NCBI GenBank assembly: GCA_004020545.1
Contig: SAQE01000020.1
Location: 1-64,000, forward strand
Direction of reading: 5' to 3'
Length of the DNA stretch: 64,000 bases
DNA from: Mesorhizobium sp.
Lineage (GTDB): Bacteria > Pseudomonadota > Alphaproteobacteria > Rhizobiales > Rhizobiaceae
Below the pieces are notes generated by a model. That model ran no database searches and was not told the DNA's origin. It saw nothing but the letters and a program-made list of their open reading frames with translations. Every line of letters starts with the position of its first letter. Positions within the stretch are counted from its first letter, which is position 1. Positions 1 to 64,000 of the stretch are shown in pieces. The translations under genes and the position numbers were made by a program.

Positions 1-25
1 AATCAGCGGAAAATCCTAAATTGAA

Positions 26-1273
26 TCAAAGCCTTCCGTGTTCTTCACGGACGACGAGCAACTGGCGCGCCCCGCCGTGGACTGGGTCGGCATCGAGGAT
101 TTGCCGGCAGGCGCGGGCAGCTCCTTCGAGATCACCTGCCTGACGGAGGGCATTTGCCCGCGCCAGCACAACGGGCAGGCTTCGGCTTTCCAGCCTGTCG
201 CAGAGATTGCGGCGGCTGGCCGTGCTGACGAGGAGGCATTCGACCCGGCGCTCAAGGCCACCGAAATCGTATTTGTAAGAAAAATCCCCGGTCTGCAGAT
301 CGTAGACGGCAAAGCCGTTCTGAATGGCCCATCGTACGCTGTAGAGATGAAGCGCAAACCCGGGCGCAGGTTTCTTGATCGCGAGATCGCGCCCATTGAG
401 CATGCCGATCAGCGACCGATTCTTCCGGTCTATCAACGTGGCCTGCACGCCGATCGGGTTGTCACCTTGCCAGAGGACGGGAAGATAGAGGGCATCGTCT
501 TCGAAGGCGCAGCGCAGCATGTTGCGGAAATTGTTCATCATCGCCCGCGGCAAACCGGGGTGATACCGCGCCGCCAGCTTGGCGCCCCATTGCTTTTCCC
601 AGAACCGGAGAAGCGTCTGCAGATCGCGCTCCAGCGTCGCGGCGGTAACGTCGGTGACGCGATACTCGGACGCGTCGTCGATTGCCCTCAGCGTGCGCCT
701 TGCGGTCTTGCGTGTCGCCGCGCCCAGCCGATCGTTTAGAAATTCCTCCCAGTCGCCTGGCAGGTTCACATAGACATAGATGTCATGGTCGATGCCGTCG
801 CCATCGTCCGGGCGCCTTACCTTACCGATCAGGAATTGCGGAGCGGAGAACTCACCGAGAAACGCATTCAGCCGCCGCGGCGATATGGCGATGTTCTCAA
901 GGTGCAGCTTGGCCCAATTCAGCCGTTTCGCATGCTCGGCGAATGCCCGGGCAACGGCATCCTGAACATCCGGTCTGCAAATGAAGCCGGCATATCCGGC
1001 GAAATAGCCGCCGCCTGTCCTGAGCTCGTTGCGGAACGCGCCGTCCCTGGCCCTTTCCGTTCGAAGCTGCAGGGGGAAAAACCCGACATAGCCGGGTGAA
1101 TCGCCGTCCCTGGCGGCCAGAACCAGCCATTGGTAGCGAAGCCGCTTGAACCAGCCTGCTATCCATGGCCAGGACATGAAATACTGAGCCTCGGGATCCG
1201 CCGCGTAGACGGCATCCCATTCGCCTCTCAGTTGAACGAGAGCATCGAAACTGTCGATCACATCCACACGCAT
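26..1273 (-). CDS. CelD/BcsL-like GNAT-fold acetyltransferase
   Basis: A protein of about 415 residues resembling the COG5653 (CelD/BcsL, Acetyltransf_6) acyltransferases found near cellulose and exopolysaccharide genes in rhizobia. The central part (about residues 150-340) has the family pattern of a basic helix (GAATRKTARR) followed by FWEKQWG and a late strand with the YDLQTGDFSYKYDFG type segment, which in this family closes the GNAT fold. The C-terminal 50 residues look like a single TPR-like helix pair (ANALRQAGDLEGAARACRQILDADP). I chose the ATG at 1273 because an AAAGGT sequence lies 7 nt upstream; an in-frame start at 1312 has no such site. It probably modifies an envelope polysaccharide or a lipid; substrate unknown. 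It stands alone upstream of a repeat. Confidence 0.7.
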   Translation of the reverse strand: MRVDVIDSFDALVQLRGEWDAVYAADPEAQYFMSWPWIAGWFKRLRYQWLVLAARDGDSPGYVGFFPLQLRTERARDGAFRNELRTGGGYFAGYAGFICRPDVQDAVARAFAEHAKRLNWAKLHLENIAISPRRLNAFLGEFSAPQFLIGKVRRPDDGDGIDHDIYVYVNLPGDWEEFLNDRLGAATRKTARRTLRAIDDASEYRVTDVTAATLERDLQTLLRFWEKQWGAKLAARYHPGLPRAMMNNFRNMLRCAFEDDALYLPVLWQGDNPIGVQATLIDRKNRSLIGMLNGRDLAIKKPAPGFALHLYSVRWAIQNGFAVYDLQTGDFSYKYDFGGLERRVECLLVSTASRRNLCDRLESRSLPVVLARANALRQAGDLEGAARACRQILDADPVHGGARQLLVVREEHGRL

Positions 1274-1497
1274 GGTGTTGACCTTTGCTCGGGGAGCGTC
1301 GGCAAACAGCAATGGCAGCGATATCGGCTATTGCCCCTAACCCTGGACAGCCAAGGAAACACCCTCGTTGATGGTCCCATGGCGGGATCGGGCTTGCAAG
1401 ACAATCAAAGGATTGAGGGATCGCAGGACCGGCCGGTACGAAGGCCCGCTTTCAGGCAGGTGAGGCGCTGCGGGCGATGGGCCGCAGTAAATCGACC

Positions 1498-1602
1498 AGA
1501 GCGATTCAGCGTTTGGTAGGAGTGCTGAACGGCTCCACCTGTTTGTTTTACGCAATGTCCGGACGGAAATCCGTTACACGCTTTCCCTGGAAATGTCCTA
1601 GG
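1498..1602. repeat. RIME-like palindromic repeat, copy 1
   Basis: Mosaic of two palindromes joined by a TTTGTTTTACGCAAT-type linker, the arrangement of rhizobial intergenic mosaic elements (RIME1). The first half begins AGAGCGATTCAGCG and the second half contains the TCCGGACGGAAA core and a TTTCCCTGGAAAT arm. It is more diverged than the copies at 6679 and 22550. Its right edge carries CTAG, which on the minus strand gives the TAG stop codon of the neighbouring protease gene (1598-1600). Confidence 0.75.
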
Positions 1603-2161
1603 AGTCGATCCGAAGCCACTTGCCGCTTTCGGATTGAGATTGCCGGGCAAAATAGCGGTAGGAGGTCCGCGACCAGTTCCTGACGGCGCCGGTGAGATTG
1701 TCGAGGATGAGGTCGCCCTTGTCGGTGCGGACGGTCAGCACCGTGTGGCCCGAACCGCCGAGCGTCACCACCGTGAGCAGGAGGGCCGACGCGGGCCAGC
1801 CGCGCTTCATCAACTCGCTCTTCTTCAGGATCGCGATGTCCTCACAATCGCCTTCCTTACCCGCGATGCGCCAATCGTCGCCGAGGCCGGCGGAAGCGTC
1901 ATTGCGCTCCCTGACCTTTGCGTTGACGGAACTGTTCACCGATTGCAACTCGGCCATCCGCCGATCAGTGAGCTTGACCTCTTTGACATGCCCGCTGGCG
2001 CTGCAAAATCTTGGCTGTTTGGCGCAAAAGGTGCGGGCGGCCGGCGGAGCGAAGGCATAGCCTGCTGTGGCCATCATGGCCGAACTGCCGGAATTGTGCA
2101 CGGTTTCGCTGCACCCGGCCATCGCCATGGCCCCAGCAACAAGCGCCACGAAACGAATCAC
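1598..2161 (-). CDS. Transglutaminase-like cysteine peptidase (BTLCP), predicted lipoprotein
   Basis: About 187 residues. It matches the bacterial transglutaminase-like cysteine proteinase family (DUF920/BTLCP), widespread in alphaproteobacteria. The catalytic triad is visible as Cys in GDCEDIAILKK, His in GSGHTVLTV and Asp in LILDNLTG. The N-terminus is a lipoprotein-type signal (VALVAGAMAMAGC lipobox), so it should act in the periplasm or on a membrane. The start is the GTG at 2161, preceded by GAGGGG; it places the signal peptide at the true N-terminus, while the upstream ATG at 2239 would add 26 unlikely residues. Relatives such as LapG cleave adhesins, but no lapD-like partner is adjacent, so the substrate is unknown. 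The stop codon lies in the RIME-like repeat. Confidence 0.85.
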   Translation of the reverse strand: MIRFVALVAGAMAMAGCSETVHNSGSSAMMATAGYAFAPPAARTFCAKQPRFCSASGHVKEVKLTDRRMAELQSVNSSVNAKVRERNDASAGLGDDWRIAGKEGDCEDIAILKKSELMKRGWPASALLLTVVTLGGSGHTVLTVRTDKGDLILDNLTGAVRNWSRTSYRYFARQSQSESGKWLRIDS

Positions 2162-2347
2162 GTCTATCCCCTCGAATTGATAGGCGACGATACTGTTGGG
2201 GCAATAGCGTAAATCAACTCCCGCCATTAGTGTTTGCACAGATTCTAAAACAATGTATGCTTAACAAATTGTTTCCGATGGTCGGAAACTTTGACATAGC
2301 GCCCAGTTTGGGGACGGGAGCGCCTTTTTTCCCTTTAGGAGGAAGAA

Positions 2348-2830
2348 ATGCACCTGTACCCAAGGTGCGCGAGCAATGCTCGCGCGATTCTGCTTGTCTC
2401 GTCCGCCCTGGCAGCGGTTAACCTGACAATACCGGCATCGGCGCAAAGCAGCGTTCGGCCGCGCATGACGGCCGCGCAATGCCAGCCGCTGACGGAATCC
2501 AACTACGCGCTTTGCTGCATTGCCAGCAATCGCTCAAGCATCATGACGCGTGCACAAATCGCAATGTGCCCGCCGATCACGACGGCTCTCATCACCTCCG
2601 TCCTTGCAAGCGACGGCGAAGGCGGCGGCTCCGGCTCCGGCGGCAAGGGAGGTCCCGGTGGCTCCGGCAGTGGGAATGGCGGCGGTGACGGTGGTGGCGG
2701 CAGCAGCGGCGGTGGCGATGGCGGCAGCAGCGGCGATGGCGGATCGAGTGGCAGCGGCGGGTCTGGCGGCTCCGGTGGCGGCAGCGGCGGCTCCGGTGGC
2801 AGCGGTGGATCTGGCGGCAGCGGCGGTTAA
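2348..2830 (+). CDS. Secreted Gly/Ser-rich repeat protein
   Basis: 160 residues with a strong ribosome site (AGGAGGAAGAA before ATG). Residues 1-33 form a Sec signal peptide ending near PASAQS. A short Cys-containing domain follows (four Cys: AAQC, YALCC, AMCPP), then from about residue 90 to the end an almost pure Gly/Ser tract with occasional Asp. I know no enzyme with this design. The tail resembles flexible glycine-rich extracellular or cell-wall-like tails, and the four Cys could form disulfides in the periplasm. The tract is low complexity at the DNA level (runs of ggcggcagc/ggtggc units) and is probably length-variable. Function unknown. Confidence 0.7.
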   Translation: MHLYPRCASNARAILLVSSALAAVNLTIPASAQSSVRPRMTAAQCQPLTESNYALCCIASNRSSIMTRAQIAMCPPITTALITSVLASDGEGGGSGSGGKGGPGGSGSGNGGGDGGGGSSGGGDGGSSGDGGSSGSGGSGGSGGGSGGSGGSGGSGGSGG

Positions 2831-3001
2831 GTTCCGTCGTGTTGCTAAATTCGGGTGGGCTCCTGTGTCAGGCGCCCACTCGATCGTTTGTCTCAGGATG
2901 GTCCGCCCGCCAGCACTTGGCGGCGCAACTTCTATTGCCGGGCCACTTGCCAATACAGTATTGCCGAGACGAACGCTCTGCTCCGCAAGTCAGGTCAGTG
3001 A

Positions 3002-3367
3002 ATGGCAAGAAATATGGGGGCTCCTGCGAATGGGGCTTTTCATTTCCAGTCGGCCATGATTGATTTCAACCGTTTGTGTTGCGCAGAATGCCGGAGGGGG
3101 CTTGTGCGACTCATTTCGATGATGATCGAGCTTGGGGTGATCGTTGGGGGCATCGGCTTCGAAACCGAGGCCAAGTGTCGCGATTTGGCAGCCTTGGCCA
3201 CCACCTCTATCGCCGACCCGGACGAAGCGCTGCGTCTTCGGGAGGAGTTGACGGCGCAGTTTTCCTTGCTCTCCTTTGGGACCGACCTGGGGCTCGACAT
3301 CTCGTCCTATTGGGACGAACTGCTCGACCTTGTCGAGTCGGTGCGCTGCGCGTCTCATTTGAATTGA
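3002..3367 (+). CDS. Small hypothetical protein (start uncertain)
   Basis: An ORF of up to 121 residues that I do not recognise. The C-terminal 80 residues, from an internal Met-Met pair near 3119, look protein-like: a hydrophobic segment (IELGVIVGGIGF), a charged helix (DEALRLREELTAQFS) and an acidic amphipathic end (SYWDELLDLVESV). The first 39 residues may be spurious. No clear ribosome site supports any of the starts. The opposite strand is also open over much of it but reads like a shadow (Arg/Pro-rich, biased). A diverged repeat copy follows. Confidence 0.35.
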   Translation: MARNMGAPANGAFHFQSAMIDFNRLCCAECRRGLVRLISMMIELGVIVGGIGFETEAKCRDLAALATTSIADPDEALRLREELTAQFSLLSFGTDLGLDISSYWDELLDLVESVRCASHLN

Positions 3368-3397
3368 CCGAACTGGTTGTCCGGAACAAAAAGCCTG

Positions 3398-3462
3398 GAG
3401 CAATTCCAGAGCGGTTCACCGTTTCACGGAAGCGGTGAACCGCTCTATCTCCTTGTTTTCAC
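3398..3462. repeat. RIME-like palindromic repeat, partial copy 2
   Basis: A partial, rearranged copy. A remnant GGAGCAATTCCAG arm is joined directly to one complete palindrome (AGCGGTTCACCG ... CGGTGAACCGCTC) and the TATCTCCTTGTTTTCAC linker. The second palindrome is missing. The linker end carries the TGA stop codon of the small minus-strand gene that follows (3459-3461). Confidence 0.65.
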
Positions 3463-3656
3463 CAGCGCCGCGGCCTCGCCATCGCCAATCCTTTTTCAAG
3501 GGCCTCTTTAAGGCTTGTCGTGTAAAGCGCGGTATCTTCGAGGCCGCCAAAGAAGTTTATGCGGTGAACGTCGCCTTTCTTGCTCATGACTATCCCTGCC
3601 GCCCGGAGAGCCTCCTGAACTGACTTGTATGTCATCTCCACGATTACCCCTGCCAC
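3459..3656 (-). CDS. Small conserved-looking hypothetical protein
   Basis: Up to 65 residues. The sequence has a balanced composition and a helix-rich end (TSLKEALEKGLAMARPR) preceded by a short beta-like part (GDVHRINFFGGLEDTALY), which looks like a real small alpha/beta protein. The in-frame starts are GTG at 3656, GTG at 3641 (GGGG five bases upstream, the best-supported) and ATG at 3635. No function can be assigned. The coding end lies inside the partial repeat copy, so its last residues may be recent. Confidence 0.5.
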   Translation of the reverse strand: MAGVIVEMTYKSVQEALRAAGIVMSKKGDVHRINFFGGLEDTALYTTSLKEALEKGLAMARPRRW

Positions 3657-3857
3657 CTGCAGTTACAATTTCGCTCGTCTGTGTAACGAAATGGTGCCGC
3701 TGACTATGAAGGAGGCAACACAAGCTGGGTGCTGGCATTAGGCAGATCGAGCTACGGCCTATCGAGCTAATTGAGGGAGAAGCAAAACACGCTCACTATC
3801 GATCTTTCCGAGGTCAGCAGAAACTCCGACGCTCGCTGAAATTGTCACTCGGATTGT

Positions 3858-3931
3858 CTGCCGAACCCGTCTTCTCCCCGAAGCCCGTCGGCAGACAAGG
3901 CGGACCCGGCGTCTCCAGGTCCGCCTTCTTT
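3858..3931 (+). ncRNA. Two consecutive hairpins ending in a terminator; possible small RNA 3' end
   Basis: A TCTGCCGA...TCGGCAGA stem (3858 to 3895) is followed directly by a perfect 10-bp stem AAGGCGGACC/GGTCCGCCTT (3897-3906 with 3918-3927) and then CTTT. This is the form of a Rho-independent terminator on the plus strand, yet no convincing plus-strand gene ends here: the nearest upstream one ends at 3367 and the intervening gene is on the other strand. The rest of 3657-4247 shows no credible gene. A small RNA transcribed from about 3750 is possible; a plain terminator is the alternative. Confidence 0.35.
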
Positions 3932-4029
3932 GTGAGGCACTGCGCCATGTTCGCCGCACGCGCGCTGTCACTCCTGCAATCGGCGGTGTTGCCCGCGACC
4001 TTATTCGCAAATGGCAATTCAAATGCGGA

Positions 4030-4045
4030 TTTGCGCGAACGCAAA
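4030..4045. promoter_or_regulatory. NnrR/Dnr-type box, perfect palindrome
   Basis: TTTGCG-CGAA-CGCAAA, perfect 6-4-6 symmetry. If it works at -41.5 like other Crp/Fnr class II sites, transcription would start near 4079, about 170 nt before the small membrane ORF at 4248. Same motif as at 7721, 15801, 18600, 23347, 37182, 38071 and 44268. Confidence 0.7.
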
Positions 4046-4247
4046 GAGGCGATAGCGCCGTTCCGATAGTTTTGGCCCGGTAGGCAAGCGAACAAAGCTA
4101 AGTCGATTTCGGCCGGTTGGCGATTTTGGCATGGCTTCCCGCACGTTCGCTCCCTGTCCTCGCACGATGCGGAGAATGCGTCTGAAGCAGCGAGAAAATT
4201 CCAAAACAAACGCGGTCCACGGCAGCGACGATTGTAAGGAGCAATAA

Positions 4248-4388
4248 GTGATTGAGGAGTGGCCAGTTCTCGTTTTCGGCCCTGAGGCAGCAAGGGGCGC
4301 GAAGGCGGATCACGCATTGTTGCCCATGCTCATTGCGGGACTCTGCCTAAGCGCGCTCGGCTGCGTGATGGTGTTGATCTTTGTCTAG
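4248..4388 (+). CDS. 46-residue single-pass membrane peptide
   Basis: GTG start with an AAGGAG site seven bases upstream, reading 46 codons to TAG at 4386. The N-terminal half is polar (begins VIEEWPVLVFGPEAARGAK in codon translation). Residues about 24-46 form one hydrophobic helix (LLPMLIAGLCLSALGCVMVL) ending almost at the terminus. It is the first gene after the NnrR-type box and lies 84 nt before the polytopic membrane protein, so a role as an accessory subunit of that protein is an attractive inference. I do not recognise a family. It is short enough to be missed by normal gene calling. Confidence 0.6.
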   Translation: MIEEWPVLVFGPEAARGAKADHALLPMLIAGLCLSALGCVMVLIFV

Positions 4389-4472
4389 CGACAAAAGTCA
4401 GCGAGGCTCCTTCGGGAAACCGGGGTCCGATAGGTCCGGCGATTGCCCCAATCATTATCAGGTCGACGGTCG

Positions 4473-5834
4473 ATGATGAGCGCCTCAAGTCTCTCTCGTT
4501 GGACGATGGCGTACTTCGCCGCGGCGCTGTTTTTCTTGATCTCGGCGCAGGTATTGATGGCAAGCGGTTACGGTTTCCCGACTGCTTCCATCGAGGCGCC
4601 GGAGACGCTTGTGGTCGTTCACATGGTCACGATCGGCTGGCTTAGCCTGTTGATGTGCGGCGCCCTGTTTCAGTTCGTGCCTGTCCTGGTTGCGCAACCG
4701 TTGCGCGACAGCACCTTGGCTCTGCCGGCGTTGTTGTGCCTCCTTGCCGGGCTGTTATGCCTGCTCGGCGGGTTTCTCCAAACCGCAGGCACGATCGATC
4801 TCGATATTCCGTTTCTGGCCTTCGGCGGTCTGTTCCTTCCCTCGGGTTTCGCGCTGGTCATCTGGACGATCGGCCGCACTTTGTGGAGCGTTCCGAAATC
4901 CGGCCTATCCTTGCCCGCGCGCTTCGTGGCGGTAGGGCTAACCTGCGCGGCGGCTGCTGTCGCGTTGGGCGCATCGTTTGCATGGGTGCTGTCCGGACAC
5001 GCGCCGGCGTTGGCCGGCACCGATGTTCTCGCATTCGGGCTTCCCGTTCACGTGGCAATGGGTTTGGGGGGCTGGCTCGGGTTCACGGCCATCGGCGTCA
5101 GCTATCGCTTGCTGCCGATGTTCATGCTGTCTCCAGATAGAGAACACGGCACGGGCCGTTTCGTCCTATGGGCCGGCGCGTCGGCTTGGGGTTTTGTCCT
5201 TCTTGCGCGACCTTTCGCCGTTGTTTCCGGGTCCGCCGCATTGCCGACCGGTTTCGCCGGCGTCCTCATCCTCGTCGCGACGGTCTTCTTCGCCTTCGAT
5301 CTGATCTTCTTCTATCGCCACCGCCGGCGCGGCAAGATCGAACTGAACGTCAAGTCGGCGATCGGCGCGTTCCTGGTCCTCTATTGTTCGATCTTGCTCA
5401 TTCTTATCCTGGTCGCAGCCGGAACATTCGCCGAGCATGTCGACGCTGTCGTCTACATCGTCGGTTTTGGCTGTCTGACCGGCCTTGGACTATCGATGCT
5501 GTACAAGATCGTCCCGTTCCTGACTTGGCTCGAATGTTATGGGCCGGTGATGGGCAGGGTGCAAACGCCGCGAGTGCAGGACCTCGTCGTTGAAAGCCGC
5601 GACAGGGTTTTCTTCACGCTCTACTATGCCGGCATGCTGCTTGGAACCGGCGCGCTGCTCGTCGGGGCGCCTATCCTGTTCCGTGTCGCAACGGCGATGA
5701 CGCTGCTGGCCACCATGGCGATCGTCGCGGAACTCGTTGTGGCGCGCCGCCTTGTCAATGTCGGCGCCACGCTGCGCCTGCCCGAGGGGGCGTCGCGCCC
5801 GCGACTTTTCCTGCCCCACTGGCACGCCAGGTAG
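4473..5834 (+). CDS. Polytopic membrane protein with conserved-type His residues, NnrS/heme-copper-oxidase-subunit-I-like
   Basis: About 453 residues with roughly twelve hydrophobic segments and almost no soluble domain. His50 lies in a helix context VVHMVTIGW, followed by ALFQFVPVL. A second His sits in PVHVAMGLGGWLG followed by YRLLPMF, and a third helix ends YKIVPFLTWL. These His-in-helix patterns followed by proline-containing turns recall NnrS and quinol/NO-reductase-like heme-copper proteins, but I cannot name the family with confidence. The start is one of the two adjacent ATGs at 4473/4476. It is the core of an operon with a membrane peptide, a double DUF2249 protein and a DUF59 protein under an NnrR-type box, which suggests NO or anaerobic respiration biology. 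Confidence 0.75.
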   Translation: MMSASSLSRWTMAYFAAALFFLISAQVLMASGYGFPTASIEAPETLVVVHMVTIGWLSLLMCGALFQFVPVLVAQPLRDSTLALPALLCLLAGLLCLLGGFLQTAGTIDLDIPFLAFGGLFLPSGFALVIWTIGRTLWSVPKSGLSLPARFVAVGLTCAAAAVALGASFAWVLSGHAPALAGTDVLAFGLPVHVAMGLGGWLGFTAIGVSYRLLPMFMLSPDREHGTGRFVLWAGASAWGFVLLARPFAVVSGSAALPTGFAGVLILVATVFFAFDLIFFYRHRRRGKIELNVKSAIGAFLVLYCSILLILILVAAGTFAEHVDAVVYIVGFGCLTGLGLSMLYKIVPFLTWLECYGPVMGRVQTPRVQDLVVESRDRVFFTLYYAGMLLGTGALLVGAPILFRVATAMTLLATMAIVAELVVARRLVNVGATLRLPEGASRPRLFLPHWHAR

Positions 5835-5851
5835 ATAGGAGTTCAAAAAAA

Positions 5852-6370
5852 ATGAGTGCCCCGCACTGCGACCTCGACGTTCGACCGATACTTCGCGAAG
5901 GTGGAGATCCTTTTGCCGCGATAATGCAAGCCGTGGCCGCGCTCGCGCCCGGTCAAAGGCTCAGATTGCTTGCCCCATTCAAGCCGGTCCCTCTGTTCCA
6001 TGTGCTTGGCGCGCGAGGGTTCTCGCCGTCAGCCCGGGAAATAGGATCCGGTGACTGGGAAGTAATCTTCACCCCGGCAGGGGTGGAGCAGTCGGAAGAA
6101 GCTCCCCTCCCAAGCCATGATGACGACGACTGGCCGGCGCCGGATCTAGAGCTGGACAGTCGCGATCTGGAGCCACCTGAACCGATGGTCAGAGCGCTGC
6201 AGGCGGTCGAAATCCTGGCGCCGGGTCAAACAGTGGCTGTGCTTCTTCCGCGGGAGCCGATATTCCTCTTCGATGAGTTGAGGGCGCGCGGCCACCATTG
6301 GCGGGGTGCGTTCGAACCTGAGGGCCACTATCGCGTTGTCATCCGTTCTGGCGGACGGGAGCGGTCATGA
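5852..6370 (+). CDS. Tandem DUF2249 protein
   Basis: 172 residues carrying two DUF2249 domains (about 7-75 and 95-168). Each has the family pattern Asp-hR-(E/P)-P followed by a helix and an APGQ-L-LL-P-F-P-PLF-L-RG segment, seen as LAPGQRLRLLAPFKPVPLF and LAPGQTVAVLLPREPIFLF. The fold is TusA-like. DUF2249 proteins are frequent in denitrification and NO-related gene clusters, but their biochemistry is not established. AGGAG lies ten bases before the ATG. It overlaps the next gene by 4 bases (ATGA), indicating translational coupling. Confidence 0.85.
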   Translation: MSAPHCDLDVRPILREGGDPFAAIMQAVAALAPGQRLRLLAPFKPVPLFHVLGARGFSPSAREIGSGDWEVIFTPAGVEQSEEAPLPSHDDDDWPAPDLELDSRDLEPPEPMVRALQAVEILAPGQTVAVLLPREPIFLFDELRARGHHWRGAFEPEGHYRVVIRSGGRERS

Positions 6371-6681
6371 CATACGAAGAAGACGAGGCTCTGACATCTG
6401 CCGCGCGTGAATCGTTGCGCTTGGTTATCGACCCGGAACTTGGTGAGAACGTCGTCGATCTCGGACTGATATACCGGCTTTCAGTGAGCCAGGGCGGGAC
6501 AGCCCATATCGAGATGACGACAACGACGCGCGCCTGTCCCGCGGCGGATTTTCTGAAGGACGCCGTACTGTCGGCCGTTTCGCAACTTCCCGAAATCAGG
6601 GACGTGCACGTTCGGCTCACATATGAGCCGCCATGGGTGCCCGACATGATGAATGCGGACGCCAGTCGTCGTCTCGGCTAG
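6367..6681 (+). CDS. DUF59/MIP18 metal-sulfur cluster assembly factor (SufT-like)
   Basis: 104 residues. Residues 13-95 are a DUF59 domain: DPELGENVVDLGLIYRL near the start, then the Cys-containing MTTTTRACPAADFL, where the conserved Cys lies, and a terminal VHVRLTYEPPWVPDMM. This motif set is shared by PaaD, SufT and MIP18, proteins that help place Fe-S clusters. With the tandem DUF2249 gene it may service a metal centre used in denitrification, perhaps one linked to the upstream membrane protein; that link is inference. Its TAG stop (6679-6681) is the first triplet of a RIME-like repeat, so the C-terminal residues after the conserved domain may have been set by the insertion. Confidence 0.85.
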   Translation: MTYEEDEALTSAARESLRLVIDPELGENVVDLGLIYRLSVSQGGTAHIEMTTTTRACPAADFLKDAVLSAVSQLPEIRDVHVRLTYEPPWVPDMMNADASRRLG

Positions 6682-6807
6682 AGCGTTTCAGCGTTTCACG
6701 GAAACGCCGAACCGACCTATCTCTTTGTTTTTACGCAATTCCGGACGGAAGGCTACGGCGAAGTCGCCGAGCCGTACCGTTACACACTTTTCCTGGAATT
6801 GCTCTAA
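6679..6807. repeat. RIME-like palindromic repeat, copy 3 with internal hairpin insertion
   Basis: Two palindromes (TAGAGCGTTTCAGCG ... ; CAATTCCGGACGGAA ... TTCCTGGAATTGCTCTAA) with the usual TTTGTTTTTACG linker. Compared with the copy at 22550 it carries about 25 extra bases after CCGGACGGAA. The insert is itself palindromic (GGCTACGGCGAAGTCGCCGAGCC), so the element is about 129 bp instead of about 107. It lies between the convergent SufT-like gene and nnrR and may act as a bidirectional transcript end. Confidence 0.85.
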
Positions 6808-6816
6808 GCACGCCAA

Positions 6817-7521
6817 TCAGCTTTTTTCAGCGCGCCCTTCAGCCAGTTCAAGCAGGCGGTGGGGCGCGAGGACAGTTACCTTCTGACGCCCGCTTTTGAC
6901 GAGGCCTTTGCCTTCCCAGCACGAGAGCAAGCGGCTGACGGTGTGAAGGGTCGTCCCGGTCATCTCGGCGATATTCTGGCGTGACAGCGGGAAGTCGATG
7001 AGGAATCCTTCCCCGGTCTTCTTCCCCGTCTGGTCGACGAGCTTGAGAAGCGCATGGGCGACGCGCTGATCCACCTGCTCGGTCGACATTTCGATGACAC
7101 GAGAGTGCGCGTCCTGCAGACGGCTGCCGATGGTCTTATACGCGTTGGCGACGAAAGCGGGGAATTCCTCCGCGAATGTTGGCCACTGATGGCTCGGCCA
7201 GGCAAGCGAGACGCAGTCAACGACGGCGATTGCGCTGGCCGGGTAGGTGGTCCGGCCCAGCGCGAGGGCGATGCCCATCAACTCGCCGGGGCTTATGTAA
7301 CGCACAGTCACCTCATGTCCATCCGGGGTCGACTTCACCACGCGCACGTGACCGTCGAGCAGCAGGAAAAAGGAATGGGCTTCCTGCTCCTCCTCGAACA
7401 GAAATGCATTCCTGGCGATCCGCTTCGATCGAGCCCGGCCGATTATCGTATCCAGTTCCTTGGCCGTGAGGTCCTGGAAGGCAGACAACCCGGCAATCAA
7501 TGATCGGTCTAGGCTTGCCAC
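6817..7521 (-). CDS. nnrR: NnrR/Dnr-type Crp/Fnr regulator
   Basis: 234 residues: an N-terminal cyclic-nucleotide-binding-like beta barrel (about 10-125), a long dimer helix, and a C-terminal HTH (about 165-215). The N-terminus lacks the Cys cluster of FNR, as expected for NnrR/DNR proteins that sense NO. The recognition helix reads TGTTLHTVSRLLS, with His in the position where FNR has Glu (ETISR), in line with a TTGCG-type half site instead of TTGAT. It starts at GTG 7521 with AGAGGAAAG in front. The palindrome at 7721-7736 upstream suggests autoregulation. This is the best candidate for the regulator that reads the eight TTTGCG-N4-CGCAAA boxes of the window. Confidence 0.85.
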   Translation of the reverse strand: MASLDRSLIAGLSAFQDLTAKELDTIIGRARSKRIARNAFLFEEEQEAHSFFLLLDGHVRVVKSTPDGHEVTVRYISPGELMGIALALGRTTYPASAIAVVDCVSLAWPSHQWPTFAEEFPAFVANAYKTIGSRLQDAHSRVIEMSTEQVDQRVAHALLKLVDQTGKKTGEGFLIDFPLSRQNIAEMTGTTLHTVSRLLSCWEGKGLVKSGRQKVTVLAPHRLLELAEGRAEKS

Positions 7522-7720
7522 TTCTTTCCTCTCGTCCTGACGGCCACAATGCGCTCAGGTCGGCCTGCTCAGACTTTGCAATGGACGACCTCCGCCGACA
7601 AGTGACGCCTCTCGTCGCAGCCGCCAGCGAGCCATATCCGCCGCCGCCCCTCGAGATACGTCCGGGCATTCGCAGATGGCGACCGTCTCTCCGCCGAGCT
7701 CAGCTTTTTTCTGCGAATTG

Positions 7721-7736
7721 TTTGCGCCCCGACAAA
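7721..7736. promoter_or_regulatory. NnrR-type box between nnrR and the DUF2249 gene
   Basis: TTTGCG-CCCC-GACAAA, one mismatch in symmetry. It lies between divergent genes. A class II arrangement would put starts near 7770 (plus, 53 nt before the DUF2249 ATG) and near 7687 (minus, 166 nt before nnrR). Confidence 0.6.
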
Positions 7737-7822
7737 CAAGCGCGTCCGGGCAGAGATAAATTCTCGCGCCGGGCTCGACTACGGCCAACCCGGCGCCAGT
7801 TTTTTGCAGCATTCGGGATTCA

Positions 7823-8107
7823 ATGAACATGTCTGAATCAGAAGTCATGCCTCAGCCCCAACTGGACGTGCGCGCCATCCCGCCTGTGGAACGCCACGCT
7901 CGTATCTTCGGGATTGCCCGCGCGCTGGACGAAGGCGAATCGTTCGTCATCGTGAACGATCACGATCCGCGACCTTTGCGCTATCAGATGGAAACCAGGT
8001 ATCCGGGTCTGTTCTCCTGGGAATACCTGCAGCAAGGGCCGGAAATCTGGCGCGTGGAGATCAAAAAATTGCAGTCGCCCGGCTGCGATTGTTGCTGCGG
8101 CGGCTGA
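7823..8107 (+). CDS. Single-domain DUF2249 protein with Cys-rich tail
   Basis: 94 residues. Residues 13-82 are one DUF2249 domain (LDVRAIPPVERHARIFGIARALDEGESF, then the DPRPLRYQ and W-R-V segments). The last residues are PGCDCCCGG: four Cys within five positions, which could bind a metal or cluster. Tails of this kind occur on small DUF2249 proteins near denitrification genes, but their role is unknown to me. It is transcribed divergently from nnrR with an NnrR-type box about 95 nt upstream. The ATG at 7823 has only a weak ribosome site; Met3 (7829) is an alternative. Confidence 0.8.
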   Translation: MNMSESEVMPQPQLDVRAIPPVERHARIFGIARALDEGESFVIVNDHDPRPLRYQMETRYPGLFSWEYLQQGPEIWRVEIKKLQSPGCDCCCGG

Positions 8108-8580
8108 TGATCAAGTTCGATGCTCGACGGCCCGACCGACTGGCATGGGCCGGCGCGGGGCAGACGAGTCGAGGCGCCGGAAAGGAGCTGTGAGCGTGCC
8201 GACCGGTCGATGCCGGCGGCGCTTGCGAAGGCCGGCTGGTTCAAGTCCGGGCGTGTCAGGAGTAATTTTAAGCGCTCCCGGCGGTCGCTGCCTCCATCAT
8301 ACCGCCACTGCGCTAGACAGGAAAAATTTGCGCCAACGCCGCAAACACTCTATTTTTGGCGAAAATAAATCCAAAACTTTGTTTACAAAACATAATATCT
8401 GACGATTAAAATGCGCAATCGCAACAGTTTGTGCGCATTGTCGCGTTGCGGCAACGAAAGACTCCCGACACAGTACTGGCAGGAATCAGACTGTCCGGCG
8501 ACTGGAAGGCAGTGGTCGATAGGATGACAAGTGTAAGCAAGAAACGCAGCAGCGCATCTGGGCCAGTACCGTTTCCAGCC
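8108..8580. other. Non-coding gap with AT-rich promoter-like stretch and inverted repeat
   Basis: No credible gene. Bases 8346-8410 are clearly AT-richer than the surroundings (for example TTGTTTACAAAACATAATATC). They are followed by an inverted repeat ATGCGCA-N14-TGCGCAT (8411-8438). It probably holds the promoter and an operator for the molybdenum hydroxylase genes that begin at 8581. Confidence 0.4.
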
Positions 8581-9042
8581 ATGAGAATATCTTTGGAGGT
8601 TAACGGTCGGGCGGTGGAGGCGGAGGTTTCGGCCGTTTCGCGGTTGAGCGAGTTTCTTCGCCGTGTCCTTGGCCTGACAGGTGTCAAGGAAGGCTGTTGC
8701 GAAGGAGAGTGCGGAGCCTGCACCGTGCTGCTGGATGGCCAACCGGTCAACTCGTGCCTGATGCTGACGTTCCAGGCCGCGGGACACGAAGTCACCACCG
8801 TCGAGGGACTCGGCAGTGGTTTGCCAAATGCTTTCCTGCAGCTGGGCGCAGTGCAATGCGGTTACTGCACGCCGGGAGTACTGGTGGCAGCCGAGGGGCT
8901 CTTGTGCGCCAATCCAGATCCGGCCGAAGCCGAAATCCGCCATGCGCTGGCAGGCAATATCTGCCGCTGCACGGGTTTCGAGACCATTGTTCAGGCCGTT
9001 GCTGCCCGCGCTGCCGCCTGCCGCCGGGGAACTCGTCAATGA
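8581..9042 (+). CDS. Molybdenum hydroxylase (2Fe-2S) subunit
   Basis: About 153 residues, the usual length for the small subunit of xanthine dehydrogenase family enzymes. Two [2Fe-2S] sites are visible: the plant-ferredoxin type GCCEGECGACTVLLDG with a later NSC, and the alpha-helical type QCGYCTPG plus CRCTG. I start at the ATG at 8581, which gives MRISLEVNG, the normal N-terminus; the upstream in-frame ATG at 8431 would add 50 unlikely residues. The stop overlaps the start of the FAD subunit (ATGA). It passes electrons from the Mo site to FAD. Confidence 0.9.
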   Translation: MRISLEVNGRAVEAEVSAVSRLSEFLRRVLGLTGVKEGCCEGECGACTVLLDGQPVNSCLMLTFQAAGHEVTTVEGLGSGLPNAFLQLGAVQCGYCTPGVLVAAEGLLCANPDPAEAEIRHALAGNICRCTGFETIVQAVAARAAACRRGTRQ

Positions 9043-9908
9043 GCGAGCTCTCGGTCGCCACGCCGGGCGACATGGCGGAGCTGCGGGCGATGTTCGCCGC
9101 GGCGGCGGGGCCGATGAACTTCATCGCAGGCGGGACGGACATGCTGATCGCAGGCCGTCCGCTGCCCATGGGCGGGCTGCTGATCGACCTCTCTCGCGTA
9201 GCGGGCATGGCCTTCATCTGTGCCGATGATGGCGGCATCCGTATCGGTGGCGCCACGACCGTCGCGGCGATCGCCGCGGATCGCGGGCTCGCACTACGCC
9301 TGCCCGCCCTTGCCGAGGCTGCCGCGCAATGCGGGTCTGTTCAGATCCGCAACCGCGCCACCGTTGGCGGCAATATCGCAAATGCCGCACCGGCCGCCGA
9401 CCTTGTGCCCGTTTTGGTCGCAGCCAGAGCCCGGCTGGGGTGCATCGGACGTGACGGCGCATCGTGCGAGCTCGCAATCTGCGACTACACACCTGGTCGC
9501 GGACACCTGATCGCGGAAGTGATCCTGCCAAGGAACGGCCTCCTTCCGTACAGCGCTTTTGTCAAGCTCGGGCCTCGGCAGGACCTGAGCATCTCGCGTC
9601 TCAATATCGCGCTGTTGGCCGAATTTCAGGATGGCTGTTTTGGCGATGTGCGAATCGCCGCCGGAGCGTTGGGACCCCGTCCACTGCGCCTGCCTCTCGC
9701 GGAGGCGGCGCTTGCGGGCAAGGAACTGGCTCCCGCCACCCTGCGCGATTTTCTTTCGGCCCTGACCGCCGAGGTCGATGCGGCGATCCCGGGCCGGGGC
9801 TCGCAGACCTACAAGCGTCGCGCGATCGCCGGGCTGGGGCTCGACCTGGTTGCGCAAGCGCTGGGGCTGAGCCCGCGTGGGCAGCTTTTCGAGGAGGCGG
9901 CGCAATGA
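9039..9908 (+). CDS. Molybdenum hydroxylase FAD subunit
   Basis: 289 residues with the FAD_binding_5 and CO_deh_flav_C domains of xanthine dehydrogenase or CoxM-type medium subunits. FAD-binding motifs are FIAGGTDMLIAGR near residue 30 and IRNRATVGGNIANAAPAADL near residue 105. It lacks the extra 4Fe-4S insertion of 4-hydroxybenzoyl-CoA reductase beta subunits. It overlaps both neighbours by 4 bases (ATGA), so the three subunits are translationally coupled. Confidence 0.9.
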   Translation: MSELSVATPGDMAELRAMFAAAAGPMNFIAGGTDMLIAGRPLPMGGLLIDLSRVAGMAFICADDGGIRIGGATTVAAIAADRGLALRLPALAEAAAQCGSVQIRNRATVGGNIANAAPAADLVPVLVAARARLGCIGRDGASCELAICDYTPGRGHLIAEVILPRNGLLPYSAFVKLGPRQDLSISRLNIALLAEFQDGCFGDVRIAAGALGPRPLRLPLAEAALAGKELAPATLRDFLSALTAEVDAAIPGRGSQTYKRRAIAGLGLDLVAQALGLSPRGQLFEEAAQ

Positions 9909-12151
9909 ACCAGTTGTCCCGCCGCGTGCCGCTGGTTGACGGCGTCGCGAAAGTGACGGGTGCCTTGCGCTTCACCGCCGACCTTAATGTCGAAGACCTG
10001 CTGCACGGCGCGCTGGTGCTGAGCACCCATCCCCATGCTCGAGTCGCTCGTGTCGACACCACGGCCGCGTTGGCGGTCGAGGGGGTGCACGAGGTGTTCT
10101 GGCACGGCAACACGCCGGCCCACTTCTACAACAGCTCGATATGGTTTTCGGGACAGAAGGCGCTGGCGGACGAGCAGATGTTTCCGCAAATCGTGCGCCA
10201 CGTGGGCGATCGAGTGGCGGCGGTGGTTGCCGACACGGAAGAGATTGCACGCCATGCGGCACGGCTGATCGAGGTCGACTATGTGGACCTTCCTGCCATT
10301 TTCGATCCCGAAATCGCGCTTGGTCATGCGGGGCTGCCGCTGCGGGAGGACGATACCCCCACATTCCTGAACCCGGTAGCCGGCGAGGCCTTCGTGTGCG
10401 GCGATCCGGAGGCTGGCTTCGCCGCCGCCGATCTGATCGTCGAGACCCGCGTCACAACCCCGCGGAGTCATCATTGTGCCGTGGAGACCCATGCCTGTAT
10501 CGCCAGGCCCGAACCCGACGGTCGCATCCTGATCCTGTCGCCATGCCAGAGCGTCTTTGCCGTTCAGGCAGTCGTCTGCCAGGCGCTCAGCCTGATCCCT
10601 GAGAAGATAAGGGTGCAAAAGACCCCGATAGGCGGCTCGTTCGGGGGAAAGGCGGAGCCGATCCTCGACCCTCTGTGCGCCTTCTTCGCGCTGAAACTCG
10701 GCCGGCCGGTCATTGTTCGTTACGACCGGCATGAGACATTCGCGGCTACCCGCACGCGCTCCAGCGTCACGGGGCGGATGCGCATCGGGCTTAGTTCTGA
10801 CGGCCGAATCCTCGCACGCGAGACCGAGACGCTCGTCGACATCGGCGCCTACTGCACCGGCGGCAACTACCTGCCCGGTTCGATGCTTCAGCGACTGATG
10901 CGGCTCTATGAGGTTCCGGCAGAGCGCTATAGCGGCCGCGCGGTCTATACGAACACCGTACCGGCAGGCGCATTCCGCGGCTACGGCTCGCCGCAAATTC
11001 ACACCATAGCGGAAATCTCGCTGGATATAGCCGCCCGCCGGATGGGGATGGATCCGGTGGCACTGCGCCAAAGAAATCTCGTCGGTCCGGGCGCGATTGA
11101 ACCGTGGCAGGGGCTCGACCTTGGCAACGCCCGCGGTCGAGAGTGCCTGTCACGCGGGGCCGAGGCATTCGGCTGGCTCGAACGCCGGCAAAGGGGTGTC
11201 GGGCGGGGGCGATGGCGCCGCGGAGTTGGGCTTGCCGCGGCTACCCATATCAATGGCTGTTATCCGGGCTTCCATGAAGAAACCACGGCGTCATTGAGGC
11301 TATTGCCGGACGGGCGAGCCGAGCTCGTCTGCGCGCTCCACGATCTTGGTTGCGGGGCCGACACGACGCTGGCGCAGATTGCTGCCGAGACGCTGGGGTT
11401 GAAGGCATCCGATATCGTCATCGTTCCCGCCGATACCGATACCTGTCCCTACGATCTCGGCACGCGAGCCAGCCGGATGACCTATATTTGCGGGGAAGCC
11501 ATCCGTCGCGCCGGCGTTGCCCTTGCAACGTCGATCCGCGCAGCCGCCGGTCTGGAGCTGAACAGGCCGGCCGATGATCTTCATCTGGAAGCCGGCAATG
11601 TGCGTCGCCGGGATGACGCCGGCATCGCGCTTACGGACCTCGCCGCTCGCCTGGATAGCCGCGGGATCGAACTGCCGGCAGCAACCGAAAGCTATCGTGC
11701 CCAGGCCAATCCGGGCTCATATGCGGCGCATTTCGCGGAAGTCGAGGTCGATAGACTCACCGGCCGCGTACGGGTGACAGATTACCTCGCCGCTCACGAC
11801 GTCGGCCGGGCGATCAATCCGATGCTGGTGGAGGGCCAGATCCACGGCGGAATCCAGATCGGCATCGGCTATGCGCTCTACGAGGATGTCGCAATCGACC
11901 GCGCCACCGGCCGGATGCGCGGCGACAGTTTCAGCCGCTACACGCTGGCCAATGCGCCCGAGATGCCGCCGATACGCGTGCTGCTCGTCGAAGAAGGTGA
12001 GCCCACCGGCCCCTTCGGCGCCAAGGCCGTTGGAGAGATCGCGACGATCCCGGTGGCGGCGGCGGTGGTCAACGCCGTCAACAACGCCTTGGGCACCGAA
12101 CTCACGGAACTGCCGCTTTCGCCAGAGCGCGTCCTTGCGGCGATAGGCTAA
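9905..12151 (+). CDS. Molybdenum hydroxylase catalytic (molybdopterin) subunit
   Basis: 748 residues, the full length for the large subunit of xanthine dehydrogenase family enzymes. Mo-pterin motifs are present: IGGSFGGKAEP, the AFRGYGSPQ loop (XDH/hydroxybenzoyl-CoA-reductase style rather than the CoxL AYRCSFR), CGADTTLAQI, and GPFGAKAVGE with the catalytic-type Glu near the C-terminus. The substrate cannot be read from sequence; purine-, aromatic- or N-heterocycle-oxidising enzymes share this layout. mog/moaB follows on the opposite strand. No XdhC-like chaperone is adjacent. Confidence 0.9.
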   Translation: MNQLSRRVPLVDGVAKVTGALRFTADLNVEDLLHGALVLSTHPHARVARVDTTAALAVEGVHEVFWHGNTPAHFYNSSIWFSGQKALADEQMFPQIVRHVGDRVAAVVADTEEIARHAARLIEVDYVDLPAIFDPEIALGHAGLPLREDDTPTFLNPVAGEAFVCGDPEAGFAAADLIVETRVTTPRSHHCAVETHACIARPEPDGRILILSPCQSVFAVQAVVCQALSLIPEKIRVQKTPIGGSFGGKAEPILDPLCAFFALKLGRPVIVRYDRHETFAATRTRSSVTGRMRIGLSSDGRILARETETLVDIGAYCTGGNYLPGSMLQRLMRLYEVPAERYSGRAVYTNTVPAGAFRGYGSPQIHTIAEISLDIAARRMGMDPVALRQRNLVGPGAIEPWQGLDLGNARGRECLSRGAEAFGWLERRQRGVGRGRWRRGVGLAAATHINGCYPGFHEETTASLRLLPDGRAELVCALHDLGCGADTTLAQIAAETLGLKASDIVIVPADTDTCPYDLGTRASRMTYICGEAIRRAGVALATSIRAAAGLELNRPADDLHLEAGNVRRRDDAGIALTDLAARLDSRGIELPAATESYRAQANPGSYAAHFAEVEVDRLTGRVRVTDYLAAHDVGRAINPMLVEGQIHGGIQIGIGYALYEDVAIDRATGRMRGDSFSRYTLANAPEMPPIRVLLVEEGEPTGPFGAKAVGEIATIPVAAAVVNAVNNALGTELTELPLSPERVLAAIG

Positions 12152-12254
12152 TGCGTGTTGCCCAAAAGTGCGCAGCGGTTTTGGGGGAACGACATGCATC
12201 AAACAAAGACTTGAAAGCGCATCGCCTGAATTCGTTTCAGCGCGACGCGCTTTA
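12152..12254. repeat. Second family of rhizobial mosaic repeat
   Basis: Starts GCGTGTTGCCCAAAAGTGCGCAGCGG, contains ACGACATGCAT and a linker CAAACAAAGACTTG, and ends in a palindrome AAAGCGCATCGCCTGAA ... TTCAGCGCGACGCGCTTT. This composite is familiar from intergenic spacers of rhizobial genomes and differs from the AGAGC...GCTCT family elsewhere in the window. It separates convergent xdh and mog genes. Confidence 0.7.
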
Positions 12255-12289
12255 AGGACGGGAGCGATTGCGCCGGATCGTGAGGCGGA

Positions 12290-12796
12290 TCATCCCAAAA
12301 CAGAAGAATCCACCTGGATCCGGCCCGCGCCGATGAGTTCGAGGCAGTAAGGCACGGCGGGAAAGACAGCGTCGAGGCACACGTCGATGGAGGCCGGTTT
12401 TCCGGGCAGGTTTATGATCAGCGAGCGGCCGCGCACCCCTGCGGTCTGACGTGAAAGGATCGCCGTGCGCACATGCTGCAGGCTTGCCTGCCGCATGAGC
12501 TCGCCGAATCCGGGCAACTCCTTGGTGATCACCTGCCGCATGGCTTCCGGCGAGAGGTCCCTCGGGGAGGGACCGGTTCCACCTGTTGTCAGGATCAGGT
12601 CGGCGCCTGCCTGGTCGCAAAGCTCGACGAGCACGTCGCGGACGCTCTCCAGGCCGTCGGGGACGATGCGGCGAACAAAATCGCAGGGCTCCGCCAGGAC
12701 ACCACGGAGCCAGCGCTCGATTGCCGGTCCGCCAAGATCCTCGTATTCGCCGCGGCTTGCACGGTCGGAGATGGTCACGATCGCAATCCGGGTCAT
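12290..12796 (-). CDS. Molybdopterin adenylyltransferase-family protein (Mog/MoaB)
   Basis: 168 residues of the MoCF-biosynth fold. Motifs are TISDRASRGEYEDLGGP at the N-terminus, LTTGGTGPSPRDLSPEA (pterin/nucleotide site) and the GVRGRSLIINLPGKP loop. It activates molybdopterin with AMP before Mo insertion, a step required by both the nitrate reductase and the xanthine dehydrogenase-like enzyme nearby. The ATG at 12796 begins 5 nt after the ubiV stop, so it is the last gene of the DUF6455-ubiTUV operon. The same neighbourhood of moaB with ubiTUV is known from the Pseudomonas nitrate-respiration region. Confidence 0.88.
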   Translation of the reverse strand: MTRIAIVTISDRASRGEYEDLGGPAIERWLRGVLAEPCDFVRRIVPDGLESVRDVLVELCDQAGADLILTTGGTGPSPRDLSPEAMRQVITKELPGFGELMRQASLQHVRTAILSRQTAGVRGRSLIINLPGKPASIDVCLDAVFPAVPYCLELIGAGRIQVDSSVLG

Positions 12797-12801
12797 TGCC
12801 G

Positions 12802-13701
12802 TCAGGCCGTCGCGGTTACCTGCCAGCCGGGCCTGGCATGAGCGTACCCGTCGACCAGGATGCCAGGCAGATCGAGGCACGAAAGGGCGAAGCGGGCATC
12901 CTTGGGCTCCTCTTTGCCGTCGGCAAGCCGTCTATATATCCTCGCTACCTCCACCATGTCGCATGTCTGGGGGGACAAACGCAGGCGCCTGACGCCCTTG
13001 GCGGCGAGTGCGGCAGGGGCGGGGCAGAAAGCCTGCACCTGATTGGAAAGGGTCTGTACACCGTTGACGGCGAGGAATTGCTGGTCGTCGAGCGTATCGA
13101 CCGAGAGACCATCGGGATCCTTTTCGCAGGTGAACTGGCATGAATCCTTATGAAGGCCGTGGATCCGAGCGTGATAACACCGTCCGGAAAGGGCGAGCGG
13201 CAACCGCCCGAACGCAAAAATCTCGAACTCGGCCTCCGGACATTTCAAGGACATGACGCCGATCGCCGCAAACGACAATTCCACGGGCGGGCATATTGTC
13301 TGAGCGCCGAGCTGGATCAGGAATTTCGCGGAAGCCTCGTTGTAGACGTTCAGGAACGGACCCGTGACGAAGGGTTTGCCGGAACGTGACGGCAGGCCGG
13401 ACACGTCGTTGATCTCGACCAGCCTGTCGTCTGCGCAAAGATCCTCGACGCTTCTGCGTTCCCGCACGGTTGCCGGCGCCGCCAGTGTGGACAGCACCAC
13501 CTGTTTGCCGCCGCGCTCCAGCCGTTCGATGATCGCCGGCCATGCGGGATCCGAAAACGGCATCCGCTTTCCGCAGACGACTTCACCGAGGTGAACGCGC
13601 TCGATCGGGGCCTCGTCCGCTATCCTGCGGTAGAAATCCAGGAGACGGTCGGGGGGCCAGTGGAAGAAGACAGGTCCAAGCGTCAGCGCGATTTCGGACA
13701 C
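12802..13701 (-). CDS. ubiV: UbiV, U32-family Fe-S protein for O2-independent ubiquinone hydroxylation
   Basis: 299 residues, the normal UbiV length. The four Cys of the [4Fe-4S] site are in place: GEVVCGKR near residue 43, then C-X12-C-X3-C in GRCYHARIHGLHKDSCQFTCEKD. With UbiU it forms a heterodimer that hydroxylates ubiquinone intermediates without oxygen; UbiT is the lipid-binding partner (shown in E. coli and Pseudomonas). It lies 3 nt downstream of ubiU in the same operon. It supports quinone supply during denitrification. Confidence 0.93.
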   Translation of the reverse strand: MSEIALTLGPVFFHWPPDRLLDFYRRIADEAPIERVHLGEVVCGKRMPFSDPAWPAIIERLERGGKQVVLSTLAAPATVRERRSVEDLCADDRLVEINDVSGLPSRSGKPFVTGPFLNVYNEASAKFLIQLGAQTICPPVELSFAAIGVMSLKCPEAEFEIFAFGRLPLALSGRCYHARIHGLHKDSCQFTCEKDPDGLSVDTLDDQQFLAVNGVQTLSNQVQAFCPAPAALAAKGVRRLRLSPQTCDMVEVARIYRRLADGKEEPKDARFALSCLDLPGILVDGYAHARPGWQVTATA

Positions 13702-13704
13702 CGG

Positions 13705-14703
13705 CTATCTCCATTTCTTCTCGTAGGCTCCCGCCGTCTGCCGAGCCCCTTCCGACTGGCCGGCGAGAAGCCGGTCGACGTCAATGGCGTCGCCGCCCTT
13801 CTCGACCGCGTCGACGGCTTTTCTGAAGGCGCGCACGACCTCGCTTACGTAGCCTTTGCCGCGCTGGCGCCCTTCGATTTTCAGTGCAGTCACCCCGGCG
13901 GCCTTCAAGCCTGAAATCATGCCGCCGGCGTTCAGGCTGACGGGATCCTCAAACAGATGGGACGTCTTGCCGTCGGCTTTGAATTTGCCCTTGCAGAGAG
14001 TAGGATAACCCACCGGCTGGCCGCGCTCATATCGATCGATCGTGAAGCCCGACAGCCGCGCTGTTGTGCCGCTCGGCTCTTCGTCATAGCTCACCATCTC
14101 AGGTGGCGAGCAGACACCGTTGAGATTCGGCGATTTGCCCGTCGCATATGAAGAGAGATAGCAGCGACCCTCGATCATCACGCAAAGACCGCCGAAAACG
14201 AAGGCTTCGGTTTCGACGTCGATCGCGCGGTTCAGCGCGGTTATCTCCTGAAGTGACAGAACCCTTGGAAGCACGACGCGGCGAATGCCGAACTGAGCCG
14301 CATAGAACCCGATCGCTTCCGGCGTCGCCGCAGCAGCCTGCACCGACAGATGAAGACGGATTTGCTTGTGGTTCCTTGCCACATGATCGAGGACGGCGAA
14401 GTCCGCGGCTATGATGGCATCTGCGCCGCTTTCGGCCGCCGAGTCCGCTGCCTTCTTCCAGGTGTCGACATCGTCGACACGCGCGAAGGTATTGATTGCG
14501 ACCAGAACCTTGCTGCCGTGGTCGTGCGCGAAGCGCACTCCCTCGGCCAGCTCGTCCCGGGAGAAGTTGAGCCCGGGAAAGTTGCGAGCGTTCGTTTCAT
14601 CACGAAATCCGCAATAAACCGCGTCCGCGCCCGCCTGGACGGCTGCCCTCAACGTAGCAGGGGTTCCGGCCGGGCAGACAAGTTCCATGCGCGTCATCGT
14701 CAT
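13705..14703 (-). CDS. ubiU: UbiU, U32-family Fe-S protein for O2-independent ubiquinone hydroxylation
   Basis: 332 residues. N-terminal MELVCPAGTPATLRAAVQAGADAVYCG is the U32 signature. The Fe-S Cys set FGGLCVMIEGRCYLSSY, LNGVCSPP and YPTLCKGKF is present. Partner of UbiV in anaerobic ubiquinone synthesis. The ATG at 14703 overlaps the ubiT stop by 4 bases (GGAAAG upstream), so the pair is translationally coupled. Confidence 0.93.
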   Translation of the reverse strand: MTMTRMELVCPAGTPATLRAAVQAGADAVYCGFRDETNARNFPGLNFSRDELAEGVRFAHDHGSKVLVAINTFARVDDVDTWKKAADSAAESGADAIIAADFAVLDHVARNHKQIRLHLSVQAAAATPEAIGFYAAQFGIRRVVLPRVLSLQEITALNRAIDVETEAFVFGGLCVMIEGRCYLSSYATGKSPNLNGVCSPPEMVSYDEEPSGTTARLSGFTIDRYERGQPVGYPTLCKGKFKADGKTSHLFEDPVSLNAGGMISGLKAAGVTALKIEGRQRGKGYVSEVVRAFRKAVDAVEKGGDAIDVDRLLAGQSEGARQTAGAYEKKWR

Positions 14704-15245
14704 GCTTTCCGCGCCTCGCTGGGGTTATTTTCGGCCAATCGGCGGGCGACGCCCAGGGCGCCAAGGACACCCGTATCGACACAGCGGGCAAGGCTGCCGC
14801 GCAGTCCGAGCAGGTCCGCCGGACGAAGCTCGGCATCCTCTATCGTGTTCCTGAGGGCGAGCACCGCTTCCGTGCGCCCGCTTATCGAGATGATGCGGCT
14901 GAAGAACATCGCATCGCCGTCAAGCGTGCCGTCAAGCAGGCCCAACAGGGTCAAAAGCGGCCCTTTGATCAGCACGTCCGATTGAGCAGCTTCATCCTTG
15001 CTCACGACGCGGACACTGGATCGTTGTCCGTCCGGGACCACGCGGAATGCGAATGCGAGGTCCACGGGATCGATGACGAAGCAGGCCGACCGGTATTCGC
15101 CCAGGCGCTCGAAAAGACCGGGGCGCCGTCCGGCAAGCGCGCGCAAGGACAATGTCAGCAACGGACCGAGCGGCAACCCTGCGACTGTCGGAAACAGGTG
15201 GCGAACAAATCCTGGCAACATTGGCTCGGCGTTTAGCGGCCGCAT
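14700..15245 (-). CDS. ubiT: UbiT, SCP2-domain lipid carrier for anaerobic ubiquinone synthesis
   Basis: About 181 residues with an SCP2 sterol-carrier-like domain (residues about 35-140: DLAFAFRVVPDG ... DVLIKGPLLTLLGLLDGTLDGDAMFFSRIISISGRTEAVLALRN in segments). UbiT binds the isoprenoid quinone precursors that UbiU/UbiV modify. The start is ATG 15245; a TTG two codons earlier (15251) is possible. First of the coupled ubiT-ubiU-ubiV set, 50 nt after the DUF6455 gene. Confidence 0.9.
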   Translation of the reverse strand: MRPLNAEPMLPGFVRHLFPTVAGLPLGPLLTLSLRALAGRRPGLFERLGEYRSACFVIDPVDLAFAFRVVPDGQRSSVRVVSKDEAAQSDVLIKGPLLTLLGLLDGTLDGDAMFFSRIISISGRTEAVLALRNTIEDAELRPADLLGLRGSLARCVDTGVLGALGVARRLAENNPSEARKA

Positions 15246-15295
15246 CTTCAAGCGCTGTCCGTTCTATGTCCGATCATGAAGGTTTATGCGGCCAG

Positions 15296-15718
15296 CTAGG
15301 CGTCGCATTTCTTGCCGAGCAGCTTCGAAAAATTATCTGCGTTGGGGCAGAAATCGCGATAGTGGCTTTCGAAATCGAAGGCCTCCATATGATCGTGACA
15401 TCTGCGGCGATGGGGGCATGCGATGCAGGTTCGGGACATGAAACGGTCACGCGCGAATTCCAGCGTTTGGAAGTCGTCGGGATCGATCCCGACCGAAAGC
15501 ATCGCCAAAGTGAGGAAATCCTCGGCGGCATAAGGCAGATGCATGGCCTCATCGAATTCGCTGGGCGACATGCCGATGTCGTTCAGCATACCCGTGCATT
15601 CCTTCGGACCAAGCGCCCAGAATTCCCGTCTCGCTGCCCTGCTTCGTCCGCGGTCCTTGAAAAAGGAGATTGCCGACCGGCATGTTTCAAGGGTGCCGTT
15701 GATTAGATTATTGGCCAT
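15296..15718 (-). CDS. DUF6455 protein with C-terminal Cys cluster
   Basis: About 140 residues. The last 45 residues carry CIACPHRRRCHDHMEAFDFESHYRDFCPNADNF in pieces: CxxC, a further Cys and FCPNA, the pattern of DUF6455 proteins, and a plausible metal or Fe-S site. I prefer the ATG at 15718 because the shared NnrR-type box predicts a transcript start near 15767, which is downstream of the in-frame ATG at 15778; a GGGAAG lies before 15718. It is the first gene of the operon leading into ubiTUV and mog, so a role in anaerobic quinone or Fe-S metabolism is inferred only. Confidence 0.75.
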   Translation of the reverse strand: MANNLINGTLETCRSAISFFKDRGRSRAARREFWALGPKECTGMLNDIGMSPSEFDEAMHLPYAAEDFLTLAMLSVGIDPDDFQTLEFARDRFMSRTCIACPHRRRCHDHMEAFDFESHYRDFCPNADNFSKLLGKKCDA

Positions 15719-15800
15719 TCTGAACGTCTTCCCGATATCGACCAGCCCCTCAGGCGGGCGGACCACTAAATCAACCATATCGAGCGGAAACGATCCCTTC

Positions 15801-15816
15801 TTTGACCTAGCGCAAA
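15801..15816. promoter_or_regulatory. NnrR-type box in the divergent ubi promoter
   Basis: TTTGAC-CTAG-CGCAAA. At -41.5 spacing it would give starts near 15850 for the ubiD-like gene (leader 13-28 nt) and near 15767 for DUF6455-ubiTUV-mog (leader about 48 nt to the ATG at 15718). Both distances are realistic, so one site may drive both arms. Confidence 0.65.
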
Positions 15817-15864
15817 GTTTTCGGGCGGCCGCCGTGTGAGAAGAATGTCGCCGACGGACCGGTC

Positions 15865-17412
15865 GTGCCGGACTTCGCCATGCATTATCGCCTTCTTCCC
15901 CAGTTCTCCGATCTCGGCTCCTTTCTTTCGCACCTGGAGGTGAAGGGCCAGCTTCAGGAAATCCGCGCCCCGGTCTCGACGCGGTTCGAACTGACGGAGA
16001 TACACAAGAGAACAATCGCGGCGCACGGGCCGGCGCTGCGCATGACCATGCCGATCGACGACCAGGGGACCGGTTCGTCCTTTCCGGTCGTGGCAAACAT
16101 TTTCGGGACGCGCGAGCGCGTCGCATGGGGGCTGGGAACGGACATTCGCGGGCTCGAGACTCTCGGCGCTCTGCTGGCGTGGATGAGGTCCCCTCAAGCT
16201 CCGCAAAACTTGCGTCAGGCCCGCCACATGTTCTCCGCCGCGCGCGGTGCGTTGGCGGCGCGCCCGAAGATCGTTTCGTCGTCAAGACTGAAGATCGTTT
16301 CGTCGTCAAGACTATGGAGGGATGCGGAACCGGATTTCGCAATCCTTCCCATCCAGACCTGCTGGCCGGAGGACGCCGGTCCTCTCATCACATGGCCTGT
16401 GGTCGTCACCCGGCCGCCGGGCGAGGATGATCCCGGCAAATACAATCTGGGCATATACCGGATGCAGGTCATCGCCCGCGACCGGGCGATCATAAGATGG
16501 CTGCCCATGCGAGGCGGCGCGGCCCACCATCGCATGTGGAGGGCGAGGGGGCTCGAGATGCCCGTCGCCGTCGTCATCGGCGCCGATCCCGCGACATTGA
16601 TAGCAGCGGTGATGCCGGCGCCCGAAGGGGTATCGGAACTTTCACTGTCCGGATTGATCAACGATCGACGGGTTGGATTGTCTCCATGCAAGAGCATCGA
16701 GCTCCATGTTCCCGCCAGTTCCGAGATCGTGCTCGAGGGAACCGTCTCACCTGACGAAACCGCAGAGGAAGGTCCCTTCGGTGACCACACCGGATACTAT
16801 AACGGCGTGGAGCATTTTCCCGTCTTCAAGCTCAAGCGCATTCGCGTGAGGGACGGCGCAAACTATCTCACGACTTTCACCGGGCGCGCGCCCGACGAGC
16901 CGTCCGTCCTTGCCGAGGCGCTGCTCGACGTCTTCAAGCCGCTGCTGCGCCAGCAGATACCGGAAATTCTCGACGTCTGGCTTCCGCCGGAAGCCTGTTC
17001 CTACAGGATTGCGGTCATATCGATCGTCAAGAAATATGCCGGACAGGCGCGGCGCGTGATGATGGGGTTCTGGTCGCTGTTGCCGCAGTTCTCGATGACC
17101 AAGATGGTCGTCGTGGTGGACGACGACATCGACATCCGGTCGTGGTCGGACGTGATGTGGGCGGTTGCCACCCGCATGGATTTCTCGCGCGATCTGATGA
17201 AGCTGGATCGGACCCCTATCGACTCCCTCGACTTCGCGTCGCCGCTGGAAGGGCTTGGAGGAAAAGTCGGATTCGACGCCACGCGCAAGATCGGGTCCGA
17301 GACGTCGCGTGAGTGGGGGAAGGAGCTAAGGATGTCGTCTCACATCGTTGAAAGAGTTTCCGAGCGCTGGGATGAGCTTTTTCCTCAGGCAAGCGGTTCG
17401 GTGCAAAAATGA
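15865..17412 (+). CDS. UbiD-family prenyl-FMN decarboxylase
   Basis: 515 residues, usual for UbiD. Family landmarks include the N-terminal FLSHLEVKGQLQEIRAPV, NLGIYRMQVI, a GPFGDHTGYYN motif in the centre (E-X-PFGD-H-TGYY) and VVVDDDIDIRSWSDVMWAVATRMD near the end. The likely role is decarboxylation of 3-polyprenyl-4-hydroxybenzoate in ubiquinone synthesis, given its divergent ubiTUV partners; other UbiD substrates are possible. Translation may start at GTG 15865 or ATG 15880. It overlaps ubiX by 4 bases. An unusual exact 8-residue tandem duplication lies at residues about 135-150. Confidence 0.88.
   Translation: MPDFAMHYRLLPQFSDLGSFLSHLEVKGQLQEIRAPVSTRFELTEIHKRTIAAHGPALRMTMPIDDQGTGSSFPVVANIFGTRERVAWGLGTDIRGLETLGALLAWMRSPQAPQNLRQARHMFSAARGALAARPKIVSSSRLKIVSSSRLWRDAEPDFAILPIQTCWPEDAGPLITWPVVVTRPPGEDDPGKYNLGIYRMQVIARDRAIIRWLPMRGGAAHHRMWRARGLEMPVAVVIGADPATLIAAVMPAPEGVSELSLSGLINDRRVGLSPCKSIELHVPASSEIVLEGTVSPDETAEEGPFGDHTGYYNGVEHFPVFKLKRIRVRDGANYLTTFTGRAPDEPSVLAEALLDVFKPLLRQQIPEILDVWLPPEACSYRIAVISIVKKYAGQARRVMMGFWSLLPQFSMTKMVVVVDDDIDIRSWSDVMWAVATRMDFSRDLMKLDRTPIDSLDFASPLEGLGGKVGFDATRKIGSETSREWGKELRMSSHIVERVSERWDELFPQASGSVQK
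16267..16314 (+). repeat. In-frame 24-bp tandem duplication inside ubiD
   Basis: The 24-bp unit at 16267-16290 is repeated at 16291-16314 with only the last base changed (g to a, synonymous). It encodes KIVSSSRL twice. It keeps frame and looks recent. Confidence 0.9.
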
Positions 17413-18002
17413 CCAAACGGATAATCGTGGGGGTGACCGGCGCGTCAGGCTCGGTGCTGGCCCTTGAGACCATACGCCAACTGGTCAGAGCTGGTGTGGA
17501 AACGCATCTTGTCGTCTCAAAAAGCGCGCGCACGACCATTGCTTACGAGCTTGGCGCCGACGGATTGGCGCAGCTTGCTTCACTCGCCAACCACACCCAC
17601 AACCACCAGGACCTGGCAGCGCCGATCGCCAGCGGCTCGTTCAGAACGGACGGCATGATCGTCGTGCCCTGCTCGATGCGGACCCTTGCGGCGATGGCGC
17701 ACGGCTTGGGCGACAACCTTCTGACCAGAGCGGCCGACGTTGTGCTTAAGGAGAGGCGCCGGCTGGTGGTCGTACCGCGCGAGGCGCCTCTGCACGAAGG
17801 GCATCTGGATGCGATGCTGAGATTGACACGGATTGGAGCGATCATCGCGCCGCCGGTGCCGCCATTCTATGTCAAGCCGGCTTCGATCGAGGCGATGATC
17901 GTCGAGATGGCTGCGCGTCTGATCGGCTGGGTTGGCGTGGACCCTGGCGACAAGCTGACCAGGTGGGGCGAAAAGAACGTCGCGGCCCATCGGTCATTTT
18001 GA
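17409..18002 (+). CDS. ubiX: UbiX-family flavin prenyltransferase
   Basis: 197 residues. IIVGVTGASGSVLALETIRQL binds FMN, VPCSMRTLAAMAHGLGDNLLTRAADVVLKERRRLVVVPRE is the core UbiX signature in pieces, and PLHEGHLDAMLRL follows. It makes prenylated FMN, the cofactor of UbiD-type decarboxylases. Overlap ATGA with the ubiD-like gene means the enzyme and its cofactor maker are co-translated. Confidence 0.92.
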   Translation: MTKRIIVGVTGASGSVLALETIRQLVRAGVETHLVVSKSARTTIAYELGADGLAQLASLANHTHNHQDLAAPIASGSFRTDGMIVVPCSMRTLAAMAHGLGDNLLTRAADVVLKERRRLVVVPREAPLHEGHLDAMLRLTRIGAIIAPPVPPFYVKPASIEAMIVEMAARLIGWVGVDPGDKLTRWGEKNVAAHRSF

Positions 18003-18049
18003 TGGAGCTGCCAACGGGAGGAAGCCCCGGCGGAGCAGGATTGGATTGC

Positions 18050-18427
18050 CTACCGTCCAACCGCGGCGAGCGCGGCGAACTGACCGAGCTGCCGCATCGA
18101 AAGCGCACCGTCCTTGGCGATCGTTGCGATATCGTCGAAGAGAAGGGCGAAATCCAGGTAGACACTGCTGTCCCGTTCGGTCTCCCCGATCTCGTCAAGA
18201 TCCTGCAAGAACAACAGGATGGTCTCGATATGCGCGCGTTGATGGCGGGCGTTGGTCAGATGCTCGCGAGCGGCCGGTGCTATTTCCAGACGGGCAAAAC
18301 GAGACAAGGTCTCGTCGAGCTTGGAGCGGCACGCGCAATCCAGCCCCGCCTGATTGATCAGCCCTGTAAGCCGGGCGACGGCGTTCGCCATTTCTCCGGC
18401 GCTATTTTGGGGAAGATCGTGCTTCAT
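18050..18427 (-). CDS. Unknown helical protein divergent from nnrS
   Basis: About 125 residues, mostly predicted helix, soluble, with two Cys close together (LDCACRSKLDE). I do not recognise a family. The ATG at 18427 is preceded by GGGAGA. Its promoter region holds the NnrR-type box at 18600, shared with nnrS, with a predicted start near 18566, so it is probably co-regulated with denitrification. It ends 47 nt from the ubiX stop, convergent with it. Confidence 0.6.
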   Translation of the reverse strand: MKHDLPQNSAGEMANAVARLTGLINQAGLDCACRSKLDETLSRFARLEIAPAAREHLTNARHQRAHIETILLFLQDLDEIGETERDSSVYLDFALLFDDIATIAKDGALSMRQLGQFAALAAVGR

Positions 18428-18599
18428 CTTTTTCTTCTCCCGTCGCAGTCGGCCCCACCTGGAGCCGTTGCACAGCAGACCTGTGCCCTGGATGATCCGG
18501 CCGGGAAAAAACGAGACGCATCCCCTGCCGGGAACCAGATCGTTTGGACCAGGCTGCTTCAAGAACAATCTTCAAGATAGGCGATGCTTCTGAAGGATG

Positions 18600-18615
18600 T
18601 TTGCGCTGGAGCAAA
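18600..18615. promoter_or_regulatory. NnrR-type box upstream of nnrS
   Basis: TTTGCG-CTGG-AGCAAA, flanked by G and C that extend the palindrome. The predicted transcript start near 18649 lies 71 nt before the nnrS ATG at 18720. Confidence 0.7.
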
Positions 18616-18719
18616 CACCGGATCGATCCTCGAACCTATTGCGCCATACCTGCCTTTCCTTGCCCGTCCATCTAATGGCAGGCGACGCAGGGAGCGGCAT
18701 TGTCATTCCAGAGGGTCGC

Positions 18720-19883
18720 ATGGGCGCTGACGGCAATTTCAAGGTCTTCAAGACAAAGCCGGTGCATCTGCCGTTTCGACCGTTCTTTCTCGTGGCTGCG
18801 GCCGACGCCATCCTGGGCGCGGGCGGCTGGTTGCCGTCGGCGTTGGGAATACAAGTCTTCGGCCCGACAGGAATCTCTGCCGGCGATTGGCATCGCGACA
18901 TGCTTCTGTTCGGAATGGTTCCGGCAGTATTGACCGGCTTCCTGCTGACAGCGCTGCCCCGCTGGACAGGGCATCGCGTGGCGTCGCCGCACACGACGCA
19001 TCTGCTCATTCTCCTGTGGGCATGCAGCCGTGCCGCCTTCCTGCTGCTATCGCCGTCGTTCGGGCTAACGTTCTCGGCGATCTGGGTTCTCGCGCTGTTG
19101 TCGATCGCGGCCAGGGTGGTGATCGCCAGTCGGGATCGCCGCAATTTGAAGATACTGCTTCTGCTGGCCGCTTTTTGCGGCAGCAACGGACTCGTCGCGG
19201 CATCGTACCAGGTGGAATTTGCGCTCAGGCTGGCGCTCGTTTCGATCATCGGTCTCGTCGTCACCATCGGAGGGCGGGTCGTGCCGGCCTTGACCGTAGC
19301 CTATGTCGAGAGCGCTGGCGGTCAAATCGTGCTGCGCCGCTCCGCATCCAGGGAGTACGCGGCGGCGCTGATGACCATTTCCGCGCTCTGTTCATGGGCT
19401 GTTGCGCCGGAGGCGCAACTCAGCGGACTTGCCTGTGCTCTCGCCGCCATCAGCCAGGCGATCCGGGCCGCCCAATGGAAAGGCTGGCGAAGCCTGTCAT
19501 CTTCGACGGTGCTTGGCTTGCATATCGGTTACGGATGGATCGCCGTGGGTTTTGCATTCCTGGCGATCCATATCTTTGCGCCAGCGATGCTGGGCCAGGC
19601 GACCGCTCTTCACGCCTGGACCATCGGCGCCATCGGAACCATGGCCCTGGCCATCATGGCCAGCATGATCCGCAAGCACAGCCGTCTCGCCTTCGTGCCC
19701 TCGACGCCCGCGACCGGGGCGCTCGCGGCAATGACGGCCTGCTGCCTGTCGCGCCTGCTGATCGAAGTGTTGCCCGGCTACGCCGGCCCGCTGGCAAGCT
19801 TTTCAGGCGCGTTGTGGATTGTCGCGTTTGGTCTGTTTCTGACGGCCTATCGCGGGACGCTCCTCGGAGCGGGCTTGAAATAG
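18720..19883 (+). CDS. nnrS: NnrS family membrane protein
   Basis: About 387 residues with twelve predicted membrane helices. NnrS hallmarks are FRPFFLVAA near the N-terminus, DWHRDMLLFGMVPAVLTGFLLTALPRWTG, GGRVVPALT and ALHAWTIGAIGTMALAIMASMI. NnrS is a heme- and copper-containing membrane protein linked to NO and iron stress during denitrification. I chose the ATG at 18720 with AGAGGGT upstream; the ATG at 18675 is an in-frame alternative. It ends 1 nt from the convergent ftrD gene. Confidence 0.92.
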   Translation: MGADGNFKVFKTKPVHLPFRPFFLVAAADAILGAGGWLPSALGIQVFGPTGISAGDWHRDMLLFGMVPAVLTGFLLTALPRWTGHRVASPHTTHLLILLWACSRAAFLLLSPSFGLTFSAIWVLALLSIAARVVIASRDRRNLKILLLLAAFCGSNGLVAASYQVEFALRLALVSIIGLVVTIGGRVVPALTVAYVESAGGQIVLRRSASREYAAALMTISALCSWAVAPEAQLSGLACALAAISQAIRAAQWKGWRSLSSSTVLGLHIGYGWIAVGFAFLAIHIFAPAMLGQATALHAWTIGAIGTMALAIMASMIRKHSRLAFVPSTPATGALAAMTACCLSRLLIEVLPGYAGPLASFSGALWIVAFGLFLTAYRGTLLGAGLK

Positions 19884-19884
19884 C

Positions 19885-21300
19885 CTACCAGATCCAGAAA
19901 AGCAGGACCCACCCCGCCACGGCGGGTGTCATCGCCAGCCCGACAAGGGATAGGGCGAGCACCCGCCGGGCGGGTTGCTGGCTGTAAGTTCCCGTCATCT
20001 GCCAGCACAGAACCCCGGACCAAAAGGTTGCCATCGCCAGGGTCGCGAGGCGCAGCAGATCCACGAACGGCAGCACGATCCCATCCGAACGCAACTGACT
20101 GACCGTAAGGCCGGAAAGACCCAGGAAGACCCCGGCGCCCGCCAAGGGGATCAGCGACTGGGCAAGATGATGAAATCTCTGCGTCCGCCAGGGACCAAGG
20201 CTGCGCGCGGCCAAAGCCAGCAAGGAAAGCGTCGTCGCGCCGCAGGCGAGGGCCGCCGCGAGCAGATAGGCGATGAGCAGTGCTCCGTCGAGAAGCGTCA
20301 TCACATCGTTTTTTTGAGGATAGTTCGTCAGTACCCACCAGGGCGCCGTCGCTTCGAGCGGCCAGGTTGCTCCGTTTTCGATCAGCCACTCGGCCATCCA
20401 TTGCTTCGCGTAGACGAACCAGGGGCTGACCGACCATTGAAATGCTCCGACGGCGAGGCCCATGAGGCCAAAGACGATCAGGATCGTTTCCCAGGGCTTG
20501 GCGGCGCCGGCGACATGGACAATCTCGTGATTTGGCGAGCGGCGAGCCAGACGAATTGCTCCGCGAAAACCGCTGCAGCGCCCGCACATGTGGCAGTCGC
20601 TGGCGCCGCGCATGGTCCGGATCGGCACGAGCGGCGCGCAATTAATCGCCTTTGGCTTGGTTCCCGAGAGTTGCGAAAGTTGCCAGAGAGGCGGATCGAC
20701 ACGGAAATGCAGCGGGGCCAATTTCGCCAGCAGGCCAAAAACCCCGCTCACCGGGCAGAGATAGCGGCACCACACACGCTTGTTGCGCCCATAGAGCAAA
20801 CCGATCAGGGCGGCCGCCAAGGTCGAGCCACCGAGGATGAGGAGCGTCGGAGCGGGATACTGATAAACGCTCGTCATTTGGCCGTATAGCGTCGTGCAGG
20901 CGAATGCGAGGGTGGGCCAACCGGGCCACATCAGCCAGCGCGGTATCGCCCTGCCACGCCCGCGGCCGCTGGCGAACTCGGTTATCGCTCCTTCCGGGCA
21001 GAGGATGCCGCACCATATCCGCCCGACCAGCGCGGTTGTCAGAAGCACGAGCGGCCACCAGACGCCCCAGAAGATGAATTGGGCGAACCGCGTGAAGTTG
21101 GTCCAAAGATAAACCGCACGGTCCGGGAGCGGCAGGAAAACGGGCACGATCAGCAGAACGCAGTACACAAGCACCATCGTCCACTGCACGATCCGGATCG
21201 TTGCCTGATGGCGTTGGAGCCAATCGCCGATCTTCAGCCAGACATCGTCGGGCTGAATGGAAGGAGCGTGTCGCGGGACGATCGTTATCGTCATGGACAT
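19885..21300 (-). CDS. ftrD: FtrD-like polyferredoxin membrane protein
   Basis: About 471 residues with multiple membrane helices and three Cys clusters: WCGILCPEGAI, WCRYLCPVSGVFG and CHMCGRCSGFRGA, like the NapH/CcoG polyferredoxins. In the FtrABCD iron system of Brucella and Bordetella, FtrD is thought to take the electrons released as ferrous iron is oxidised for transport. It starts at ATG 21300 or 21294, overlapping the ftrC stop. Last gene of ftrABCD, convergent with nnrS. Confidence 0.88.
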   Translation of the reverse strand: MSMTITIVPRHAPSIQPDDVWLKIGDWLQRHQATIRIVQWTMVLVYCVLLIVPVFLPLPDRAVYLWTNFTRFAQFIFWGVWWPLVLLTTALVGRIWCGILCPEGAITEFASGRGRGRAIPRWLMWPGWPTLAFACTTLYGQMTSVYQYPAPTLLILGGSTLAAALIGLLYGRNKRVWCRYLCPVSGVFGLLAKLAPLHFRVDPPLWQLSQLSGTKPKAINCAPLVPIRTMRGASDCHMCGRCSGFRGAIRLARRSPNHEIVHVAGAAKPWETILIVFGLMGLAVGAFQWSVSPWFVYAKQWMAEWLIENGATWPLEATAPWWVLTNYPQKNDVMTLLDGALLIAYLLAAALACGATTLSLLALAARSLGPWRTQRFHHLAQSLIPLAGAGVFLGLSGLTVSQLRSDGIVLPFVDLLRLATLAMATFWSGVLCWQMTGTYSQQPARRVLALSLVGLAMTPAVAGWVLLFWIW

Positions 21301-22139
21301 GCTTGCGTGCGATGCGGGCGCGGTGAACGCAGCAGCGCAAGCACGGCTATCCAGTAGATTGCGTAGGCCAGGATGGTTGCGAGCTCGGGACGCGCACGAT
21401 AGCCCGTCATGTTCGCAACCAGGCCTCCCAGCCCGCCTGTATCGTCCAGAAGCCAGGACGTATCCCAAATCGCCCCGGATAGCGGTGGGACCAGCTCCAA
21501 CCCGATGGCGCGGTCCAGCGCGGTCATCAACAGCGATCCCGCCAGAAACAACAGAAGAACCTCGCCCACCCGGAAGAATACGGTCCAGGGAAAGCGTTTG
21601 GCGGCAACGTGGATCAGCCAATAGGATGCTGCGGCGGTGGCAAATCCCGCGGCGACGGCCGCCAACGTTGCGGGAAGTGTTGTTTGCCTGGCGGATGCCA
21701 GGACGCCGTAGAGGAAAACGACGGTTTCGTTGCCTTCCCGCATCACGGCGATTGCCGCCAACAGGAACAGTCCCACCCAATTGCCGGCGGTCACGGCTCG
21801 CTCGGCGCCGCGTTCGAGTTCCGGCTTGAGCCCTCTGCCTTGCCGGTGCATCCAGACCACCATCTGCAATATGAGCAAGGCGGCGAGCGCGGCCATGCCG
21901 ATCTGAAAATAGTCCGCGCGCTCGCCGTCGAGCAGGGTCTCCAGGAACAAGATCGCCCCGGCCAGCAGAAGGGCTCCGCCCAGTCCCGCGGCGACGCCGG
22001 CCCACAGGAAACGTCGCGCCGTGGCGACTTTGGCGCCGGCGTGGTGCGCCAGCCATCCTTGCAGGATACCGACCACCAGAATTGCTTCCGTGCTTTCCCG
22101 CCAAACCACGAAGGCGACTTGTCCGAACAGGGCAGTCAT
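21291..22139 (-). CDS. ftrC: FtrC, FTR1-family iron permease
   Basis: 282 residues with seven hydrophobic segments. Both REXXE iron-binding motifs are present: WRESTEAILV near residue 12 and MREGNETVV near residue 130. The ATG at 22139 lies on the ATGA overlap with the end of the (frameshifted) ftrB frame, the normal arrangement of the operon. It should carry iron across the inner membrane, with FtrA and FtrB as periplasmic partners. Confidence 0.92.
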   Translation of the reverse strand: MTALFGQVAFVVWRESTEAILVVGILQGWLAHHAGAKVATARRFLWAGVAAGLGGALLLAGAILFLETLLDGERADYFQIGMAALAALLILQMVVWMHRQGRGLKPELERGAERAVTAGNWVGLFLLAAIAVMREGNETVVFLYGVLASARQTTLPATLAAVAAGFATAAASYWLIHVAAKRFPWTVFFRVGEVLLLFLAGSLLMTALDRAIGLELVPPLSGAIWDTSWLLDDTGGLGGLVANMTGYRARPELATILAYAIYWIAVLALLRSPRPHRTQACP

Positions 22140-22491
22140 CGAGCCGCCGGCTCCTTGGCGACAAGCGTGGCAGGCGCCATGCCGGGATGAAAATCGTCGA
22201 AGAAGCGGTACTCGCCGGGATCGAGGCGTCGGATCACGACAAACGAACTCGCCCCAGGCCCAGCACTTTCTCCTTGCGCAACTCGATGCTTTCGAATTCC
22301 GCAGGGCCGGACCCGCTGTTGCGAAGCTCCAATCTGAACTGGGAGTTGGCCGGCACTTCGAGGGATTGCGGCGTGACCACCCCATCCTTGAGGTCGACGA
22401 CGAAGGTGGGACTTTCGTCCGCGACCGCGACGGTCGCCAGCATGCAGGCTCCCACAACAATCGCCGCCAGACCGATAGAAGCGCTGTCCAT
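22136..22491 (-). pseudogene. ftrB: FtrB cupredoxin, frameshifted
   Basis: Starts at ATG 22491 with AAAGGAAAA upstream and a signal peptide ending AVAVADE. The cupredoxin-like frame runs to RKEKVLG and then hits a stop after 85 residues. Adding one base in the C run at 22260-22262 restores GPGASSFVVIRRLDPGEY and the FtrB hallmark FFDDFHP, ending with TGA exactly on the ftrC ATG (ATGA overlap). So the gene carries a one-base deletion or a sequencing error. In intact systems FtrB is the copper protein that oxidises ferrous iron for transport. Confidence 0.85.
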
Positions 22492-22549
22492 CGCTTTTCC
22501 TTTGCGTTTCGAGCCGACACGAGACGAGGAATCGCGAAACCGGTCCTCG

Positions 22550-22656
22550 CTAGAGCGTTTCGGCGTTTCACAGAAACGCCGAAACGCTCTAACTATTTGT
22601 TTTTAAGGCAATTCCGGACGGAAAACCGCGTCACACTTTTCCAGGAATCGCTCTAG
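22550..22656. repeat. RIME-like palindromic repeat, copy 4 (full length)
   Basis: 107 bp with two palindromes: CTAGAGCGTTTCGGCG/CGCCGAAACGCTCTAA and a CAATTCCGGACGG ... CCAGGAATCGCTCTAG arm. This is the best-preserved copy here and matches RIME1 in length. It sits inside the ftr operon between ftrB and ftrA, and its right edge supplies the TAG stop of ftrA (22653-22655). Confidence 0.9.
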
Positions 22657-23198
22657 TAGCCGCCCTTCTTGCCCACGCCGGCAAAGGTGAATTGATATTC
22701 GACGTGGAAGGGTTCGGGCCACGCCGCCACGCCCGTCTCCTTGTCGACATGCCTTCCGAACTGCGAGTGGCCGCCGGATTCGCCAAAGGAAATCATGTAG
22801 TTCAGGCTGTATTTGCCCGGTCCCATCAGCTTCACGTTGTCGCCATAGTGGGGGCCGTCGCTGGCGACCATGGGCATCAAGACGCCGCCGGTCTGCCGAT
22901 TGTCGTCGAGCCTGGTCAGCAGATATTCGATTTTGAGATTGGGGATCCAATCGCCTTCGGCAAAGCCGTTGGCATTGCCGCGCATCGCATGGATATCGGC
23001 CTCGAGATGAATGTCGGAATCGGCGGCCGGTTTCATCATATGGGCCGGCTCCATCTCGATCGGCTGCAGATACACGGCGCCGATTTCCATACCGTTCGTG
23101 AGCTGAGGCTTGCCGATGGGATACTCCATCGCGCAAACGCCCGAGGCGCCCGCCAGCAGGGCCACGGTAGACGAAAACAAGATCAACTGACGTGGCAT
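22653..23198 (-). CDS. ftrA: FtrA/P19-type periplasmic iron-binding protein
   Basis: 181 residues. Residues 1-22 form a Sec signal ending GVCAMEYP. The mature part has the P19/Tp34 features: IGAVYLQPIEMEP, DIHLEADIHA, ASDGPHYGDN with Met and His ligands, and MISFGESGGHSQFGRH. These proteins bind copper and iron in the periplasm and feed FTR1 permeases. ATG 23198 is preceded by AGGAGG. An NnrR-type palindrome lies about 150 nt upstream, and a RIME-like repeat separates it from ftrB. Confidence 0.92.
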   Translation of the reverse strand: MPRQLILFSSTVALLAGASGVCAMEYPIGKPQLTNGMEIGAVYLQPIEMEPAHMMKPAADSDIHLEADIHAMRGNANGFAEGDWIPNLKIEYLLTRLDDNRQTGGVLMPMVASDGPHYGDNVKLMGPGKYSLNYMISFGESGGHSQFGRHVDKETGVAAWPEPFHVEYQFTFAGVGKKGGY

Positions 23199-23346
23199 GC
23201 CGGCCTCCTGGCTGCTGTGGACGGCATGGACCTGGGCCGTCAGCTCGCATTTCCGGATTGGCAATGAACGGGTCTCGGTCTGTTCCGGATCGACAGACCG
23301 ATAACATGATTATGTTTGTCTAGTTATTCACCGGATCAATTGGCTC

Positions 23347-23362
23347 TTTGCGCCAGCGCAAA
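23347..23362. promoter_or_regulatory. NnrR-type box upstream of ftrABCD, perfect palindrome
   Basis: TTTGCG-CCAG-CGCAAA with matching flanks (CTTT...AAAG). In the minus direction it would give a start near 23313, 115 nt before ftrA. A separate small palindrome AACAT-GATT-ATGTT at 23303-23316 overlaps that predicted start and could be an operator of another regulator. Confidence 0.7.
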
Positions 23363-23405
23363 GAGCGCGACGTTTTCTTGATGTCGCGTTCTCCCGACCA
23401 CAGGG

Positions 23406-24473
23406 TTATCCTCGTGCGCTAAGCAAGCCGCGCGCCAGCGAACGCACCATGCCGATGAACGTCACCGTCCACGCCGCCAGGGCGATGTAAAGGAACGCAC
23501 GGGGCAGGGCCGACAGAAAACCGAATTCCATGGCGCGATCCATCTGCCAGGTGCAAGCGGCGTACATGCCGAGCGGAAATACCGCTCCCCAATACAGTGG
23601 GTCGTACTCGAACGGGAAACGCTCGTAGCCATAGCGCCAGACCCCCAGCAGGAGCAGCATAGGTATCCACCAGGTTCCGGTCGCCCAGTAGAAGACCGTG
23701 AAGCCCTTCAGGAAAGGCAGCAGCGACATCAGGTACGGTGCGTGCGGCGCGTTCAGTATCAGCAAGGATCCGGCCAGTGTCGAAATCGCCATCGCGCCCA
23801 TGTTGATCCAATAAGGTGGCGCCAGATCGCCGGGCGAAAATCGAAAGAACGCATAGCGGTAGAAGATCAGCGACATCATCCAGATGTAGAGCATGCCGCC
23901 CCACAGCCACATCGACAAAGCCATCAGATTGAGCTCGAGCCGATAGGGCTGGTCGATGCGCGCAGCAAGCAGCGCCGTGGATACGGACAGGGCTTGCGTC
24001 GCCACCACCGCCAGCAGCCAGCCGCCGTTGATACCCTTGTCGAGAGTGGGTTTTTCGCGTCTGACGGTGAAGGCCGTGAAGATCGTGTAGGTCAGGCAGA
24101 CCCACAGAACGATGGCCAACGCCCACAAGGCCGCGCCTGCGGCAATGTTCTCACGCAGGATCATGAACTGGCTCGCCAGGATGCCGGTGCCAGCCACTGT
24201 CGTGAAATAGCCCGGTCCGGTAAGGTGAGCGATCATGTCGCCGAAAAACCGCCGGGGATAACGCCAGGCCCGCAGGGCATACAGCAGCCACAGGACGGCA
24301 TATTGCCCGATGTTGAGAAAGAACAACGCGAGCGCGAGGTTCGGGTGCTCCATCATGGAGGCCGCGAGAGACACAATGCCGGTGGCCATGACCAGCGCGA
24401 AATAGGCTGGTGACATATCAGCCAGATTAAGTCTCGGCCGCGCCGAATTCGAGCCACTGCTTCCGATCGTCAT
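23406..24473 (-). CDS. TDT-family transporter (TehA/C4-dicarboxylate type)
   Basis: 355 residues with about ten membrane helices; SPAYFALVMATGIVSLAA at the start is the TDT/SLAC1 family opening, and the GTGILA and LTGPGYFTTVAGT segments fit it too. Family members export tellurite, sulfite, malate or small anions. Its position downstream of the narR-like gene on the same strand suggests an anion transport job linked to nitrate respiration, but the substrate cannot be read from sequence. Confidence 0.8.
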   Translation of the reverse strand: MTIGSSGSNSARPRLNLADMSPAYFALVMATGIVSLAASMMEHPNLALALFFLNIGQYAVLWLLYALRAWRYPRRFFGDMIAHLTGPGYFTTVAGTGILASQFMILRENIAAGAALWALAIVLWVCLTYTIFTAFTVRREKPTLDKGINGGWLLAVVATQALSVSTALLAARIDQPYRLELNLMALSMWLWGGMLYIWMMSLIFYRYAFFRFSPGDLAPPYWINMGAMAISTLAGSLLILNAPHAPYLMSLLPFLKGFTVFYWATGTWWIPMLLLLGVWRYGYERFPFEYDPLYWGAVFPLGMYAACTWQMDRAMEFGFLSALPRAFLYIALAAWTVTFIGMVRSLARGLLSARG

Positions 24474-24672
24474 GTCTCTGACCGCAACACCATCAACCGG
24501 GACCGAGGGCTGCGAAGCGAAGATTGCAAATCGCCCCGCGACATTTTGCCGGCGACAGCCGAAGAGACCGCCAGATTGATCTGCTGGCGTTGATCTGGGT
24601 CAACCGAATCCGTTTGCCGATCGGCGGATCCCTCGACATTTGCGCTGATGGCAGGCCAGCCGCGATGGCCAT

Positions 24673-25398
24673 TCAGATTGCAAAGTCCTCGGCGTCCACA
24701 TCGTCGATAAGCGGGTCGGGCATGCATTCGGCGGCAAGACGGGACGCATCGAGAATTGCGATCGTCTGGCCGTCGACCCTGATGCCCGACTTTCCCAGGC
24801 TCGACAATGCGCGCGAAAACGACTCGCGGGTAATGCCGAGCTCAGAGGCGATGAGCGTCTTCTCGAACGGCAGCACGGCCCGGTCCGGCGTGCCCTGCCG
24901 CTTCGACAGTGCCAGAAGATAACACCCGACGCGCTGGGTCGCGGTTCTCAATTTGAGGTTCTTGATCTGACGGACCATGCGCCGGAATTGCAGCGCGAGG
25001 CTTCCGATCACAGCATGCGCCAACAAAGGGTCTGCATCGACGGCTTCGCGAAACGCTCCCGCATGGATCAACAGAAACCGCGAAGGCTCGGGCACCCTGG
25101 CCTGCATGAGATACGGCGCACCGGTCAGGACGGCGGCAGGGATGATGAGATCTGGAGCCCGGACAGCCTCGATCAAGACTTCACGACCTTCGGCCGACCG
25201 TCCAAATAGTTGCGCGGATCCCACCAGCACGATCAGTTGGAAATTCGGCACATCGCCTTGTTCGAACAAAACGGTGCCTGACGACACGCTGTGCACCATG
25301 GCGTTTCGCAGGAGGCCGGTCCGGCGCGATGCGGGCAGCCCCCGAAACAGCGGCAGCTCGTCCGGCGCCGTCTCCTCATACGTCATTTCATCCAACAA
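24673..25398 (-). CDS. narR: NarR-like Crp/Fnr regulator of nitrate reduction
   Basis: 241 residues: a cNMP-like sensor domain (residues about 18-130) without the FNR Cys cluster, and a C-terminal HTH with recognition helix LGITRESFSRALSSL, keeping the E..SR triad that reads TTGAT-type half sites. It is divergent from narK, the position of NarR in Paracoccus, an FNR relative needed for narKGHJI expression. A TTG start at 25398 has GGAGAAG nine bases upstream; the ATG at 25386 is the alternative. The symbol rests on context plus family, not on a close match. Confidence 0.7.
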   Translation of the reverse strand: MLDEMTYEETAPDELPLFRGLPASRRTGLLRNAMVHSVSSGTVLFEQGDVPNFQLIVLVGSAQLFGRSAEGREVLIEAVRAPDLIIPAAVLTGAPYLMQARVPEPSRFLLIHAGAFREAVDADPLLAHAVIGSLALQFRRMVRQIKNLKLRTATQRVGCYLLALSKRQGTPDRAVLPFEKTLIASELGITRESFSRALSSLGKSGIRVDGQTIAILDASRLAAECMPDPLIDDVDAEDFAI

Positions 25399-25443
25399 AA
25401 TGTTCTTCTCCGATCGAGGCTTTCCTGCAGCTCCGCATTATCT

Positions 25444-25457
25444 GTGACAAATGTCAC
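25444..25457. promoter_or_regulatory. Perfect palindrome GTGACA-AA-TGTCAC in the narR-narK intergenic region
   Basis: A 14-bp perfect inverted repeat of the general Crp/Fnr type (TGACA-N2-TGTCA). It lies 8 bp from the FNR box. It could be the NarR operator for narK, for narR autoregulation, or both. Confidence 0.5.
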
Positions 25458-25465
25458 GTCAGGCC

Positions 25466-25479
25466 TTGATTTGGATCAA
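25466..25479. promoter_or_regulatory. Canonical FNR/FixK box upstream of narK
   Basis: TTGAT-TTGG-ATCAA, exact consensus. Centred near 25472.5, it predicts a narK transcript start near 25514 (leader about 50 nt). This is the only TTGAT-type box I found in the window; the other denitrification units have the TTTGCG type. Confidence 0.85.
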
Positions 25480-25504
25480 TGCTGCATCGTGCCGGCTTAG
25501 CCAT

Positions 25505-25545
25505 GTTGGCCTCGAGCGGGCGAGAGTCCGACCATCGAGGCCAAC
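25505..25545 (+). promoter_or_regulatory. Long hairpin at the narK transcript start/leader
   Basis: Arms GTTGGCCTCGA (25505-25515) and TCGAGGCCAAC (25535-25545), 11 bp perfect, 19-nt loop. The narK ribosome site (GAGGG at 25550-25554) lies just after it and is not inside the stem. It may be a leader hairpin or a DNA palindrome overlapping the predicted start. Confidence 0.6.
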
Positions 25546-25563
25546 TGTCGAGGGCTGCCGACA

Positions 25564-28302
25564 ATGAGAACGACCGTCAATGAGAAGTCCGGTCAAATCC
25601 TGGGCGCAAGCACGGCCGCGTTTACGGTCTGCTTCGCGGTCTGGACCATCTTCTCCATCATCGGCATCCGTATCCGCCAGGAGCTCGGCCTCAGCGAGAC
25701 GCAATTCGGCCTACTTGTCGGCACGCCGATCCTGACGGGTTCCCTGATCAGGGTCGCGCTTGGCATCTGGACCGACCGCTACGGCGGCCGGATCGTCTTT
25801 ACGGCGAACATGCTCGCGGCCGCGGCCGCGACTTTCCTGCTGTCCTACGCTCACACCTATCCGCAGATGCTGGTTGCGGCCCTCGGCGTCGGTATCGCCG
25901 GCGGCTCCTTCTCAGTCGGTGTAGCCTATGTGTCGCGCTGGTTCCCGACGCAAAGACAAGGCACGGCGCTCGGCATTTTCGGCGCGGGCAATGTCGGTGC
26001 CGCGGTCACCAAATTCCTCGCCCCCTTCGTGCTCGTCGCCTTCGGATGGCAGGCCGTGGCCGAGGTCTGGGCGGCGGCCCTCGTCGTCATGGCCGTCATC
26101 TTCTGGTTTATCACGGACGACGACCCGGTCATCGTCGAACGCCGGCGCTCCGGCATTAAGCCGAAAAGCGCCTGGCTCGAGCTCGAGCCTCTGAAGAACG
26201 TCCAGATCTGGCGTTTCGCGCTCTACTATTTCTTCGTGTTCGGCGCCTTTGTCGCGCTCGCGCTCTGGCTGCCGCAATATCTCATCAACGTCTACAGCCT
26301 CGACATCAAGACGGCCGGCATGATCGCCGCCTTCTTCTCGGTGCCGGCGAGCCTGTTTCGCGCCTATGGCGGACATCTTTCGGACAGCTTCGGCGCCCGC
26401 CGCGTGCTCTACTGGACCTTCCTGGTTTCGGTGGTGACGACCTTCATCCTGTCCTACCCACCGACCGACTACGTCGTCCACGGCGTCAACGGCACGACCT
26501 CCTTCCATATCGAGATGGGCCTTTTCGGCTTCATCATCACGATCTTCGTGCTCGGCTTCTTCATGGCTCTCGGCAAGGCCGCCGTCTACAAGCACATCCC
26601 GGTCTACTATCCCGACCATGTCGGTTCGGTCGGCGGACTCGTCGGCATGATCGGCGGCCTCGGCGGTTTCGTGCTGCCGATCCTGTTCGGCCTGCTGCTC
26701 GACCTGACCGGCCTTTGGACGAGCTGCTTCATGGCGCTCTTCCTGCTGGTCTCAGGTGCGCTGCTGTGGATGCACATGGCTATCCGCCAGATGGAACGCG
26801 GAACCGTTGGCGAGGCTCTCGCCAAGCTACCGCCCTTCCCCGAAATGCAGGACATGCCCGCGCCCGTGGCAAAGACCCGAACGGGCGGCGCCCTTACCGA
26901 CTGGCGTCCGGAGGATAAGACCTTCTGGGCTGAAACCGGCCGCCGCATCGCCAAGCGCAATCTGTGGCTTTCGATCCCGGCGCTGCTGCTTTCCTTCGCC
27001 ATCTGGCAGGTCTGGTCGGTCGTCGTCGCCAAGCTCCCGCTGGTCGGCTTCACCTTCACCACGGATCAGCTCTTCTGGCTCGCCGCCCTGCCCGGGATCT
27101 CGGGGGCGACGCTGCGCATCTTCTATTCCTTCATGGTGCCGATCTTCGGCGGCAGGCTCTGGACGACGCTTACCACCTGGTCGCTCATCATTCCGGCGGT
27201 CGGCATCGGCTATGCGGTGCAGAACCCCGACACGCCCTATGTGGTGCTGCTGATCCTGGCGCTGCTCTGCGGCTTCGGCGGCGGCAACTTCGCCTCGTCG
27301 ATGGCCAACATCTCCTTCTTCTTCCCGAAGGCGGAGAAGGGAAATGCGCTTGCGCTCAATGCCGGCCTCGGCAATCTCGGCGTCAGCGTCGTCCAGTTCG
27401 TCGTGCCGCTGGCCATCACCACCGGGATATTCGGCTGGCTCGGCGGCGATCCGGCCATGGTCAAGGGAGCGACCGGCGATGCACCGCTCTGGCTGCAGAA
27501 TGCCGGCTTCGTCTTCGTCCCGTTCATCATAGTCTCGGCCTTCGCGAGCTGGTTCGGCATGAACGACATCGCTTCGGCCAAGGCATCCTTCAGCGAGCAG
27601 GCCGTGATCTTCCAACGCCGCCACAACTGGATCATGTGCTGGCTTTACACAGGCACTTTCGGATCCTTCATCGGCTATTCGGCCGGCTTCCCGCTGCTCA
27701 CGAAGATGCTGTTTCCGGATGTCAATGCGCTCCAGTACGCCTTCCTCGGCCCGCTCGTCGGCGCGCTCTCGCGCTCGGGCTCCGGCTGGCTTGCTGATAA
27801 ATATGGCGGCGCGCGCGTAACCTTCTTTGCCTTCGTGCTGATGATCGCGGGCGTTGCCGGGGTTTTGTGGTTCATCGGCATCAAGGATCAGCCGGGTGCG
27901 TTCCTGGGCTTCTTCGCGGCCTTCCTGCTCTTGTTCTTCGCAACCGGTGTCGGCAACGCCTCCACCTTCCAGATGATCCCGGTGATCATGGCCAAGGAGA
28001 TGGGCCGCCTTATGCCCGACGCCGACGCCGAGGCGCGCCGCAAGCAGGCTGAGAAGGAGGCCGCCGCCATCACCGGCTTCACCTCGGCGATCGCGGCCTT
28101 CGGGGCGTTCTTCATCCCGAAGAGCTACGGCACCTCTATCGCCCTCACGGGCGCGCCGAACGCCGCGTTGTGGGGTTTCCTTATCTTCTACGTGAGCTGC
28201 CTTGCCATCACCTGGGGTGTCTACACCCGCAAGGGCGGCCTTCTCCACGACATCGAGCGCGCCAAGCGCGGCGCGCCCGTCCGTCCGGCCGCGGCCGAAT
28301 AA
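25564..28302 (+). CDS. narK: NarK1-NarK2 fused nitrate/nitrite transporter
   Basis: 912 residues, two complete MFS domains (about 12-430 and 465-905), each with twelve helices. The nitrate/nitrite signature appears in both halves: AAVTKFLAPFV and VGLVGMIGGLGGFVLPILFG in the first, GGNFASSMANISFFFP, GNALALNAGLGNLGVSVVQ in the second. In Paracoccus-type fusions the first half is a nitrate/proton symporter and the second a nitrate/nitrite antiporter. Under an FNR box, 14 nt before narG, it heads narKGHJI. Confidence 0.95.
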   Translation: MRTTVNEKSGQILGASTAAFTVCFAVWTIFSIIGIRIRQELGLSETQFGLLVGTPILTGSLIRVALGIWTDRYGGRIVFTANMLAAAAATFLLSYAHTYPQMLVAALGVGIAGGSFSVGVAYVSRWFPTQRQGTALGIFGAGNVGAAVTKFLAPFVLVAFGWQAVAEVWAAALVVMAVIFWFITDDDPVIVERRRSGIKPKSAWLELEPLKNVQIWRFALYYFFVFGAFVALALWLPQYLINVYSLDIKTAGMIAAFFSVPASLFRAYGGHLSDSFGARRVLYWTFLVSVVTTFILSYPPTDYVVHGVNGTTSFHIEMGLFGFIITIFVLGFFMALGKAAVYKHIPVYYPDHVGSVGGLVGMIGGLGGFVLPILFGLLLDLTGLWTSCFMALFLLVSGALLWMHMAIRQMERGTVGEALAKLPPFPEMQDMPAPVAKTRTGGALTDWRPEDKTFWAETGRRIAKRNLWLSIPALLLSFAIWQVWSVVVAKLPLVGFTFTTDQLFWLAALPGISGATLRIFYSFMVPIFGGRLWTTLTTWSLIIPAVGIGYAVQNPDTPYVVLLILALLCGFGGGNFASSMANISFFFPKAEKGNALALNAGLGNLGVSVVQFVVPLAITTGIFGWLGGDPAMVKGATGDAPLWLQNAGFVFVPFIIVSAFASWFGMNDIASAKASFSEQAVIFQRRHNWIMCWLYTGTFGSFIGYSAGFPLLTKMLFPDVNALQYAFLGPLVGALSRSGSGWLADKYGGARVTFFAFVLMIAGVAGVLWFIGIKDQPGAFLGFFAAFLLLFFATGVGNASTFQMIPVIMAKEMGRLMPDADAEARRKQAEKEAAAITGFTSAIAAFGAFFIPKSYGTSIALTGAPNAALWGFLIFYVSCLAITWGVYTRKGGLLHDIERAKRGAPVRPAAAE

Positions 28303-28316
28303 CCAGGGACAAGGCA

Positions 28317-31300
28317 ATGTCGCATTTTCTCGACCGGCTAACTTTCTTTCGCAAGACCGTCGACAGTTTCTCCGACGGCCACGGGATCGTCACCAATGAG
28401 GATCGCTCCTGGGAAGACGGCTACCGCAAGCGCTGGCAGCACGACAAGATCGTGCGCTCCACCCATGGCGTGAATTGCACCGGCTCCTGCTCGTGGAAGA
28501 TCTACGTCAAGGGCGGCATCGTCACCTGGGAGACGCAGCAGACCGATTATCCGCGCACACGGCCCGATCTGCCCAACCACGAGCCACGCGGCTGCGCACG
28601 CGGCGCCTCCTATAGCTGGTATCTCTATTCCGGCGCCCGGGTGAAATACCCGATGATCCGCGGCCGGCTGTTGAAGCTGTGGCGGGCCGCCCGTGCCAAG
28701 ATGACGCCTGTCGCGGCCTGGGCCTCGATCGTCGAGGATGCGGATAAGCGCCAGTCCTATATCTCGATCCGCGGCCATGGCGGCTTCGTGCGCGCCACCT
28801 GGGACGAGGTGAACGAGCTCGTTGCAGCCGCCAATGCCTACACCGCCCGCAAGCATGGCCCCGACCGCATCATCGGCTTCTCGCCGATCCCGGCCATGTC
28901 GATGGTCTCCTATGCCGCCGGCTCGCGTTATCTTTCGCTGCTCGGCGGTGTGTGCATGTCGTTCTACGACTGGTATTGCGACCTGCCGCCGGCGAGCCCG
29001 CAGACCTGGGGCGAGCAGACCGACGTGCCGGAGAGCGCCGACTGGTACAATGCCGGCTTCATCATCGTCTGGGGTTCCAACGTGCCGCAGACGCGGACGC
29101 CCGACGCGCACTTCTACACCGAGGTGCGCTACAAGGGCACCAAGAGCGCGGTCGTCTCGCCGGACTATGCCGAGGCGACGAAGTTCGCCGACATCTGGCT
29201 CAATCCGAAGCAGGGAACCGACGCCGCGCTGGCGCTCGCCATGGGCCACGTGATCCTGCGCGAATACCACCTCGACCGCAGCGTGGCGTATTTCGACGAC
29301 TACGCCCGGCGCTACACCGACATGCCGTTCCTGGTGCGGCTTGCGGAGCGCGACGGCAAGCTCGTCCCGGAGCGCCTGCTGCGCGCCTCCGAGATCAGGG
29401 GAGCCCTCGGCGAAAAGAACAACCCGCAATGGAAGACGGTGGCCATCGACGAGGCGACCGACGCGTTGGTCGCGCCCCTCGGATCGGCTGGCTACCGCTG
29501 GGGCGAGCAGGGAAAGTGGAACCTCGAAGAAAAGGACGGCAAGGGGCGGGACGTTCGGCTGAAGCTCTCCCTTGCCGGCGATGGAGCCGATATCGCGGCC
29601 GTCGACTTCCCCTATTTCGGCGGTCGGGCAACGGAGCATTTCGTGGCCACCGAGCATGGCGAGATCCTGACCCGCAACATCCCGGTCCGCACGATCAAGA
29701 CCATCGACGGGGCGGTGAAGGTCGCGACGGTCTACGACCTGCTCATGGCCAATTACGGCCTCGACCGGGGCTTCGGCGGCGCCAATGTCGCCGCCTCCTA
29801 TGACGACGATGTGCCGTTCACGCCCGCCTGGGCCGAACGCATTACCGGGGTCAAGCGCGACGCCATCGTCACCGTGGCGCGCGAGTTCGCCACCAATGCC
29901 GAAAAGACCAACGGCCGCTCGATGGTGATCCTCGGCGCGGGTCTCAATCACTGGTACCACATGGATATGAATTACCGGGGGATCATCAATCTCCTGGTGT
30001 TCTGCGGCGCCGTCGGCCAGTCGGGCGGCGGCTGGTCGCATTATGTCGGCCAGGAAAAGCTGCGCCCACAGACGGGCTGGACTCCGCTCGCTTTCGCGCT
30101 CGACTGGGCGCGTCCCCCGCGCCATCAGAACTCGACGTCCTTCTTCTACGCCCACACGGACCAATGGCGATACGAGACCCTGACGGCGTCGGAGATCCTG
30201 TCGCCGACCGCGCCCGAAGGGGACTGGAACCAGAGCTTCATCGACTACAACGTCCGCGCCGAGCGGATGGGCTGGCTGCCCTCCGCGCCGCAGTTGAAGC
30301 AGAATCCGCTCGACATAGCCAAGCGTGCCTCGGCGGCCGGCCTCGAGGTCAAGGACTATGTGGCGGGGGCGCTGAAGTCGGGCGAGCTCGACCTCGCATG
30401 CGAGGACCCGGACGATCCGGCGAACTGGCCGCGCAACATGTTCGTGTGGCGCTCCAACATCCTCGGCTCTTCCGGCAAGGGCCATGAATACTTCCTGAAG
30501 CACCTGCTCGGCACCAGGCACGGCGTCATGGGCAAGGATCTCGGCGCCGAAGGCAAGGTGCGCAACAAGGAGGTCGTCTGGCACGACGAGGCGCCGCAAG
30601 GAAAGCTCGATCTTCTGGTCACGCTCGACTTCCGCATGTCGACGACCTGCGTCTACTCCGACATCGTGCTGCCGACCGCGACCTGGTACGAGAAGAACGA
30701 TCTCAACACCTCCGACATGCACCCCTTCATCCACCCGCTGTCGGCGGCGGTGGACCCTGCCTGGGAAGCGCGCTCGGACTGGGATATCTACAAGGGCCTC
30801 GCCAGGGCCTTTTCCAAGGTCGCGCCGGAGGTGCTGGGCGTGGAGAAGGACGTAGTCCTCACCCCCATCCAGCACGACACACCCGGCGAGATCGCCCAGC
30901 CCTTCGATGTCGCCGATTGGAAGCGCGGCGAGATCGAACCGATCCCGGGCAAGACGATGCCGGCAGTGACGGTCGTCACGCGCGACTATCCGAACCTCTA
31001 CGCCCGCTTCACCGCGCTCGGCCCGCTGATGACCGAGGTCGGCAATGGCGGCAAGGGCATCAGCTGGAAGACGGCGCATGAGGTCGAGGCGCTCGGCGCG
31101 CTCAACGGCGTCCAGGCCGCCGGCCCCGCCAAGGGGCTGCCGAAGATCGAGACGGATATCGACGCCACCGAGGTTATCCTGATGCTCGCGCCGGAAACCA
31201 ATGGCGAGGTCGCGGTGAAGGCCTGGGAGGCGCTCTCCAAGGCGACCGGCCGCGACCACGCCCATCTCGCCATCCCGAAGGAAGACGAGAAGATCCGCTT

Positions 31301-32057
31301 CCGCGACGTTCAGGCCCAGCCGCGCAAGATCATCTCCTCACCGACGTGGTCCGGCATCGAGAGCGAGAAGGTCTGCTACAATGCCGGCTACACGAACGTC
31401 CACGAACTGATCCCGTGGCGCACACTGACCGGGCGCCAGCAGCTCTACCAGGACCATCTGTGGATGCGGGCGTTCGGCGAAGGCTTCATCACGTGGAAGC
31501 CGCCGGTCGATCTCAAGACGATTCCCGCCGTCAAGGGGCTTAGGCCCAACGGCAACAAGGAGATCGTCCTCAACTTCATCACGCCCCACCAGAAATGGGG
31601 CATCCACTCCACCTATACCGACAATCTCCTTATGCTGACGCTCAATCGCGGCGGTCCGGTGGTGTGGATTTCGGAGACCGACGCCAAGGCCGCGGACATC
31701 GTGGACAACGACTGGGTCGAGGTGTTCAACGCCAACGGAGCGCTTACGGCCCGCGCCGTCGTCTCCCAGCGCGTCAAGCAGGGCATGATGCTGATGTATC
31801 ACGCGCAGGAGAAGATCGTGAACACGCCGGGCTCCGAACTGACCGGCAACCGCGGCGGCATCCACAACTCGGTGACGCGAACGGTGCTCAAGCCGACGCA
31901 CATGATCGGCGGCTACGTCCAGCAGTCATACGGCTTCAACTACTACGGAACCGTAGGCTCCAACCGCGACGAGTTCATCGTGGTTCGCAAGATGGCGGCC
32001 GTCGACTGGCTCGAGGAACCCCTGCAAGCCCACGCTCCCAAGGAGACCGCAGAATGA
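28317..32057 (+). CDS. narG: Respiratory nitrate reductase alpha subunit NarG
   Basis: 1246 residues, normal NarG length. The N-terminal Fe-S site HGVNCTGSCSWK (His-Cys-type FS0 cluster), the Mo-ligand region ESADWYN with its Asp, and GSNVPQTRTPDAHF are all present. It binds Mo-bis-MGD and reduces nitrate on the cytoplasmic face; the N-terminus lacks a twin-arginine signal, in line with a cytoplasmic NarG. ATG 28317 is the family start (MSHFLDRLTFF). It overlaps narH by 4 bases. Confidence 0.97.
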   Translation: MSHFLDRLTFFRKTVDSFSDGHGIVTNEDRSWEDGYRKRWQHDKIVRSTHGVNCTGSCSWKIYVKGGIVTWETQQTDYPRTRPDLPNHEPRGCARGASYSWYLYSGARVKYPMIRGRLLKLWRAARAKMTPVAAWASIVEDADKRQSYISIRGHGGFVRATWDEVNELVAAANAYTARKHGPDRIIGFSPIPAMSMVSYAAGSRYLSLLGGVCMSFYDWYCDLPPASPQTWGEQTDVPESADWYNAGFIIVWGSNVPQTRTPDAHFYTEVRYKGTKSAVVSPDYAEATKFADIWLNPKQGTDAALALAMGHVILREYHLDRSVAYFDDYARRYTDMPFLVRLAERDGKLVPERLLRASEIRGALGEKNNPQWKTVAIDEATDALVAPLGSAGYRWGEQGKWNLEEKDGKGRDVRLKLSLAGDGADIAAVDFPYFGGRATEHFVATEHGEILTRNIPVRTIKTIDGAVKVATVYDLLMANYGLDRGFGGANVAASYDDDVPFTPAWAERITGVKRDAIVTVAREFATNAEKTNGRSMVILGAGLNHWYHMDMNYRGIINLLVFCGAVGQSGGGWSHYVGQEKLRPQTGWTPLAFALDWARPPRHQNSTSFFYAHTDQWRYETLTASEILSPTAPEGDWNQSFIDYNVRAERMGWLPSAPQLKQNPLDIAKRASAAGLEVKDYVAGALKSGELDLACEDPDDPANWPRNMFVWRSNILGSSGKGHEYFLKHLLGTRHGVMGKDLGAEGKVRNKEVVWHDEAPQGKLDLLVTLDFRMSTTCVYSDIVLPTATWYEKNDLNTSDMHPFIHPLSAAVDPAWEARSDWDIYKGLARAFSKVAPEVLGVEKDVVLTPIQHDTPGEIAQPFDVADWKRGEIEPIPGKTMPAVTVVTRDYPNLYARFTALGPLMTEVGNGGKGISWKTAHEVEALGALNGVQAAGPAKGLPKIETDIDATEVILMLAPETNGEVAVKAWEALSKATGRDHAHLAIPKEDEKIRFRDVQAQPRKIISSPTWSGIESEKVCYNAGYTNVHELIPWRTLTGRQQLYQDHLWMRAFGEGFITWKPPVDLKTIPAVKGLRPNGNKEIVLNFITPHQKWGIHSTYTDNLLMLTLNRGGPVVWISETDAKAADIVDNDWVEVFNANGALTARAVVSQRVKQGMMLMYHAQEKIVNTPGSELTGNRGGIHNSVTRTVLKPTHMIGGYVQQSYGFNYYGTVGSNRDEFIVVRKMAAVDWLEEPLQAHAPKETAE

Positions 32058-33580
32058 AAATCCGCGCTCAGATCGCGATGGTGCTGAACCTCGACAAGTG
32101 CATCGGGTGTCACACCTGCTCGGTTACCTGCAAGAACGTCTGGACCAACCGCGAAGGCGTCGAATACGCATGGTTCAACAATGTCGAGACCAAGCCGGGC
32201 GTCGGCTATCCCAAGGAATGGGAGAACCAGCAGAAATGGAACGGCGGCTGGCGGCGAAAAAAGAACGGCAAGATCGAGCCGAAGATGGGCGCCAAGTGGC
32301 GCATCCTTGCCAACATCTTCGCAAACCCTGATCTGCCGGAGATCGACGACTATTACGAGCCGTTCACCTTCGACTACGAGCATCTGCACACGGCGAAGGA
32401 ATCGAAGGCTTTCCCCACGGCCCGCCCGCGCTCGGCAATCACCGGCGAACGGATGGAAAAGATCGAATGGGGACCGAACTGGGAGGAGATCCTCGGCGGC
32501 GAGTTCGAGAAGCGGTCGAAGGACGTGAATTTCGAAGGCGTCCAGAAGGACATCTACGGCCAGTTCGAAAACACCTTCATGATGTACCTGCCACGACTGT
32601 GCGAGCACTGCCTCAACCCGGCCTGCGCGGCGGTGTGCCCGTCGGGAGCCATCTACAAACGCGAGGAGGATGGCATCGTCCTGATCGATCAGGACAAGTG
32701 CCGCGGCTGGCGCATGTGCGTCTCCGGCTGCCCCTACAAGAAGATCTACTACAACTGGTCGTCGGGCAAATCGGAGAAGTGCATCTTCTGCTTTCCGCGC
32801 ATCGAGGCGGGGCAGCCGACAGTCTGTTCGGAAACCTGCGTCGGGCGCATCCGCTATCTCGGCGTGATCCTCTACGACGCCGACCGCATCGAGGCGGCCG
32901 CCAGCACTCCGCAAGAGAAGGACCTCTATCAGGCGCAGCTCGATGTCTTCCTCGACCCGAACGATCCGGCCGTCATCGCCCAGGCACGCGCCGACGGGAT
33001 ACCCGACAACTGGCTGGAGGCGGCCAAATTGTCGCCGGTCTGGAAGATGGCGATGGAGTGGAAGATCGCCTTTCCGCTTCACCCGGAGTACCGCACCCTG
33101 CCGATGGTCTGGTACGTTCCGCCGCTCTCGCCCATCCAGTCGGCGGCAGCCGCCGGCAAGATGGGCGTGGACGGCGACATGCCCGACGTGCGCAGCCTGC
33201 GCATCCCGCTCCAGTATCTCGCCAACCTGCTGGCGGCGGGCAATGAGGAGCCTGTGGCTCTTGCGCTCGAACGCATGCTGGCGATGCGAAGCTACATGCG
33301 GGCAAAGACGATCGACGGCCGCCTCGACGAGTCGATCGCGGCGCGGGTCGGCCTGACGGGCGCGGCCATCGACGAGATGTACAAGGTGATGGCGATCGCC
33401 AATTACGAGGACCGTTTCGTCATCCCGACGACGCACCGCGAGTGGAGCGAGGACGCGCAGGACATGCGCGGCTCCTGTGGCTTCTCCTTCGGCAACGGCT
33501 GCTCGGGCGGCTCCACCGAGACGAACCTCTTCGGCACCAGGCAGACCAAGCGGCCGACGAACCCGATGGAGATTGCGTGA
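32054..33580 (+). CDS. narH: Respiratory nitrate reductase beta subunit NarH
   Basis: 508 residues. Four Cys groups bind three [4Fe-4S] and one [3Fe-4S] cluster: CIGCHTCSVTCKNVW, CEHCLNPACAAVCPSG, CRGWRMCVSGCPYKK (Trp replaces one Cys, marking the [3Fe-4S] site) and CIFCFPR. It carries electrons from NarI to NarG. It is coupled to narG (ATGA) and narJ (TGATG). Confidence 0.97.
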   Translation: MKIRAQIAMVLNLDKCIGCHTCSVTCKNVWTNREGVEYAWFNNVETKPGVGYPKEWENQQKWNGGWRRKKNGKIEPKMGAKWRILANIFANPDLPEIDDYYEPFTFDYEHLHTAKESKAFPTARPRSAITGERMEKIEWGPNWEEILGGEFEKRSKDVNFEGVQKDIYGQFENTFMMYLPRLCEHCLNPACAAVCPSGAIYKREEDGIVLIDQDKCRGWRMCVSGCPYKKIYYNWSSGKSEKCIFCFPRIEAGQPTVCSETCVGRIRYLGVILYDADRIEAAASTPQEKDLYQAQLDVFLDPNDPAVIAQARADGIPDNWLEAAKLSPVWKMAMEWKIAFPLHPEYRTLPMVWYVPPLSPIQSAAAAGKMGVDGDMPDVRSLRIPLQYLANLLAAGNEEPVALALERMLAMRSYMRAKTIDGRLDESIAARVGLTGAAIDEMYKVMAIANYEDRFVIPTTHREWSEDAQDMRGSCGFSFGNGCSGGSTETNLFGTRQTKRPTNPMEIA

Positions 33581-34275
33581 TGGCGGCGACGAATAGGACC
33601 TTCAAGGCGCTCTCGGCGCTCCTTTCCTATCCGACCGGGGAGCTTTGCGCGGCGGTCCCGGAAATCACCGCGGCGATTGCGGCCGAGGGATTGGTGTCGG
33701 ACGAAGCGGGCAAGCAGTTACAGTCCTTGCTTGCCGATCTGGCCACCCTGGATCTCTACGATCTCCAGGAGCGCTACGTCGAGTTGTTCGACAAGACGCG
33801 CCGTCACTCGCTGCATCTCTTCGAACACATCCACGGCGAGAGTCGCGATCGCGGCCAGGCGATGGTCGATCTGGTCGAACACTACCGGCGTGGCGGGCTT
33901 GACGTCGCAGCAAACGAGTTGCCCGACTTCATCCCGCTTTTCCTGGAGTTTCTTTCCGCCCGTCCCTTTGAGGAGGCGCGCGGCCTGCTCAATGAAACCG
34001 CGCACATCTTCTCGCTGCTGGAAGAGCGGCTCGCCAAGCGCAACGCAGCCTATGCCGCCGTGTTCACGGCCATAGGGTCGATCGTCAGCGAGCCGGCCAT
34101 GGTCGTGGACGCTGCCGAAATCGACGAGCCCGACGACCTTGCGGCCATCGACGCCGCCTGGGAAGAGACCGCCGTCGCGTTCGGCCCCGGGAATGCGACC
34201 GACGGCTGTTCCGTCGACCGGCTGAGAATCCAGATGCGCGCCGCCAATCGCGATGCGCGCAACAACGCGGCCTGA
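33580..34275 (+). CDS. narJ: Nitrate reductase assembly chaperone NarJ
   Basis: 231 residues of the TorD/NarJ all-helical family: ALSALLSYPTGEL near the start, and LQERYVELFDKTRRHSLHLFEHIHGESRDRGQAMVDL in segments, the NarJ hallmark. It binds apo-NarG and guides Mo-cofactor insertion. The start overlaps the narH stop by one base and the stop overlaps an ATG upstream of narI. Confidence 0.95.
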   Translation: MAATNRTFKALSALLSYPTGELCAAVPEITAAIAAEGLVSDEAGKQLQSLLADLATLDLYDLQERYVELFDKTRRHSLHLFEHIHGESRDRGQAMVDLVEHYRRGGLDVAANELPDFIPLFLEFLSARPFEEARGLLNETAHIFSLLEERLAKRNAAYAAVFTAIGSIVSEPAMVVDAAEIDEPDDLAAIDAAWEETAVAFGPGNATDGCSVDRLRIQMRAANRDARNNAA

Positions 34276-34286
34276 TGGAGGAAGCC

Positions 34287-35066
34287 ATGTCCGACACGAT
34301 CAACGCTGCGCTCTTTGGCTGGTATCCCTATTTCTGCCTGACCATCTTCCTGCTCGGCAGCCTGATCCGGTTCGATCGCGAGCAATATACCTGGAAGACG
34401 GGTTCCTCCCAGCTGCTGCGGCGGCGCCAGCTCCGCTGGGGTTCCAACCTGTTCCATGTGGGCATCCTGGCGATCTTCGCCGGCCACTTCGTCGGCCTGC
34501 TGACGCCGATCTGGGTGTTCGACGCGCTCGGTGTTTCCCACAGCTTCAAGCAGGGGCTGGCCATCACCGCCGGTGGCATCGCCGGCATCGCCTGCTTCAT
34601 CGGCATAGGGCTTCTTGCCCATCGCCGGCTGTTCGATCCGCGCATCCGCAACACGTCCGCCCCCGGCGACATTGCGATTCTGCTGCTTTTGTGGCTGCAG
34701 CTCACGCTCGGCCTTTCCACCATCTTCGTCTCGCTCGGTCACATGGACGGCCACGAGATGGTGAAATTCATGAATTGGGCGCAAGGCATTCTCACCTTGC
34801 AGCCGGCAGCCGCGGCCTACGTCGCCGACGTCAATCCGATCTTCAAGGCGCATCTCCTGCTCGGCATGACGATCTTTCTGGTCTTCCCGTTCACGAGGCT
34901 GGTTCATGTCTGGAGCGCGCCGGTCTGGTATCTCAGCCGTCCCGGCTACCAGGTCGTGCGCACGCGTTTCGCCGAACGCCGGTCATCCGCGCCCGCGCCG
35001 GCGACGCGGTCGTCCGAGCCGGTACGGCGGCCCGCTGCCGCTCCCTCGCATCAGCCCGCGGAGTAG
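34287..35066 (+). CDS. narI: Nitrate reductase gamma subunit NarI (cytochrome b)
   Basis: About 259 residues and five membrane helices. Heme-b ligand histidines fit the family: FHVGILAIFAGHFVG in helix 2, and KAHLLLGM and RLVHVWSAP in the last helices. It oxidises quinol and passes electrons to NarH. I prefer the ATG at 34287 because GGAGGAAG lies just before it; an ATG at 34275 overlapping the narJ stop would add four residues. The C-terminal 40 residues are a Pro/Ala/Arg-rich cytoplasmic tail. Confidence 0.95.
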   Translation: MSDTINAALFGWYPYFCLTIFLLGSLIRFDREQYTWKTGSSQLLRRRQLRWGSNLFHVGILAIFAGHFVGLLTPIWVFDALGVSHSFKQGLAITAGGIAGIACFIGIGLLAHRRLFDPRIRNTSAPGDIAILLLLWLQLTLGLSTIFVSLGHMDGHEMVKFMNWAQGILTLQPAAAAYVADVNPIFKAHLLLGMTIFLVFPFTRLVHVWSAPVWYLSRPGYQVVRTRFAERRSSAPAPATRSSEPVRRPAAAPSHQPAE

Positions 35067-35069
35067 ACC

Positions 35070-35969
35070 ATGACCGCGCTCGTCATCGATCATTCGGCCG
35101 GCCGCAAATCGTCCGAACATCCGCACGAACACCGGCCCGCAGCTCAAGACACGGCGCCGTCCCGCGAACGCGTGGCGATGCCGCCGGTCACCGTCAACGG
35201 GGTGGCGATCTCGCGCAAGGCGATCGCCGCCGAGGTGCAGAACTTTCCCGCCCGCAATCCAGGCGAAGGCTGGCGCGCGGCGACCCGCGCGCTCGTCGTC
35301 CGCGAGCTGCTCCTGCAGGAGGCGCGGCGCCTCGATATCGCCGCGGAGCAGCGGACCGACCAGGATGGGCGCCAGGAGACCATCGAGGACGCGCTGGTGC
35401 GCGGCCTGATCGAGCGTGAGGTTCGCATTCCCGAGGCGGACGAGGAGATGCTGCGGCGCTTCTACGAGAACAATCATCGCCGCTTCGTGACGCCGCCGCT
35501 TTATGAAGCCGATCATATCCTCATAGCGGCCCGTCGCGATGATCGCGAGGCCTTTGCCGCCGCGCGGGAAAAGGCGCTTGCGCTCAGGTCAAGCCTGGCG
35601 GCGGCGCCTGAGCGTTTCGCGGCGCTGGCGCGGGACTGCTCGGATTGCCCGTCGGGGGCCGTTGGCGGCAGCCTTGGCCAGATCGGGCCGGGCGACACGA
35701 CGCCGGAATTCGAGGCCGCTCTCATCGATCTCGCCCCGGGCGATATCTCGCCGCCGGTGGAGACGCGCTACGGCGTCCATCTCATTCGCCTGACGCGGCG
35801 CATCGATGGCCGCCAACTTCCGTTCGAGGCCGTGCGGGAGCGCATCGCCGCCTACCTGGCCGAGCACGTCAGCCGGCAGGCGACCGCGCAATATGTCTCC
35901 CTCCTTGTCGGCCGGGCGGACATCGGCGGAATTGCCATCGACGGCGCATCCTCGCCGCTGGTGCAGTGA
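35070..35969 (+). CDS. Parvulin-type peptidyl-prolyl isomerase of the nar operon
   Basis: 299 residues. A parvulin (PpiC) domain occupies about 145-245: EADHILIAAR, FAALARDCSDCPSGAVGGSLGQIGPGDTTPEFEAAL in segments, and SPPVETRYGVHLIRL. An N-terminal helical region acts like the SurA/NifM chaperone part. There is no signal peptide, so it is probably cytoplasmic, and it starts 3 nt after narI. Such isomerases are regular members of nar operons and probably help fold NarGHI. Confidence 0.9.
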   Translation: MTALVIDHSAGRKSSEHPHEHRPAAQDTAPSRERVAMPPVTVNGVAISRKAIAAEVQNFPARNPGEGWRAATRALVVRELLLQEARRLDIAAEQRTDQDGRQETIEDALVRGLIEREVRIPEADEEMLRRFYENNHRRFVTPPLYEADHILIAARRDDREAFAAAREKALALRSSLAAAPERFAALARDCSDCPSGAVGGSLGQIGPGDTTPEFEAALIDLAPGDISPPVETRYGVHLIRLTRRIDGRQLPFEAVRERIAAYLAEHVSRQATAQYVSLLVGRADIGGIAIDGASSPLVQ

Positions 35970-35979
35970 GGCGAATACG

Positions 35980-36255
35980 ATGCTCGGAGACATCATCGCC
36001 TCGCTGGAAGACCCGAAAGCAGCCATGGCCATCGTTGCCGCTTTCGACGATCCGGCCTTGACCGCGCGGCTGACCGCCGCCGCCGATGCGTCCTGTCGTT
36101 TGCCGGCCGATTTCGTCGGTTCGGCCGTTCGCAATTTCGTGGACACCGCCTCCGATGATCTTTGGACACAGCTCATCGGCCTCATGAATCGCGCGCAGGA
36201 TCCGAGCCTTGCGGCCGTGCGCGCAATTCTCGAAAAGACACTATCCGGGCGGTAA
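35980..36255 (+). CDS. Small helical protein of the nar operon
   Basis: 91 residues, all-helical composition, no Cys cluster beyond a single Cys and no membrane helix. I do not recognise a domain. It lies 10 nt after the isomerase gene and 19 nt before the DUF2478 gene, clearly within the nar operon, so an accessory role in nitrate reductase maturation is a reasonable guess. ATG at 35980 with a GAGGCGA upstream. Confidence 0.75.
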   Translation: MLGDIIASLEDPKAAMAIVAAFDDPALTARLTAAADASCRLPADFVGSAVRNFVDTASDDLWTQLIGLMNRAQDPSLAAVRAILEKTLSGR

Positions 36256-36274
36256 GACTGAAGGAGTCTCAGGC

Positions 36275-36844
36275 ATGCAGTTCGACGATCCCGATTGCCC
36301 CATCACCGCCATCGTCTATTCCGGCGGTTCGACGTTCGAGACCTTCCTGCGGGAAGCGACGGCCGCCATGGCCGCGCGGGGCGTGCGGTTGGCGGGCCTT
36401 GTCCAGCATAGCGAAGCGAAGCCGGATCGCCTGAAATGCGACATGCACCTGCAGGATCTCGCGACGGGCAGGCTTTACGGCATATCCGACGATCGGGGTC
36501 GCCACGCGCGTGGCTGTGTATTGAACACCGATCGGCTGACCCGCGCGTGCCAGGCAGCCGAAGAGGGCCTGTCCGCCGGAACCGATGTTCTGGTTCTTTC
36601 CAAATTTGGAAAAACAGAGGCGGAGGGCGGCGGATTCAGGGACCTGATGGCGCGGGCGCTCGAGCTGTCCGTTCCCGTCCTGATAGGCGTTCCGTTGGTA
36701 AACCTTGCATCGTTCCGGGAATTTGCCGATGGCCTTGCACGCGAGATCGAGCTCGACGACCTGATGTCCGATCGGACCACGGCGATAGAACGCCTGCTGC
36801 GCCATTCCATGCCCGACGGCGAGGGCAGGTTGGAGCTCGCGTGA
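36275..36844 (+). CDS. DUF2478 protein
   Basis: 189 residues covering one DUF2478 domain: AIVYSGGSTFETFLREATAA and RLAGLVQ near the start, CVLNTDRLTRACQ, and the signature LVLSKFGKTEAEGGGFRDL. The family resembles a nucleotide-triphosphatase fold and is found beside molybdenum transport and nitrate reductase genes; its biochemical job is not known. AAGGAG lies 9 nt before the ATG. It is the last gene of the nar operon. Confidence 0.85.
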   Translation: MQFDDPDCPITAIVYSGGSTFETFLREATAAMAARGVRLAGLVQHSEAKPDRLKCDMHLQDLATGRLYGISDDRGRHARGCVLNTDRLTRACQAAEEGLSAGTDVLVLSKFGKTEAEGGGFRDLMARALELSVPVLIGVPLVNLASFREFADGLAREIELDDLMSDRTTAIERLLRHSMPDGEGRLELA

Positions 36845-36849
36845 GGCGA

Positions 36850-36877
36850 CCCTCGATCCGCGCTCAGACGCGGAGGG
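36850..36877 (+). terminator. Possible hairpin at the end of the nar operon
   Basis: CCCTCGATCCGCG / CGCGGAGGG stem right after the DUF2478 stop. It has no T-run, so if it ends transcription it does so weakly or with Rho. Confidence 0.3.
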
Positions 36878-36964
36878 CCGCTTCAGTCATGGCGGCCGCG
36901 ATCGAACCAAGTTCATCCGCGCGCGAGCCGAATCTTCGGCGGGACTCGACGGCCGGTGCCGTAA

Positions 36965-37120
36965 CTATTGATTGAAAAAAAGGACCGCGGCGATCGCGAT
37001 TGTTACTGCAATCGCGGAAATCGTTCCCGTTCTCTGGAGCACGCCGATGCGATAGAGCACCAGCGCGAAGCTGGCGATGATAGGCGCCGTCACGGCAAGA
37101 CCAATTTGAGCGCTGCTCAT
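36965..37120 (-). CDS. 51-residue two-helix membrane peptide divergent from norE
   Basis: ATG at 37120 with GGAG six bases upstream, reading 51 codons to TAG. Two hydrophobic segments (about residues 6-23 and 34-49) are joined by a short basic turn (YRIGVLQRTG), the profile of a small helical-hairpin membrane protein. The NnrR-type box at 37182-37197 predicts a minus-strand start near 37148, 28 nt before this ATG, an excellent fit. I do not know a family. It would be expressed with norEF/norCBQD and could be a small partner of NO reductase or of a cytochrome oxidase-like complex (inference). Confidence 0.6.
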   Translation of the reverse strand: MSSAQIGLAVTAPIIASFALVLYRIGVLQRTGTISAIAVTIAIAAVLFFNQ

Positions 37121-37181
37121 CGCTGACTCCAAGGGCGGCATTTCTTCGGAGTCGCAGATTGCAGACTTTCGTGCGCCCGAC

Positions 37182-37197
37182 CTTGCGCGAGCGCAAA
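37182..37197. promoter_or_regulatory. NnrR-type box between the small membrane ORF and norE
   Basis: CTTGCG-CGAG-CGCAAA, symmetric except the first base. The minus-strand start fits the 51-aa ORF. For norE the same spacing gives 37231, on top of its first start codons, so norE may use ATG 37239 with a very short leader or a different site. Confidence 0.65.
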
Positions 37198-37229
37198 GAA
37201 GATGCGCGGCGAATGCCTAAAAGAGCCGC

Positions 37230-37787
37230 ATGGATGCGATGACGGTTTCTGCGGCGCGGGACGAGGAAGCTCCCGATGCCGGCGACCTTCTGCTGTGGAT
37301 TCTGATATGGAGCGAACTGGCGGCCTTCGGCGCCCTGCTGGTTGCCTTCGCGATCGTCGATGTCGTTCAGGCGGACAAGTTCGCCGCGGCCCGACAGCAT
37401 CTTTATCCATCCATGGCCGTCTGGAACACGGCGGTGCTGGTGACGAGCGGATGGCGGGCCGCACGCGCTGCCCGTCCGGCCGCGCGGCCAAGCGAGGCGC
37501 GACGGGATCTGGTCCTTGCGGCCCTGCTTGGTTTCCTGTTCGTCGGCATCAAGCTGCTCGAGTACGGCAACGAAATCGGCCACGCGGCGGACGAGCGTTT
37601 TGGCGCGTTTTTCGAACTCTACTTCCTCCTTACGGGCTTCCATCTGCTGCACGTTCTGTTCGGCGCTTTCGTATTGCTCCTGGTGAGCTGGCGGCTGGAT
37701 CGCCCGAACCTGATTCTCATCACCACGCTCTGGCACGTATTCGATCTGATCTGGATCGTGATGTTCCCTCTCGTCTACCTGGCATGA
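37230..37787 (+). CDS. norE: NorE, cytochrome c oxidase subunit III-like
   Basis: Up to 185 residues with five membrane helices. GDLLLWILIWSELAAFGALL at the start and FLLTGFHLLHVLFGAFVLLL plus TTLWHVFDLIWIVMFPLVYL at the end match NorE/COX3. It is an accessory membrane protein needed for full NO reductase activity. ATG 37230 and ATG 37239 are both possible. It overlaps norF by 4 bases. Confidence 0.93.
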   Translation: MDAMTVSAARDEEAPDAGDLLLWILIWSELAAFGALLVAFAIVDVVQADKFAAARQHLYPSMAVWNTAVLVTSGWRAARAARPAARPSEARRDLVLAALLGFLFVGIKLLEYGNEIGHAADERFGAFFELYFLLTGFHLLHVLFGAFVLLLVSWRLDRPNLILITTLWHVFDLIWIVMFPLVYLA

Positions 37788-38065
37788 TTGTCTTGACCGG
37801 CAACACACATACCCGTCTCTCGCAAACCTGGCTCGCGCTCCTCGGGCTTACCGGAGCGAGTGTCGTCATGCTGCGCATCGCTCACAGCGCTGCCGGGCTG
37901 GAGCTCATTTTGTTGTTCGCCGTGCTCAAGGCCTGCTTGGTGGTTCTGAATTTCATGGACCTGGGCGAATATCTGGCGATGCGTCGCGCTCTTATCGGCT
38001 GGTGCATGATCCTGGCCCTCGTCGGCGCCGCGAAGACAATTCTCGCCGTCGCCGCTGCCGGCTGA
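37784..38065 (+). CDS. norF: NorF, small membrane protein of NO reductase
   Basis: 93 residues with three membrane helices. The LELILLFAVLKACLVVLNFMDL segment matches the cytochrome-oxidase-subunit-IV-like (Cyt_c_ox_IV/NorF) pattern. It is coupled to norE (ATGA). It lies about 150 nt before norC, separated by another NnrR-type box. Confidence 0.9.
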   Translation: MIVLTGNTHTRLSQTWLALLGLTGASVVMLRIAHSAAGLELILLFAVLKACLVVLNFMDLGEYLAMRRALIGWCMILALVGAAKTILAVAAAG

Positions 38066-38070
38066 ACTTG

Positions 38071-38086
38071 TTTGCCAAATCGCAAA
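38071..38086. promoter_or_regulatory. NnrR-type box upstream of norCBQD
   Basis: TTTGCC-AAAT-CGCAAA. The predicted start near 38120 gives a leader of about 98 nt before the norC ATG. Confidence 0.65.
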
Positions 38087-38217
38087 GAACGCTTCTCTGA
38101 ATTCCCTAGAACGGCTCTTGATCCGGCGCAGCACCACGAGAGTGGCTGCCTGTGCCCCGGAATGGATCAGCCAAATCAATCCGCGCCCCGCGGACTCTGA
38201 ACTGAAAGGGATCGGTG

Positions 38218-38670
38218 ATGGCCGAACGCCTCACAAAGACAGGGGCTCGAAACGTCTTCTACGGCGGCTCGATCTTCTTCTTCGCAATCTTCCTGGGGCT
38301 CACAGCCCACAGCCATTTCTACATGCGTACCACCTCGACCGACGAGACCACGCTGACCGACTCAGTCGCGCGCGGCAAGCATGTTTGGGAGAGGAACTCC
38401 TGCATCAATTGCCACACGATCCTTGGCGAAGGTGCCTATTTCGCGCCTGAGCTCGGCAATGTGTGGAAGCGCTTCGGCGGGGCGAGCGATCCGGCCGGCG
38501 CCCGTGAAACCTTCAAGGCCTGGATGGCCGCCCAACCCTCCGGAGTCCAGGGACGCCGGCAGATGCCGCAGTTCAATCTGACCGATCAGGAATTGAACGA
38601 CCTGGCGGACTTCCTTGAGTGGACAAGCCGCATCAAGACACAGAAGTGGCCGCCGAACGACGCCGGCTGA
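38218..38670 (+). CDS. norC: NO reductase cytochrome c subunit NorC
   Basis: 150 residues. One N-terminal membrane anchor (about 12-31), then a c-type heme site SCINCHTILGEGAYFAPELG and the distal Met in RRQMPQFNLTDQE. It takes electrons from cytochrome c or pseudoazurin and passes them to NorB. GAAAGGG precedes the start; a GTG one codon earlier (38215) is possible. Confidence 0.96.
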   Translation: MAERLTKTGARNVFYGGSIFFFAIFLGLTAHSHFYMRTTSTDETTLTDSVARGKHVWERNSCINCHTILGEGAYFAPELGNVWKRFGGASDPAGARETFKAWMAAQPSGVQGRRQMPQFNLTDQELNDLADFLEWTSRIKTQKWPPNDAG

Positions 38671-38685
38671 CCTCGGGAGAGAAAG

Positions 38686-40032
38686 ATGAAGTACCAAACC
38701 CAGAAGGTCGCGATGACCTATTTCTATGGCGCGCTGCTCCTGTTTCTTGCGCAGCTTGCCTTCGGTGTGCTGGCCGGCACCGTCTATGTCATGCCCAACA
38801 CCCTGTCGGTGATCTTGCCGTTCAACGTCATCAGGATGATCCATACGAACGCGCTGATCGTGTGGCTGCTGATGGGGTTCATGGGCGCGACCTACTATCT
38901 GCTTCCAGAAGAGACCGAAACTGAGCTGTTCAGTCCCAAACTGGCCATCGCGCAGTTTTGGATGTTCTTTGTCGCGGCGGGCGTAACTGTCGTCGGCTAC
39001 ATGTTCCGCATACATGAGGGCCGCGAGTTCCTCGAGCAGCCATTCGCCATCAAGGTCGGCATCGTCGTCGTCGTGCTGATGTTCCTGTTCAACGTCACCA
39101 TGACGGCGCTCAAGGGCCGCAAGACGACGATCACCAACATCCTCCTGTTCGGTCTCTGGGCCCTGGCGATCTTCTTTCTCTTTTCCTTCTACAATCCGTC
39201 CAATCTCGCCCTCGACAAGATGTACTGGTGGTACGTCATCCATCTTTGGGTCGAAGGTGTTTGGGAATTGATCCTGGCGTCCATGCTGGCGTTCCTGATG
39301 ATCAAGCTCAACGGCGTTGACCGCGAAGTCGTCGAGAAATGGCTTTACGTCATCGTCGGCCTGGCGCTGTTCTCGGGAATTCTGGGCACCGGCCACCATT
39401 ATTATTGGATCGGCGCGCCCGGTTACTGGCAGTGGGTCGGGTCGCTTTTCTCGACGCTTGAAGTGGCCCCCTTCTTCTCGATGGTGGTGTTCACTTTCCG
39501 GATGACGTGGAGAGCAGGGCGCAACCATCCCAACAAGGCGGCTCTGCTGTGGTCCCTCGGCTGCTCCGTGATGGCGTTCTTCGGTGCCGGCGTCTGGGGC
39601 TTCCTGCACACGCTGTCCTGGGTCAACTACTATACCCACGGGACGCAGGTGACGGCTGCCCACGGACATCTCGCGTTTTTCGGCGCCTATGTGATGCTCA
39701 ATCTCGCCATGATGGCCTATGCCGTTCCCGAGATCCGCGGCCGCGCGCCATACAACCAGTGGCTCTCGATCGTCAGCTTCTGGGTCATGGTCACGGCGAT
39801 GTCGGTCATGACCTTCGCGCTGACTTTTGCAGGCATCATCCAGGTCCATCTGCAGCGCGTGCTGGGCCAGAGCTACATGGACGTCCAGGACCAGCTCGCT
39901 CTCTTCTACTGGGTGCGGCTCGGCTCGGGTGTTTTCGTGGTGGTCGCCGCTCTGATGTTCGTATGGGCCGTGCTGGTGCCCGGGCGCGAGCCCAGGCAGA
40001 GCACAGCACGAATCCTGCAGGCCGCCGAATAA
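38686..40032 (+). CDS. norB: NO reductase catalytic subunit NorB
   Basis: 448 residues, twelve helices, cNOR type (no N-terminal quinol-oxidase extension). Heme and FeB ligands are visible: MIHTNALIVWLLMG, HLWVEGVWE, GTGHHYYWIG and HGTQVTAAHGHLAFFGAY. It reduces two NO to N2O. A strong hairpin follows before norQ. Confidence 0.97.
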   Translation: MKYQTQKVAMTYFYGALLLFLAQLAFGVLAGTVYVMPNTLSVILPFNVIRMIHTNALIVWLLMGFMGATYYLLPEETETELFSPKLAIAQFWMFFVAAGVTVVGYMFRIHEGREFLEQPFAIKVGIVVVVLMFLFNVTMTALKGRKTTITNILLFGLWALAIFFLFSFYNPSNLALDKMYWWYVIHLWVEGVWELILASMLAFLMIKLNGVDREVVEKWLYVIVGLALFSGILGTGHHYYWIGAPGYWQWVGSLFSTLEVAPFFSMVVFTFRMTWRAGRNHPNKAALLWSLGCSVMAFFGAGVWGFLHTLSWVNYYTHGTQVTAAHGHLAFFGAYVMLNLAMMAYAVPEIRGRAPYNQWLSIVSFWVMVTAMSVMTFALTFAGIIQVHLQRVLGQSYMDVQDQLALFYWVRLGSGVFVVVAALMFVWAVLVPGREPRQSTARILQAAE

Positions 40033-40073
40033 CGACAGGCGGGTGGCCCGAACAGGTCCGGGCCACCCGTCGT
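40032..40073 (+). promoter_or_regulatory. Strong hairpin in the norB-norQ spacer
   Basis: Outer arms ACGAC/GTCGT and inner arms GGGTGGCCCG/CGGGCCACCC, with no T-run after it. It fits an mRNA-stabilising or attenuating element that lets norCB be expressed above norQD. Confidence 0.65.
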
Positions 40074-40098
40074 TCACGCTGTCCCCTGGGAGTTCCCG

Positions 40099-40911
40099 AT
40101 GAACATCGCCCTGCCAAATGCACGCCCGATCCCGCATGAAAGTGCCCATTACAGCCCGTCAGGCAATGAATGCAGCCTGTTCGAGCATGCCTGGGCCCGC
40201 CGGCTGCCAATGCTCCTCAAGGGGCCGACAGGGTGCGGCAAGACGCGTTTCGTCAGCCACATGGCCGCGAAGCTGGGCTTGCCGCTGTCGACAGTGTCCT
40301 GTCATGACGATCTGGCGGCGGCCGATCTCACCGGGCGCTATCTGCTGATGGGCGGCGATACGGTGTGGGTCGACGGGCCGCTCACCCGCGCCGTCCGCGA
40401 GGGCGGTATCTGCTATCTCGACGAAATCGTGGAGGCTCGGAAGGACGTCGCCGTGGTGTTGCACCCGCTGACGGACGACCGCCGGATCCTGCCCTTGGAG
40501 CGCACCGGCGAGCAGCTCGTAGCACCCGCCGGCTTCATGCTCGTCGTGTCCTATAATCCCGGTTATCAGAACCTGCTGAAAAGCCTGAAGCCCAGCACCC
40601 GCCAGCGCTTTATCGCCATTGAATTCGACTTCCTGCCCAAGGCCGAAGAGATCGCGGTCGTTTCCATGGAAAGCGGACTTGCCGAGGCTCAGGTTGCGCC
40701 GCTGGTCGAACTGGCGCGGCGTATCCGTGCGCTCAAGGGCCACGACCTCGAGGAGGGCGCGTCAACCCGCCTGCTCGTCTATTGCGCGAGCCTCATAGAC
40801 GCCGGCGTGCCAAAGCGCGAAGCCGTCCTCGCTGCGCTGATCGAACCACTGACAGACGATCCCGATGTGAAGACGGCGTTGCTAGAGCTCGCCGATTCCC
40901 TGATCCGCTGA
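40099..40911 (+). CDS. norQ: NorQ, MoxR-type AAA+ ATPase for NO reductase activation
   Basis: 270 residues. Walker A GPTGCGKTRFV near residue 43, Walker B ICYLDEIVEAR, and the NorQ/CbbQ N-terminal PYY-type segment. With NorD it forms a chaperone complex that inserts the non-heme iron into NorB. ATG 40099 with GGGAG upstream. Confidence 0.95.
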   Translation: MNIALPNARPIPHESAHYSPSGNECSLFEHAWARRLPMLLKGPTGCGKTRFVSHMAAKLGLPLSTVSCHDDLAAADLTGRYLLMGGDTVWVDGPLTRAVREGGICYLDEIVEARKDVAVVLHPLTDDRRILPLERTGEQLVAPAGFMLVVSYNPGYQNLLKSLKPSTRQRFIAIEFDFLPKAEEIAVVSMESGLAEAQVAPLVELARRIRALKGHDLEEGASTRLLVYCASLIDAGVPKREAVLAALIEPLTDDPDVKTALLELADSLIR

Positions 40912-40920
40912 GCGCGACCG

Positions 40921-42822
40921 ATGCTCGATTTCCTTGAACTCGAGGAAACTGTCGGCCGCGCCTGGCATCGTCTCATCGGCAACGTCCACACCTGGCCTCG
41001 CCACCCCGACCATGCGGTCCAACTGGCGGACATGCAGACGGTGCTTGCCGTCTGTTTCCGCGGGTTCGGCGGAGAGGCCACCGTTCAGATCGCCGCGATG
41101 CGCGGCAGAACCTTGAGCCACCGGCTCGGCTGGCGGCAGCGTCTTGGGCTTGGCGAGGAAAGGCTGTCCCAGCCGGCACGCCACGGCTCGTCGCTCATGC
41201 TGCCGGGTTCGATGGACTTCTTTCCCGACAGGGGCCTCAACCGCGACATGTATGTCTGGCTGGCGGCCTATATGGCGATGATGCCGGTCGAACCGATTGC
41301 CGAACCTGATCCGTTACAGCGCGACCTCGCCGCGCTAAGGCGCGCCGAAGAAACAGTGTCCAGCGTGCTGGCGCGTTTTCCCGGCCTGCAACGGCGTTAC
41401 CGGCGGCTCGCGGCGGAAATGTTGGCAATGCGCCGTCGCGGCCCGCTTCCCGTGGTCGAGTCCCAGGTAGAGAGCCGGATCACAAGCCTTCTTCGGAAGG
41501 GCGCGCAAGAGCCCGACAACGTGCTGCCCGTCGTCTTTCAGCGCCGTGCCCCGGCCGGCTATCTTCCGATGCTTCCCGTGCCGCTCTGGCCGGACGCCCT
41601 GCAGCAGTTGGAGGCGGCGCCGCGCCACGGGGAAGACGAGCCGGTGACCGGCGGTCGCGACATTGCGGGTGCGGGAACGGAGCGCCAGCTTGCCGTTCGC
41701 GAGAACCAGGACGACCGGAAGGAGGACCGGAGCCCCTTCATCCTCAACCGCTTCGAAAAGATCCTTGCCATGGCGGAAATGGTCAACGTCGACCGCCCCG
41801 CCGATGACAGCGACGACCACGATGCCAAGGCCGCGGAAGACCTTGACGATTTGACGCTTGGCGAGCGCAAGGGGCGCCCGGCCTCGCGCTTCCTGTTCGA
41901 TCTCGACCTGCCGCCAGAAGCGTTGGATCGAACACCCCTGACCGCTGAGCGAACTTATCCGGAATGGGACTTCCGCTCGGGCTCCTATCTTCCCGATCAC
42001 TGTCGGGTGTTGTGCGCGCCTGCGTCCGAACTCGGCTCTTGCCTGGCGCTGGATGTCGAGACGAAGCGCCTGATCCGTCGCGTCCGCCGCCAGTTCGAAG
42101 TGCTCAGGCCGCGCCACGAGGTACTGCGCGCCCAGATCGATGGCGCCGATCTCGACCTTGATGCCGTCGTACGCGTCCGCACCGACTTGGCGGCAGGTGG
42201 GCAGGGCAGCGATCGCATCCGTCTCATGACCCGGCCGCAAGCCCACGATCTCGCCGTGACCATCCTCGTCGACGTCTCCCTGTCGACCGATGCATGGTTC
42301 GACGATCATCGAGTGCTCGATGTCGAGAAGGATGCGGTGTTGATACTGGCGCATGGACTTGCCGCCTGCGGCGACAACCACTCGATTCTGACGTTCACCT
42401 CACGGCGGCGCGATTGGGTACGCGTTGAAACGGTCAAGTCCTTCGACGAGCCGATGGGCCTGCTGGTGGAGGCGCGTATCGCGGCCTTGAGGCCAGGCTA
42501 CTACACGCGTATCGGCGCGGCGGTGAGGCACGCCACGGCGGAATTGGCAAAGCAGCCCAATCGAAAGAAACTGCTGCTCGTGCTGACCGATGGAAAACCC
42601 AACGACGTCGATCACTATGAAGGACGGTTTGCGCTTGAAGACAGCCGTCGTGCCGTCAGGGAGGCTCGCCGCGCCGGACTCGCGGTCTTCGGCGTCACGG
42701 TGGACAAGGAGGCCAGGTCTTACGTGCCAGCGCTGTTCGGCCAGAACGGCTACGCCATTGTCGGCAATATCGCAAAACTGCCGGCCGCGCTTCCAGCCAT
42801 CTTTCGCAGCCTTGCTGGTTAG
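40921..42822 (+). CDS. norD: NorD, von Willebrand A-domain partner of NorQ
   Basis: 633 residues. The N-terminal half is helical and charged. The C-terminal 200 residues are a vWA domain with the metal-site motif ILVDVSLSTDAW (DxSxS) and VLTDGKPND. It docks the NorQ ring onto NorB. It starts 9 nt after norQ. Confidence 0.95.
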   Translation: MLDFLELEETVGRAWHRLIGNVHTWPRHPDHAVQLADMQTVLAVCFRGFGGEATVQIAAMRGRTLSHRLGWRQRLGLGEERLSQPARHGSSLMLPGSMDFFPDRGLNRDMYVWLAAYMAMMPVEPIAEPDPLQRDLAALRRAEETVSSVLARFPGLQRRYRRLAAEMLAMRRRGPLPVVESQVESRITSLLRKGAQEPDNVLPVVFQRRAPAGYLPMLPVPLWPDALQQLEAAPRHGEDEPVTGGRDIAGAGTERQLAVRENQDDRKEDRSPFILNRFEKILAMAEMVNVDRPADDSDDHDAKAAEDLDDLTLGERKGRPASRFLFDLDLPPEALDRTPLTAERTYPEWDFRSGSYLPDHCRVLCAPASELGSCLALDVETKRLIRRVRRQFEVLRPRHEVLRAQIDGADLDLDAVVRVRTDLAAGGQGSDRIRLMTRPQAHDLAVTILVDVSLSTDAWFDDHRVLDVEKDAVLILAHGLAACGDNHSILTFTSRRRDWVRVETVKSFDEPMGLLVEARIAALRPGYYTRIGAAVRHATAELAKQPNRKKLLLVLTDGKPNDVDHYEGRFALEDSRRAVREARRAGLAVFGVTVDKEARSYVPALFGQNGYAIVGNIAKLPAALPAIFRSLAG

Positions 42823-42868
42823 ACCCGGCAAAGGCGGCAGTCCAGGCGTCGCCGGGTCAGGCCGCCTT
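42822..42868. terminator. Bidirectional hairpin between norD and hemN
   Basis: GACCCGGC (42822-42829) pairs with GCCGGGTC (42851-42858). An alternative stem AAGGCGG with CCGCCTT (to 42868) overlaps it. It lies at the junction of convergent genes; no long T-run. Confidence 0.45.
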
Positions 42869-44209
42869 GCTGTGCGTGCGGTTCGATTGCTCGATATAGG
42901 CGTCGAAGGCCGCGGCGACCGCCCTGATGACGAAGCGATGGTCCTGCGCGACACGGATCACGCCGTTCTCAACCTCCACGATGCCGTCCCGCTCAAGCTC
43001 GTCGAGCTTGCTATTGTCGGCGAGAAGTCGCGACTGGTCGAAGTCTCGATCTTGGCAGATCGCTTGAATGTCCGCGCTGAAATCGCACATCAGCCGCTCG
43101 ATGATCTCGGCGCGCACCTTGTCTTCGCGCGTCAGGCTATAGCCCTTGGCCGTCGCCACCCTTCCGGAAGCGATCCGCCGAGCATAGAGGCCCGGCGCGG
43201 TCTCGTTCTGCACATACCCTTTCCTCATACGGCCGATTGCCGAAGCGCCAAAGCCGATCAGCGTATCGCAGTTGTCGGTCGTATAGCCCTGGAAGTTCCG
43301 TCTCAGCCTGCCCGCCTCCTGAGCTCGGGCGAGTTCGTCCTCGGGCAGCGCGAAATGGTCGAGACCGATTTGCCTATAGCCTGCGGCCACCAGCGTCTCG
43401 GCAATCGCCCGGGCCTGCTCGTTGCGCGCCGTGGCATCGGGCAGGGCGGTTTCGTCGATCAACCGCTGATGCTTCTTGAATGTCGGGATGTGAGCGTAGC
43501 CGAATACGGCAAGGCGGTCAGGCCGCATTGCGACCGCCGCGCTGGCCGTGTCGATGCAAGACCGCACCGTCTGGTGTGGAAGGCCATAGATCAGATCGAA
43601 ATTGATGCCGCCGACACCGGCGTCGCGGAGACGGTCGGCGGCCTCGGCGGTCTGCTTCTCGCTTTGGATCCGATTGATGGCCTTTTGCACCACGGGATCG
43701 AAGCTCTGCACGCCGAGGCTTGCGCGGCTGACCCCTGCCACGCCCAGCGCAAGGGCCATTTCCGCGGTCAACCCGCGCGGATCGATCTCGACGGCGATCC
43801 CGGTCATGTCGGAGAAGGTGAAGTGCTCCCGCATAAGTGCCGTCAGAGCCAGGAATTCCGCCGGGGAAATGATGGTCGGCGTGCCGCCGCCGAAATGCAC
43901 TTCCCGCACCGGCAAGCGGTCGGGAACGCGCGCGGCGACCATGCGGATTTCCTCGCGCAGCACGCTGAGATAGTCGAGGATTGGTTCATCCTGCCTGGTG
44001 ATCGTCGTATGGCAGCCGCAGTACCAGCACATCGACCGGCAGAACGGAATATGCAGGTATAAGGACACTGCATCGCTGGATGGCAGGCTCCCCAGCCAGT
44101 TTGCATATGCCTCACCGTCGACCGCCGCCGAAAACCGCGGCGCCGTCGGGTAACTGGTATAGCGGGGCAGGCGCGCCTCGCCATATTTGGCCAGAATTGA
44201 AGTCTGCAA
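42857..44209 (-). CDS. hemN: Oxygen-independent coproporphyrinogen III oxidase HemN
   Basis: 450 residues, typical HemN. Radical-SAM cluster motif FCRSMCWYCGCHT (C-X3-C-X2-C), GGGTPTIISPAEF, and the substrate-site PRYTSYPTAPRF at the N-terminus. It carries out anaerobic heme synthesis, needed for the many hemes of nar and nor enzymes. An NnrR-type box predicts a start near 44234, 25 nt before the ATG. Confidence 0.95.
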   Translation of the reverse strand: MQTSILAKYGEARLPRYTSYPTAPRFSAAVDGEAYANWLGSLPSSDAVSLYLHIPFCRSMCWYCGCHTTITRQDEPILDYLSVLREEIRMVAARVPDRLPVREVHFGGGTPTIISPAEFLALTALMREHFTFSDMTGIAVEIDPRGLTAEMALALGVAGVSRASLGVQSFDPVVQKAINRIQSEKQTAEAADRLRDAGVGGINFDLIYGLPHQTVRSCIDTASAAVAMRPDRLAVFGYAHIPTFKKHQRLIDETALPDATARNEQARAIAETLVAAGYRQIGLDHFALPEDELARAQEAGRLRRNFQGYTTDNCDTLIGFGASAIGRMRKGYVQNETAPGLYARRIASGRVATAKGYSLTREDKVRAEIIERLMCDFSADIQAICQDRDFDQSRLLADNSKLDELERDGIVEVENGVIRVAQDHRFVIRAVAAAFDAYIEQSNRTHSKAA

Positions 44210-44267
44210 CGGAGTTCTCCTGCCAGTACGTGCTGGCCACTCCTTAGCCGCAGCGACGGGCCGCCTC

Positions 44268-44283
44268 TTTGCTCTATGCCAAA
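44268..44283. promoter_or_regulatory. NnrR-type box upstream of hemN
   Basis: On the minus strand TTTGGC-ATAG-AGCAAA, the weakest of the eight but with ideal spacing to hemN. Confidence 0.5.
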
Positions 44284-44349
44284 TGCGCGCCGATTTTGCG
44301 CAAATGTGACTGACCGCAACCGGCGAGTGCCGTTTGCTCCAAAACGGTG

Positions 44350-45711
44350 CTAACGGAAAGCGCGGGACATCTGATCGGTAAGCGGCTTCAGCAGATAAGA
44401 CCAGACGCTGTGCCGGTCCGTGCTTATATGGACCTCGGCCGGCATCCCCGGCTTGAGTTCCTTGGCGTCTGTCAGGCAGTCAGCCTTGTTTTCGACGCCG
44501 ATGCGCGCCGAGAAATACGAAACCTGGCGCTGCTGGTCCTTGATCAGGTCCGCGGAAATCCACTTCACCGTGCCCTGGCAGGCGGGTGTCGTGGCGCTAT
44601 CGAAAGCCGGAAAGCGAATCGAGACCGGTTGGCCGGAACGAACGTCGTCTACTCGAGACGGAGGAATGAGCGCGTCCACGACAAGATTGTCCGCATCGGG
44701 GACAATCGTCATCAGCAACTCCCCGGGGGCGACTACACCACCGACCGTGTGGGCGGTGGACTGTTGTACCGTTCCGGATTGCGGGGCGCGGATTTCCGTC
44801 TTGGTCAGTTCGTCCAGAGCGACGATCTTGCGTTCGTCGAGTTCGGTCCGCTTGGCTTCCGTTTCGCGCAACTCGGTCGTCACATCGCTGCGCCTTTTTT
44901 CATCGAGCTGCAGGATTTGCAGCTCGGTCTCGCTGATCTTGGTCTGGGCTTCCGCGACCGCCGCCGCCAGCCGGCCGGACTCGCCTTTGGCTCGTGTCGC
45001 ATCCAGTCTCACGTTGCTCAACCGCTCTTTCGAGACCAGTTTCTTCGAATAGAGAGCATCCACGTCCGTCAGGTCGCGGCCGAGCAACGCCGCCGATTCA
45101 TCCATTGCCACCTGCTGGGCCTTCAGACCCTCGAGCTGACGTTCAATTTGCTGTGTCTGGCTCTTTAGAAGCGCCTTTTGCCCTGCCAATTCCGACGCCC
45201 GCGTTTCGAACAGGGCACGCTCGCCATTGACCAGTGCCGCTAGGTCCGGTTTGCTCATTTCCGCCTGCAGGCTGGCTGGAAGCTGCATGGTCGTCAGCCC
45301 TTGGCGTTCGGCTTCCAGCCGGGCAAGCCGCACCGTGGCGCGGTCGAGATCCTCGCTGATGATCTGTAGGTTCGCCCGCGGCAGCGTATCGTCCAGCCGG
45401 ACCAGTACGTTGCCGGCCCGAACATGATCGCCGTCTTGGGCAAAGATGCCGCTGATCGTGCCGCCGGTCTGGTGCTGGACCTTCTTGGTATTGCTTTCGA
45501 CCACCACGGTTGCGGGGGCGATCACCGCGCCCGCTATCTTGGTGAAGCCAAGCCATAGCCCTCCACCAACGATGAGCAGGCACGTCACCGCCAGTCCGAG
45601 CACCAGGCTAGGCCCGATGCTGCCAGGGGATTCGGGCGAGGAACGCTGACCGGCATCGAACCGGGCGTAGGATGGCATGAACGCGAAGAGACGGGGCAAG
45701 ACATCACGCAT
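44350..45711 (-). CDS. HlyD-family type I secretion membrane fusion protein (PrsE-like)
   Basis: 453 residues: one membrane helix near the N-terminus (about 28-50), a biotinyl-lipoyl-like segment, a long coiled-coil region (about 110-300) rich in Glu/Lys/Gln, and a HlyD C-terminal beta domain (TEIRAPQSGTVQQSTAHTVGGVV in pieces, then the GMPAEVHI motif). It overlaps the ABC transporter stop by 8 bases. With that ATPase and a TolC-like protein elsewhere it forms a type I secretion channel. Confidence 0.9.
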   Translation of the reverse strand: MRDVLPRLFAFMPSYARFDAGQRSSPESPGSIGPSLVLGLAVTCLLIVGGGLWLGFTKIAGAVIAPATVVVESNTKKVQHQTGGTISGIFAQDGDHVRAGNVLVRLDDTLPRANLQIISEDLDRATVRLARLEAERQGLTTMQLPASLQAEMSKPDLAALVNGERALFETRASELAGQKALLKSQTQQIERQLEGLKAQQVAMDESAALLGRDLTDVDALYSKKLVSKERLSNVRLDATRAKGESGRLAAAVAEAQTKISETELQILQLDEKRRSDVTTELRETEAKRTELDERKIVALDELTKTEIRAPQSGTVQQSTAHTVGGVVAPGELLMTIVPDADNLVVDALIPPSRVDDVRSGQPVSIRFPAFDSATTPACQGTVKWISADLIKDQQRQVSYFSARIGVENKADCLTDAKELKPGMPAEVHISTDRHSVWSYLLKPLTDQMSRAFR

Positions 45712-47458
45712 GTCCGCTCACGCCCCTCTGGATCGGAATGACCGGGGACGGGCGGTGCGCGGCAGGAGAGGATGCTCGCGCCACACTCGCCAAGACCTCC
45801 TCGCGGGAGCCGAACGAGCGGACCATGCCGTTGGTCAGCACCAGAACCTGGTCGATGTTGGTGAGAGCGGACGGGCGATGCGCAACAACGATAACGATCC
45901 CTCCGCGCTGGCGCACGGCTAGAATTGCTCCCGCCAGGGCGGCGTCGCCTTCGACATCGAGATTTGAGTTCGGCTCATCCAGAACGACGAGAAACGGCTC
46001 ACCGTAGAGTGCCCTGGCGAGGCCGATCAGTTGCCTCTGTCCAGCGGACAGGGCCCTGCCTCCCTCGCCGATGCGCGTTTGGAAACCTTCCGGCAGATGC
46101 ATGATCATCGAATAGACGCCTGCGGCCCTGGCGGCCGCAAGCACGCCTTTGGGATCGCTCTTGCCGCCGAATCTTGAGATGTTGTCGGCCACCGTCCCGT
46201 CAAAAAGTTCAACGTCCTGCGGCAGATAGCCGATGTGGGCGCCAAGCGAATGCGGGGTCCACTGATCGAGGGAGGCGCCGTCCAATCTCACTTTGCCGTG
46301 CAGCGGCTTCCAGGCTCCTACCAAGGCGCGCACCAGCGTCGTCTTCCCGGAGCCGCTCGGCCCGACGATGGCCATTCCTGCGCCGCTGGACAATTGGAAA
46401 TTCACATCGAGCACGGTCGGCTTCGGCACACCGGGCGGCGCGACCGTCAACCGCTCCACCGTCAGCCGCGTTTGCGGCCGCGGCAATTCCATGGGTTCGG
46501 TCGGATCTTCGAACGCATCGAGCGTCGCCTTGAGCTGGAAGTAGCTGTGTCGGGTCGTCAGGAAGCCTTTCCAGTTTGCAATCGCTGCATCAACCGGAGC
46601 CAGCGCGCGGCCCAGCAATATCGAAGATGCGATGATCACCCCAGGGGACGCTTCGCCGCCAATCACCAGATAGGCGCCAAGGCCCAGCACCGAAGACTGC
46701 AGCGCCATCCGCAGCGCCTTCGACAACGAACTGGTTCCCCCGATGATATCGGAGAGCTGCTCCTGATATAGGAGGTAGCTGTGAACCATGTCGCTCCAGC
46801 GCCGGGCCAGCCTGGAAGAGAGGCCCATGGCGTGAACGACCTCCGCATTGCGGCGACCGGACTCGGCAAGGGCGCGCTGCGAGATCATGGCTTCGGATGT
46901 CAGCCTGGCCGGCCTGCGGCCGAGAATTTCCGCCACCGCGGTCAACGCCACGACGGCGAGAGCGCCGATCGTCGCCAGCACGCCGAGCGAGGGGTGCAGC
47001 ATATAGATGATCAGCAAGTAGAAGGGGATCCAGGGCGCATCGAAGATGACGGTCGGCCCGGATCCTGAAAGAAAGCCGCGCAGGTGATCGAGGTCTCGCA
47101 GCGGATCCACCCGGTCTGCCTCCCGGCCGGCCTTGAGCGGCAAAAGCATCGATACGGCGAATGCCCTTTGGTGCAGGTTCCGGTAGAGCCGGCTGGCAAT
47201 GCGGACCAAAAGGCGAAGCCGTACGAAGTCGAGCAGTCCGTAGGCTGCGTAAAGGCCCAGCATTCCAACAGTCAATCCAACCAGGGTCGGAACGCTCTGG
47301 GACGGCAGCACCCGGTCATAGACCTGGAGCATGTAGAGGGACCCGGTCAGCGCCAGGATATTTGTCACCGCGGAAAAAAGCCCAACGCCAAGCAATCCCG
47401 GTGCGCAATCCGACATCGCGGTGCGTAAAAGGGAAGGTAACTCTTGCTTGGGCTTCAT
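45704..47458 (-). CDS. Type I secretion ABC transporter ATPase/permease (PrsD-like)
   Basis: 584 residues: a six-helix ABC membrane domain (about 20-310) and an ATPase domain with Walker A GPSGSGKTTLVRALVG, signature LSAGQRQLIGLARAL and Walker B FLVVLDEPNSNLD. There is no C39 peptidase domain, so it belongs to the RTX-protein exporter class (PrtD/PrsD). It is divergent from its probable RTX-type substrate at 47860. Confidence 0.92.
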   Translation of the reverse strand: MKPKQELPSLLRTAMSDCAPGLLGVGLFSAVTNILALTGSLYMLQVYDRVLPSQSVPTLVGLTVGMLGLYAAYGLLDFVRLRLLVRIASRLYRNLHQRAFAVSMLLPLKAGREADRVDPLRDLDHLRGFLSGSGPTVIFDAPWIPFYLLIIYMLHPSLGVLATIGALAVVALTAVAEILGRRPARLTSEAMISQRALAESGRRNAEVVHAMGLSSRLARRWSDMVHSYLLYQEQLSDIIGGTSSLSKALRMALQSSVLGLGAYLVIGGEASPGVIIASSILLGRALAPVDAAIANWKGFLTTRHSYFQLKATLDAFEDPTEPMELPRPQTRLTVERLTVAPPGVPKPTVLDVNFQLSSGAGMAIVGPSGSGKTTLVRALVGAWKPLHGKVRLDGASLDQWTPHSLGAHIGYLPQDVELFDGTVADNISRFGGKSDPKGVLAAARAAGVYSMIMHLPEGFQTRIGEGGRALSAGQRQLIGLARALYGEPFLVVLDEPNSNLDVEGDAALAGAILAVRQRGGIVIVVAHRPSALTNIDQVLVLTNGMVRSFGSREEVLASVARASSPAAHRPSPVIPIQRGVSGHA

Positions 47459-47859
47459 AGACTGCTGTCTTTCACGCGGAAATGCCGCGTGGCTTTCTTG
47501 GCTTTGGCCAATATGGGAAACCTTTACTTTTGAGATACTGTCAGATCCGGGCGCAATTTCCGGACATGAGGTGTTGCTAACATATTCGAACTTTAATCAA
47601 AATGAAGCAAAATCATGGCGCGGCTATCGGTCGGGAGCCGGCAAATCGGTGATATTCGGGGATAAGGACTGCGCGAAGCTTCACGCTTTCTGGAGCGAGC
47701 GCGCTGAAAATGCGGAGTTTTTTCGCGCACGGAGGTTATCGATCACCTGGCGCCGATCAATTATTTTGACCGGCGAAATCTGTATGTGATTTCTTTCTAA
47801 TATACCTTTCCGCTAGGCAGGGCGTGTTGGGGGGCGTTGCCGAATCAGAAGGAACTCAT
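47459..47859. other. Intergenic region between secretion genes and their substrate
   Basis: 400 nt with no credible gene. It is AT-richer in 47510-47610 and 47740-47815 than its surroundings and should hold divergent promoters. I see no known operator. Confidence 0.4.
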
Positions 47860-49350
47860 ATGGCAACTCTCCATTATGCAGCCGGCGGGTCTGCCACTGA
47901 CGTGGCAGCCGCAGGGTTCAATCTCGTCGATGTTCAGTACCTTTCGCAGGTAAACGCACTGCCTGACGGAATGCAGGCGTTGGTCTATCTCAACGCCCAT
48001 GATGGCGTTACCCAGTCGTTCATTGATCAAGTCACTCCATTCCTTAACAATCCGAAGGTATTTGGGTTCTATCTGACGGATGAGCCGGATCCTACCGGCA
48101 GGTGGGGGACTTATGCGACCGCGGCAGATCTGAAGGCGGAATCCGACTGGATCCATTCTCATTTCTCGGGTGCAAAGACCTTCATCACGATGATGAATAT
48201 GGGGTCCATCGCCGACCCGAGCTTCGCCAACACCTACAACCCGGCAAACACGGGCATCGATTATTACGGCATCGGTGCCTATGCGATCACTTCCAAGACA
48301 GTCAGCAATCCTGACTACAACATGATTGATCGCATGGTTGCGGCTGCGGTTGCTTCAGGGATTCCGGCTGACCGCATCATCCCGGAGTACCAGGCTTTCG
48401 GCGGCGGAAACTGGGTAAGCGAAAATGGCGGCTCCTTCGTCGTCCCGACCGCTGACCAGGAAAAGATCATGATGGATCACTGGGCCAAGCTGGTTCCTTC
48501 GCCGGCGTTCGACTTCACCTATGCGTGGGGCTCGCAGAACGGCGACACCGCGCTCGCGAACTCGCCCGAGCTGCAGGCCTTTTTCCTGCAGCACAATACC
48601 AGCTCGACCTCGTCGACACAGCCGGCGACCACAGAGCCGACGCAGCCGACAACCTCCGAGCCGGTACCCACCTCTGAGGCGACACCGCCACCGTCCGATC
48701 CGACGTCGCCAACGACCGATCCGACGACGCCAACAACCACAGATCCTTCAAGCGGCGATCACATTATCCATGGAGGCAAGGGCAACAACACCTACCATAT
48801 CGACAATGCGCACGACAAAGTGATGGAAGCTGCCGGTGCCGGCTTCGACAAGGTGATGGCCTCGGTCAGCTATGCCCTGTCCGCCGGCTCGCATATCGAG
48901 CAGCTCTCCACCGCCAGAACCGGCGCCAAGACGGCGATCGACCTGACCGGCAACGAGTTCGCCCAGAAGATCAACGGCAACTACGGCGACAACAAGCTGA
49001 ACGGCGGTGGTGGGTCCGACATACTCAAGGGCTACGGCGGGCACGATGCCTTCGTGTTCAACACGGCTCTTGGGGCCGGAAACGTCGACAGGATCGTCGA
49101 CTTCAATGTTTCCCAAGACAAGATCTACCTCGACCACACGATATTCACCGGACTTCAAAAGGGTGCGCTCGCAGCCGGCGATTTCCACATCGGTCAAGGC
49201 GCGCATGACGCCAACGACCACATGATCTACAACAGCCGGACTGGGGCGCTCTCTTTCGACAGCGACGGAGTTGGCGGCAATGCCCAGACGCAATTTGCCT
49301 CCCTCACTCCGCATCTCCACCTTGACGAACACTCCTTTTTTGTAATCTGA
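47860..49350 (+). CDS. Secreted RTX-type protein with glycoside-hydrolase-like N-terminal domain
   Basis: 496 residues with no Sec signal. Residues 1-250 look like a TIM-barrel, glycoside-hydrolase-like domain (FNLVDVQYLSQ, FGFYLTDEPDP, GIDYYGIGAYA, IIPEYQAFGGG, FDFTYAWGSQNGD). A Pro/Thr/Ser linker (about 250-300) follows, then a serralysin-type calcium-binding repeat domain (GGKGNNTYHIDN, GNYGDNKLNGGGGSDILKGYGGHDAFVF) and a hydrophobic C-terminal end (HSFFVI), the normal type I secretion signal. GAAGGA precedes the ATG. It is divergent from the PrsDE-like exporter, and resembles in design the rhizobial glycanases exported by PrsDE; the substrate polysaccharide is unknown. Confidence 0.8.
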   Translation: MATLHYAAGGSATDVAAAGFNLVDVQYLSQVNALPDGMQALVYLNAHDGVTQSFIDQVTPFLNNPKVFGFYLTDEPDPTGRWGTYATAADLKAESDWIHSHFSGAKTFITMMNMGSIADPSFANTYNPANTGIDYYGIGAYAITSKTVSNPDYNMIDRMVAAAVASGIPADRIIPEYQAFGGGNWVSENGGSFVVPTADQEKIMMDHWAKLVPSPAFDFTYAWGSQNGDTALANSPELQAFFLQHNTSSTSSTQPATTEPTQPTTSEPVPTSEATPPPSDPTSPTTDPTTPTTTDPSSGDHIIHGGKGNNTYHIDNAHDKVMEAAGAGFDKVMASVSYALSAGSHIEQLSTARTGAKTAIDLTGNEFAQKINGNYGDNKLNGGGGSDILKGYGGHDAFVFNTALGAGNVDRIVDFNVSQDKIYLDHTIFTGLQKGALAAGDFHIGQGAHDANDHMIYNSRTGALSFDSDGVGGNAQTQFASLTPHLHLDEHSFFVI

Positions 49351-49362
49351 CGCAGCGCCTTG

Positions 49363-49396
49363 CCGGCAGGAGCGAACTGACGCTCCTGCCGGTTTC
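49363..49396 (+). terminator. Rho-independent terminator of the RTX gene
   Basis: A 12-bp perfect stem CCGGCAGGAGCG/CGCTCCTGCCGG with a six-base loop, followed by TTT. It starts 12 nt after the stop. Confidence 0.8.
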
Positions 49397-49833
49397 CGGC
49401 CCAGTGACCGGCTTCGTGCCGGTTCACGATTCAAGCCCGGTCAAACCGAGCCATTCCTCGGTTGGAGGATGAGGTCGATTCTCGTCCGTCAGCGCCTTGC
49501 CACCCAATCAGATCCTGAAGCCGGCGCTCTCCCCTGGCGTTTGGTCCGCCCAACTCCAAAATATCCCTAGCTTTTTCTGTGCTGGGCTGCAGCCATCGTC
49601 GCATTCCCGGTGCAGGCGGGCCGGGGCCGTAGTCATTGAATCTGCATCAGTTTACATGCCCCAGCCGATCGGCCTGTGTCTTCATCATTCGAACGGACGA
49701 GGACAAAAATCGGACCCACCCCTAGCTTGGAAAACGAAACGAGCGCGTCCCCGCGGCTGTAGCGGGACCGTGAAAGACGATCCAAGTTCGGACCACTCGA
49801 CTGGTGGACCGCACGGTTTTGGGGAGCGGCAAA
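49397..49833 (+). other. Intergenic region before the exopolysaccharide operon
   Basis: About 440 nt without a credible gene. It must hold the promoter of the gene run starting at 49834. The TCATTC-N4-GAATGA palindrome found farther downstream is not present here. Confidence 0.4.
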
Positions 49834-51054
49834 ATGAGCCCGCACCTGGTGTGTGTAGGAGGCGAGGACCACGCACTGAGAATTCCATTTCTTATGGAAC
49901 TGCGCGAGAGAGGCTTTCGGGTCACCGCCATCTCAAGTGGCGAGGAAACCCCGTTCCTGAGACATGGCATAGCGCATAGGAGCTATGGGTTTGATCGCTT
50001 CGCCACCGGCAGCGGCAAAGCGGGCACGGTCAGGACACTTCGCAGGTTGATAGCGGAGTTGCGTCCGGACATCGTGCAGAGTTTCGATACAAAGCCCAAC
50101 TTGTTGGCGCCGCTGGCGATACGTGGACAGGTCCCGGTTGTCCGCACCATCAACGGGCTGGGCTGGACGTTCTCATCCATCGCGCCGCGCGCCTTGGCAC
50201 TTCGGCCGGTCTTCTGCGGCCTGCAGTGGCTTGTGTCCTTCTGGACGGCCGCGACGGTGTTCCAGAACCGTGACGATCAGTCGTTCTTTGAACGTTATCG
50301 GCTGCTCGGACATGGCGAGGGACGCCTCATCGGCGGATCCGGCATCGATATCGATGCATTCACGGCTGCGAGACACCTTGGCCCGTCGAGAGCAAGGATA
50401 CGCCAGGAATTCGGGCTTCAATCCGCCGAGGTCGTCATGTTTGTCGGCCGGCTGACCCGTCAAAAGGGGATTCCTACCCTCCTCAAGGCGGTGCCGAAGG
50501 TTCTCGCCAAAAGGCCGAATGCGCGCTTCGTGCTCGTTGGCCCATGGCAATCCGAAGGACCGTTCGCCGTCGACGAATCGGAAATTCGACGGTTTGGTTC
50601 CGATGTCGTCGTTTTGGGGAAGCGGCAGGATGTTCCCACCCTTCTGGGCATGGCCGACGTATTCGCCTTCCCAACCGAATACCGCGAGGGAATTCCGCGC
50701 GTATTGCTGGAAGCCGGGCTCGCAGGATTGCCGATCGTCGCCTCAAGGATGCCCGGTTGCAGCGATGTCGTCGAAGATGGACGGAATGGCTACCTGGTTG
50801 CGCCTCGCGATGCAGAGGCGCTCGCGCAGCGAATAATCGACATATTGTCGGATCGTCCGGTTGCCGCGGCCATGGGTAGCCTGTCCGCCGCGCTCGTCCG
50901 GGACCGCTTTGCGCTATCGCTGATAGTCGACCAGTACTGCGACTTGTACGACAAAACCCTCAGCGCCAGGTCCCGAGGCGGAGCGATTGGACGGCGCCCG
51001 ATCTCGCCAGAGCACGACCTCGCGGATCGCCGGTTGGACGGAGTGCGCGGATGA
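49834..51054 (+). CDS. Glycosyltransferase family 4
   Basis: About 406 residues, GT-B fold. N-terminal VCVGGEDHALRIPFLMELRERGF and a DIVQSFDTKPNLL segment mark the acceptor domain. GRLTRQKGIPTLLKA, and EYREGIPRVLLEAG (E-X7-E) mark the nucleotide-sugar domain. It should add a sugar to a lipid-linked repeat unit of an exopolysaccharide. The ATG at 49834 has GGGGAG upstream; GTG 49804 is less likely. It overlaps the next gene by 4 bases. Confidence 0.9.
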   Translation: MSPHLVCVGGEDHALRIPFLMELRERGFRVTAISSGEETPFLRHGIAHRSYGFDRFATGSGKAGTVRTLRRLIAELRPDIVQSFDTKPNLLAPLAIRGQVPVVRTINGLGWTFSSIAPRALALRPVFCGLQWLVSFWTAATVFQNRDDQSFFERYRLLGHGEGRLIGGSGIDIDAFTAARHLGPSRARIRQEFGLQSAEVVMFVGRLTRQKGIPTLLKAVPKVLAKRPNARFVLVGPWQSEGPFAVDESEIRRFGSDVVVLGKRQDVPTLLGMADVFAFPTEYREGIPRVLLEAGLAGLPIVASRMPGCSDVVEDGRNGYLVAPRDAEALAQRIIDILSDRPVAAAMGSLSAALVRDRFALSLIVDQYCDLYDKTLSARSRGGAIGRRPISPEHDLADRRLDGVRG

Positions 51055-52319
51055 TCCGGGACGCGCTCCTCGCCTTTGGGGTGGTGATGGCCGGTGCGAC
51101 GCAGCTTAGCGTTCCGGGCTCGCCCTTCGGCTACGGCGAATTGTTCCTGACCCTCTGGATCATGCTGTCGATCGGGCGAATACTCGCCGGGGGTCGCATC
51201 GAATTTACGTCCGCCTTCACCAACCTCGCCGGCTTCTGGCTGGCCATGACGGCCACTCTGGCTTTCGGCACCATCGTCGCCTATTTGACCACGGTCTTAT
51301 ATACAACCGGGCTGATACACGACACCGAAGCCTATCTTCTGTTGGCCTGTATTACCTGCCTGATGGCTGCGGAGCCGGACGCACACCGCCATCTGCGCCG
51401 CAGCGGCTGGTGGCTGATCGCAATCGCGAATACGAGCCTTGCCATTCAGGTGATCCAGGGCTGGGGGTGGATCCCACGAACCGGCGTCGAATCCTGGTAT
51501 TGGGATCGCTTTCGCGGCTGGTCGGAGAATCCAAATCAGCTCGCGCTCTACTGCGCAATATTTGGCATGCTGGCCTTGCATCTTGCGACAACCACCAGCA
51601 ATCGATGGGGCAGGTCCGTCGGCATCGCCTGCGTGTTCTTCACCTTCTACGTCGGGAGGCTGACGAAGAGCGATGCCTTTTTGTACACCAGCATCCTGAC
51701 TTATCTCACCTTCCTCGGGCTGCAGATCCGGACGTGGCTCAAGACGGCTGGCGCCAAGATCAGCCTTCCGCGGCAAGCCCTCATTCTGTTGCTGATCGGC
51801 AGCGTTCCGTTGACGATGTCGATCACTCCCTATGTCCTGTCGGAGGCGAGCATCCTGGAAAGCTTCGCCAAGAGCCTGACCAAGGACAAGGGCGGCGAAG
51901 CGACGGCCGAAACCGCCGAGCTCCGCTTGTATCTCTGGAACGCAGCGTTGGAAAAAGGCGCGCGATCAGGGTCGCTGGGCCTTGGTCCAGGTCCGCATGT
52001 CGGCCGCCCACCAACGTGGGACAGGCAATATGATGCTCTGACACGACCGTTCGAGGCCCACAACACAATCCTAGATTTGTACACCCAAGGTGGTCTCATC
52101 TCGGTCTTGGCGCTGGTCTGGATCGTCAGTGCCGCTGTCGCGTCGGCGTGGCGCGCGAAGCTGGACGCGCTGTTGGCGCTCATGGTGTCGATCGTCATCT
52201 TCAGCATGCCGCACCTGGTCATCCGCCATCCCATCGTGTGGTTTGCGATAACCTTCTGCCTTGTTGCGGGAACGCCTCGCGCGTTCCGTCAGCGGCTCAT
52301 ACCCGTCGAGGCCGTGTGA
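51051..52319 (+). CDS. O-antigen/exopolysaccharide polymerase-like membrane protein (Wzy type)
   Basis: 422 residues with about ten to eleven membrane helices and a large loop (about 265-330) carrying GLGPGPHVGRP and HNTILDLYTQGGLIS, the Wzy_C/O-antigen ligase region. It probably polymerises the repeat units. Start ATG overlaps the GT4 stop (ATGA), and its own stop overlaps the asnB start. Confidence 0.82.
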   Translation: MIRDALLAFGVVMAGATQLSVPGSPFGYGELFLTLWIMLSIGRILAGGRIEFTSAFTNLAGFWLAMTATLAFGTIVAYLTTVLYTTGLIHDTEAYLLLACITCLMAAEPDAHRHLRRSGWWLIAIANTSLAIQVIQGWGWIPRTGVESWYWDRFRGWSENPNQLALYCAIFGMLALHLATTTSNRWGRSVGIACVFFTFYVGRLTKSDAFLYTSILTYLTFLGLQIRTWLKTAGAKISLPRQALILLLIGSVPLTMSITPYVLSEASILESFAKSLTKDKGGEATAETAELRLYLWNAALEKGARSGSLGLGPGPHVGRPPTWDRQYDALTRPFEAHNTILDLYTQGGLISVLALVWIVSAAVASAWRAKLDALLALMVSIVIFSMPHLVIRHPIVWFAITFCLVAGTPRAFRQRLIPVEAV

Positions 52320-54316
52320 TGTGCGGGATCGCGGGAATTCTCATCGCACCGAATATGGCTGATCCGAAGTCGCTCGAGGCGATAGGGCAAATGACAACGG
52401 CGCTTCGACACCGCGGGCCAGATGGCGAAGGACTGTGGACAGATCGGGAAGCCGGCATCGCGCTGGGCCACCGGCGGCTGGCGATCGTCGATCTGTCGGC
52501 AGCGGGGCGCCAGCCCATGCGTTCGGCCGGCGGCCGATATGTGATCACCTTCAACGGCGAGATCTACAATTTCAGAGATTTGCGGAGCGAACTCGAAGAG
52601 GCCGGCCACCAGTTTCGCGGCACGAGTGACACCGAAGTGATGCTGTGTGCCATTGAGAACTGGGGTCTCGAGGCCGCCCTCAGACGCTTTGCGGGCATGT
52701 TCGCCTTTGCGTTGTGGGACCTGAAGACCAGGACCCTTCATCTCGCCAGGGATCGAATGGGCAAAAAGCCGCTTTACGTCGCATTGGCCGGGCACGCTCT
52801 GGTCTTTGCGTCCGAGCTGAAGGCGATCAGGTGCTTTCCGGGCTTCTCCCCCGAACTCGACCTCGATGCCGCCGCTGCCATGCTTTCGAGAGGATGGGTA
52901 CCGGATAACGGATGCATCTGGCGGGGTGCGTTCAAGCTGCCGCCTGGTTCCCTGCTCTCCATCAGACCCCCAGATCTTGCGGAGGCGGGCGACGCCGTCT
53001 CCCTTTCCCAGCGGGTGAATCACTGGTGGTCACTGGCCGAAGTCGCCGCCAACGGCCGCGAACGGCCGATCGTCGGCAGCGACGATGACCTGACCGACGA
53101 ACTGGATGACCTGCTTCGCCTCGCCGTTCGCGAACGGATGGTCGCCGACGTGCCGTTGGGAGCCTTTCTGTCAGGCGGCGTCGACAGCTCTACCGTCGTG
53201 GCCTTGATGCAGGCTCAATCCAGAACCCGGGTACGCACCTTCACCATCGCTTTCGGGGAAGGCGGCTTTGACGAAGCCCCCTATGCAGCCGAGGTCGCGA
53301 GACATCTGGGCACCGACCACACAGAGCTTCACCTTTCATCCAGCGCCGCGCGCGCCGTCATTCCGGAGTTGCCGCGGATATGGGACGAGCCGTTCGCCGA
53401 CGAATCTCAGATACCAACCTTGCTGGTGGCCCGGCTCGCCCGGCAGCACGTCACCGTGGCTCTGTCGGGCGACGGCGGAGATGAGTGCTTCGCCGGCTAC
53501 GGCCGCCACTTCATGGCCGATCGGCTGAGACGTCACGAAAGGCTCCCGTTAGCACTGCGGCGAACGATGGCAGCGGGCCTGGGACTGTTGGCCCGCGCAG
53601 CGCGCGAGGATTTGATGCGCAGCCTGCCGCTTCCGGCAAACATTCGCCATATGCTGCGGAGCGACCGACTCGATCGCTTTGCCGGGTTGCTCACCGCAAC
53701 TCACGAGGACGAACTATATCGGCGGTTGGTGGGATCATCGACCGAGAGCCTCGCTCGCCATAGCCCGCCAGCGTCGATCAACGGCGCACCACAGCTTGAC
53801 GGGTTACTGCCCCGAATTCTGTATGACGACATGGCCGGCTATTTGCCCGGCGACATACTGGTGAAGCTGGACCGCGCGACCATGGCCAACAGCCTTGAAG
53901 GACGGTGTCCACTGCTCGACCATCGGGTTGTCGAATTCGCCTGGCGCCTCCCGTCCAACGTGAAAGTTCGCAATGGCGGCGGCAAGTGGATCCTTCGTCA
54001 CGTGCTGCGTCGTTATGTTCCGCAGCAGCTGGTCGACCGGCCGAAGCAAGGTTTCGATGTTCCCATTGCGGCCTGGCTGAGGGGTCCGCTGCGCATTTGG
54101 GCCAACGATCTCGTCGCCGATATGCGCGGTTCCGGCGATGGGATCTTCGACATTGCCAAGGTGGATGCTTGCTGGCGCGATCACATCGACGGCAGGCACG
54201 ACCGCTCTCGCGCATTGTGGCCGGCTCTCATGTTCCAGGCCTGGCACAATGAGGCGCGGCGGCCATCGGTTCCAGAAACGGGGCTTGCTCGCGTGCCCGA
54301 ACTCACAGGAGTATAA
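52319..54316 (+). CDS. Asparagine synthase (glutamine-hydrolysing) family protein
   Basis: 665 residues. The N-terminal Ntn-type glutaminase has the catalytic Cys at position 2 (MCGIAGIL), RHRGPDGEG and FNGEIYN. The synthetase domain has the PP-loop FLSGGVDSSTVVAL and SGDGGDECFAGY. In polysaccharide clusters such AsnB-like proteins may amidate uronic acids or other acids in the repeat unit; a plain asparagine synthase is also possible. Coupled to wzy by TGATG overlap. Confidence 0.92.
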   Translation: MCGIAGILIAPNMADPKSLEAIGQMTTALRHRGPDGEGLWTDREAGIALGHRRLAIVDLSAAGRQPMRSAGGRYVITFNGEIYNFRDLRSELEEAGHQFRGTSDTEVMLCAIENWGLEAALRRFAGMFAFALWDLKTRTLHLARDRMGKKPLYVALAGHALVFASELKAIRCFPGFSPELDLDAAAAMLSRGWVPDNGCIWRGAFKLPPGSLLSIRPPDLAEAGDAVSLSQRVNHWWSLAEVAANGRERPIVGSDDDLTDELDDLLRLAVRERMVADVPLGAFLSGGVDSSTVVALMQAQSRTRVRTFTIAFGEGGFDEAPYAAEVARHLGTDHTELHLSSSAARAVIPELPRIWDEPFADESQIPTLLVARLARQHVTVALSGDGGDECFAGYGRHFMADRLRRHERLPLALRRTMAAGLGLLARAAREDLMRSLPLPANIRHMLRSDRLDRFAGLLTATHEDELYRRLVGSSTESLARHSPPASINGAPQLDGLLPRILYDDMAGYLPGDILVKLDRATMANSLEGRCPLLDHRVVEFAWRLPSNVKVRNGGGKWILRHVLRRYVPQQLVDRPKQGFDVPIAAWLRGPLRIWANDLVADMRGSGDGIFDIAKVDACWRDHIDGRHDRSRALWPALMFQAWHNEARRPSVPETGLARVPELTGV

Positions 54317-54317
54317 G

Positions 54318-56534
54318 ATGGAAGGGTCCAAAGTCAGCCGCATCCATCTTCCACATGCCACCGAAATGCCGGTGCCTACACGCGAGTTCAGCCAGCGTCT
54401 GAGACGGCCGTTGCGTGAACAGATGGACACGCAAACACCGGTCCATCAGCTTGTTGCTACCCTTCAACGAAAAAGATGGTTCCTGCTTGCCATGGTCATC
54501 GCAGGAGGTGTCTTGGCCGCGCTTTCGGGGCTTGCCCGTCCACCTCTGTACGAAGCCACGACACAGGTGCTCGTCGACGCGCCCAGCAGAGCAGCCCCTG
54601 CCGGCGGCCTGATCTCGGCTCAGGACATGCTGGACTCCAGCATTGACGACCATATCACCATGCTCTCGTCGCAAAGCCATTTGCGAAGCGTGGTGGCGGC
54701 GCTGCGCAAGATGGACGCCGCCGAGGCTGCAAAACAGCCTGGTGCTGGAACCGGAAACTCTCCTCCCGATCCTGCTCGCGTCGAGCCGAAGTCGCGCTCG
54801 GTCCTGGACAGTCTGCTGGCCAAACTTTGGCCGCGAAGCACGCCGGCGGAGCCGGATGCGGCTGAACTCAAGGTGCTGCGTGAGGGCTTGAGGATTGGAC
54901 AGGAACTGAGATCCAGAGTCATCAGCGTCGGCTTTACCGATCCTGATCCGGCGCGAGCCGCTCTGGTGGCCAACACATTCGTCCAGGTATATATCGGCGA
55001 TCTTGCAGCCAAAAGTCAGGCTTCGGACAAGCAGGAACTCGACTCGATAGTCGTCGGACTTCCGGCTATACGAGACAGTCTCGCGGAAGCGACGGATCGG
55101 CTGGAGAGGTATCGGCTGAGCCACGGCGCTGTCGATCAGGGTGCGGCGGACAATGCTGCCAAGGAGACAGCCGAACTCACCCAGCAGATATCGATGTCCA
55201 AAGCGGATCTCGCTGCGATGGAATCCCGTCTTCAGCGTATTGAGGACCTTCGCAAGCAGGGCGCACCAGTGACCTCGCTGGTCGAAGCCATCGGCACGCC
55301 TGAGTTGGCCGAGTTGGCCGCTCGCCAGGCCAACGCGCCGGCAGACAAGGATCTGAGCAAAGCGATTGACAGCGAGGTCGAGCAGGACCTCGCGCGTATG
55401 GCTGCGGAGGTGAATATTTACCGGGCTCAGGTACGGGCTCTGGAAGATCGTAAGAATGTCCTCGACGCGGTCGTGACAGATACAGCCGGCCGGCTCTCCG
55501 GACTGCGCGCGCTCGAGCCGCAGGTCAGCATCCTGACGCAGCGATACAATGACCTGTTGGCCCGGCAACAGGACCTGAAGCGGCGGATTGCAAGTCCGTC
55601 CCCCGGCGTCGCGGTCCTTTCCGCGGCGTGGCCGCCCACCAATGCAACGACCCTTCCGCCAATTTTCCTTGTTCCGCCGGGTATGATTCTGTTCGGCCTG
55701 ATTGGAGGGGTCTTGGTGCTGGTCCGCCAACGGTTTGACCGCACTGTGCGCGGCGAGGTCGAAGCTGAAGCTGCGCTCAGGGTTCCGTGCCTGGGGCTGA
55801 TACCGCAGGCGCCGACGACGCACGCGAAGCGACTGCAGCAGCTGGTTTTGGGCCAGCAGGAATCCCGATACAGCCGCGCCGTGACATCCCTGCTCGTCGC
55901 GGCGGCACCAAATCAACTGAGAGTTCGTTCGCCGCACATCATGCTGATCACCTCCAGCGTGCCCGAGGATGGCGGGACCGAGCTCGCATGGAGTTTGGCA
56001 TTGGCGGCCACGCGGCTGGGCGGCCGAGTCCTACTCGTCGATCTTGAACCCAAGGGCGCTCAGCTCACACTCGAGTTTCTGCACCAGTTCAGTGGGCCAA
56101 AGGCTAGCCATTCCTTCGCGGACTATGTCGGCAATCGCTGCGCCCTGGAGGATGCAGTTACCGGTATGCCTGAAGTCGGAATCGACTTAATGACCCTCGG
56201 TCCTTCGGAAGATCTGCTGACTCTGCTGTCGCGCGGGAATGGGTCCGAAGTGATGGAGGATCTGCACTCGGTTTACAGCGTCGTCGTCATAAACGGACCA
56301 TCGGGGCTCGGGAGGCCGGAAGCCAGGTTCCTCACCGGATGGGCGGACGTGGTGCTTTTCGCGGTCCGATGGGCGAAGACGCAACGCCATGTCGCCCGGG
56401 GCGTGCTGGAACTGCTTCAGGGAGACGATTCTGTTTCGGTACCCGTCGGAAGCGTCCTTACGCGGGTGAACCTCAAAAAGCATGCCAGGTATCGGCTCGG
56501 CGACAGCGCCGATCTCTTACGCGAGAAGATTTGA
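54318..56534 (+). CDS. Wzc/ExoP-like polysaccharide co-polymerase with degenerate kinase domain
   Basis: 738 residues. A first membrane helix (about 54-72), a Wzz domain, a long coiled-coil periplasmic region (about 240-430), a second helix (LPPIFLVPPGMILFGLIGG) and a cytoplasmic BY-kinase-like domain. The Walker A site reads SSVPEDGGTELAWSL where active kinases have GEGKT(S/T), so the Lys is missing; Walker A' is LLVDLEP instead of the usual DxDxR; the C-terminus has no Tyr cluster. It therefore probably controls chain length without kinase activity. AGGAG lies 7 nt before the ATG. Its 3' end is partly duplicated at 58145-58261. Confidence 0.88.
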   Translation: MEGSKVSRIHLPHATEMPVPTREFSQRLRRPLREQMDTQTPVHQLVATLQRKRWFLLAMVIAGGVLAALSGLARPPLYEATTQVLVDAPSRAAPAGGLISAQDMLDSSIDDHITMLSSQSHLRSVVAALRKMDAAEAAKQPGAGTGNSPPDPARVEPKSRSVLDSLLAKLWPRSTPAEPDAAELKVLREGLRIGQELRSRVISVGFTDPDPARAALVANTFVQVYIGDLAAKSQASDKQELDSIVVGLPAIRDSLAEATDRLERYRLSHGAVDQGAADNAAKETAELTQQISMSKADLAAMESRLQRIEDLRKQGAPVTSLVEAIGTPELAELAARQANAPADKDLSKAIDSEVEQDLARMAAEVNIYRAQVRALEDRKNVLDAVVTDTAGRLSGLRALEPQVSILTQRYNDLLARQQDLKRRIASPSPGVAVLSAAWPPTNATTLPPIFLVPPGMILFGLIGGVLVLVRQRFDRTVRGEVEAEAALRVPCLGLIPQAPTTHAKRLQQLVLGQQESRYSRAVTSLLVAAAPNQLRVRSPHIMLITSSVPEDGGTELAWSLALAATRLGGRVLLVDLEPKGAQLTLEFLHQFSGPKASHSFADYVGNRCALEDAVTGMPEVGIDLMTLGPSEDLLTLLSRGNGSEVMEDLHSVYSVVVINGPSGLGRPEARFLTGWADVVLFAVRWAKTQRHVARGVLELLQGDDSVSVPVGSVLTRVNLKKHARYRLGDSADLLREKI

Positions 56535-56709
56535 CGAGAGCTGCAGGCTCGCCTTCAGGCAAGGACAAATGCATGGATCTGGCGCGAGTATCGGCCAGGT
56601 TCGGGCCGCTGCCTGCACGCTGAGCGGCCTTCCTCGAATGGGTGGTGGTCCTTGCAGCTTGGCTGCCCGATCAACCGAGCATTCGCAGCAGGCCGTTTTG
56701 CTACTTGGC

Positions 56710-57741
56710 TTAATGAGGCCGTGGCGCCGGTAACGAGACTTTGTCGATTCTCGCCCACAGTGCGTTCCCACCCAGCGTCGATGCGTTCTTGACCGCATAT
56801 GCCCACGCCGGCAAGCGTGACGGTGAAATCGCAAGCGCAGTCAGACCCTGCGCAATCCGTTGAGCTCTGCTTCGTGGCAGGGCGCGGACGAATTCACTCA
56901 GGGTGCCTGGTTTCTCGCCCTTGCGCAAATAGCTGTTCACGATGTCTTGCTTGAGGAATCCAAGCAGGTTGAACGGTTCCCGCTCACATTTGGTCAATTG
57001 CAAATCGTGCCGCCGGCACATGGCAGCGAACGCTCCTTTCGTCCAGCGACCGATGTGGTTTGGCGGCATGTCTATGAGGGAGCCGTGGGACTCCATATAG
57101 TAGGTTCTGTTATCGTTTGGCACCGCAATGAATACAGACCCCTGCGGCCTTAAGAGGAATTTCAACCGAGAGAAGACGTCGTCCACATGGTCCATGTGCT
57201 CAAAGACTTGAAACAGACAAATAAAGTCGAATGCCTCTCTCATGGAATCGAAGCTACCTGCTCGAACGTCGTTCGAAAATGTCTTGAAGCCTTTGGATGA
57301 CAATACGGACTGCGATTCTTCGTTGTAGTCGACAGCAGAAATATCTGAGATTTCAAAGAATTTACCCTTCACGCGGTCGAGAAAATAACCGAACCCGGCT
57401 CCTACGTCGACGACGGTCTTTCCTTTGGTCTTCAAGCCCGTAAGCTCAGCGATTGTTCTTGCATATTCCCATCTCATGGTTGGATAGGAAGGGTGCGCCC
57501 AGGCCAAGTTATAAAATTCGACGCCGCCCGCGACGAAGGGATCTGCGAAACCGAATCCGCAATCCGAGCATTTGCGGATATCGCAGGCGTCGCTGCCCCA
57601 GAGATCCGAGAGGTGGCTCGTCAGCTTTCGAGAGCGCTCGGGGTCTTGCCGCGGATTAATGAAGTGTCGGGAGGCCTCGTCGGCTGTCACTTCGAACAAT
57701 TTCACAGTTGATTTGCTGCCACACGCCGGACAGATGGTCAT
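56710..57741 (-). CDS. Class I SAM-dependent methyltransferase with zinc ribbon
   Basis: About 343 residues. An N-terminal zinc-ribbon pair CPACG ... CSDCG (about residues 4-70) precedes a methyltransferase domain with VVDVGAGFGYFLDRV (SAM site), FDFICLFQVFEHMDH and GSVFIAVPND, the Methyltransf_23 or C-methyltransferase-like layout of sugar and O-antigen methyltransferases. ATG 57741 with AGGGAC upstream. It reads against the surrounding genes and its stretch appears less GC-rich than its neighbours, suggesting separate acquisition. A TCATTC-type palindrome lies about 100 nt upstream. Confidence 0.85.
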   Translation of the reverse strand: MTICPACGSKSTVKLFEVTADEASRHFINPRQDPERSRKLTSHLSDLWGSDACDIRKCSDCGFGFADPFVAGGVEFYNLAWAHPSYPTMRWEYARTIAELTGLKTKGKTVVDVGAGFGYFLDRVKGKFFEISDISAVDYNEESQSVLSSKGFKTFSNDVRAGSFDSMREAFDFICLFQVFEHMDHVDDVFSRLKFLLRPQGSVFIAVPNDNRTYYMESHGSLIDMPPNHIGRWTKGAFAAMCRRHDLQLTKCEREPFNLLGFLKQDIVNSYLRKGEKPGTLSEFVRALPRSRAQRIAQGLTALAISPSRLPAWAYAVKNASTLGGNALWARIDKVSLPAPRPH

Positions 57742-57836
57742 CACGCTTGTCCCTAAAGCCCTGACCGCACGAAGCCGCGATTCCGAATTGGCAAATGCAC
57801 TTGATGCGACCTTACGATGGAGACCGAACGCCACCA

Positions 57837-57852
57837 TCATTTATCTGAATGA
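57837..57852. promoter_or_regulatory. Palindrome TCATTT-ATCT-GAATGA upstream of the methyltransferase
   Basis: One of three matching palindromes (also 58085 and 59242), each ahead of an exopolysaccharide gene. This one is in the opposite orientation, matching its divergent gene. It is the least symmetric of the three. Confidence 0.5.
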
Positions 57853-58084
57853 CATCGTTCGGCGGTGCGGCGGCGCAATGAACCCTCATGCCGCGTAGGG
57901 TTGAGGCCCTAAGATTTGAGAGACCCCGCTGTCTGCCCGGGAAGTTCGCAATTGTTGAACCTTCGCGCCGGGTTCCGTGGCGCATCGCGCGGAATGCCGA
58001 TGCCCGGGAATGAAAGCGCTTAGCGGTGACTTGCAGCGAGCGGAACAACACAAACTCGCGATCCAGCCGCACTGCCGAATCCCG

Positions 58085-58100
58085 TCATTCAGGCGAATGA
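58085..58100. promoter_or_regulatory. Palindrome TCATTC-AGGC-GAATGA upstream of the kinase gene
   Basis: Perfect 6-4-6 inverted repeat. The 30 bases after it (GATGGCGAGGC ... CGTAAGCTCT) are shared with the copy at 59242, so the repeated block is about 45 bp. The rest of 57853-58144 shows no gene. Confidence 0.6.
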
Positions 58101-58144
58101 TGGCGAGGCCCAGCGCCCATCGTAAGCTCTCCTTACCGTGACAA

Positions 58145-58261
58145 AGGGACAGAGCGGATTCGGTGCCGATGGGGAGCGTCCCAACACGAGTGAATCTGAA
58201 GCAGCACGCCAGGTTCCGATTTGGCGACAGCGCGGATCTTTTGCTCGCAAGAAGACCGTGA
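58145..58261 (+). pseudogene. Remnant of the 3' end of a wzc-like gene
   Basis: Read in frame to TGA 58259, it encodes SVPMGSVPTRVNLKQHARF then RFGDSADLLLARRP, which lines up with the last 31 residues of the intact Wzc-like protein (SVPVGSVLTRVNLKKHARY then RLGDSADLLREKI). There is no start, and an upstream stop closes the frame. It is a diverged leftover of a second copy, lying directly before the kinase gene and overlapping its upstream frame. Confidence 0.85.
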
Positions 58262-58280
58262 GTGCAGAGTACAGAAATTC

Positions 58281-59063
58281 GTGATCATCGAGCTTTTCGG
58301 ACCGCCCGGTTCGGGCAAAACAACCTTCGCTCACGCCCTTGCCAAGCGACTATGCGAGAACGGATACCGCGCCGAAGTTGCGCGCAGTTACCAGCCTGCC
58401 CAAAGGTCGGGCACTCTCGACTTCGGAGTCTTTTTGTTTGTCAGGAGGATTGTCTCAGCGACGTTTTCCACGATGAAATTGATCTGCTTTCCGCGGAACG
58501 GCATCGAGGACCTGTCGAAATCTCTGCTGATGGTCAGGGCAATTCCGCCCAAAAAAGCAATTTGGCGCGCCCGCATCTGGCAGCATCTGCTGAAAATGTC
58601 TTGTGTTTGGGATCAGGCCAAGCTCACCGAAGGCATTGTGATCTTCGACGAGGGTTATGTTCAGGCAATCGGGTCGCTGGCATCGCTGAATGGAGCCGCG
58701 GGAAAAGCCGCCCTTGCAACGGCGCTGAACAACGTTCCCGTAGCTGATATCACCGTTAGAGTCGTGGTGCCGCGGCCGATCGTTGCGACACGTTTGCGCC
58801 AACGCATGGAACGCGAACCCCCTGCGGAACGCCTCTTCGAGGCCGATTTCGATGTAAACATGGGATCCTTTGGCGTCTTCAAAAAAATAAGCGAACTGCT
58901 TTCTGTGTCTGGTCGCGACTTTATTTCGGTGGGCATCTCAAGCGGGCCCACAACGATGAAAAGCATCCAGGACGTTGAGCGCAAGATCGTCGCCAAATTG
59001 ACAGAATCCGGCGGCGGATCCCCAAGCGGAACTTCGGCACGCGCAATGGATGGCGCCAACTGA
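58281..59063 (+). CDS. P-loop kinase-like protein of the exopolysaccharide cluster
   Basis: About 260 residues. A P-loop is at the very N-terminus, IELFGPPGSGKTTFAHALAKRL, followed by GIVIFDEGYVQ (Walker B-like) and a lid-like VPRPIVATRLRQRMERE, the pattern of nucleotide- or small-molecule kinases (AAA_18/thymidylate-kinase-like). The substrate is unknown; a sugar or lipid kinase for the polysaccharide is possible. I take the GTG at 58281 (V-I-I-E-L-F-G); upstream ATG 58221 would run through the wzc remnant in another frame. Confidence 0.7.
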   Translation: MIIELFGPPGSGKTTFAHALAKRLCENGYRAEVARSYQPAQRSGTLDFGVFLFVRRIVSATFSTMKLICFPRNGIEDLSKSLLMVRAIPPKKAIWRARIWQHLLKMSCVWDQAKLTEGIVIFDEGYVQAIGSLASLNGAAGKAALATALNNVPVADITVRVVVPRPIVATRLRQRMEREPPAERLFEADFDVNMGSFGVFKKISELLSVSGRDFISVGISSGPTTMKSIQDVERKIVAKLTESGGGSPSGTSARAMDGAN

Positions 59064-59241
59064 GGCAGCGGTCCTGACTCCGGAAGTCCGCGTCCCCGTG
59101 CGGTCGCGACCACCAGCTCGAGAGTTGCCAAGGCTGATCGTTCCAACCGATGGGCGGGATAGGGGCAGGCGTGTCAAGAATTGTGCTGGTCCGCAATCCA
59201 ACGGTCTCATTCCGGCAGCCGGAGCGCTCGGGCGCGCAGCA

Positions 59242-59257
59242 TCATTCAGGTGAATGA
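59242..59257. promoter_or_regulatory. Palindrome TCATTC-AGGT-GAATGA upstream of the flippase gene
   Basis: Perfect 6-4-6, extendable by one base on each side (ATCATTC ... GAATGAT). It lies 68 nt before the flippase ATG. Confidence 0.6.
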
Positions 59258-59324
59258 TGGCGAGGCGCGGTGTGCACCGTAAGCTCTTTGTCCCAGTCCT
59301 CAGCCGCTTCTGGAATCGCGAGCC

Positions 59325-60686
59325 ATGTCCCAAAGCGACTTTCTGAGATCCAGGGGGGGTCCAATAGGAGCAGAGCTGCCTCCAAACGCGATCGGCAAAA
59401 TCGTCCGGGCGGCGGGTGGCGTATCGGCGATGGCGATTGCCGGGCAACTCATCCTCGTCGCCACGATTCCGATACTGGCCAGGCTCTATTCTCCCGCGGA
59501 TTTCGGCCTCTTCACGATCTATCTTTCGGCCGTAAACATACTTGGCGCCGTCGCAGCACTGCGCTTCGAGCCTTCGCTGTACGGCGTCAAGGAAGCCGGA
59601 CAGACCTATGTCACGGTCAAGCTAATTCTCCTGGCCGTGTTGGTGACCGGGGCGCTGACCTTTGCGGCCGGGCAGGCGCTTTCGAGCGTTACACCTGTCC
59701 AACTCAGACAACTGGTCTGGCTCGTTCCAATCGGGATGAGCGGCGCAGCACTCGTTGAAACGATGAATTGCTGGGCCCTGCGTGCGGGCTTGTTGCGTGA
59801 CTTCGCCGTCGGCCGTCTCATCTTGCCCGCAACCATGGCGTTGCTGCAATTGGTTTTCGGCTTCGCCCGTCTGGGGGGCGAGGCGATGGTGCATGCGCAT
59901 ATTCTCAGCCAGTTCGTCTTTCTCGCTTTCCTGGGCCTCCGCATTCTGAGTTGGGATGACCTGCGCGGCATCGCCCGGGCGCCATGGCGGAGCGTCCTTG
60001 ACAAGGCCAGAAGGGAATACAAGTTTCCGTTGTTCGACATCCCTGCGACCCTCGGCAGCTATGCCATCAACAATCTTCCGGCGATTCTTGTCGGTTCATT
60101 GTTCGGCGCGGCTTTTGCCGGCTACCTCGGTGTCGCGGCGCGGCTCGTAACTGGGCCGATCGTGCTGATCGCCACGCCGCTCAGCAACGTCTTTGTCGCC
60201 GAGGCGAACAAGAGCAGCAATCGCGGCCATATGCTTGGCATCGCGCGAGGCCTTCTGATTCTTGCAGCCGGTCTTGCCGCATTGCCGATCCTGGCGCTTG
60301 GGCTGGCGGCCCCTTACCTTGTCGTTCCCCTCCTGGGCGAAGCCTGGATCCCGACCGCCCAGATCATGACCGCACTGGCGTTCATGGGCGCCGTGCAGGC
60401 ACTATCGACGCCGATCGGCGAGGTTCCCGCTCTGCTGCGGCGGCAAGAAGTGCGGCTCGTCGTCGACGCCGCGCGAATGGTGCTCGTGTTTGGTCCGTTG
60501 CTCGCCGGTGCCAAGGCGGGTTGGGCGCCTATCGACGTCATCTATCTCATGGCGGCCGGTGGAACAGTCGGCTTTGCCCTCAGAACCGCGGCCTCAGTCT
60601 ACCTTTTGAGGCGCGCCGCGGAGCCGCCGCCATTGCCGAGTTCATATCATCGCGAGGAAAGAGCCCATGAAGCTCCAATTGAATAG
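59325..60686 (+). CDS. Wzx-type oligosaccharide flippase
   Basis: 453 residues with about twelve to fourteen membrane helices. LARLYSPADFGLFTIYLSAV near the start is the polysaccharide-flippase (MATE/MVF superfamily) signature. It should flip the lipid-linked repeat unit across the inner membrane before polymerisation by the Wzy-like protein. Its end overlaps the next gene by 20 bases. Confidence 0.9.
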   Translation: MSQSDFLRSRGGPIGAELPPNAIGKIVRAAGGVSAMAIAGQLILVATIPILARLYSPADFGLFTIYLSAVNILGAVAALRFEPSLYGVKEAGQTYVTVKLILLAVLVTGALTFAAGQALSSVTPVQLRQLVWLVPIGMSGAALVETMNCWALRAGLLRDFAVGRLILPATMALLQLVFGFARLGGEAMVHAHILSQFVFLAFLGLRILSWDDLRGIARAPWRSVLDKARREYKFPLFDIPATLGSYAINNLPAILVGSLFGAAFAGYLGVAARLVTGPIVLIATPLSNVFVAEANKSSNRGHMLGIARGLLILAAGLAALPILALGLAAPYLVVPLLGEAWIPTAQIMTALAFMGAVQALSTPIGEVPALLRRQEVRLVVDAARMVLVFGPLLAGAKAGWAPIDVIYLMAAGGTVGFALRTAASVYLLRRAAEPPPLPSSYHREERAHEAPIE

Positions 60687-61779
60687 CGGCGCGCGCTCTG
60701 AAGGGGCCATGCCACCAGCGAATTCCCCGGGGCGCGAAGAAGGTGAGGCAGGTCGGTCGCGACTCGGTCCGCGCGATATCAACGATGCTGCTCATTTTGC
60801 CGATGCTACGACAGTGCGCCCGTTCATTTCAGTTGCCGTTCCAACCTTTCGCCGGCCCGACACCATTCGGCGCACCATTGACAGTATCGTGGGGCAAGAC
60901 TTCTCGAACTGGGAGCTTGTTGTCAGCGACGACGAGGGCCGAGGAGGGGTCAGCTGGCCCATCTTGGAAGAATACGCGCGAACCGACCCTCGCATTCGAA
61001 TCGTTGAAAATCACCGAGGTCGAGGGCAGGTGGAGAACACCAACAACGCCATGCTCGCCTGCAGGGGGAAGTGGATCAAGTTGCTGCATGACGACGACTG
61101 GTTGGCGCCGGGAGCCCTGAAGAGGTTCGCCGAGATTTCGATAAAACATCCGTCGGCGGCGTTCATGACCTGCGCAGCGCATGTCGTCGAGGAGAGCCGA
61201 GTGGTGATGCGCTCGGATCCACCGGAGCAAAACCGGGTTTCGCTCTATTCAAGCCAGCAGTGCCTGACGGACCTTTATCTGGTTCGCATGACCAGGAGCC
61301 TTGGCATCATACCCTCGACGCTCTTGATCAACGCTACGATCATTCACGCCGGGTGCCTGATGCGCGCCCATAAATCAATCCCGGCCGGGGTCGACCAGTT
61401 GTTCTTCGTAGACCTTGCCCGTTGCGGAGATATGGTTGCCATCAACGAAGGCCTGATCTTCTACGACGCGACACGCCACCCTAGTATCACCACGACGAAG
61501 AGCTACGACGACGTGGACGAGGTAACCCTTGCCGTCAAGCAGCTCAACTGGGGTCTTATCGAGGACAGGAAGGGGCTGCCTGATCCCGAGACCCTTTTGC
61601 GTGCGCTGCGGGTCGCCCGCATCCCGGCCAGGCTTCGGTATCAGTCCTGGCGAACAACCATGCGGGATGCGCTGCAGATCCTTCGTCCATCGGTAATGAA
61701 AATAGCCAATCAATATGCTCGGGAATACCTGTTCAGGATACGCCGGACACTCGGGCCGTTGCAGACCCGCAAACGCTGA
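60667..61779 (+). CDS. Glycosyltransferase family 2
   Basis: 370 residues. The GT-A domain begins near residue 55 (ISVAVPTFRRPDTIRRTIDSI), with WELVVSDDEG and the metal-binding LLHDDDWL (DxD). The first 50 residues are polar and look disordered; ATG 60667 has GAGGAAAG in front, while ATG 60709 is an in-frame alternative. It adds a sugar to the polysaccharide unit and is translationally coupled to the flippase. Confidence 0.9.
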   Translation: MKLQLNSGARSEGAMPPANSPGREEGEAGRSRLGPRDINDAAHFADATTVRPFISVAVPTFRRPDTIRRTIDSIVGQDFSNWELVVSDDEGRGGVSWPILEEYARTDPRIRIVENHRGRGQVENTNNAMLACRGKWIKLLHDDDWLAPGALKRFAEISIKHPSAAFMTCAAHVVEESRVVMRSDPPEQNRVSLYSSQQCLTDLYLVRMTRSLGIIPSTLLINATIIHAGCLMRAHKSIPAGVDQLFFVDLARCGDMVAINEGLIFYDATRHPSITTTKSYDDVDEVTLAVKQLNWGLIEDRKGLPDPETLLRALRVARIPARLRYQSWRTTMRDALQILRPSVMKIANQYAREYLFRIRRTLGPLQTRKR

Positions 61780-61787
61780 GCGCTATC

Positions 61788-61839
61788 AGAGCAATTCCAG
61801 GAAAAGTGTGAAACGGTTTTCCGTCCGGAATTGCTCTAA
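61788..61839. repeat. RIME-like repeat, single-palindrome copy 5
   Basis: Only one half of the element: AGAGCAATTCC ... GGAATTGCTCT, 11-bp perfect arms with the GTGTGAAACGGTTTTCCGTC core. It lies between convergent genes, ends the LuxR-type gene (TAG at 61836-61838) and could act as a transcription terminator. Confidence 0.85.
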
Positions 61840-62534
61840 GGCAACACCGAAATTCGCCCTAGAAGAGCGACCAGCTCCGCCTGGCGCTTCGTGTCCGTTT
61901 TCGCGAAGAGCGATGCAAGCTGGGTGCGGATTGTCGTCCGGCTAAGCTGACAATGCTCGGCGATTTCCAGGGGAGCATCGCCTTTCGCCAAGCGCAATGC
62001 CAGATGCGTTTCGGCACCGGTCAAGCCGAACATTTTCTGCAGCGTTTGAGGGTTAGGCCCGGATCTCGGCTGGCGGTCGAGGAGAGCGAGGATGATCGAC
62101 CTGTCGGGAGTGACGATCCCTTCTTCGTTGAGGATGACCGGCCGGTCTCCGGCGCTGCGGATCACGATCCAGGACAGTGTTCCGGGCGTAAAATGAGCGG
62201 GGACGCTGGCGATCAAACTCCTCAGCGCCGCGGCTAGATCGCTGTGCGGACCCGGGGAATTTCCATAGCTGTCAAGAATGATTTCGGCGGCTGCGTTCCA
62301 TTTGAGAACCCTCTTCGACTCGCTTAACACAAGCCAGCCACAGCCTATGCGCTCGAGCATGCCGGTTATCGAATCGAGCCCCGGCCGCTCGCACCTGCTT
62401 ACCGGAACCGGCCTGACCTTGCGGTCAGAGCCTCGAGCATAGACCGAGGTCTTTGGCCTGCCGCCAAAGCCTGCCTCCAACATGCTGTGTTGCGCGCTGT
62501 ATCGCGTGTCGTTCTGCCCATCGACCAGGTTCAT
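61836..62534 (-). CDS. LuxR-type transcriptional regulator with PAS-like sensor half
   Basis: 232 residues. The C-terminal 60 residues are a GerE/LuxR HTH (GLTGAETHLALRLAKGD, IAEHCQLSRTTIRTQLASLFAKTDTKRQAELVALL). The middle (about 60-150) resembles a PAS-like sensor (GWLVLSESKRVLKWNAAAEIIL). There is no receiver Asp motif. ATG 62534 with GGGGG upstream. It lies beside the exopolysaccharide genes and is a candidate reader of the TCATTC-N4-GAATGA palindromes, as inference only. Confidence 0.82.
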   Translation of the reverse strand: MNLVDGQNDTRYSAQHSMLEAGFGGRPKTSVYARGSDRKVRPVPVSRCERPGLDSITGMLERIGCGWLVLSESKRVLKWNAAAEIILDSYGNSPGPHSDLAAALRSLIASVPAHFTPGTLSWIVIRSAGDRPVILNEEGIVTPDRSIILALLDRQPRSGPNPQTLQKMFGLTGAETHLALRLAKGDAPLEIAEHCQLSRTTIRTQLASLFAKTDTKRQAELVALLGRISVLP

Positions 62535-62742
62535 TGACTACCCCCATCGCCCATCGCCGCTATCGGTGCCCTGACGCCAGGTCGCTGCTTCGACACAAAT
62601 GCGTCTTGACGATCGATAGCCGGAAGGTTTGGCTGCTGATTCTCAATAGGCCGGGACGTTGGAGTGTGAAAGCGGGCAGACGTACTAGATTGCGCGTTCG
62701 ACGGTCTAAGCTCGACGGGTTAAGCCGAAAGTTGTAGTTAGG

Positions 62743-64000
62743 TTGGATGAGGTTGCTGAAAGAGGTCTAGTCCTGTCGCGAACTCATCTAGCGTCGACGG
62801 CCATACTGATCGCTACATTGCTCTTCGAGGCAAGGGTTTCCCTTACTGGTGCCACTGACCCAGGTTTTCTCGAATTCATCCCGGCGATCGTTATCATTGC
62901 CTTCCTTGAGAACCGCTGGCTTGCGATCGCATCGACCCTTGTGATGGCGGCTGCCGGCTTGGGTGCCCGGATCGTCATCAATGGCCAGGCTTTTGCCGAT
63001 GAATGGGTACGCGCCATCCTGCTTTTGCTTGCCGGCGGGATGATTGCCTTTCTTTTCGACCGTTCGAGGCAAAGCTTACGTGCGTCGCTGGACGTCAAGC
63101 TCGCAGCCGTCGAGGCTGCCGAGTCGCGTTACCGCCGGGTTTTTGAGCGAGCCGCCATGGGCTTTGCCACCGCCAACGACAAAGGTGAATTGCTGCGATC
63201 GAACAGGCGCCTCGGTGCCTTGCTGGGCTATCCCGAAGATGACCTTGTTGGCCGGCATATGGATACGTTTGTCCATCCGGACGATCGTGACTTGTTCAAA
63301 AAGTCGCTGGCAGGGTTGAGTGCCGAGACGCCGTCGTCCGGCTCAGAAATGCGCCTGATCAGAAAGGATGGCAGCACGTTCTGGGCCCGGCTCACGCTTT
63401 CTTTGTCCGCGCCGGACACGTCGCCGCTCGATAGTCTGTTCATGGTCGTCGACGACATTACGGAACAACGATCCGCTCGCGAAGCGCTTGTGGCTCAGAG
63501 GGAGTGGCTGGACCTCGCGCTATCTGCCGGCAGGCTTGGTATGTGGCGAATAGAGTATGACGAAAAGGTCATCTCGGGCTCAAACAAATTTTGGGAGATT
63601 TTAGGGCTGCAGCCGGCTGCGCTTCGTCCCTTGGGAGATATGTCGGCAATCGTACACCAAGCGGACTGGGCGAAACTCGCATCGCCTCCAAGGAAGGATC
63701 GTCCTGGGGGCAACTATGACGTGGAGGTCCGTATCAAGCGGCCAGACGGCCAAATTCGTTGGATCGCCTTGCGGGGACGCGAGGAAAACCAGAACGGCCG
63801 CAATCAACGGACTGGCATCGCAGCGGATTTGACCGAGCGACGGCAAACGACGCTGTTGCGTGCGGCGATAAGAAAGCAAGAAGGGCTGATGCTCGAACAG
63901 CGCCATAGGTCCAGCAACTTGTTTGCTGTCATCACGGCCGTAGTGAAGATGGTCAATGCGCCGGACGGCAACCTCGTCAAATTCAAGGAAACGCTCATCG
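62743..64000 (+). CDS. Membrane PAS-domain sensor histidine kinase, HWE/HisKA_2 type (3' end outside window)
   Basis: An open frame runs from about 62743 (TTG) to the window end. The N-terminus has about four hydrophobic helices (to about 63057). Two PAS domains follow: RVFERAAMGFATANDKGELL ... GRHMDTFVHPDDRD ... MVVDDITEQR, and LALSAGRLGMWRIEYDE ... IRWIALRGR. At 63890-63960 the phosphoacceptor region EQRHRSSNLFAVITAVV places the H-box. It has no clear ribosome site, so the start is uncertain. Divergent from the LuxR-type gene, it may form a signalling pair with it or a partner beyond the window. Confidence 0.75.
   Translation, partial: MDEVAERGLVLSRTHLASTAILIATLLFEARVSLTGATDPGFLEFIPAIVIIAFLENRWLAIASTLVMAAAGLGARIVINGQAFADEWVRAILLLLAGGMIAFLFDRSRQSLRASLDVKLAAVEAAESRYRRVFERAAMGFATANDKGELLRSNRRLGALLGYPEDDLVGRHMDTFVHPDDRDLFKKSLAGLSAETPSSGSEMRLIRKDGSTFWARLTLSLSAPDTSPLDSLFMVVDDITEQRSAREALVAQREWLDLALSAGRLGMWRIEYDEKVISGSNKFWEILGLQPAALRPLGDMSAIVHQADWAKLASPPRKDRPGGNYDVEVRIKRPDGQIRWIALRGREENQNGRNQRTGIAADLTERRQTTLLRAAIRKQEGLMLEQRHRSSNLFAVITAVVKMVNAPDGNLVKFKETLI

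What the first reader, a model, noticed from the sequence alone, without database searches (positions are those of the whole stretch)
4248..6681. Uncharacterised NO/anaerobiosis operon: small membrane peptide, His-rich polytopic protein, double DUF2249, DUF59
Four genes are packed behind a perfect NnrR-type box. The polytopic protein has NnrS/heme-copper-like His-in-helix patterns. The DUF2249 pair and the SufT-like protein suggest metal or sulfur chemistry. The 46-aa membrane peptide has a good GTG start and ribosome site. Together they look like a membrane metalloprotein with its accessory peptide and maturation factors, which I cannot match to a described system.
Basis: inference. Interest (0 to 1): 0.8.

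Follow-up and report, generated by a model that had tools for sequence, protein, structure and literature searches.

The report
Oxidase-fold heme protein with iron-sulfur partners
A denitrifying soil bacterium carries a small gene set for a membrane protein built like a respiratory oxidase but without its catalytic metal sites, paired with small proteins of the iron-sulfur and sulfur-carrier type, which probably helps protect or repair iron proteins when the cell makes nitric oxide.

Summary
The operon is real. A perfect NnrR-type box (4030-4045) precedes four packed genes: a 46-aa one-helix peptide, a 453-aa polytopic protein, a tandem DUF2249 and a DUF59/MIP18-type protein. The polytopic protein matches no Pfam or NCBIfam model. 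A confident AlphaFold model (pLDDT 91.5) has 12 helices; the 50 listed PDB matches are heme-copper oxidases, NO reductases or supercomplexes containing one. It is not a catalytic oxidase: the TM7 His pair and TM10 HxH are absent, and only H50 (TM2) and H193 (TM6) are invariant, 41 of 41 aligned members down to about 25% identity. Counted from each helix's anchor proline they sit at the two positions of the oxidase TM10 HxH, but on repeat units 1 and 2. By pseudo-threefold symmetry both would face the third pore, which holds no heme in oxidases. NnrS keeps a different His pattern. The tandem DUF2249 gene accompanies it in 56 of 58 loci, DUF59 in 48, the peptide in few. I read it as an NO-induced membrane b-heme protein serving iron/Fe-S protection or maturation with DUF2249 and DUF59 (function inferred). 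The fold class is known; I found no description of this gene set, and the predicted heme site looks new.

The parts
4030..4045 (+). NnrR-type box TTTGCGCGAACGCAAA
   Evidence: 0 mismatches to TTTGCGN4CGCAAA; 5 boxes with up to 1 mismatch in window vs 0.27 expected; consensus from PMC1274295 (passage)
4248..4388 (+). 46-aa peptide with one predicted membrane helix (GTG start)
   Evidence: hydropathy and homologues before the polytopic gene in L002, L005, L071, weaker in L021 and L023; annotated as hypothetical protein in L071
4473..5834 (+). 453-aa 12-helix heme-copper-oxidase-fold protein without the catalytic ligands; invariant H50 and H193
   Evidence: no Pfam/NCBIfam match at E 1; AF2 pLDDT 91.5; Foldseek PDB E 1.2e-6 to a cbb3 oxidase chain; His conservation 41 of 41
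5852..6370 (+). tandem DUF2249 (TusA-like) protein without the TusA cysteine
   Evidence: PF10006 two stretches, PF01206 E 3e-9; no Cys or His conserved in 85% of 65 rows; weak match to solved TusA, E 0.032
6367..6681 (+). DUF59/MIP18-type (FeS_assembly_P) protein with invariant C57
   Evidence: PF01883 E 1.2e-17; TIGR02945 E 1.4e-23 but below its cut-off; C57 in 55 of 55; PDB relative 2cu6 E 4.1e-19
6817..7521 (-). Crp/Fnr-family regulator, usual neighbour
   Evidence: PF00027 and PF13545; cluster found in 50 of 59 loci
7721..7736 (+). weaker NnrR-like box (2 mismatches) before the single DUF2249 gene
   Evidence: one of 13 sites at this tolerance in the window, so it may be chance
7823..8107 (+). 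single DUF2249 protein with R24-H25 and D46-H47-D48-P49 motifs; probable further partner
   Evidence: PF10006 E 3.1e-30; motif conservation in 35 rows; a homologue lies in 33 of 58 related loci, often directly before the polytopic gene

Best explanation
The operon encodes a membrane module predicted to be induced by NO through NnrR. Its core is a degenerate heme-copper-oxidase homologue with the 12-helix, three-unit fold but without the binuclear centre; it can probably hold one heme, ligated by H50 (TM2) and H193 (TM6). Sequence register and pseudo-threefold symmetry place that heme in the pore between units 1 and 2, which is empty in oxidases and NO reductases. Its conserved cytoplasmic face works with the tandem DUF2249 protein and the DUF59/MIP18 protein (and the single DUF2249 protein at 7823), most likely passing electrons or an NO-bound signal from the membrane heme to cytoplasmic iron handling, so that iron-sulfur and heme centres of the denitrification enzymes are protected, repaired or matured while NO is made. 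Shown by calls: operon, box, predicted fold, His pattern, gene-set conservation. Inferred: induction, heme binding, heme place, complex formation, function.
For: Fold: AF2 pLDDT 91.5, pTM 0.92, 12 helices; 215 PDB matches, 25 at E 0.001 or better; the 50 listed are entries of heme-copper oxidases, NO reductases or supercomplexes with one, best E 1.2e-6, TM 0.66. Repeats: unit 1 vs 2 E 5e-11, 2 vs 3 E 2e-6, 1 vs 3 E 4e-6; unit 1 vs CcoN unit 3 E 7e-7 over 52 columns, ungapped through the His-to-Pro stretch; against single sequences 8.3e-7, while the best of 44 control segments reached 2.6e-3. A distant member (L168) weakly hits COX1 PF00115 (E 0.0029, under cut-off) with its unit 1 on profile positions 310-397 of 436, consistent with that register. 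His: H50 and H193 in 41 of 41; 20 and 22 residues before the anchor in 41 of 41, the offsets of the TM10 His in CcoN and NorB. Topology: 14 K/R in cytoplasmic loops, 0 in periplasmic loops. Gene set: tandem DUF2249 in 56 of 58 loci, DUF59 in 48 of 58; DUF2249 match within 1 kb in 23 of 41 distant genomes, 19 of these over the Pfam cut-off; DUF2249 fused to hemerythrin in 3 of 5 neighbours tested, hemerythrin alone in 2. Denitrification: NirK over cut-off in 12 of 15 carriers vs 5 of 20 non-carriers, p 0.002; cNorB 7 of 15 vs 1 of 20, p 0.011; within the same order and without the window's genome 8 of 9 and 5 of 9 vs the same non-carriers, p 0.003 and 0.005. In print (passages of PMC6282519): NarG made without DrpA and DrpB has about a tenth of the wild-type activity, which fits a maturation role of DUF2249 proteins.
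Against: Nothing here shows heme binding, a complex, or any effect on iron centres. The model's coordinates could not be inspected, so the H50-H193 distance is unmeasured. Sequence similarity to CcoN stands out clearly for unit 1 only; unit 2 (8.6e-4) is about six times better than its best control (5.4e-3) and unit 3 (5.8e-3) is worse than its best control (2.8e-3). The TM2 ligand of NorB sits at -21, between the two offsets, and the TM6 His of NorB has no anchor proline, so the symmetry rule rests on few points. No DUF59 hit was found in 10 of 58 loci, seven of them Mesorhizobium or other Hyphomicrobiales loci that run well past the gene (L003, L004, L007, L010, L014, L016, L018), and in three more it lies kilobases away. 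The tandem DUF2249 protein has no conserved Cys or His, so it carries neither sulfur by a TusA cysteine nor metal by such ligands. 8 of 15 carriers lack a cNorB hit and 3 of 15 lack NirK over cut-off. 18 of 41 distant genomes show no adjacent DUF2249 match, and several distant members are not in an evident denitrification cluster.
Confidence: 0.42

Rival explanations
1. A sensor/regulatory module, as proposed for DrpA/DrpB: the membrane protein binds NO or a nitrogen oxide and the DUF2249 proteins relay the signal to a Crp/Fnr regulator.
For: Crp/Fnr gene cluster in 50 of 59 loci; DrpA is a single and DrpB a DUF1858 plus double DUF2249 protein, and loss of both makes nar expression nitrate-independent (passages of PMC6282519); a DUF1858 gene cluster is present in 16 of 59 loci (domain confirmed on the L007 member).
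Against: No DNA-binding or kinase domain was found in the four operon proteins; a DUF59 partner has no evident role in such a relay; Crp/Fnr genes are usual in denitrification loci (recalled); the DrpAB model is tentative by its authors' own words.
Confidence: 0.22
2. A maturation factor for one denitrification enzyme, NO reductase being the first candidate (assembly of its heme/FeB centre).
For: COG4309 (I take this to be DUF2249, recalled) is probably co-transcribed with nor genes in three rhizobia and was proposed to matter for NO reductase (passage of PMC1274295); in L070 and L072 the set lies near genes that read as norCBQD, and in L165 between hemerythrin/DUF2249 and genes that read as norB-norQ-norD.
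Against: 8 of 15 carriers have no cNorB match at E 1e-40 (a quinol NO reductase could be missed); in this window the nor genes lie about 31 kb away; the distance correlation with NorB is weak (0.37) against 0.86 with the DUF2249 pair.
Confidence: 0.17
3. A transporter or channel (nitrite, NO, sulfur or metal species) that merely reuses the oxidase fold.
For: Invariant or nearly invariant polar residues in the membrane near the cytoplasmic side: Q67 in 41 of 41, K345 as K or R in 41 of 41; no redox centre shown.
Against: Two strictly invariant His in the heme-ligand third of TM2 and TM6 are hard to explain without a bound cofactor; no match to a transporter family beyond isolated weak hits.
Confidence: 0.1
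4. An ordinary divergent NnrS protein.
For: Same superfamily by publication (recalled), same neighbourhood (NnrS cluster in 28 of 59 loci); a weak local profile match of unit 1 to the last third of NnrS, E 1.8e-4.
Against: No NnrS match at E 1 while the NnrS at 18597-19883 scores 225.6 bits; NnrS conserves H57, H59, H304 and H326 (numbering of L073, 27-29 of 29 rows), the protein here H50 and H193 on units 1 and 2.
Confidence: 0.03

Closest known systems
cbb3 oxidase subunit I (CcoN) and NO reductase NorB, heme-copper oxidase superfamily
   Same: predicted 12-helix three-unit fold; unit 1 aligns with CcoN unit 3, H50 on the second His of the TM10 HxH
   Different: no TM7 HH, no TM10 HxH, so no CuB/FeB, no high-spin heme and no canonical low-spin pair; no PF00115 match for the window protein
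NnrS (PF05940)
   Same: denitrification neighbourhood, multi-helix membrane protein, few conserved His
   Different: different His pattern (H57/H59, H304, H326 of L073 against H50 and H193 here) and no profile match
HCOH families (heme-copper oxidase homologues, Pei et al. 2014)
   Same: recalled from the abstract: three-unit members with 12 helices, mostly two conserved His and perhaps one heme, linked to denitrification; a DUF2249 association is cited to this paper in PMC11218638 (passage)
   Different: the paper is not held, so I could not see whether this family is one of theirs or which His it lists
DrpA/DrpB of Thermus thermophilus
   Same: single and double DUF2249 proteins tied to nitrate respiration (passages)
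   Different: no oxidase-fold membrane partner is mentioned in the passages I saw; DrpB carries DUF1858 in the same chain
SufT/MIP18/PaaD-type DUF59 proteins
   Same: PF01883 with the invariant Cys
   Different: below the NCBIfam cut-offs of SUF_assoc, SufT and PaaD; I did not search for suf or paa genes nearby

Membership tests
Heme-copper oxidase superfamily, by fold | 12 transmembrane helices in three four-helix units matching subunit I | tested here: met
   predicted model and fold search; repeats
Heme-copper oxidase / NO reductase, catalytic subunit | six His: one on TM2, one on TM6, HH on TM7, HxH on TM10 (recalled) | tested here: not met
   only the TM2 and TM6 His are invariant
Heme-copper oxidase / NO reductase, catalytic subunit | PF00115 or NCBIfam profile match over cut-off | tested here: not met
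   none for the window protein; weak hits only: PF00115 E 0.0029 for L168, 1 of 5 distant members tested, and PRK14485 (cbb3 subunit I/II) best E 0.0013 in 4 of 42
NnrS | PF05940 match over cut-off | tested here: not met
   no match at E 1; the own-genome search with the family finds two other genes
NnrS | conserved His columns H57, H59, H304, H326 of L073 | tested here: not met
   29 NnrS sequences of 31 fetched (two short ones dropped); the weak match of unit 1 to the last third of NnrS does put H50 on H304
HCOH (three-unit) | 12 helices, two conserved His, no binuclear centre (definition recalled) | tested here: met
   the source paper could not be read
HCOH (three-unit) | binds one heme | not testable with these tools
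   needs purified protein
DUF2249 (tandem) | PF10006 over cut-off | tested here: met
   116.9 bits vs 29.5, two stretches
TusA sulfur carriers | CPxP cysteine (motif recalled) | tested here: not met
   no conserved Cys in 65 rows
SufT / SUF_assoc / PaaD equivalogs | NCBIfam score over cut-off | tested here: not met
   83.1 bits vs 143.4, 72.1 vs 202.6, 45.2 vs 108.15
NnrR regulon | box in the promoter region | tested here: met
NnrR regulon | binding by NnrR and induction | not testable with these tools
   needs a reporter or expression data

The most novel reading that the evidence does not exclude
A heme-copper-oxidase-fold protein that has moved its only heme into the third pore (between units 1 and 2), which is empty in oxidases and NO reductases, and that has turned from a catalyst into an NO-induced transmembrane redox or NO-handling partner of DUF2249 and DUF59 proteins: a membrane-anchored iron-centre repair system of denitrifiers.
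Probability: 0.27. Interest if true: 0.78.

Novelty: new variant of a known kind. Interest (0 to 1): 0.55.

Why it matters
How denitrifiers keep Fe-S and heme enzymes working while they make NO is open, and DUF2249 (as COG4309) has been NO-linked without a function since at least 2005 (PMC1274295). This family ties DUF2249 to a specific membrane protein over a range of about 25 to 71% identity, gives it a fold, names two residues to mutate, and makes one sharp structural prediction (heme in the third pore) that can be checked on the existing model in minutes and on protein with a spectrum.

Tried and rejected
NnrS membership: rejected by profile and His pattern. Catalytic oxidase or NO reductase: rejected by missing ligands. 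Known transporter: no match at E 1 for the window protein; of 42 members isolated weak hits only. Sequence search of PDB with the protein gave lactate oxidase over 29 residues (best E 0.0019), which I take as chance, and with the alignment none at E 10; only the fold search was informative. Whole-length profile comparison with CcoN, NorB and NnrS gave only weak local hits, so I compared the three units separately and added controls; the controls are 44 segments of eight other window reading frames, mostly but not all membrane segments. S. meliloti locus tags that I recalled: no paper holds two of the six. DUF2249 with Bradyrhizobium: none. A possible natural fusion in L044 was dropped: the polytopic reading frame runs out of frame through the DUF2249 gene, more likely a frame error. 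'His-rich' dropped: 8 His in 453.

What is in print, as far as searched: DUF2249 alone finds 2 papers in the held library, DUF2249 with heme-copper 1 of these, with denitrification both. One search lists 9 papers holding two of six related terms; I looked at passages of two of them (PMC1274295, PMC6710368) and at listings of the rest, so I cannot say that none mentions this protein. Most subscription papers are not held, and Pei et al. 2014 could not be read. All papers cited were seen as passages only; PMC9409073, PMC10790758 and PMC4602095 were looked at and hardly used.
Full report
Pfam gives the third gene two DUF2249 stretches, the second half also resembling TusA, and the fourth the FeS_assembly_P (DUF59) domain; the first two genes match nothing at E 1 in Pfam or NCBIfam. 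Upstream lies TTTGCGCGAACGCAAA at 4030-4045. The published NnrR consensus is ctTTGcgnnnncgCAAag (PMC1274295, passage). The window holds five such boxes with up to one mismatch, against 0.27 expected. The others lie at 18600, 23347, 37182 and 38071: at the start of the NnrS frame, before the Fe2+ transport gene, and before and within the group of nor-like genes.

The window is a denitrification island: reading frames for respiratory nitrate reductase, a norB-like gene at 38686 with neighbours that read as norE, norQ and norD, hemN, NnrS at 18597, and an oxygen-independent ubiquinone set (names other than Pfam hits are my reading). No other genome of the same genus among the 398 searched had a match, at least 8 being examined, so the gene is patchy.

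Relatives: 58 loci were found in named genomes. The tandem DUF2249 gene is present in 56 of 58, in one (L059) on the other strand; the two misses, L042 and L058, are cut off inside the polytopic gene. A DUF59 hit is present in 48 of 58, in three of them (L019, L021, L023) kilobases away; a single-DUF2249 gene in 33 of 58. In 59 loci longer than 9 kb, clusters of reading frames were: tandem DUF2249 in 58, polytopic 57, Crp/Fnr 50, DUF59 48, single DUF2249 29, NnrS 28, and others that read as pseudoazurin 26, NirK 25, NorC 20 and NorB 19, and DUF1858 16 (clusters of antisense frames are left out here). Tblastn found the protein in 114 of 72,556 plasmid records, 71 with at least 80% of the query in one place, mostly Sinorhizobium and Rhizobium. 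Sinorhizobium meliloti pSymA carries the set between hemN and an NnrS-nirK block (my reading; the record has no annotation). In 'Roseateles sp. XES5' (marked unverified organism) the annotated order is cytochrome c, cbb3-type subunit I, CbbQ/NirQ/NorQ, NorD (which read as norCBQD), hemN, DUF2249, hypothetical protein, DUF2249, metal-sulfur cluster assembly factor, NnrS, nirK. Pairwise distances of the polytopic protein follow those of the DUF2249 pair (r 0.86), Crp/Fnr (0.84), single DUF2249 (0.83) and DUF59 (0.75) more closely than NnrS (0.49) or NorB (0.37); relatedness of the species is not removed from these numbers.

A profile of 42 rows (A1) found the protein in 49 of 398 genomes of the phylum: 13 close and 36 distant, the distant ones about 25-30% identical by BLAST where printed. 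A search with the single sequence found 11 of 385 genomes of the class, 4 close and 7 weak. In 23 of 41 distant genomes tested a DUF2249 match lies within 1 kb, 19 of these over the Pfam cut-off; 18 of 41 show none there. Of 5 neighbours tested, 3 are DUF2249 fused to hemerythrin and 2 showed hemerythrin only. So the link to DUF2249 is older than the alphaproteobacterial operon, and iron-binding partners recur; several of these distant loci show no evident denitrification genes.

Fold: AlphaFold on A1 gave pLDDT 91.5 and 12 helices. Foldseek against PDB gave 215 matches, 25 at E 0.001 or better; the 50 listed are entries of heme-copper oxidases, NO reductases or supercomplexes that hold one, the best being cbb3 (E 1.2e-6, TM 0.66); that the matched chains are subunit I is my reading. 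With the oxidase topology (N-terminus inside, assumed) the loops hold 14 K/R inside and 0 outside.

Ligands: in 41 aligned members (11 close, 8 intermediate, 22 distant) H50 and H193 are invariant, as in all 42 rows of A1, where the canonical HH on TM7 and HxH on TM10 are absent. A classical binuclear centre is therefore excluded and one heme is the most that looks likely. The three units are clear repeats. Each central helix ends at an anchor proline (P70, P215, P348). From it H50 is 20 and H193 is 22 residues back in 41 of 41 (at the second anchor 34 of 41 have Pro, 7 another residue). In one CcoN and one NorB sequence the TM10 HxH lies at 22 and 20 back, and the TM6 His of CcoN at 20. From established oxidase structures (recalled), the -22 His of TM10 serves the pore shared with unit 2, the -20 His the pore shared with unit 1, and the TM6 His faces unit 3. 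So -20 looks to the next unit and -22 to the previous one. Applied here, H50 (unit 1, -20) and H193 (unit 2, -22) face each other in the pore between units 1 and 2. NnrS has His at -22 and -20 on unit 1 and H304, which a weak profile match puts on H50, in its last third, plus H326; by the same rule H57 and H304 would share the classical low-spin pore. The weak points: NorB's TM2 ligand is at -21, NorB's TM6 His has no anchor, unit 2 aligns with CcoN only slightly better than controls and unit 3 no better, and I could not see coordinates.

Function: close carriers more often have NirK over cut-off (12 of 15 vs 5 of 20) and cNorB (7 of 15 vs 1 of 20) than non-carriers of the same order. Five of the 15 are from other orders or classes; within the same order and without the window's own genome it is 8 of 9 and 5 of 9. 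In print, COG4309 was proposed to matter for NO reductase (PMC1274295), all four DUF2249 genes of Haloferax mediterranei rise in denitrification (PMC11218638), DrpA/DrpB shape nitrate respiration in Thermus, with about a tenth of the nitrate reductase activity in the double mutant despite NarG being made (PMC6282519), and in Bradyrhizobium a DUF1858 gene and hemN2 are NnrR-dependent (PMC6710368). For all of these I saw passages only. I take protection, repair or maturation of iron centres as the most likely role, with sensing and NO-reductase maturation as rivals.

The small peptide: BLAST finds it in L002, L005 and L071, before the polytopic gene. A profile of these four finds two weaker matches (L021, L023; E about 1e-7) near another DUF2249-DUF59 pair and a marginal one in L045 (E 0.015). 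Between window and L002, 16 codons differ silently and 16 with a residue change, so the frame looks coding but fast-changing. It may be a small subunit, as other oxidases have (inference), but it is not core.

Noticed in passing
window 12802-18002: Two U32 peptidase-family genes, an SCP2-type gene, UbiD and a UbiX-type flavoprotein lie together in the denitrification island (Pfam), which reads as an oxygen-independent ubiquinone set (UbiU/V/T recalled); a two-mismatch NnrR-like box lies at 15801.
   Followed up: partly
window 19885-23264, box 23347-23362: An iron uptake group (Fe2+ transport protein PF10634; FTR1-like and NosR-like reading frames by my reading) lies beside a perfect NnrR-type box, suggesting iron uptake under NO/anaerobic control.
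   Followed up: partly
L159, L160, L168: Distant relatives are divergently paired with a DUF2249-hemerythrin fusion and not in an evident denitrification cluster; in L165 the protein lies between hemerythrin/DUF2249 and genes that read as norB, norQ and norD.
   Followed up: partly
L021 11448-12638, L023 11534-12676: A second single-DUF2249 plus DUF59 pair followed by a homologue of the 46-aa peptide, away from the polytopic gene.
   Followed up: partly
window 6728-6750 and 22601-22623: A repeated intergenic stretch (TTTTTACGCAATTCCGGACGGAA, 0 and 2 mismatches); a TTG-N8-CAA match beside it (6725-6738) can mimic a regulator site.
   Followed up: partly
window 25564-28302: A 912-aa reading frame with two MFS-like halves directly before the nitrate reductase genes, reading as a fused NarK pair.
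   Followed up: no
distant members, position of E354: The distant clade has a third conserved His (20 of 22) where the close clade has Glu on the cytoplasmic half of TM10; a possible second metal site in that clade.
   Followed up: no
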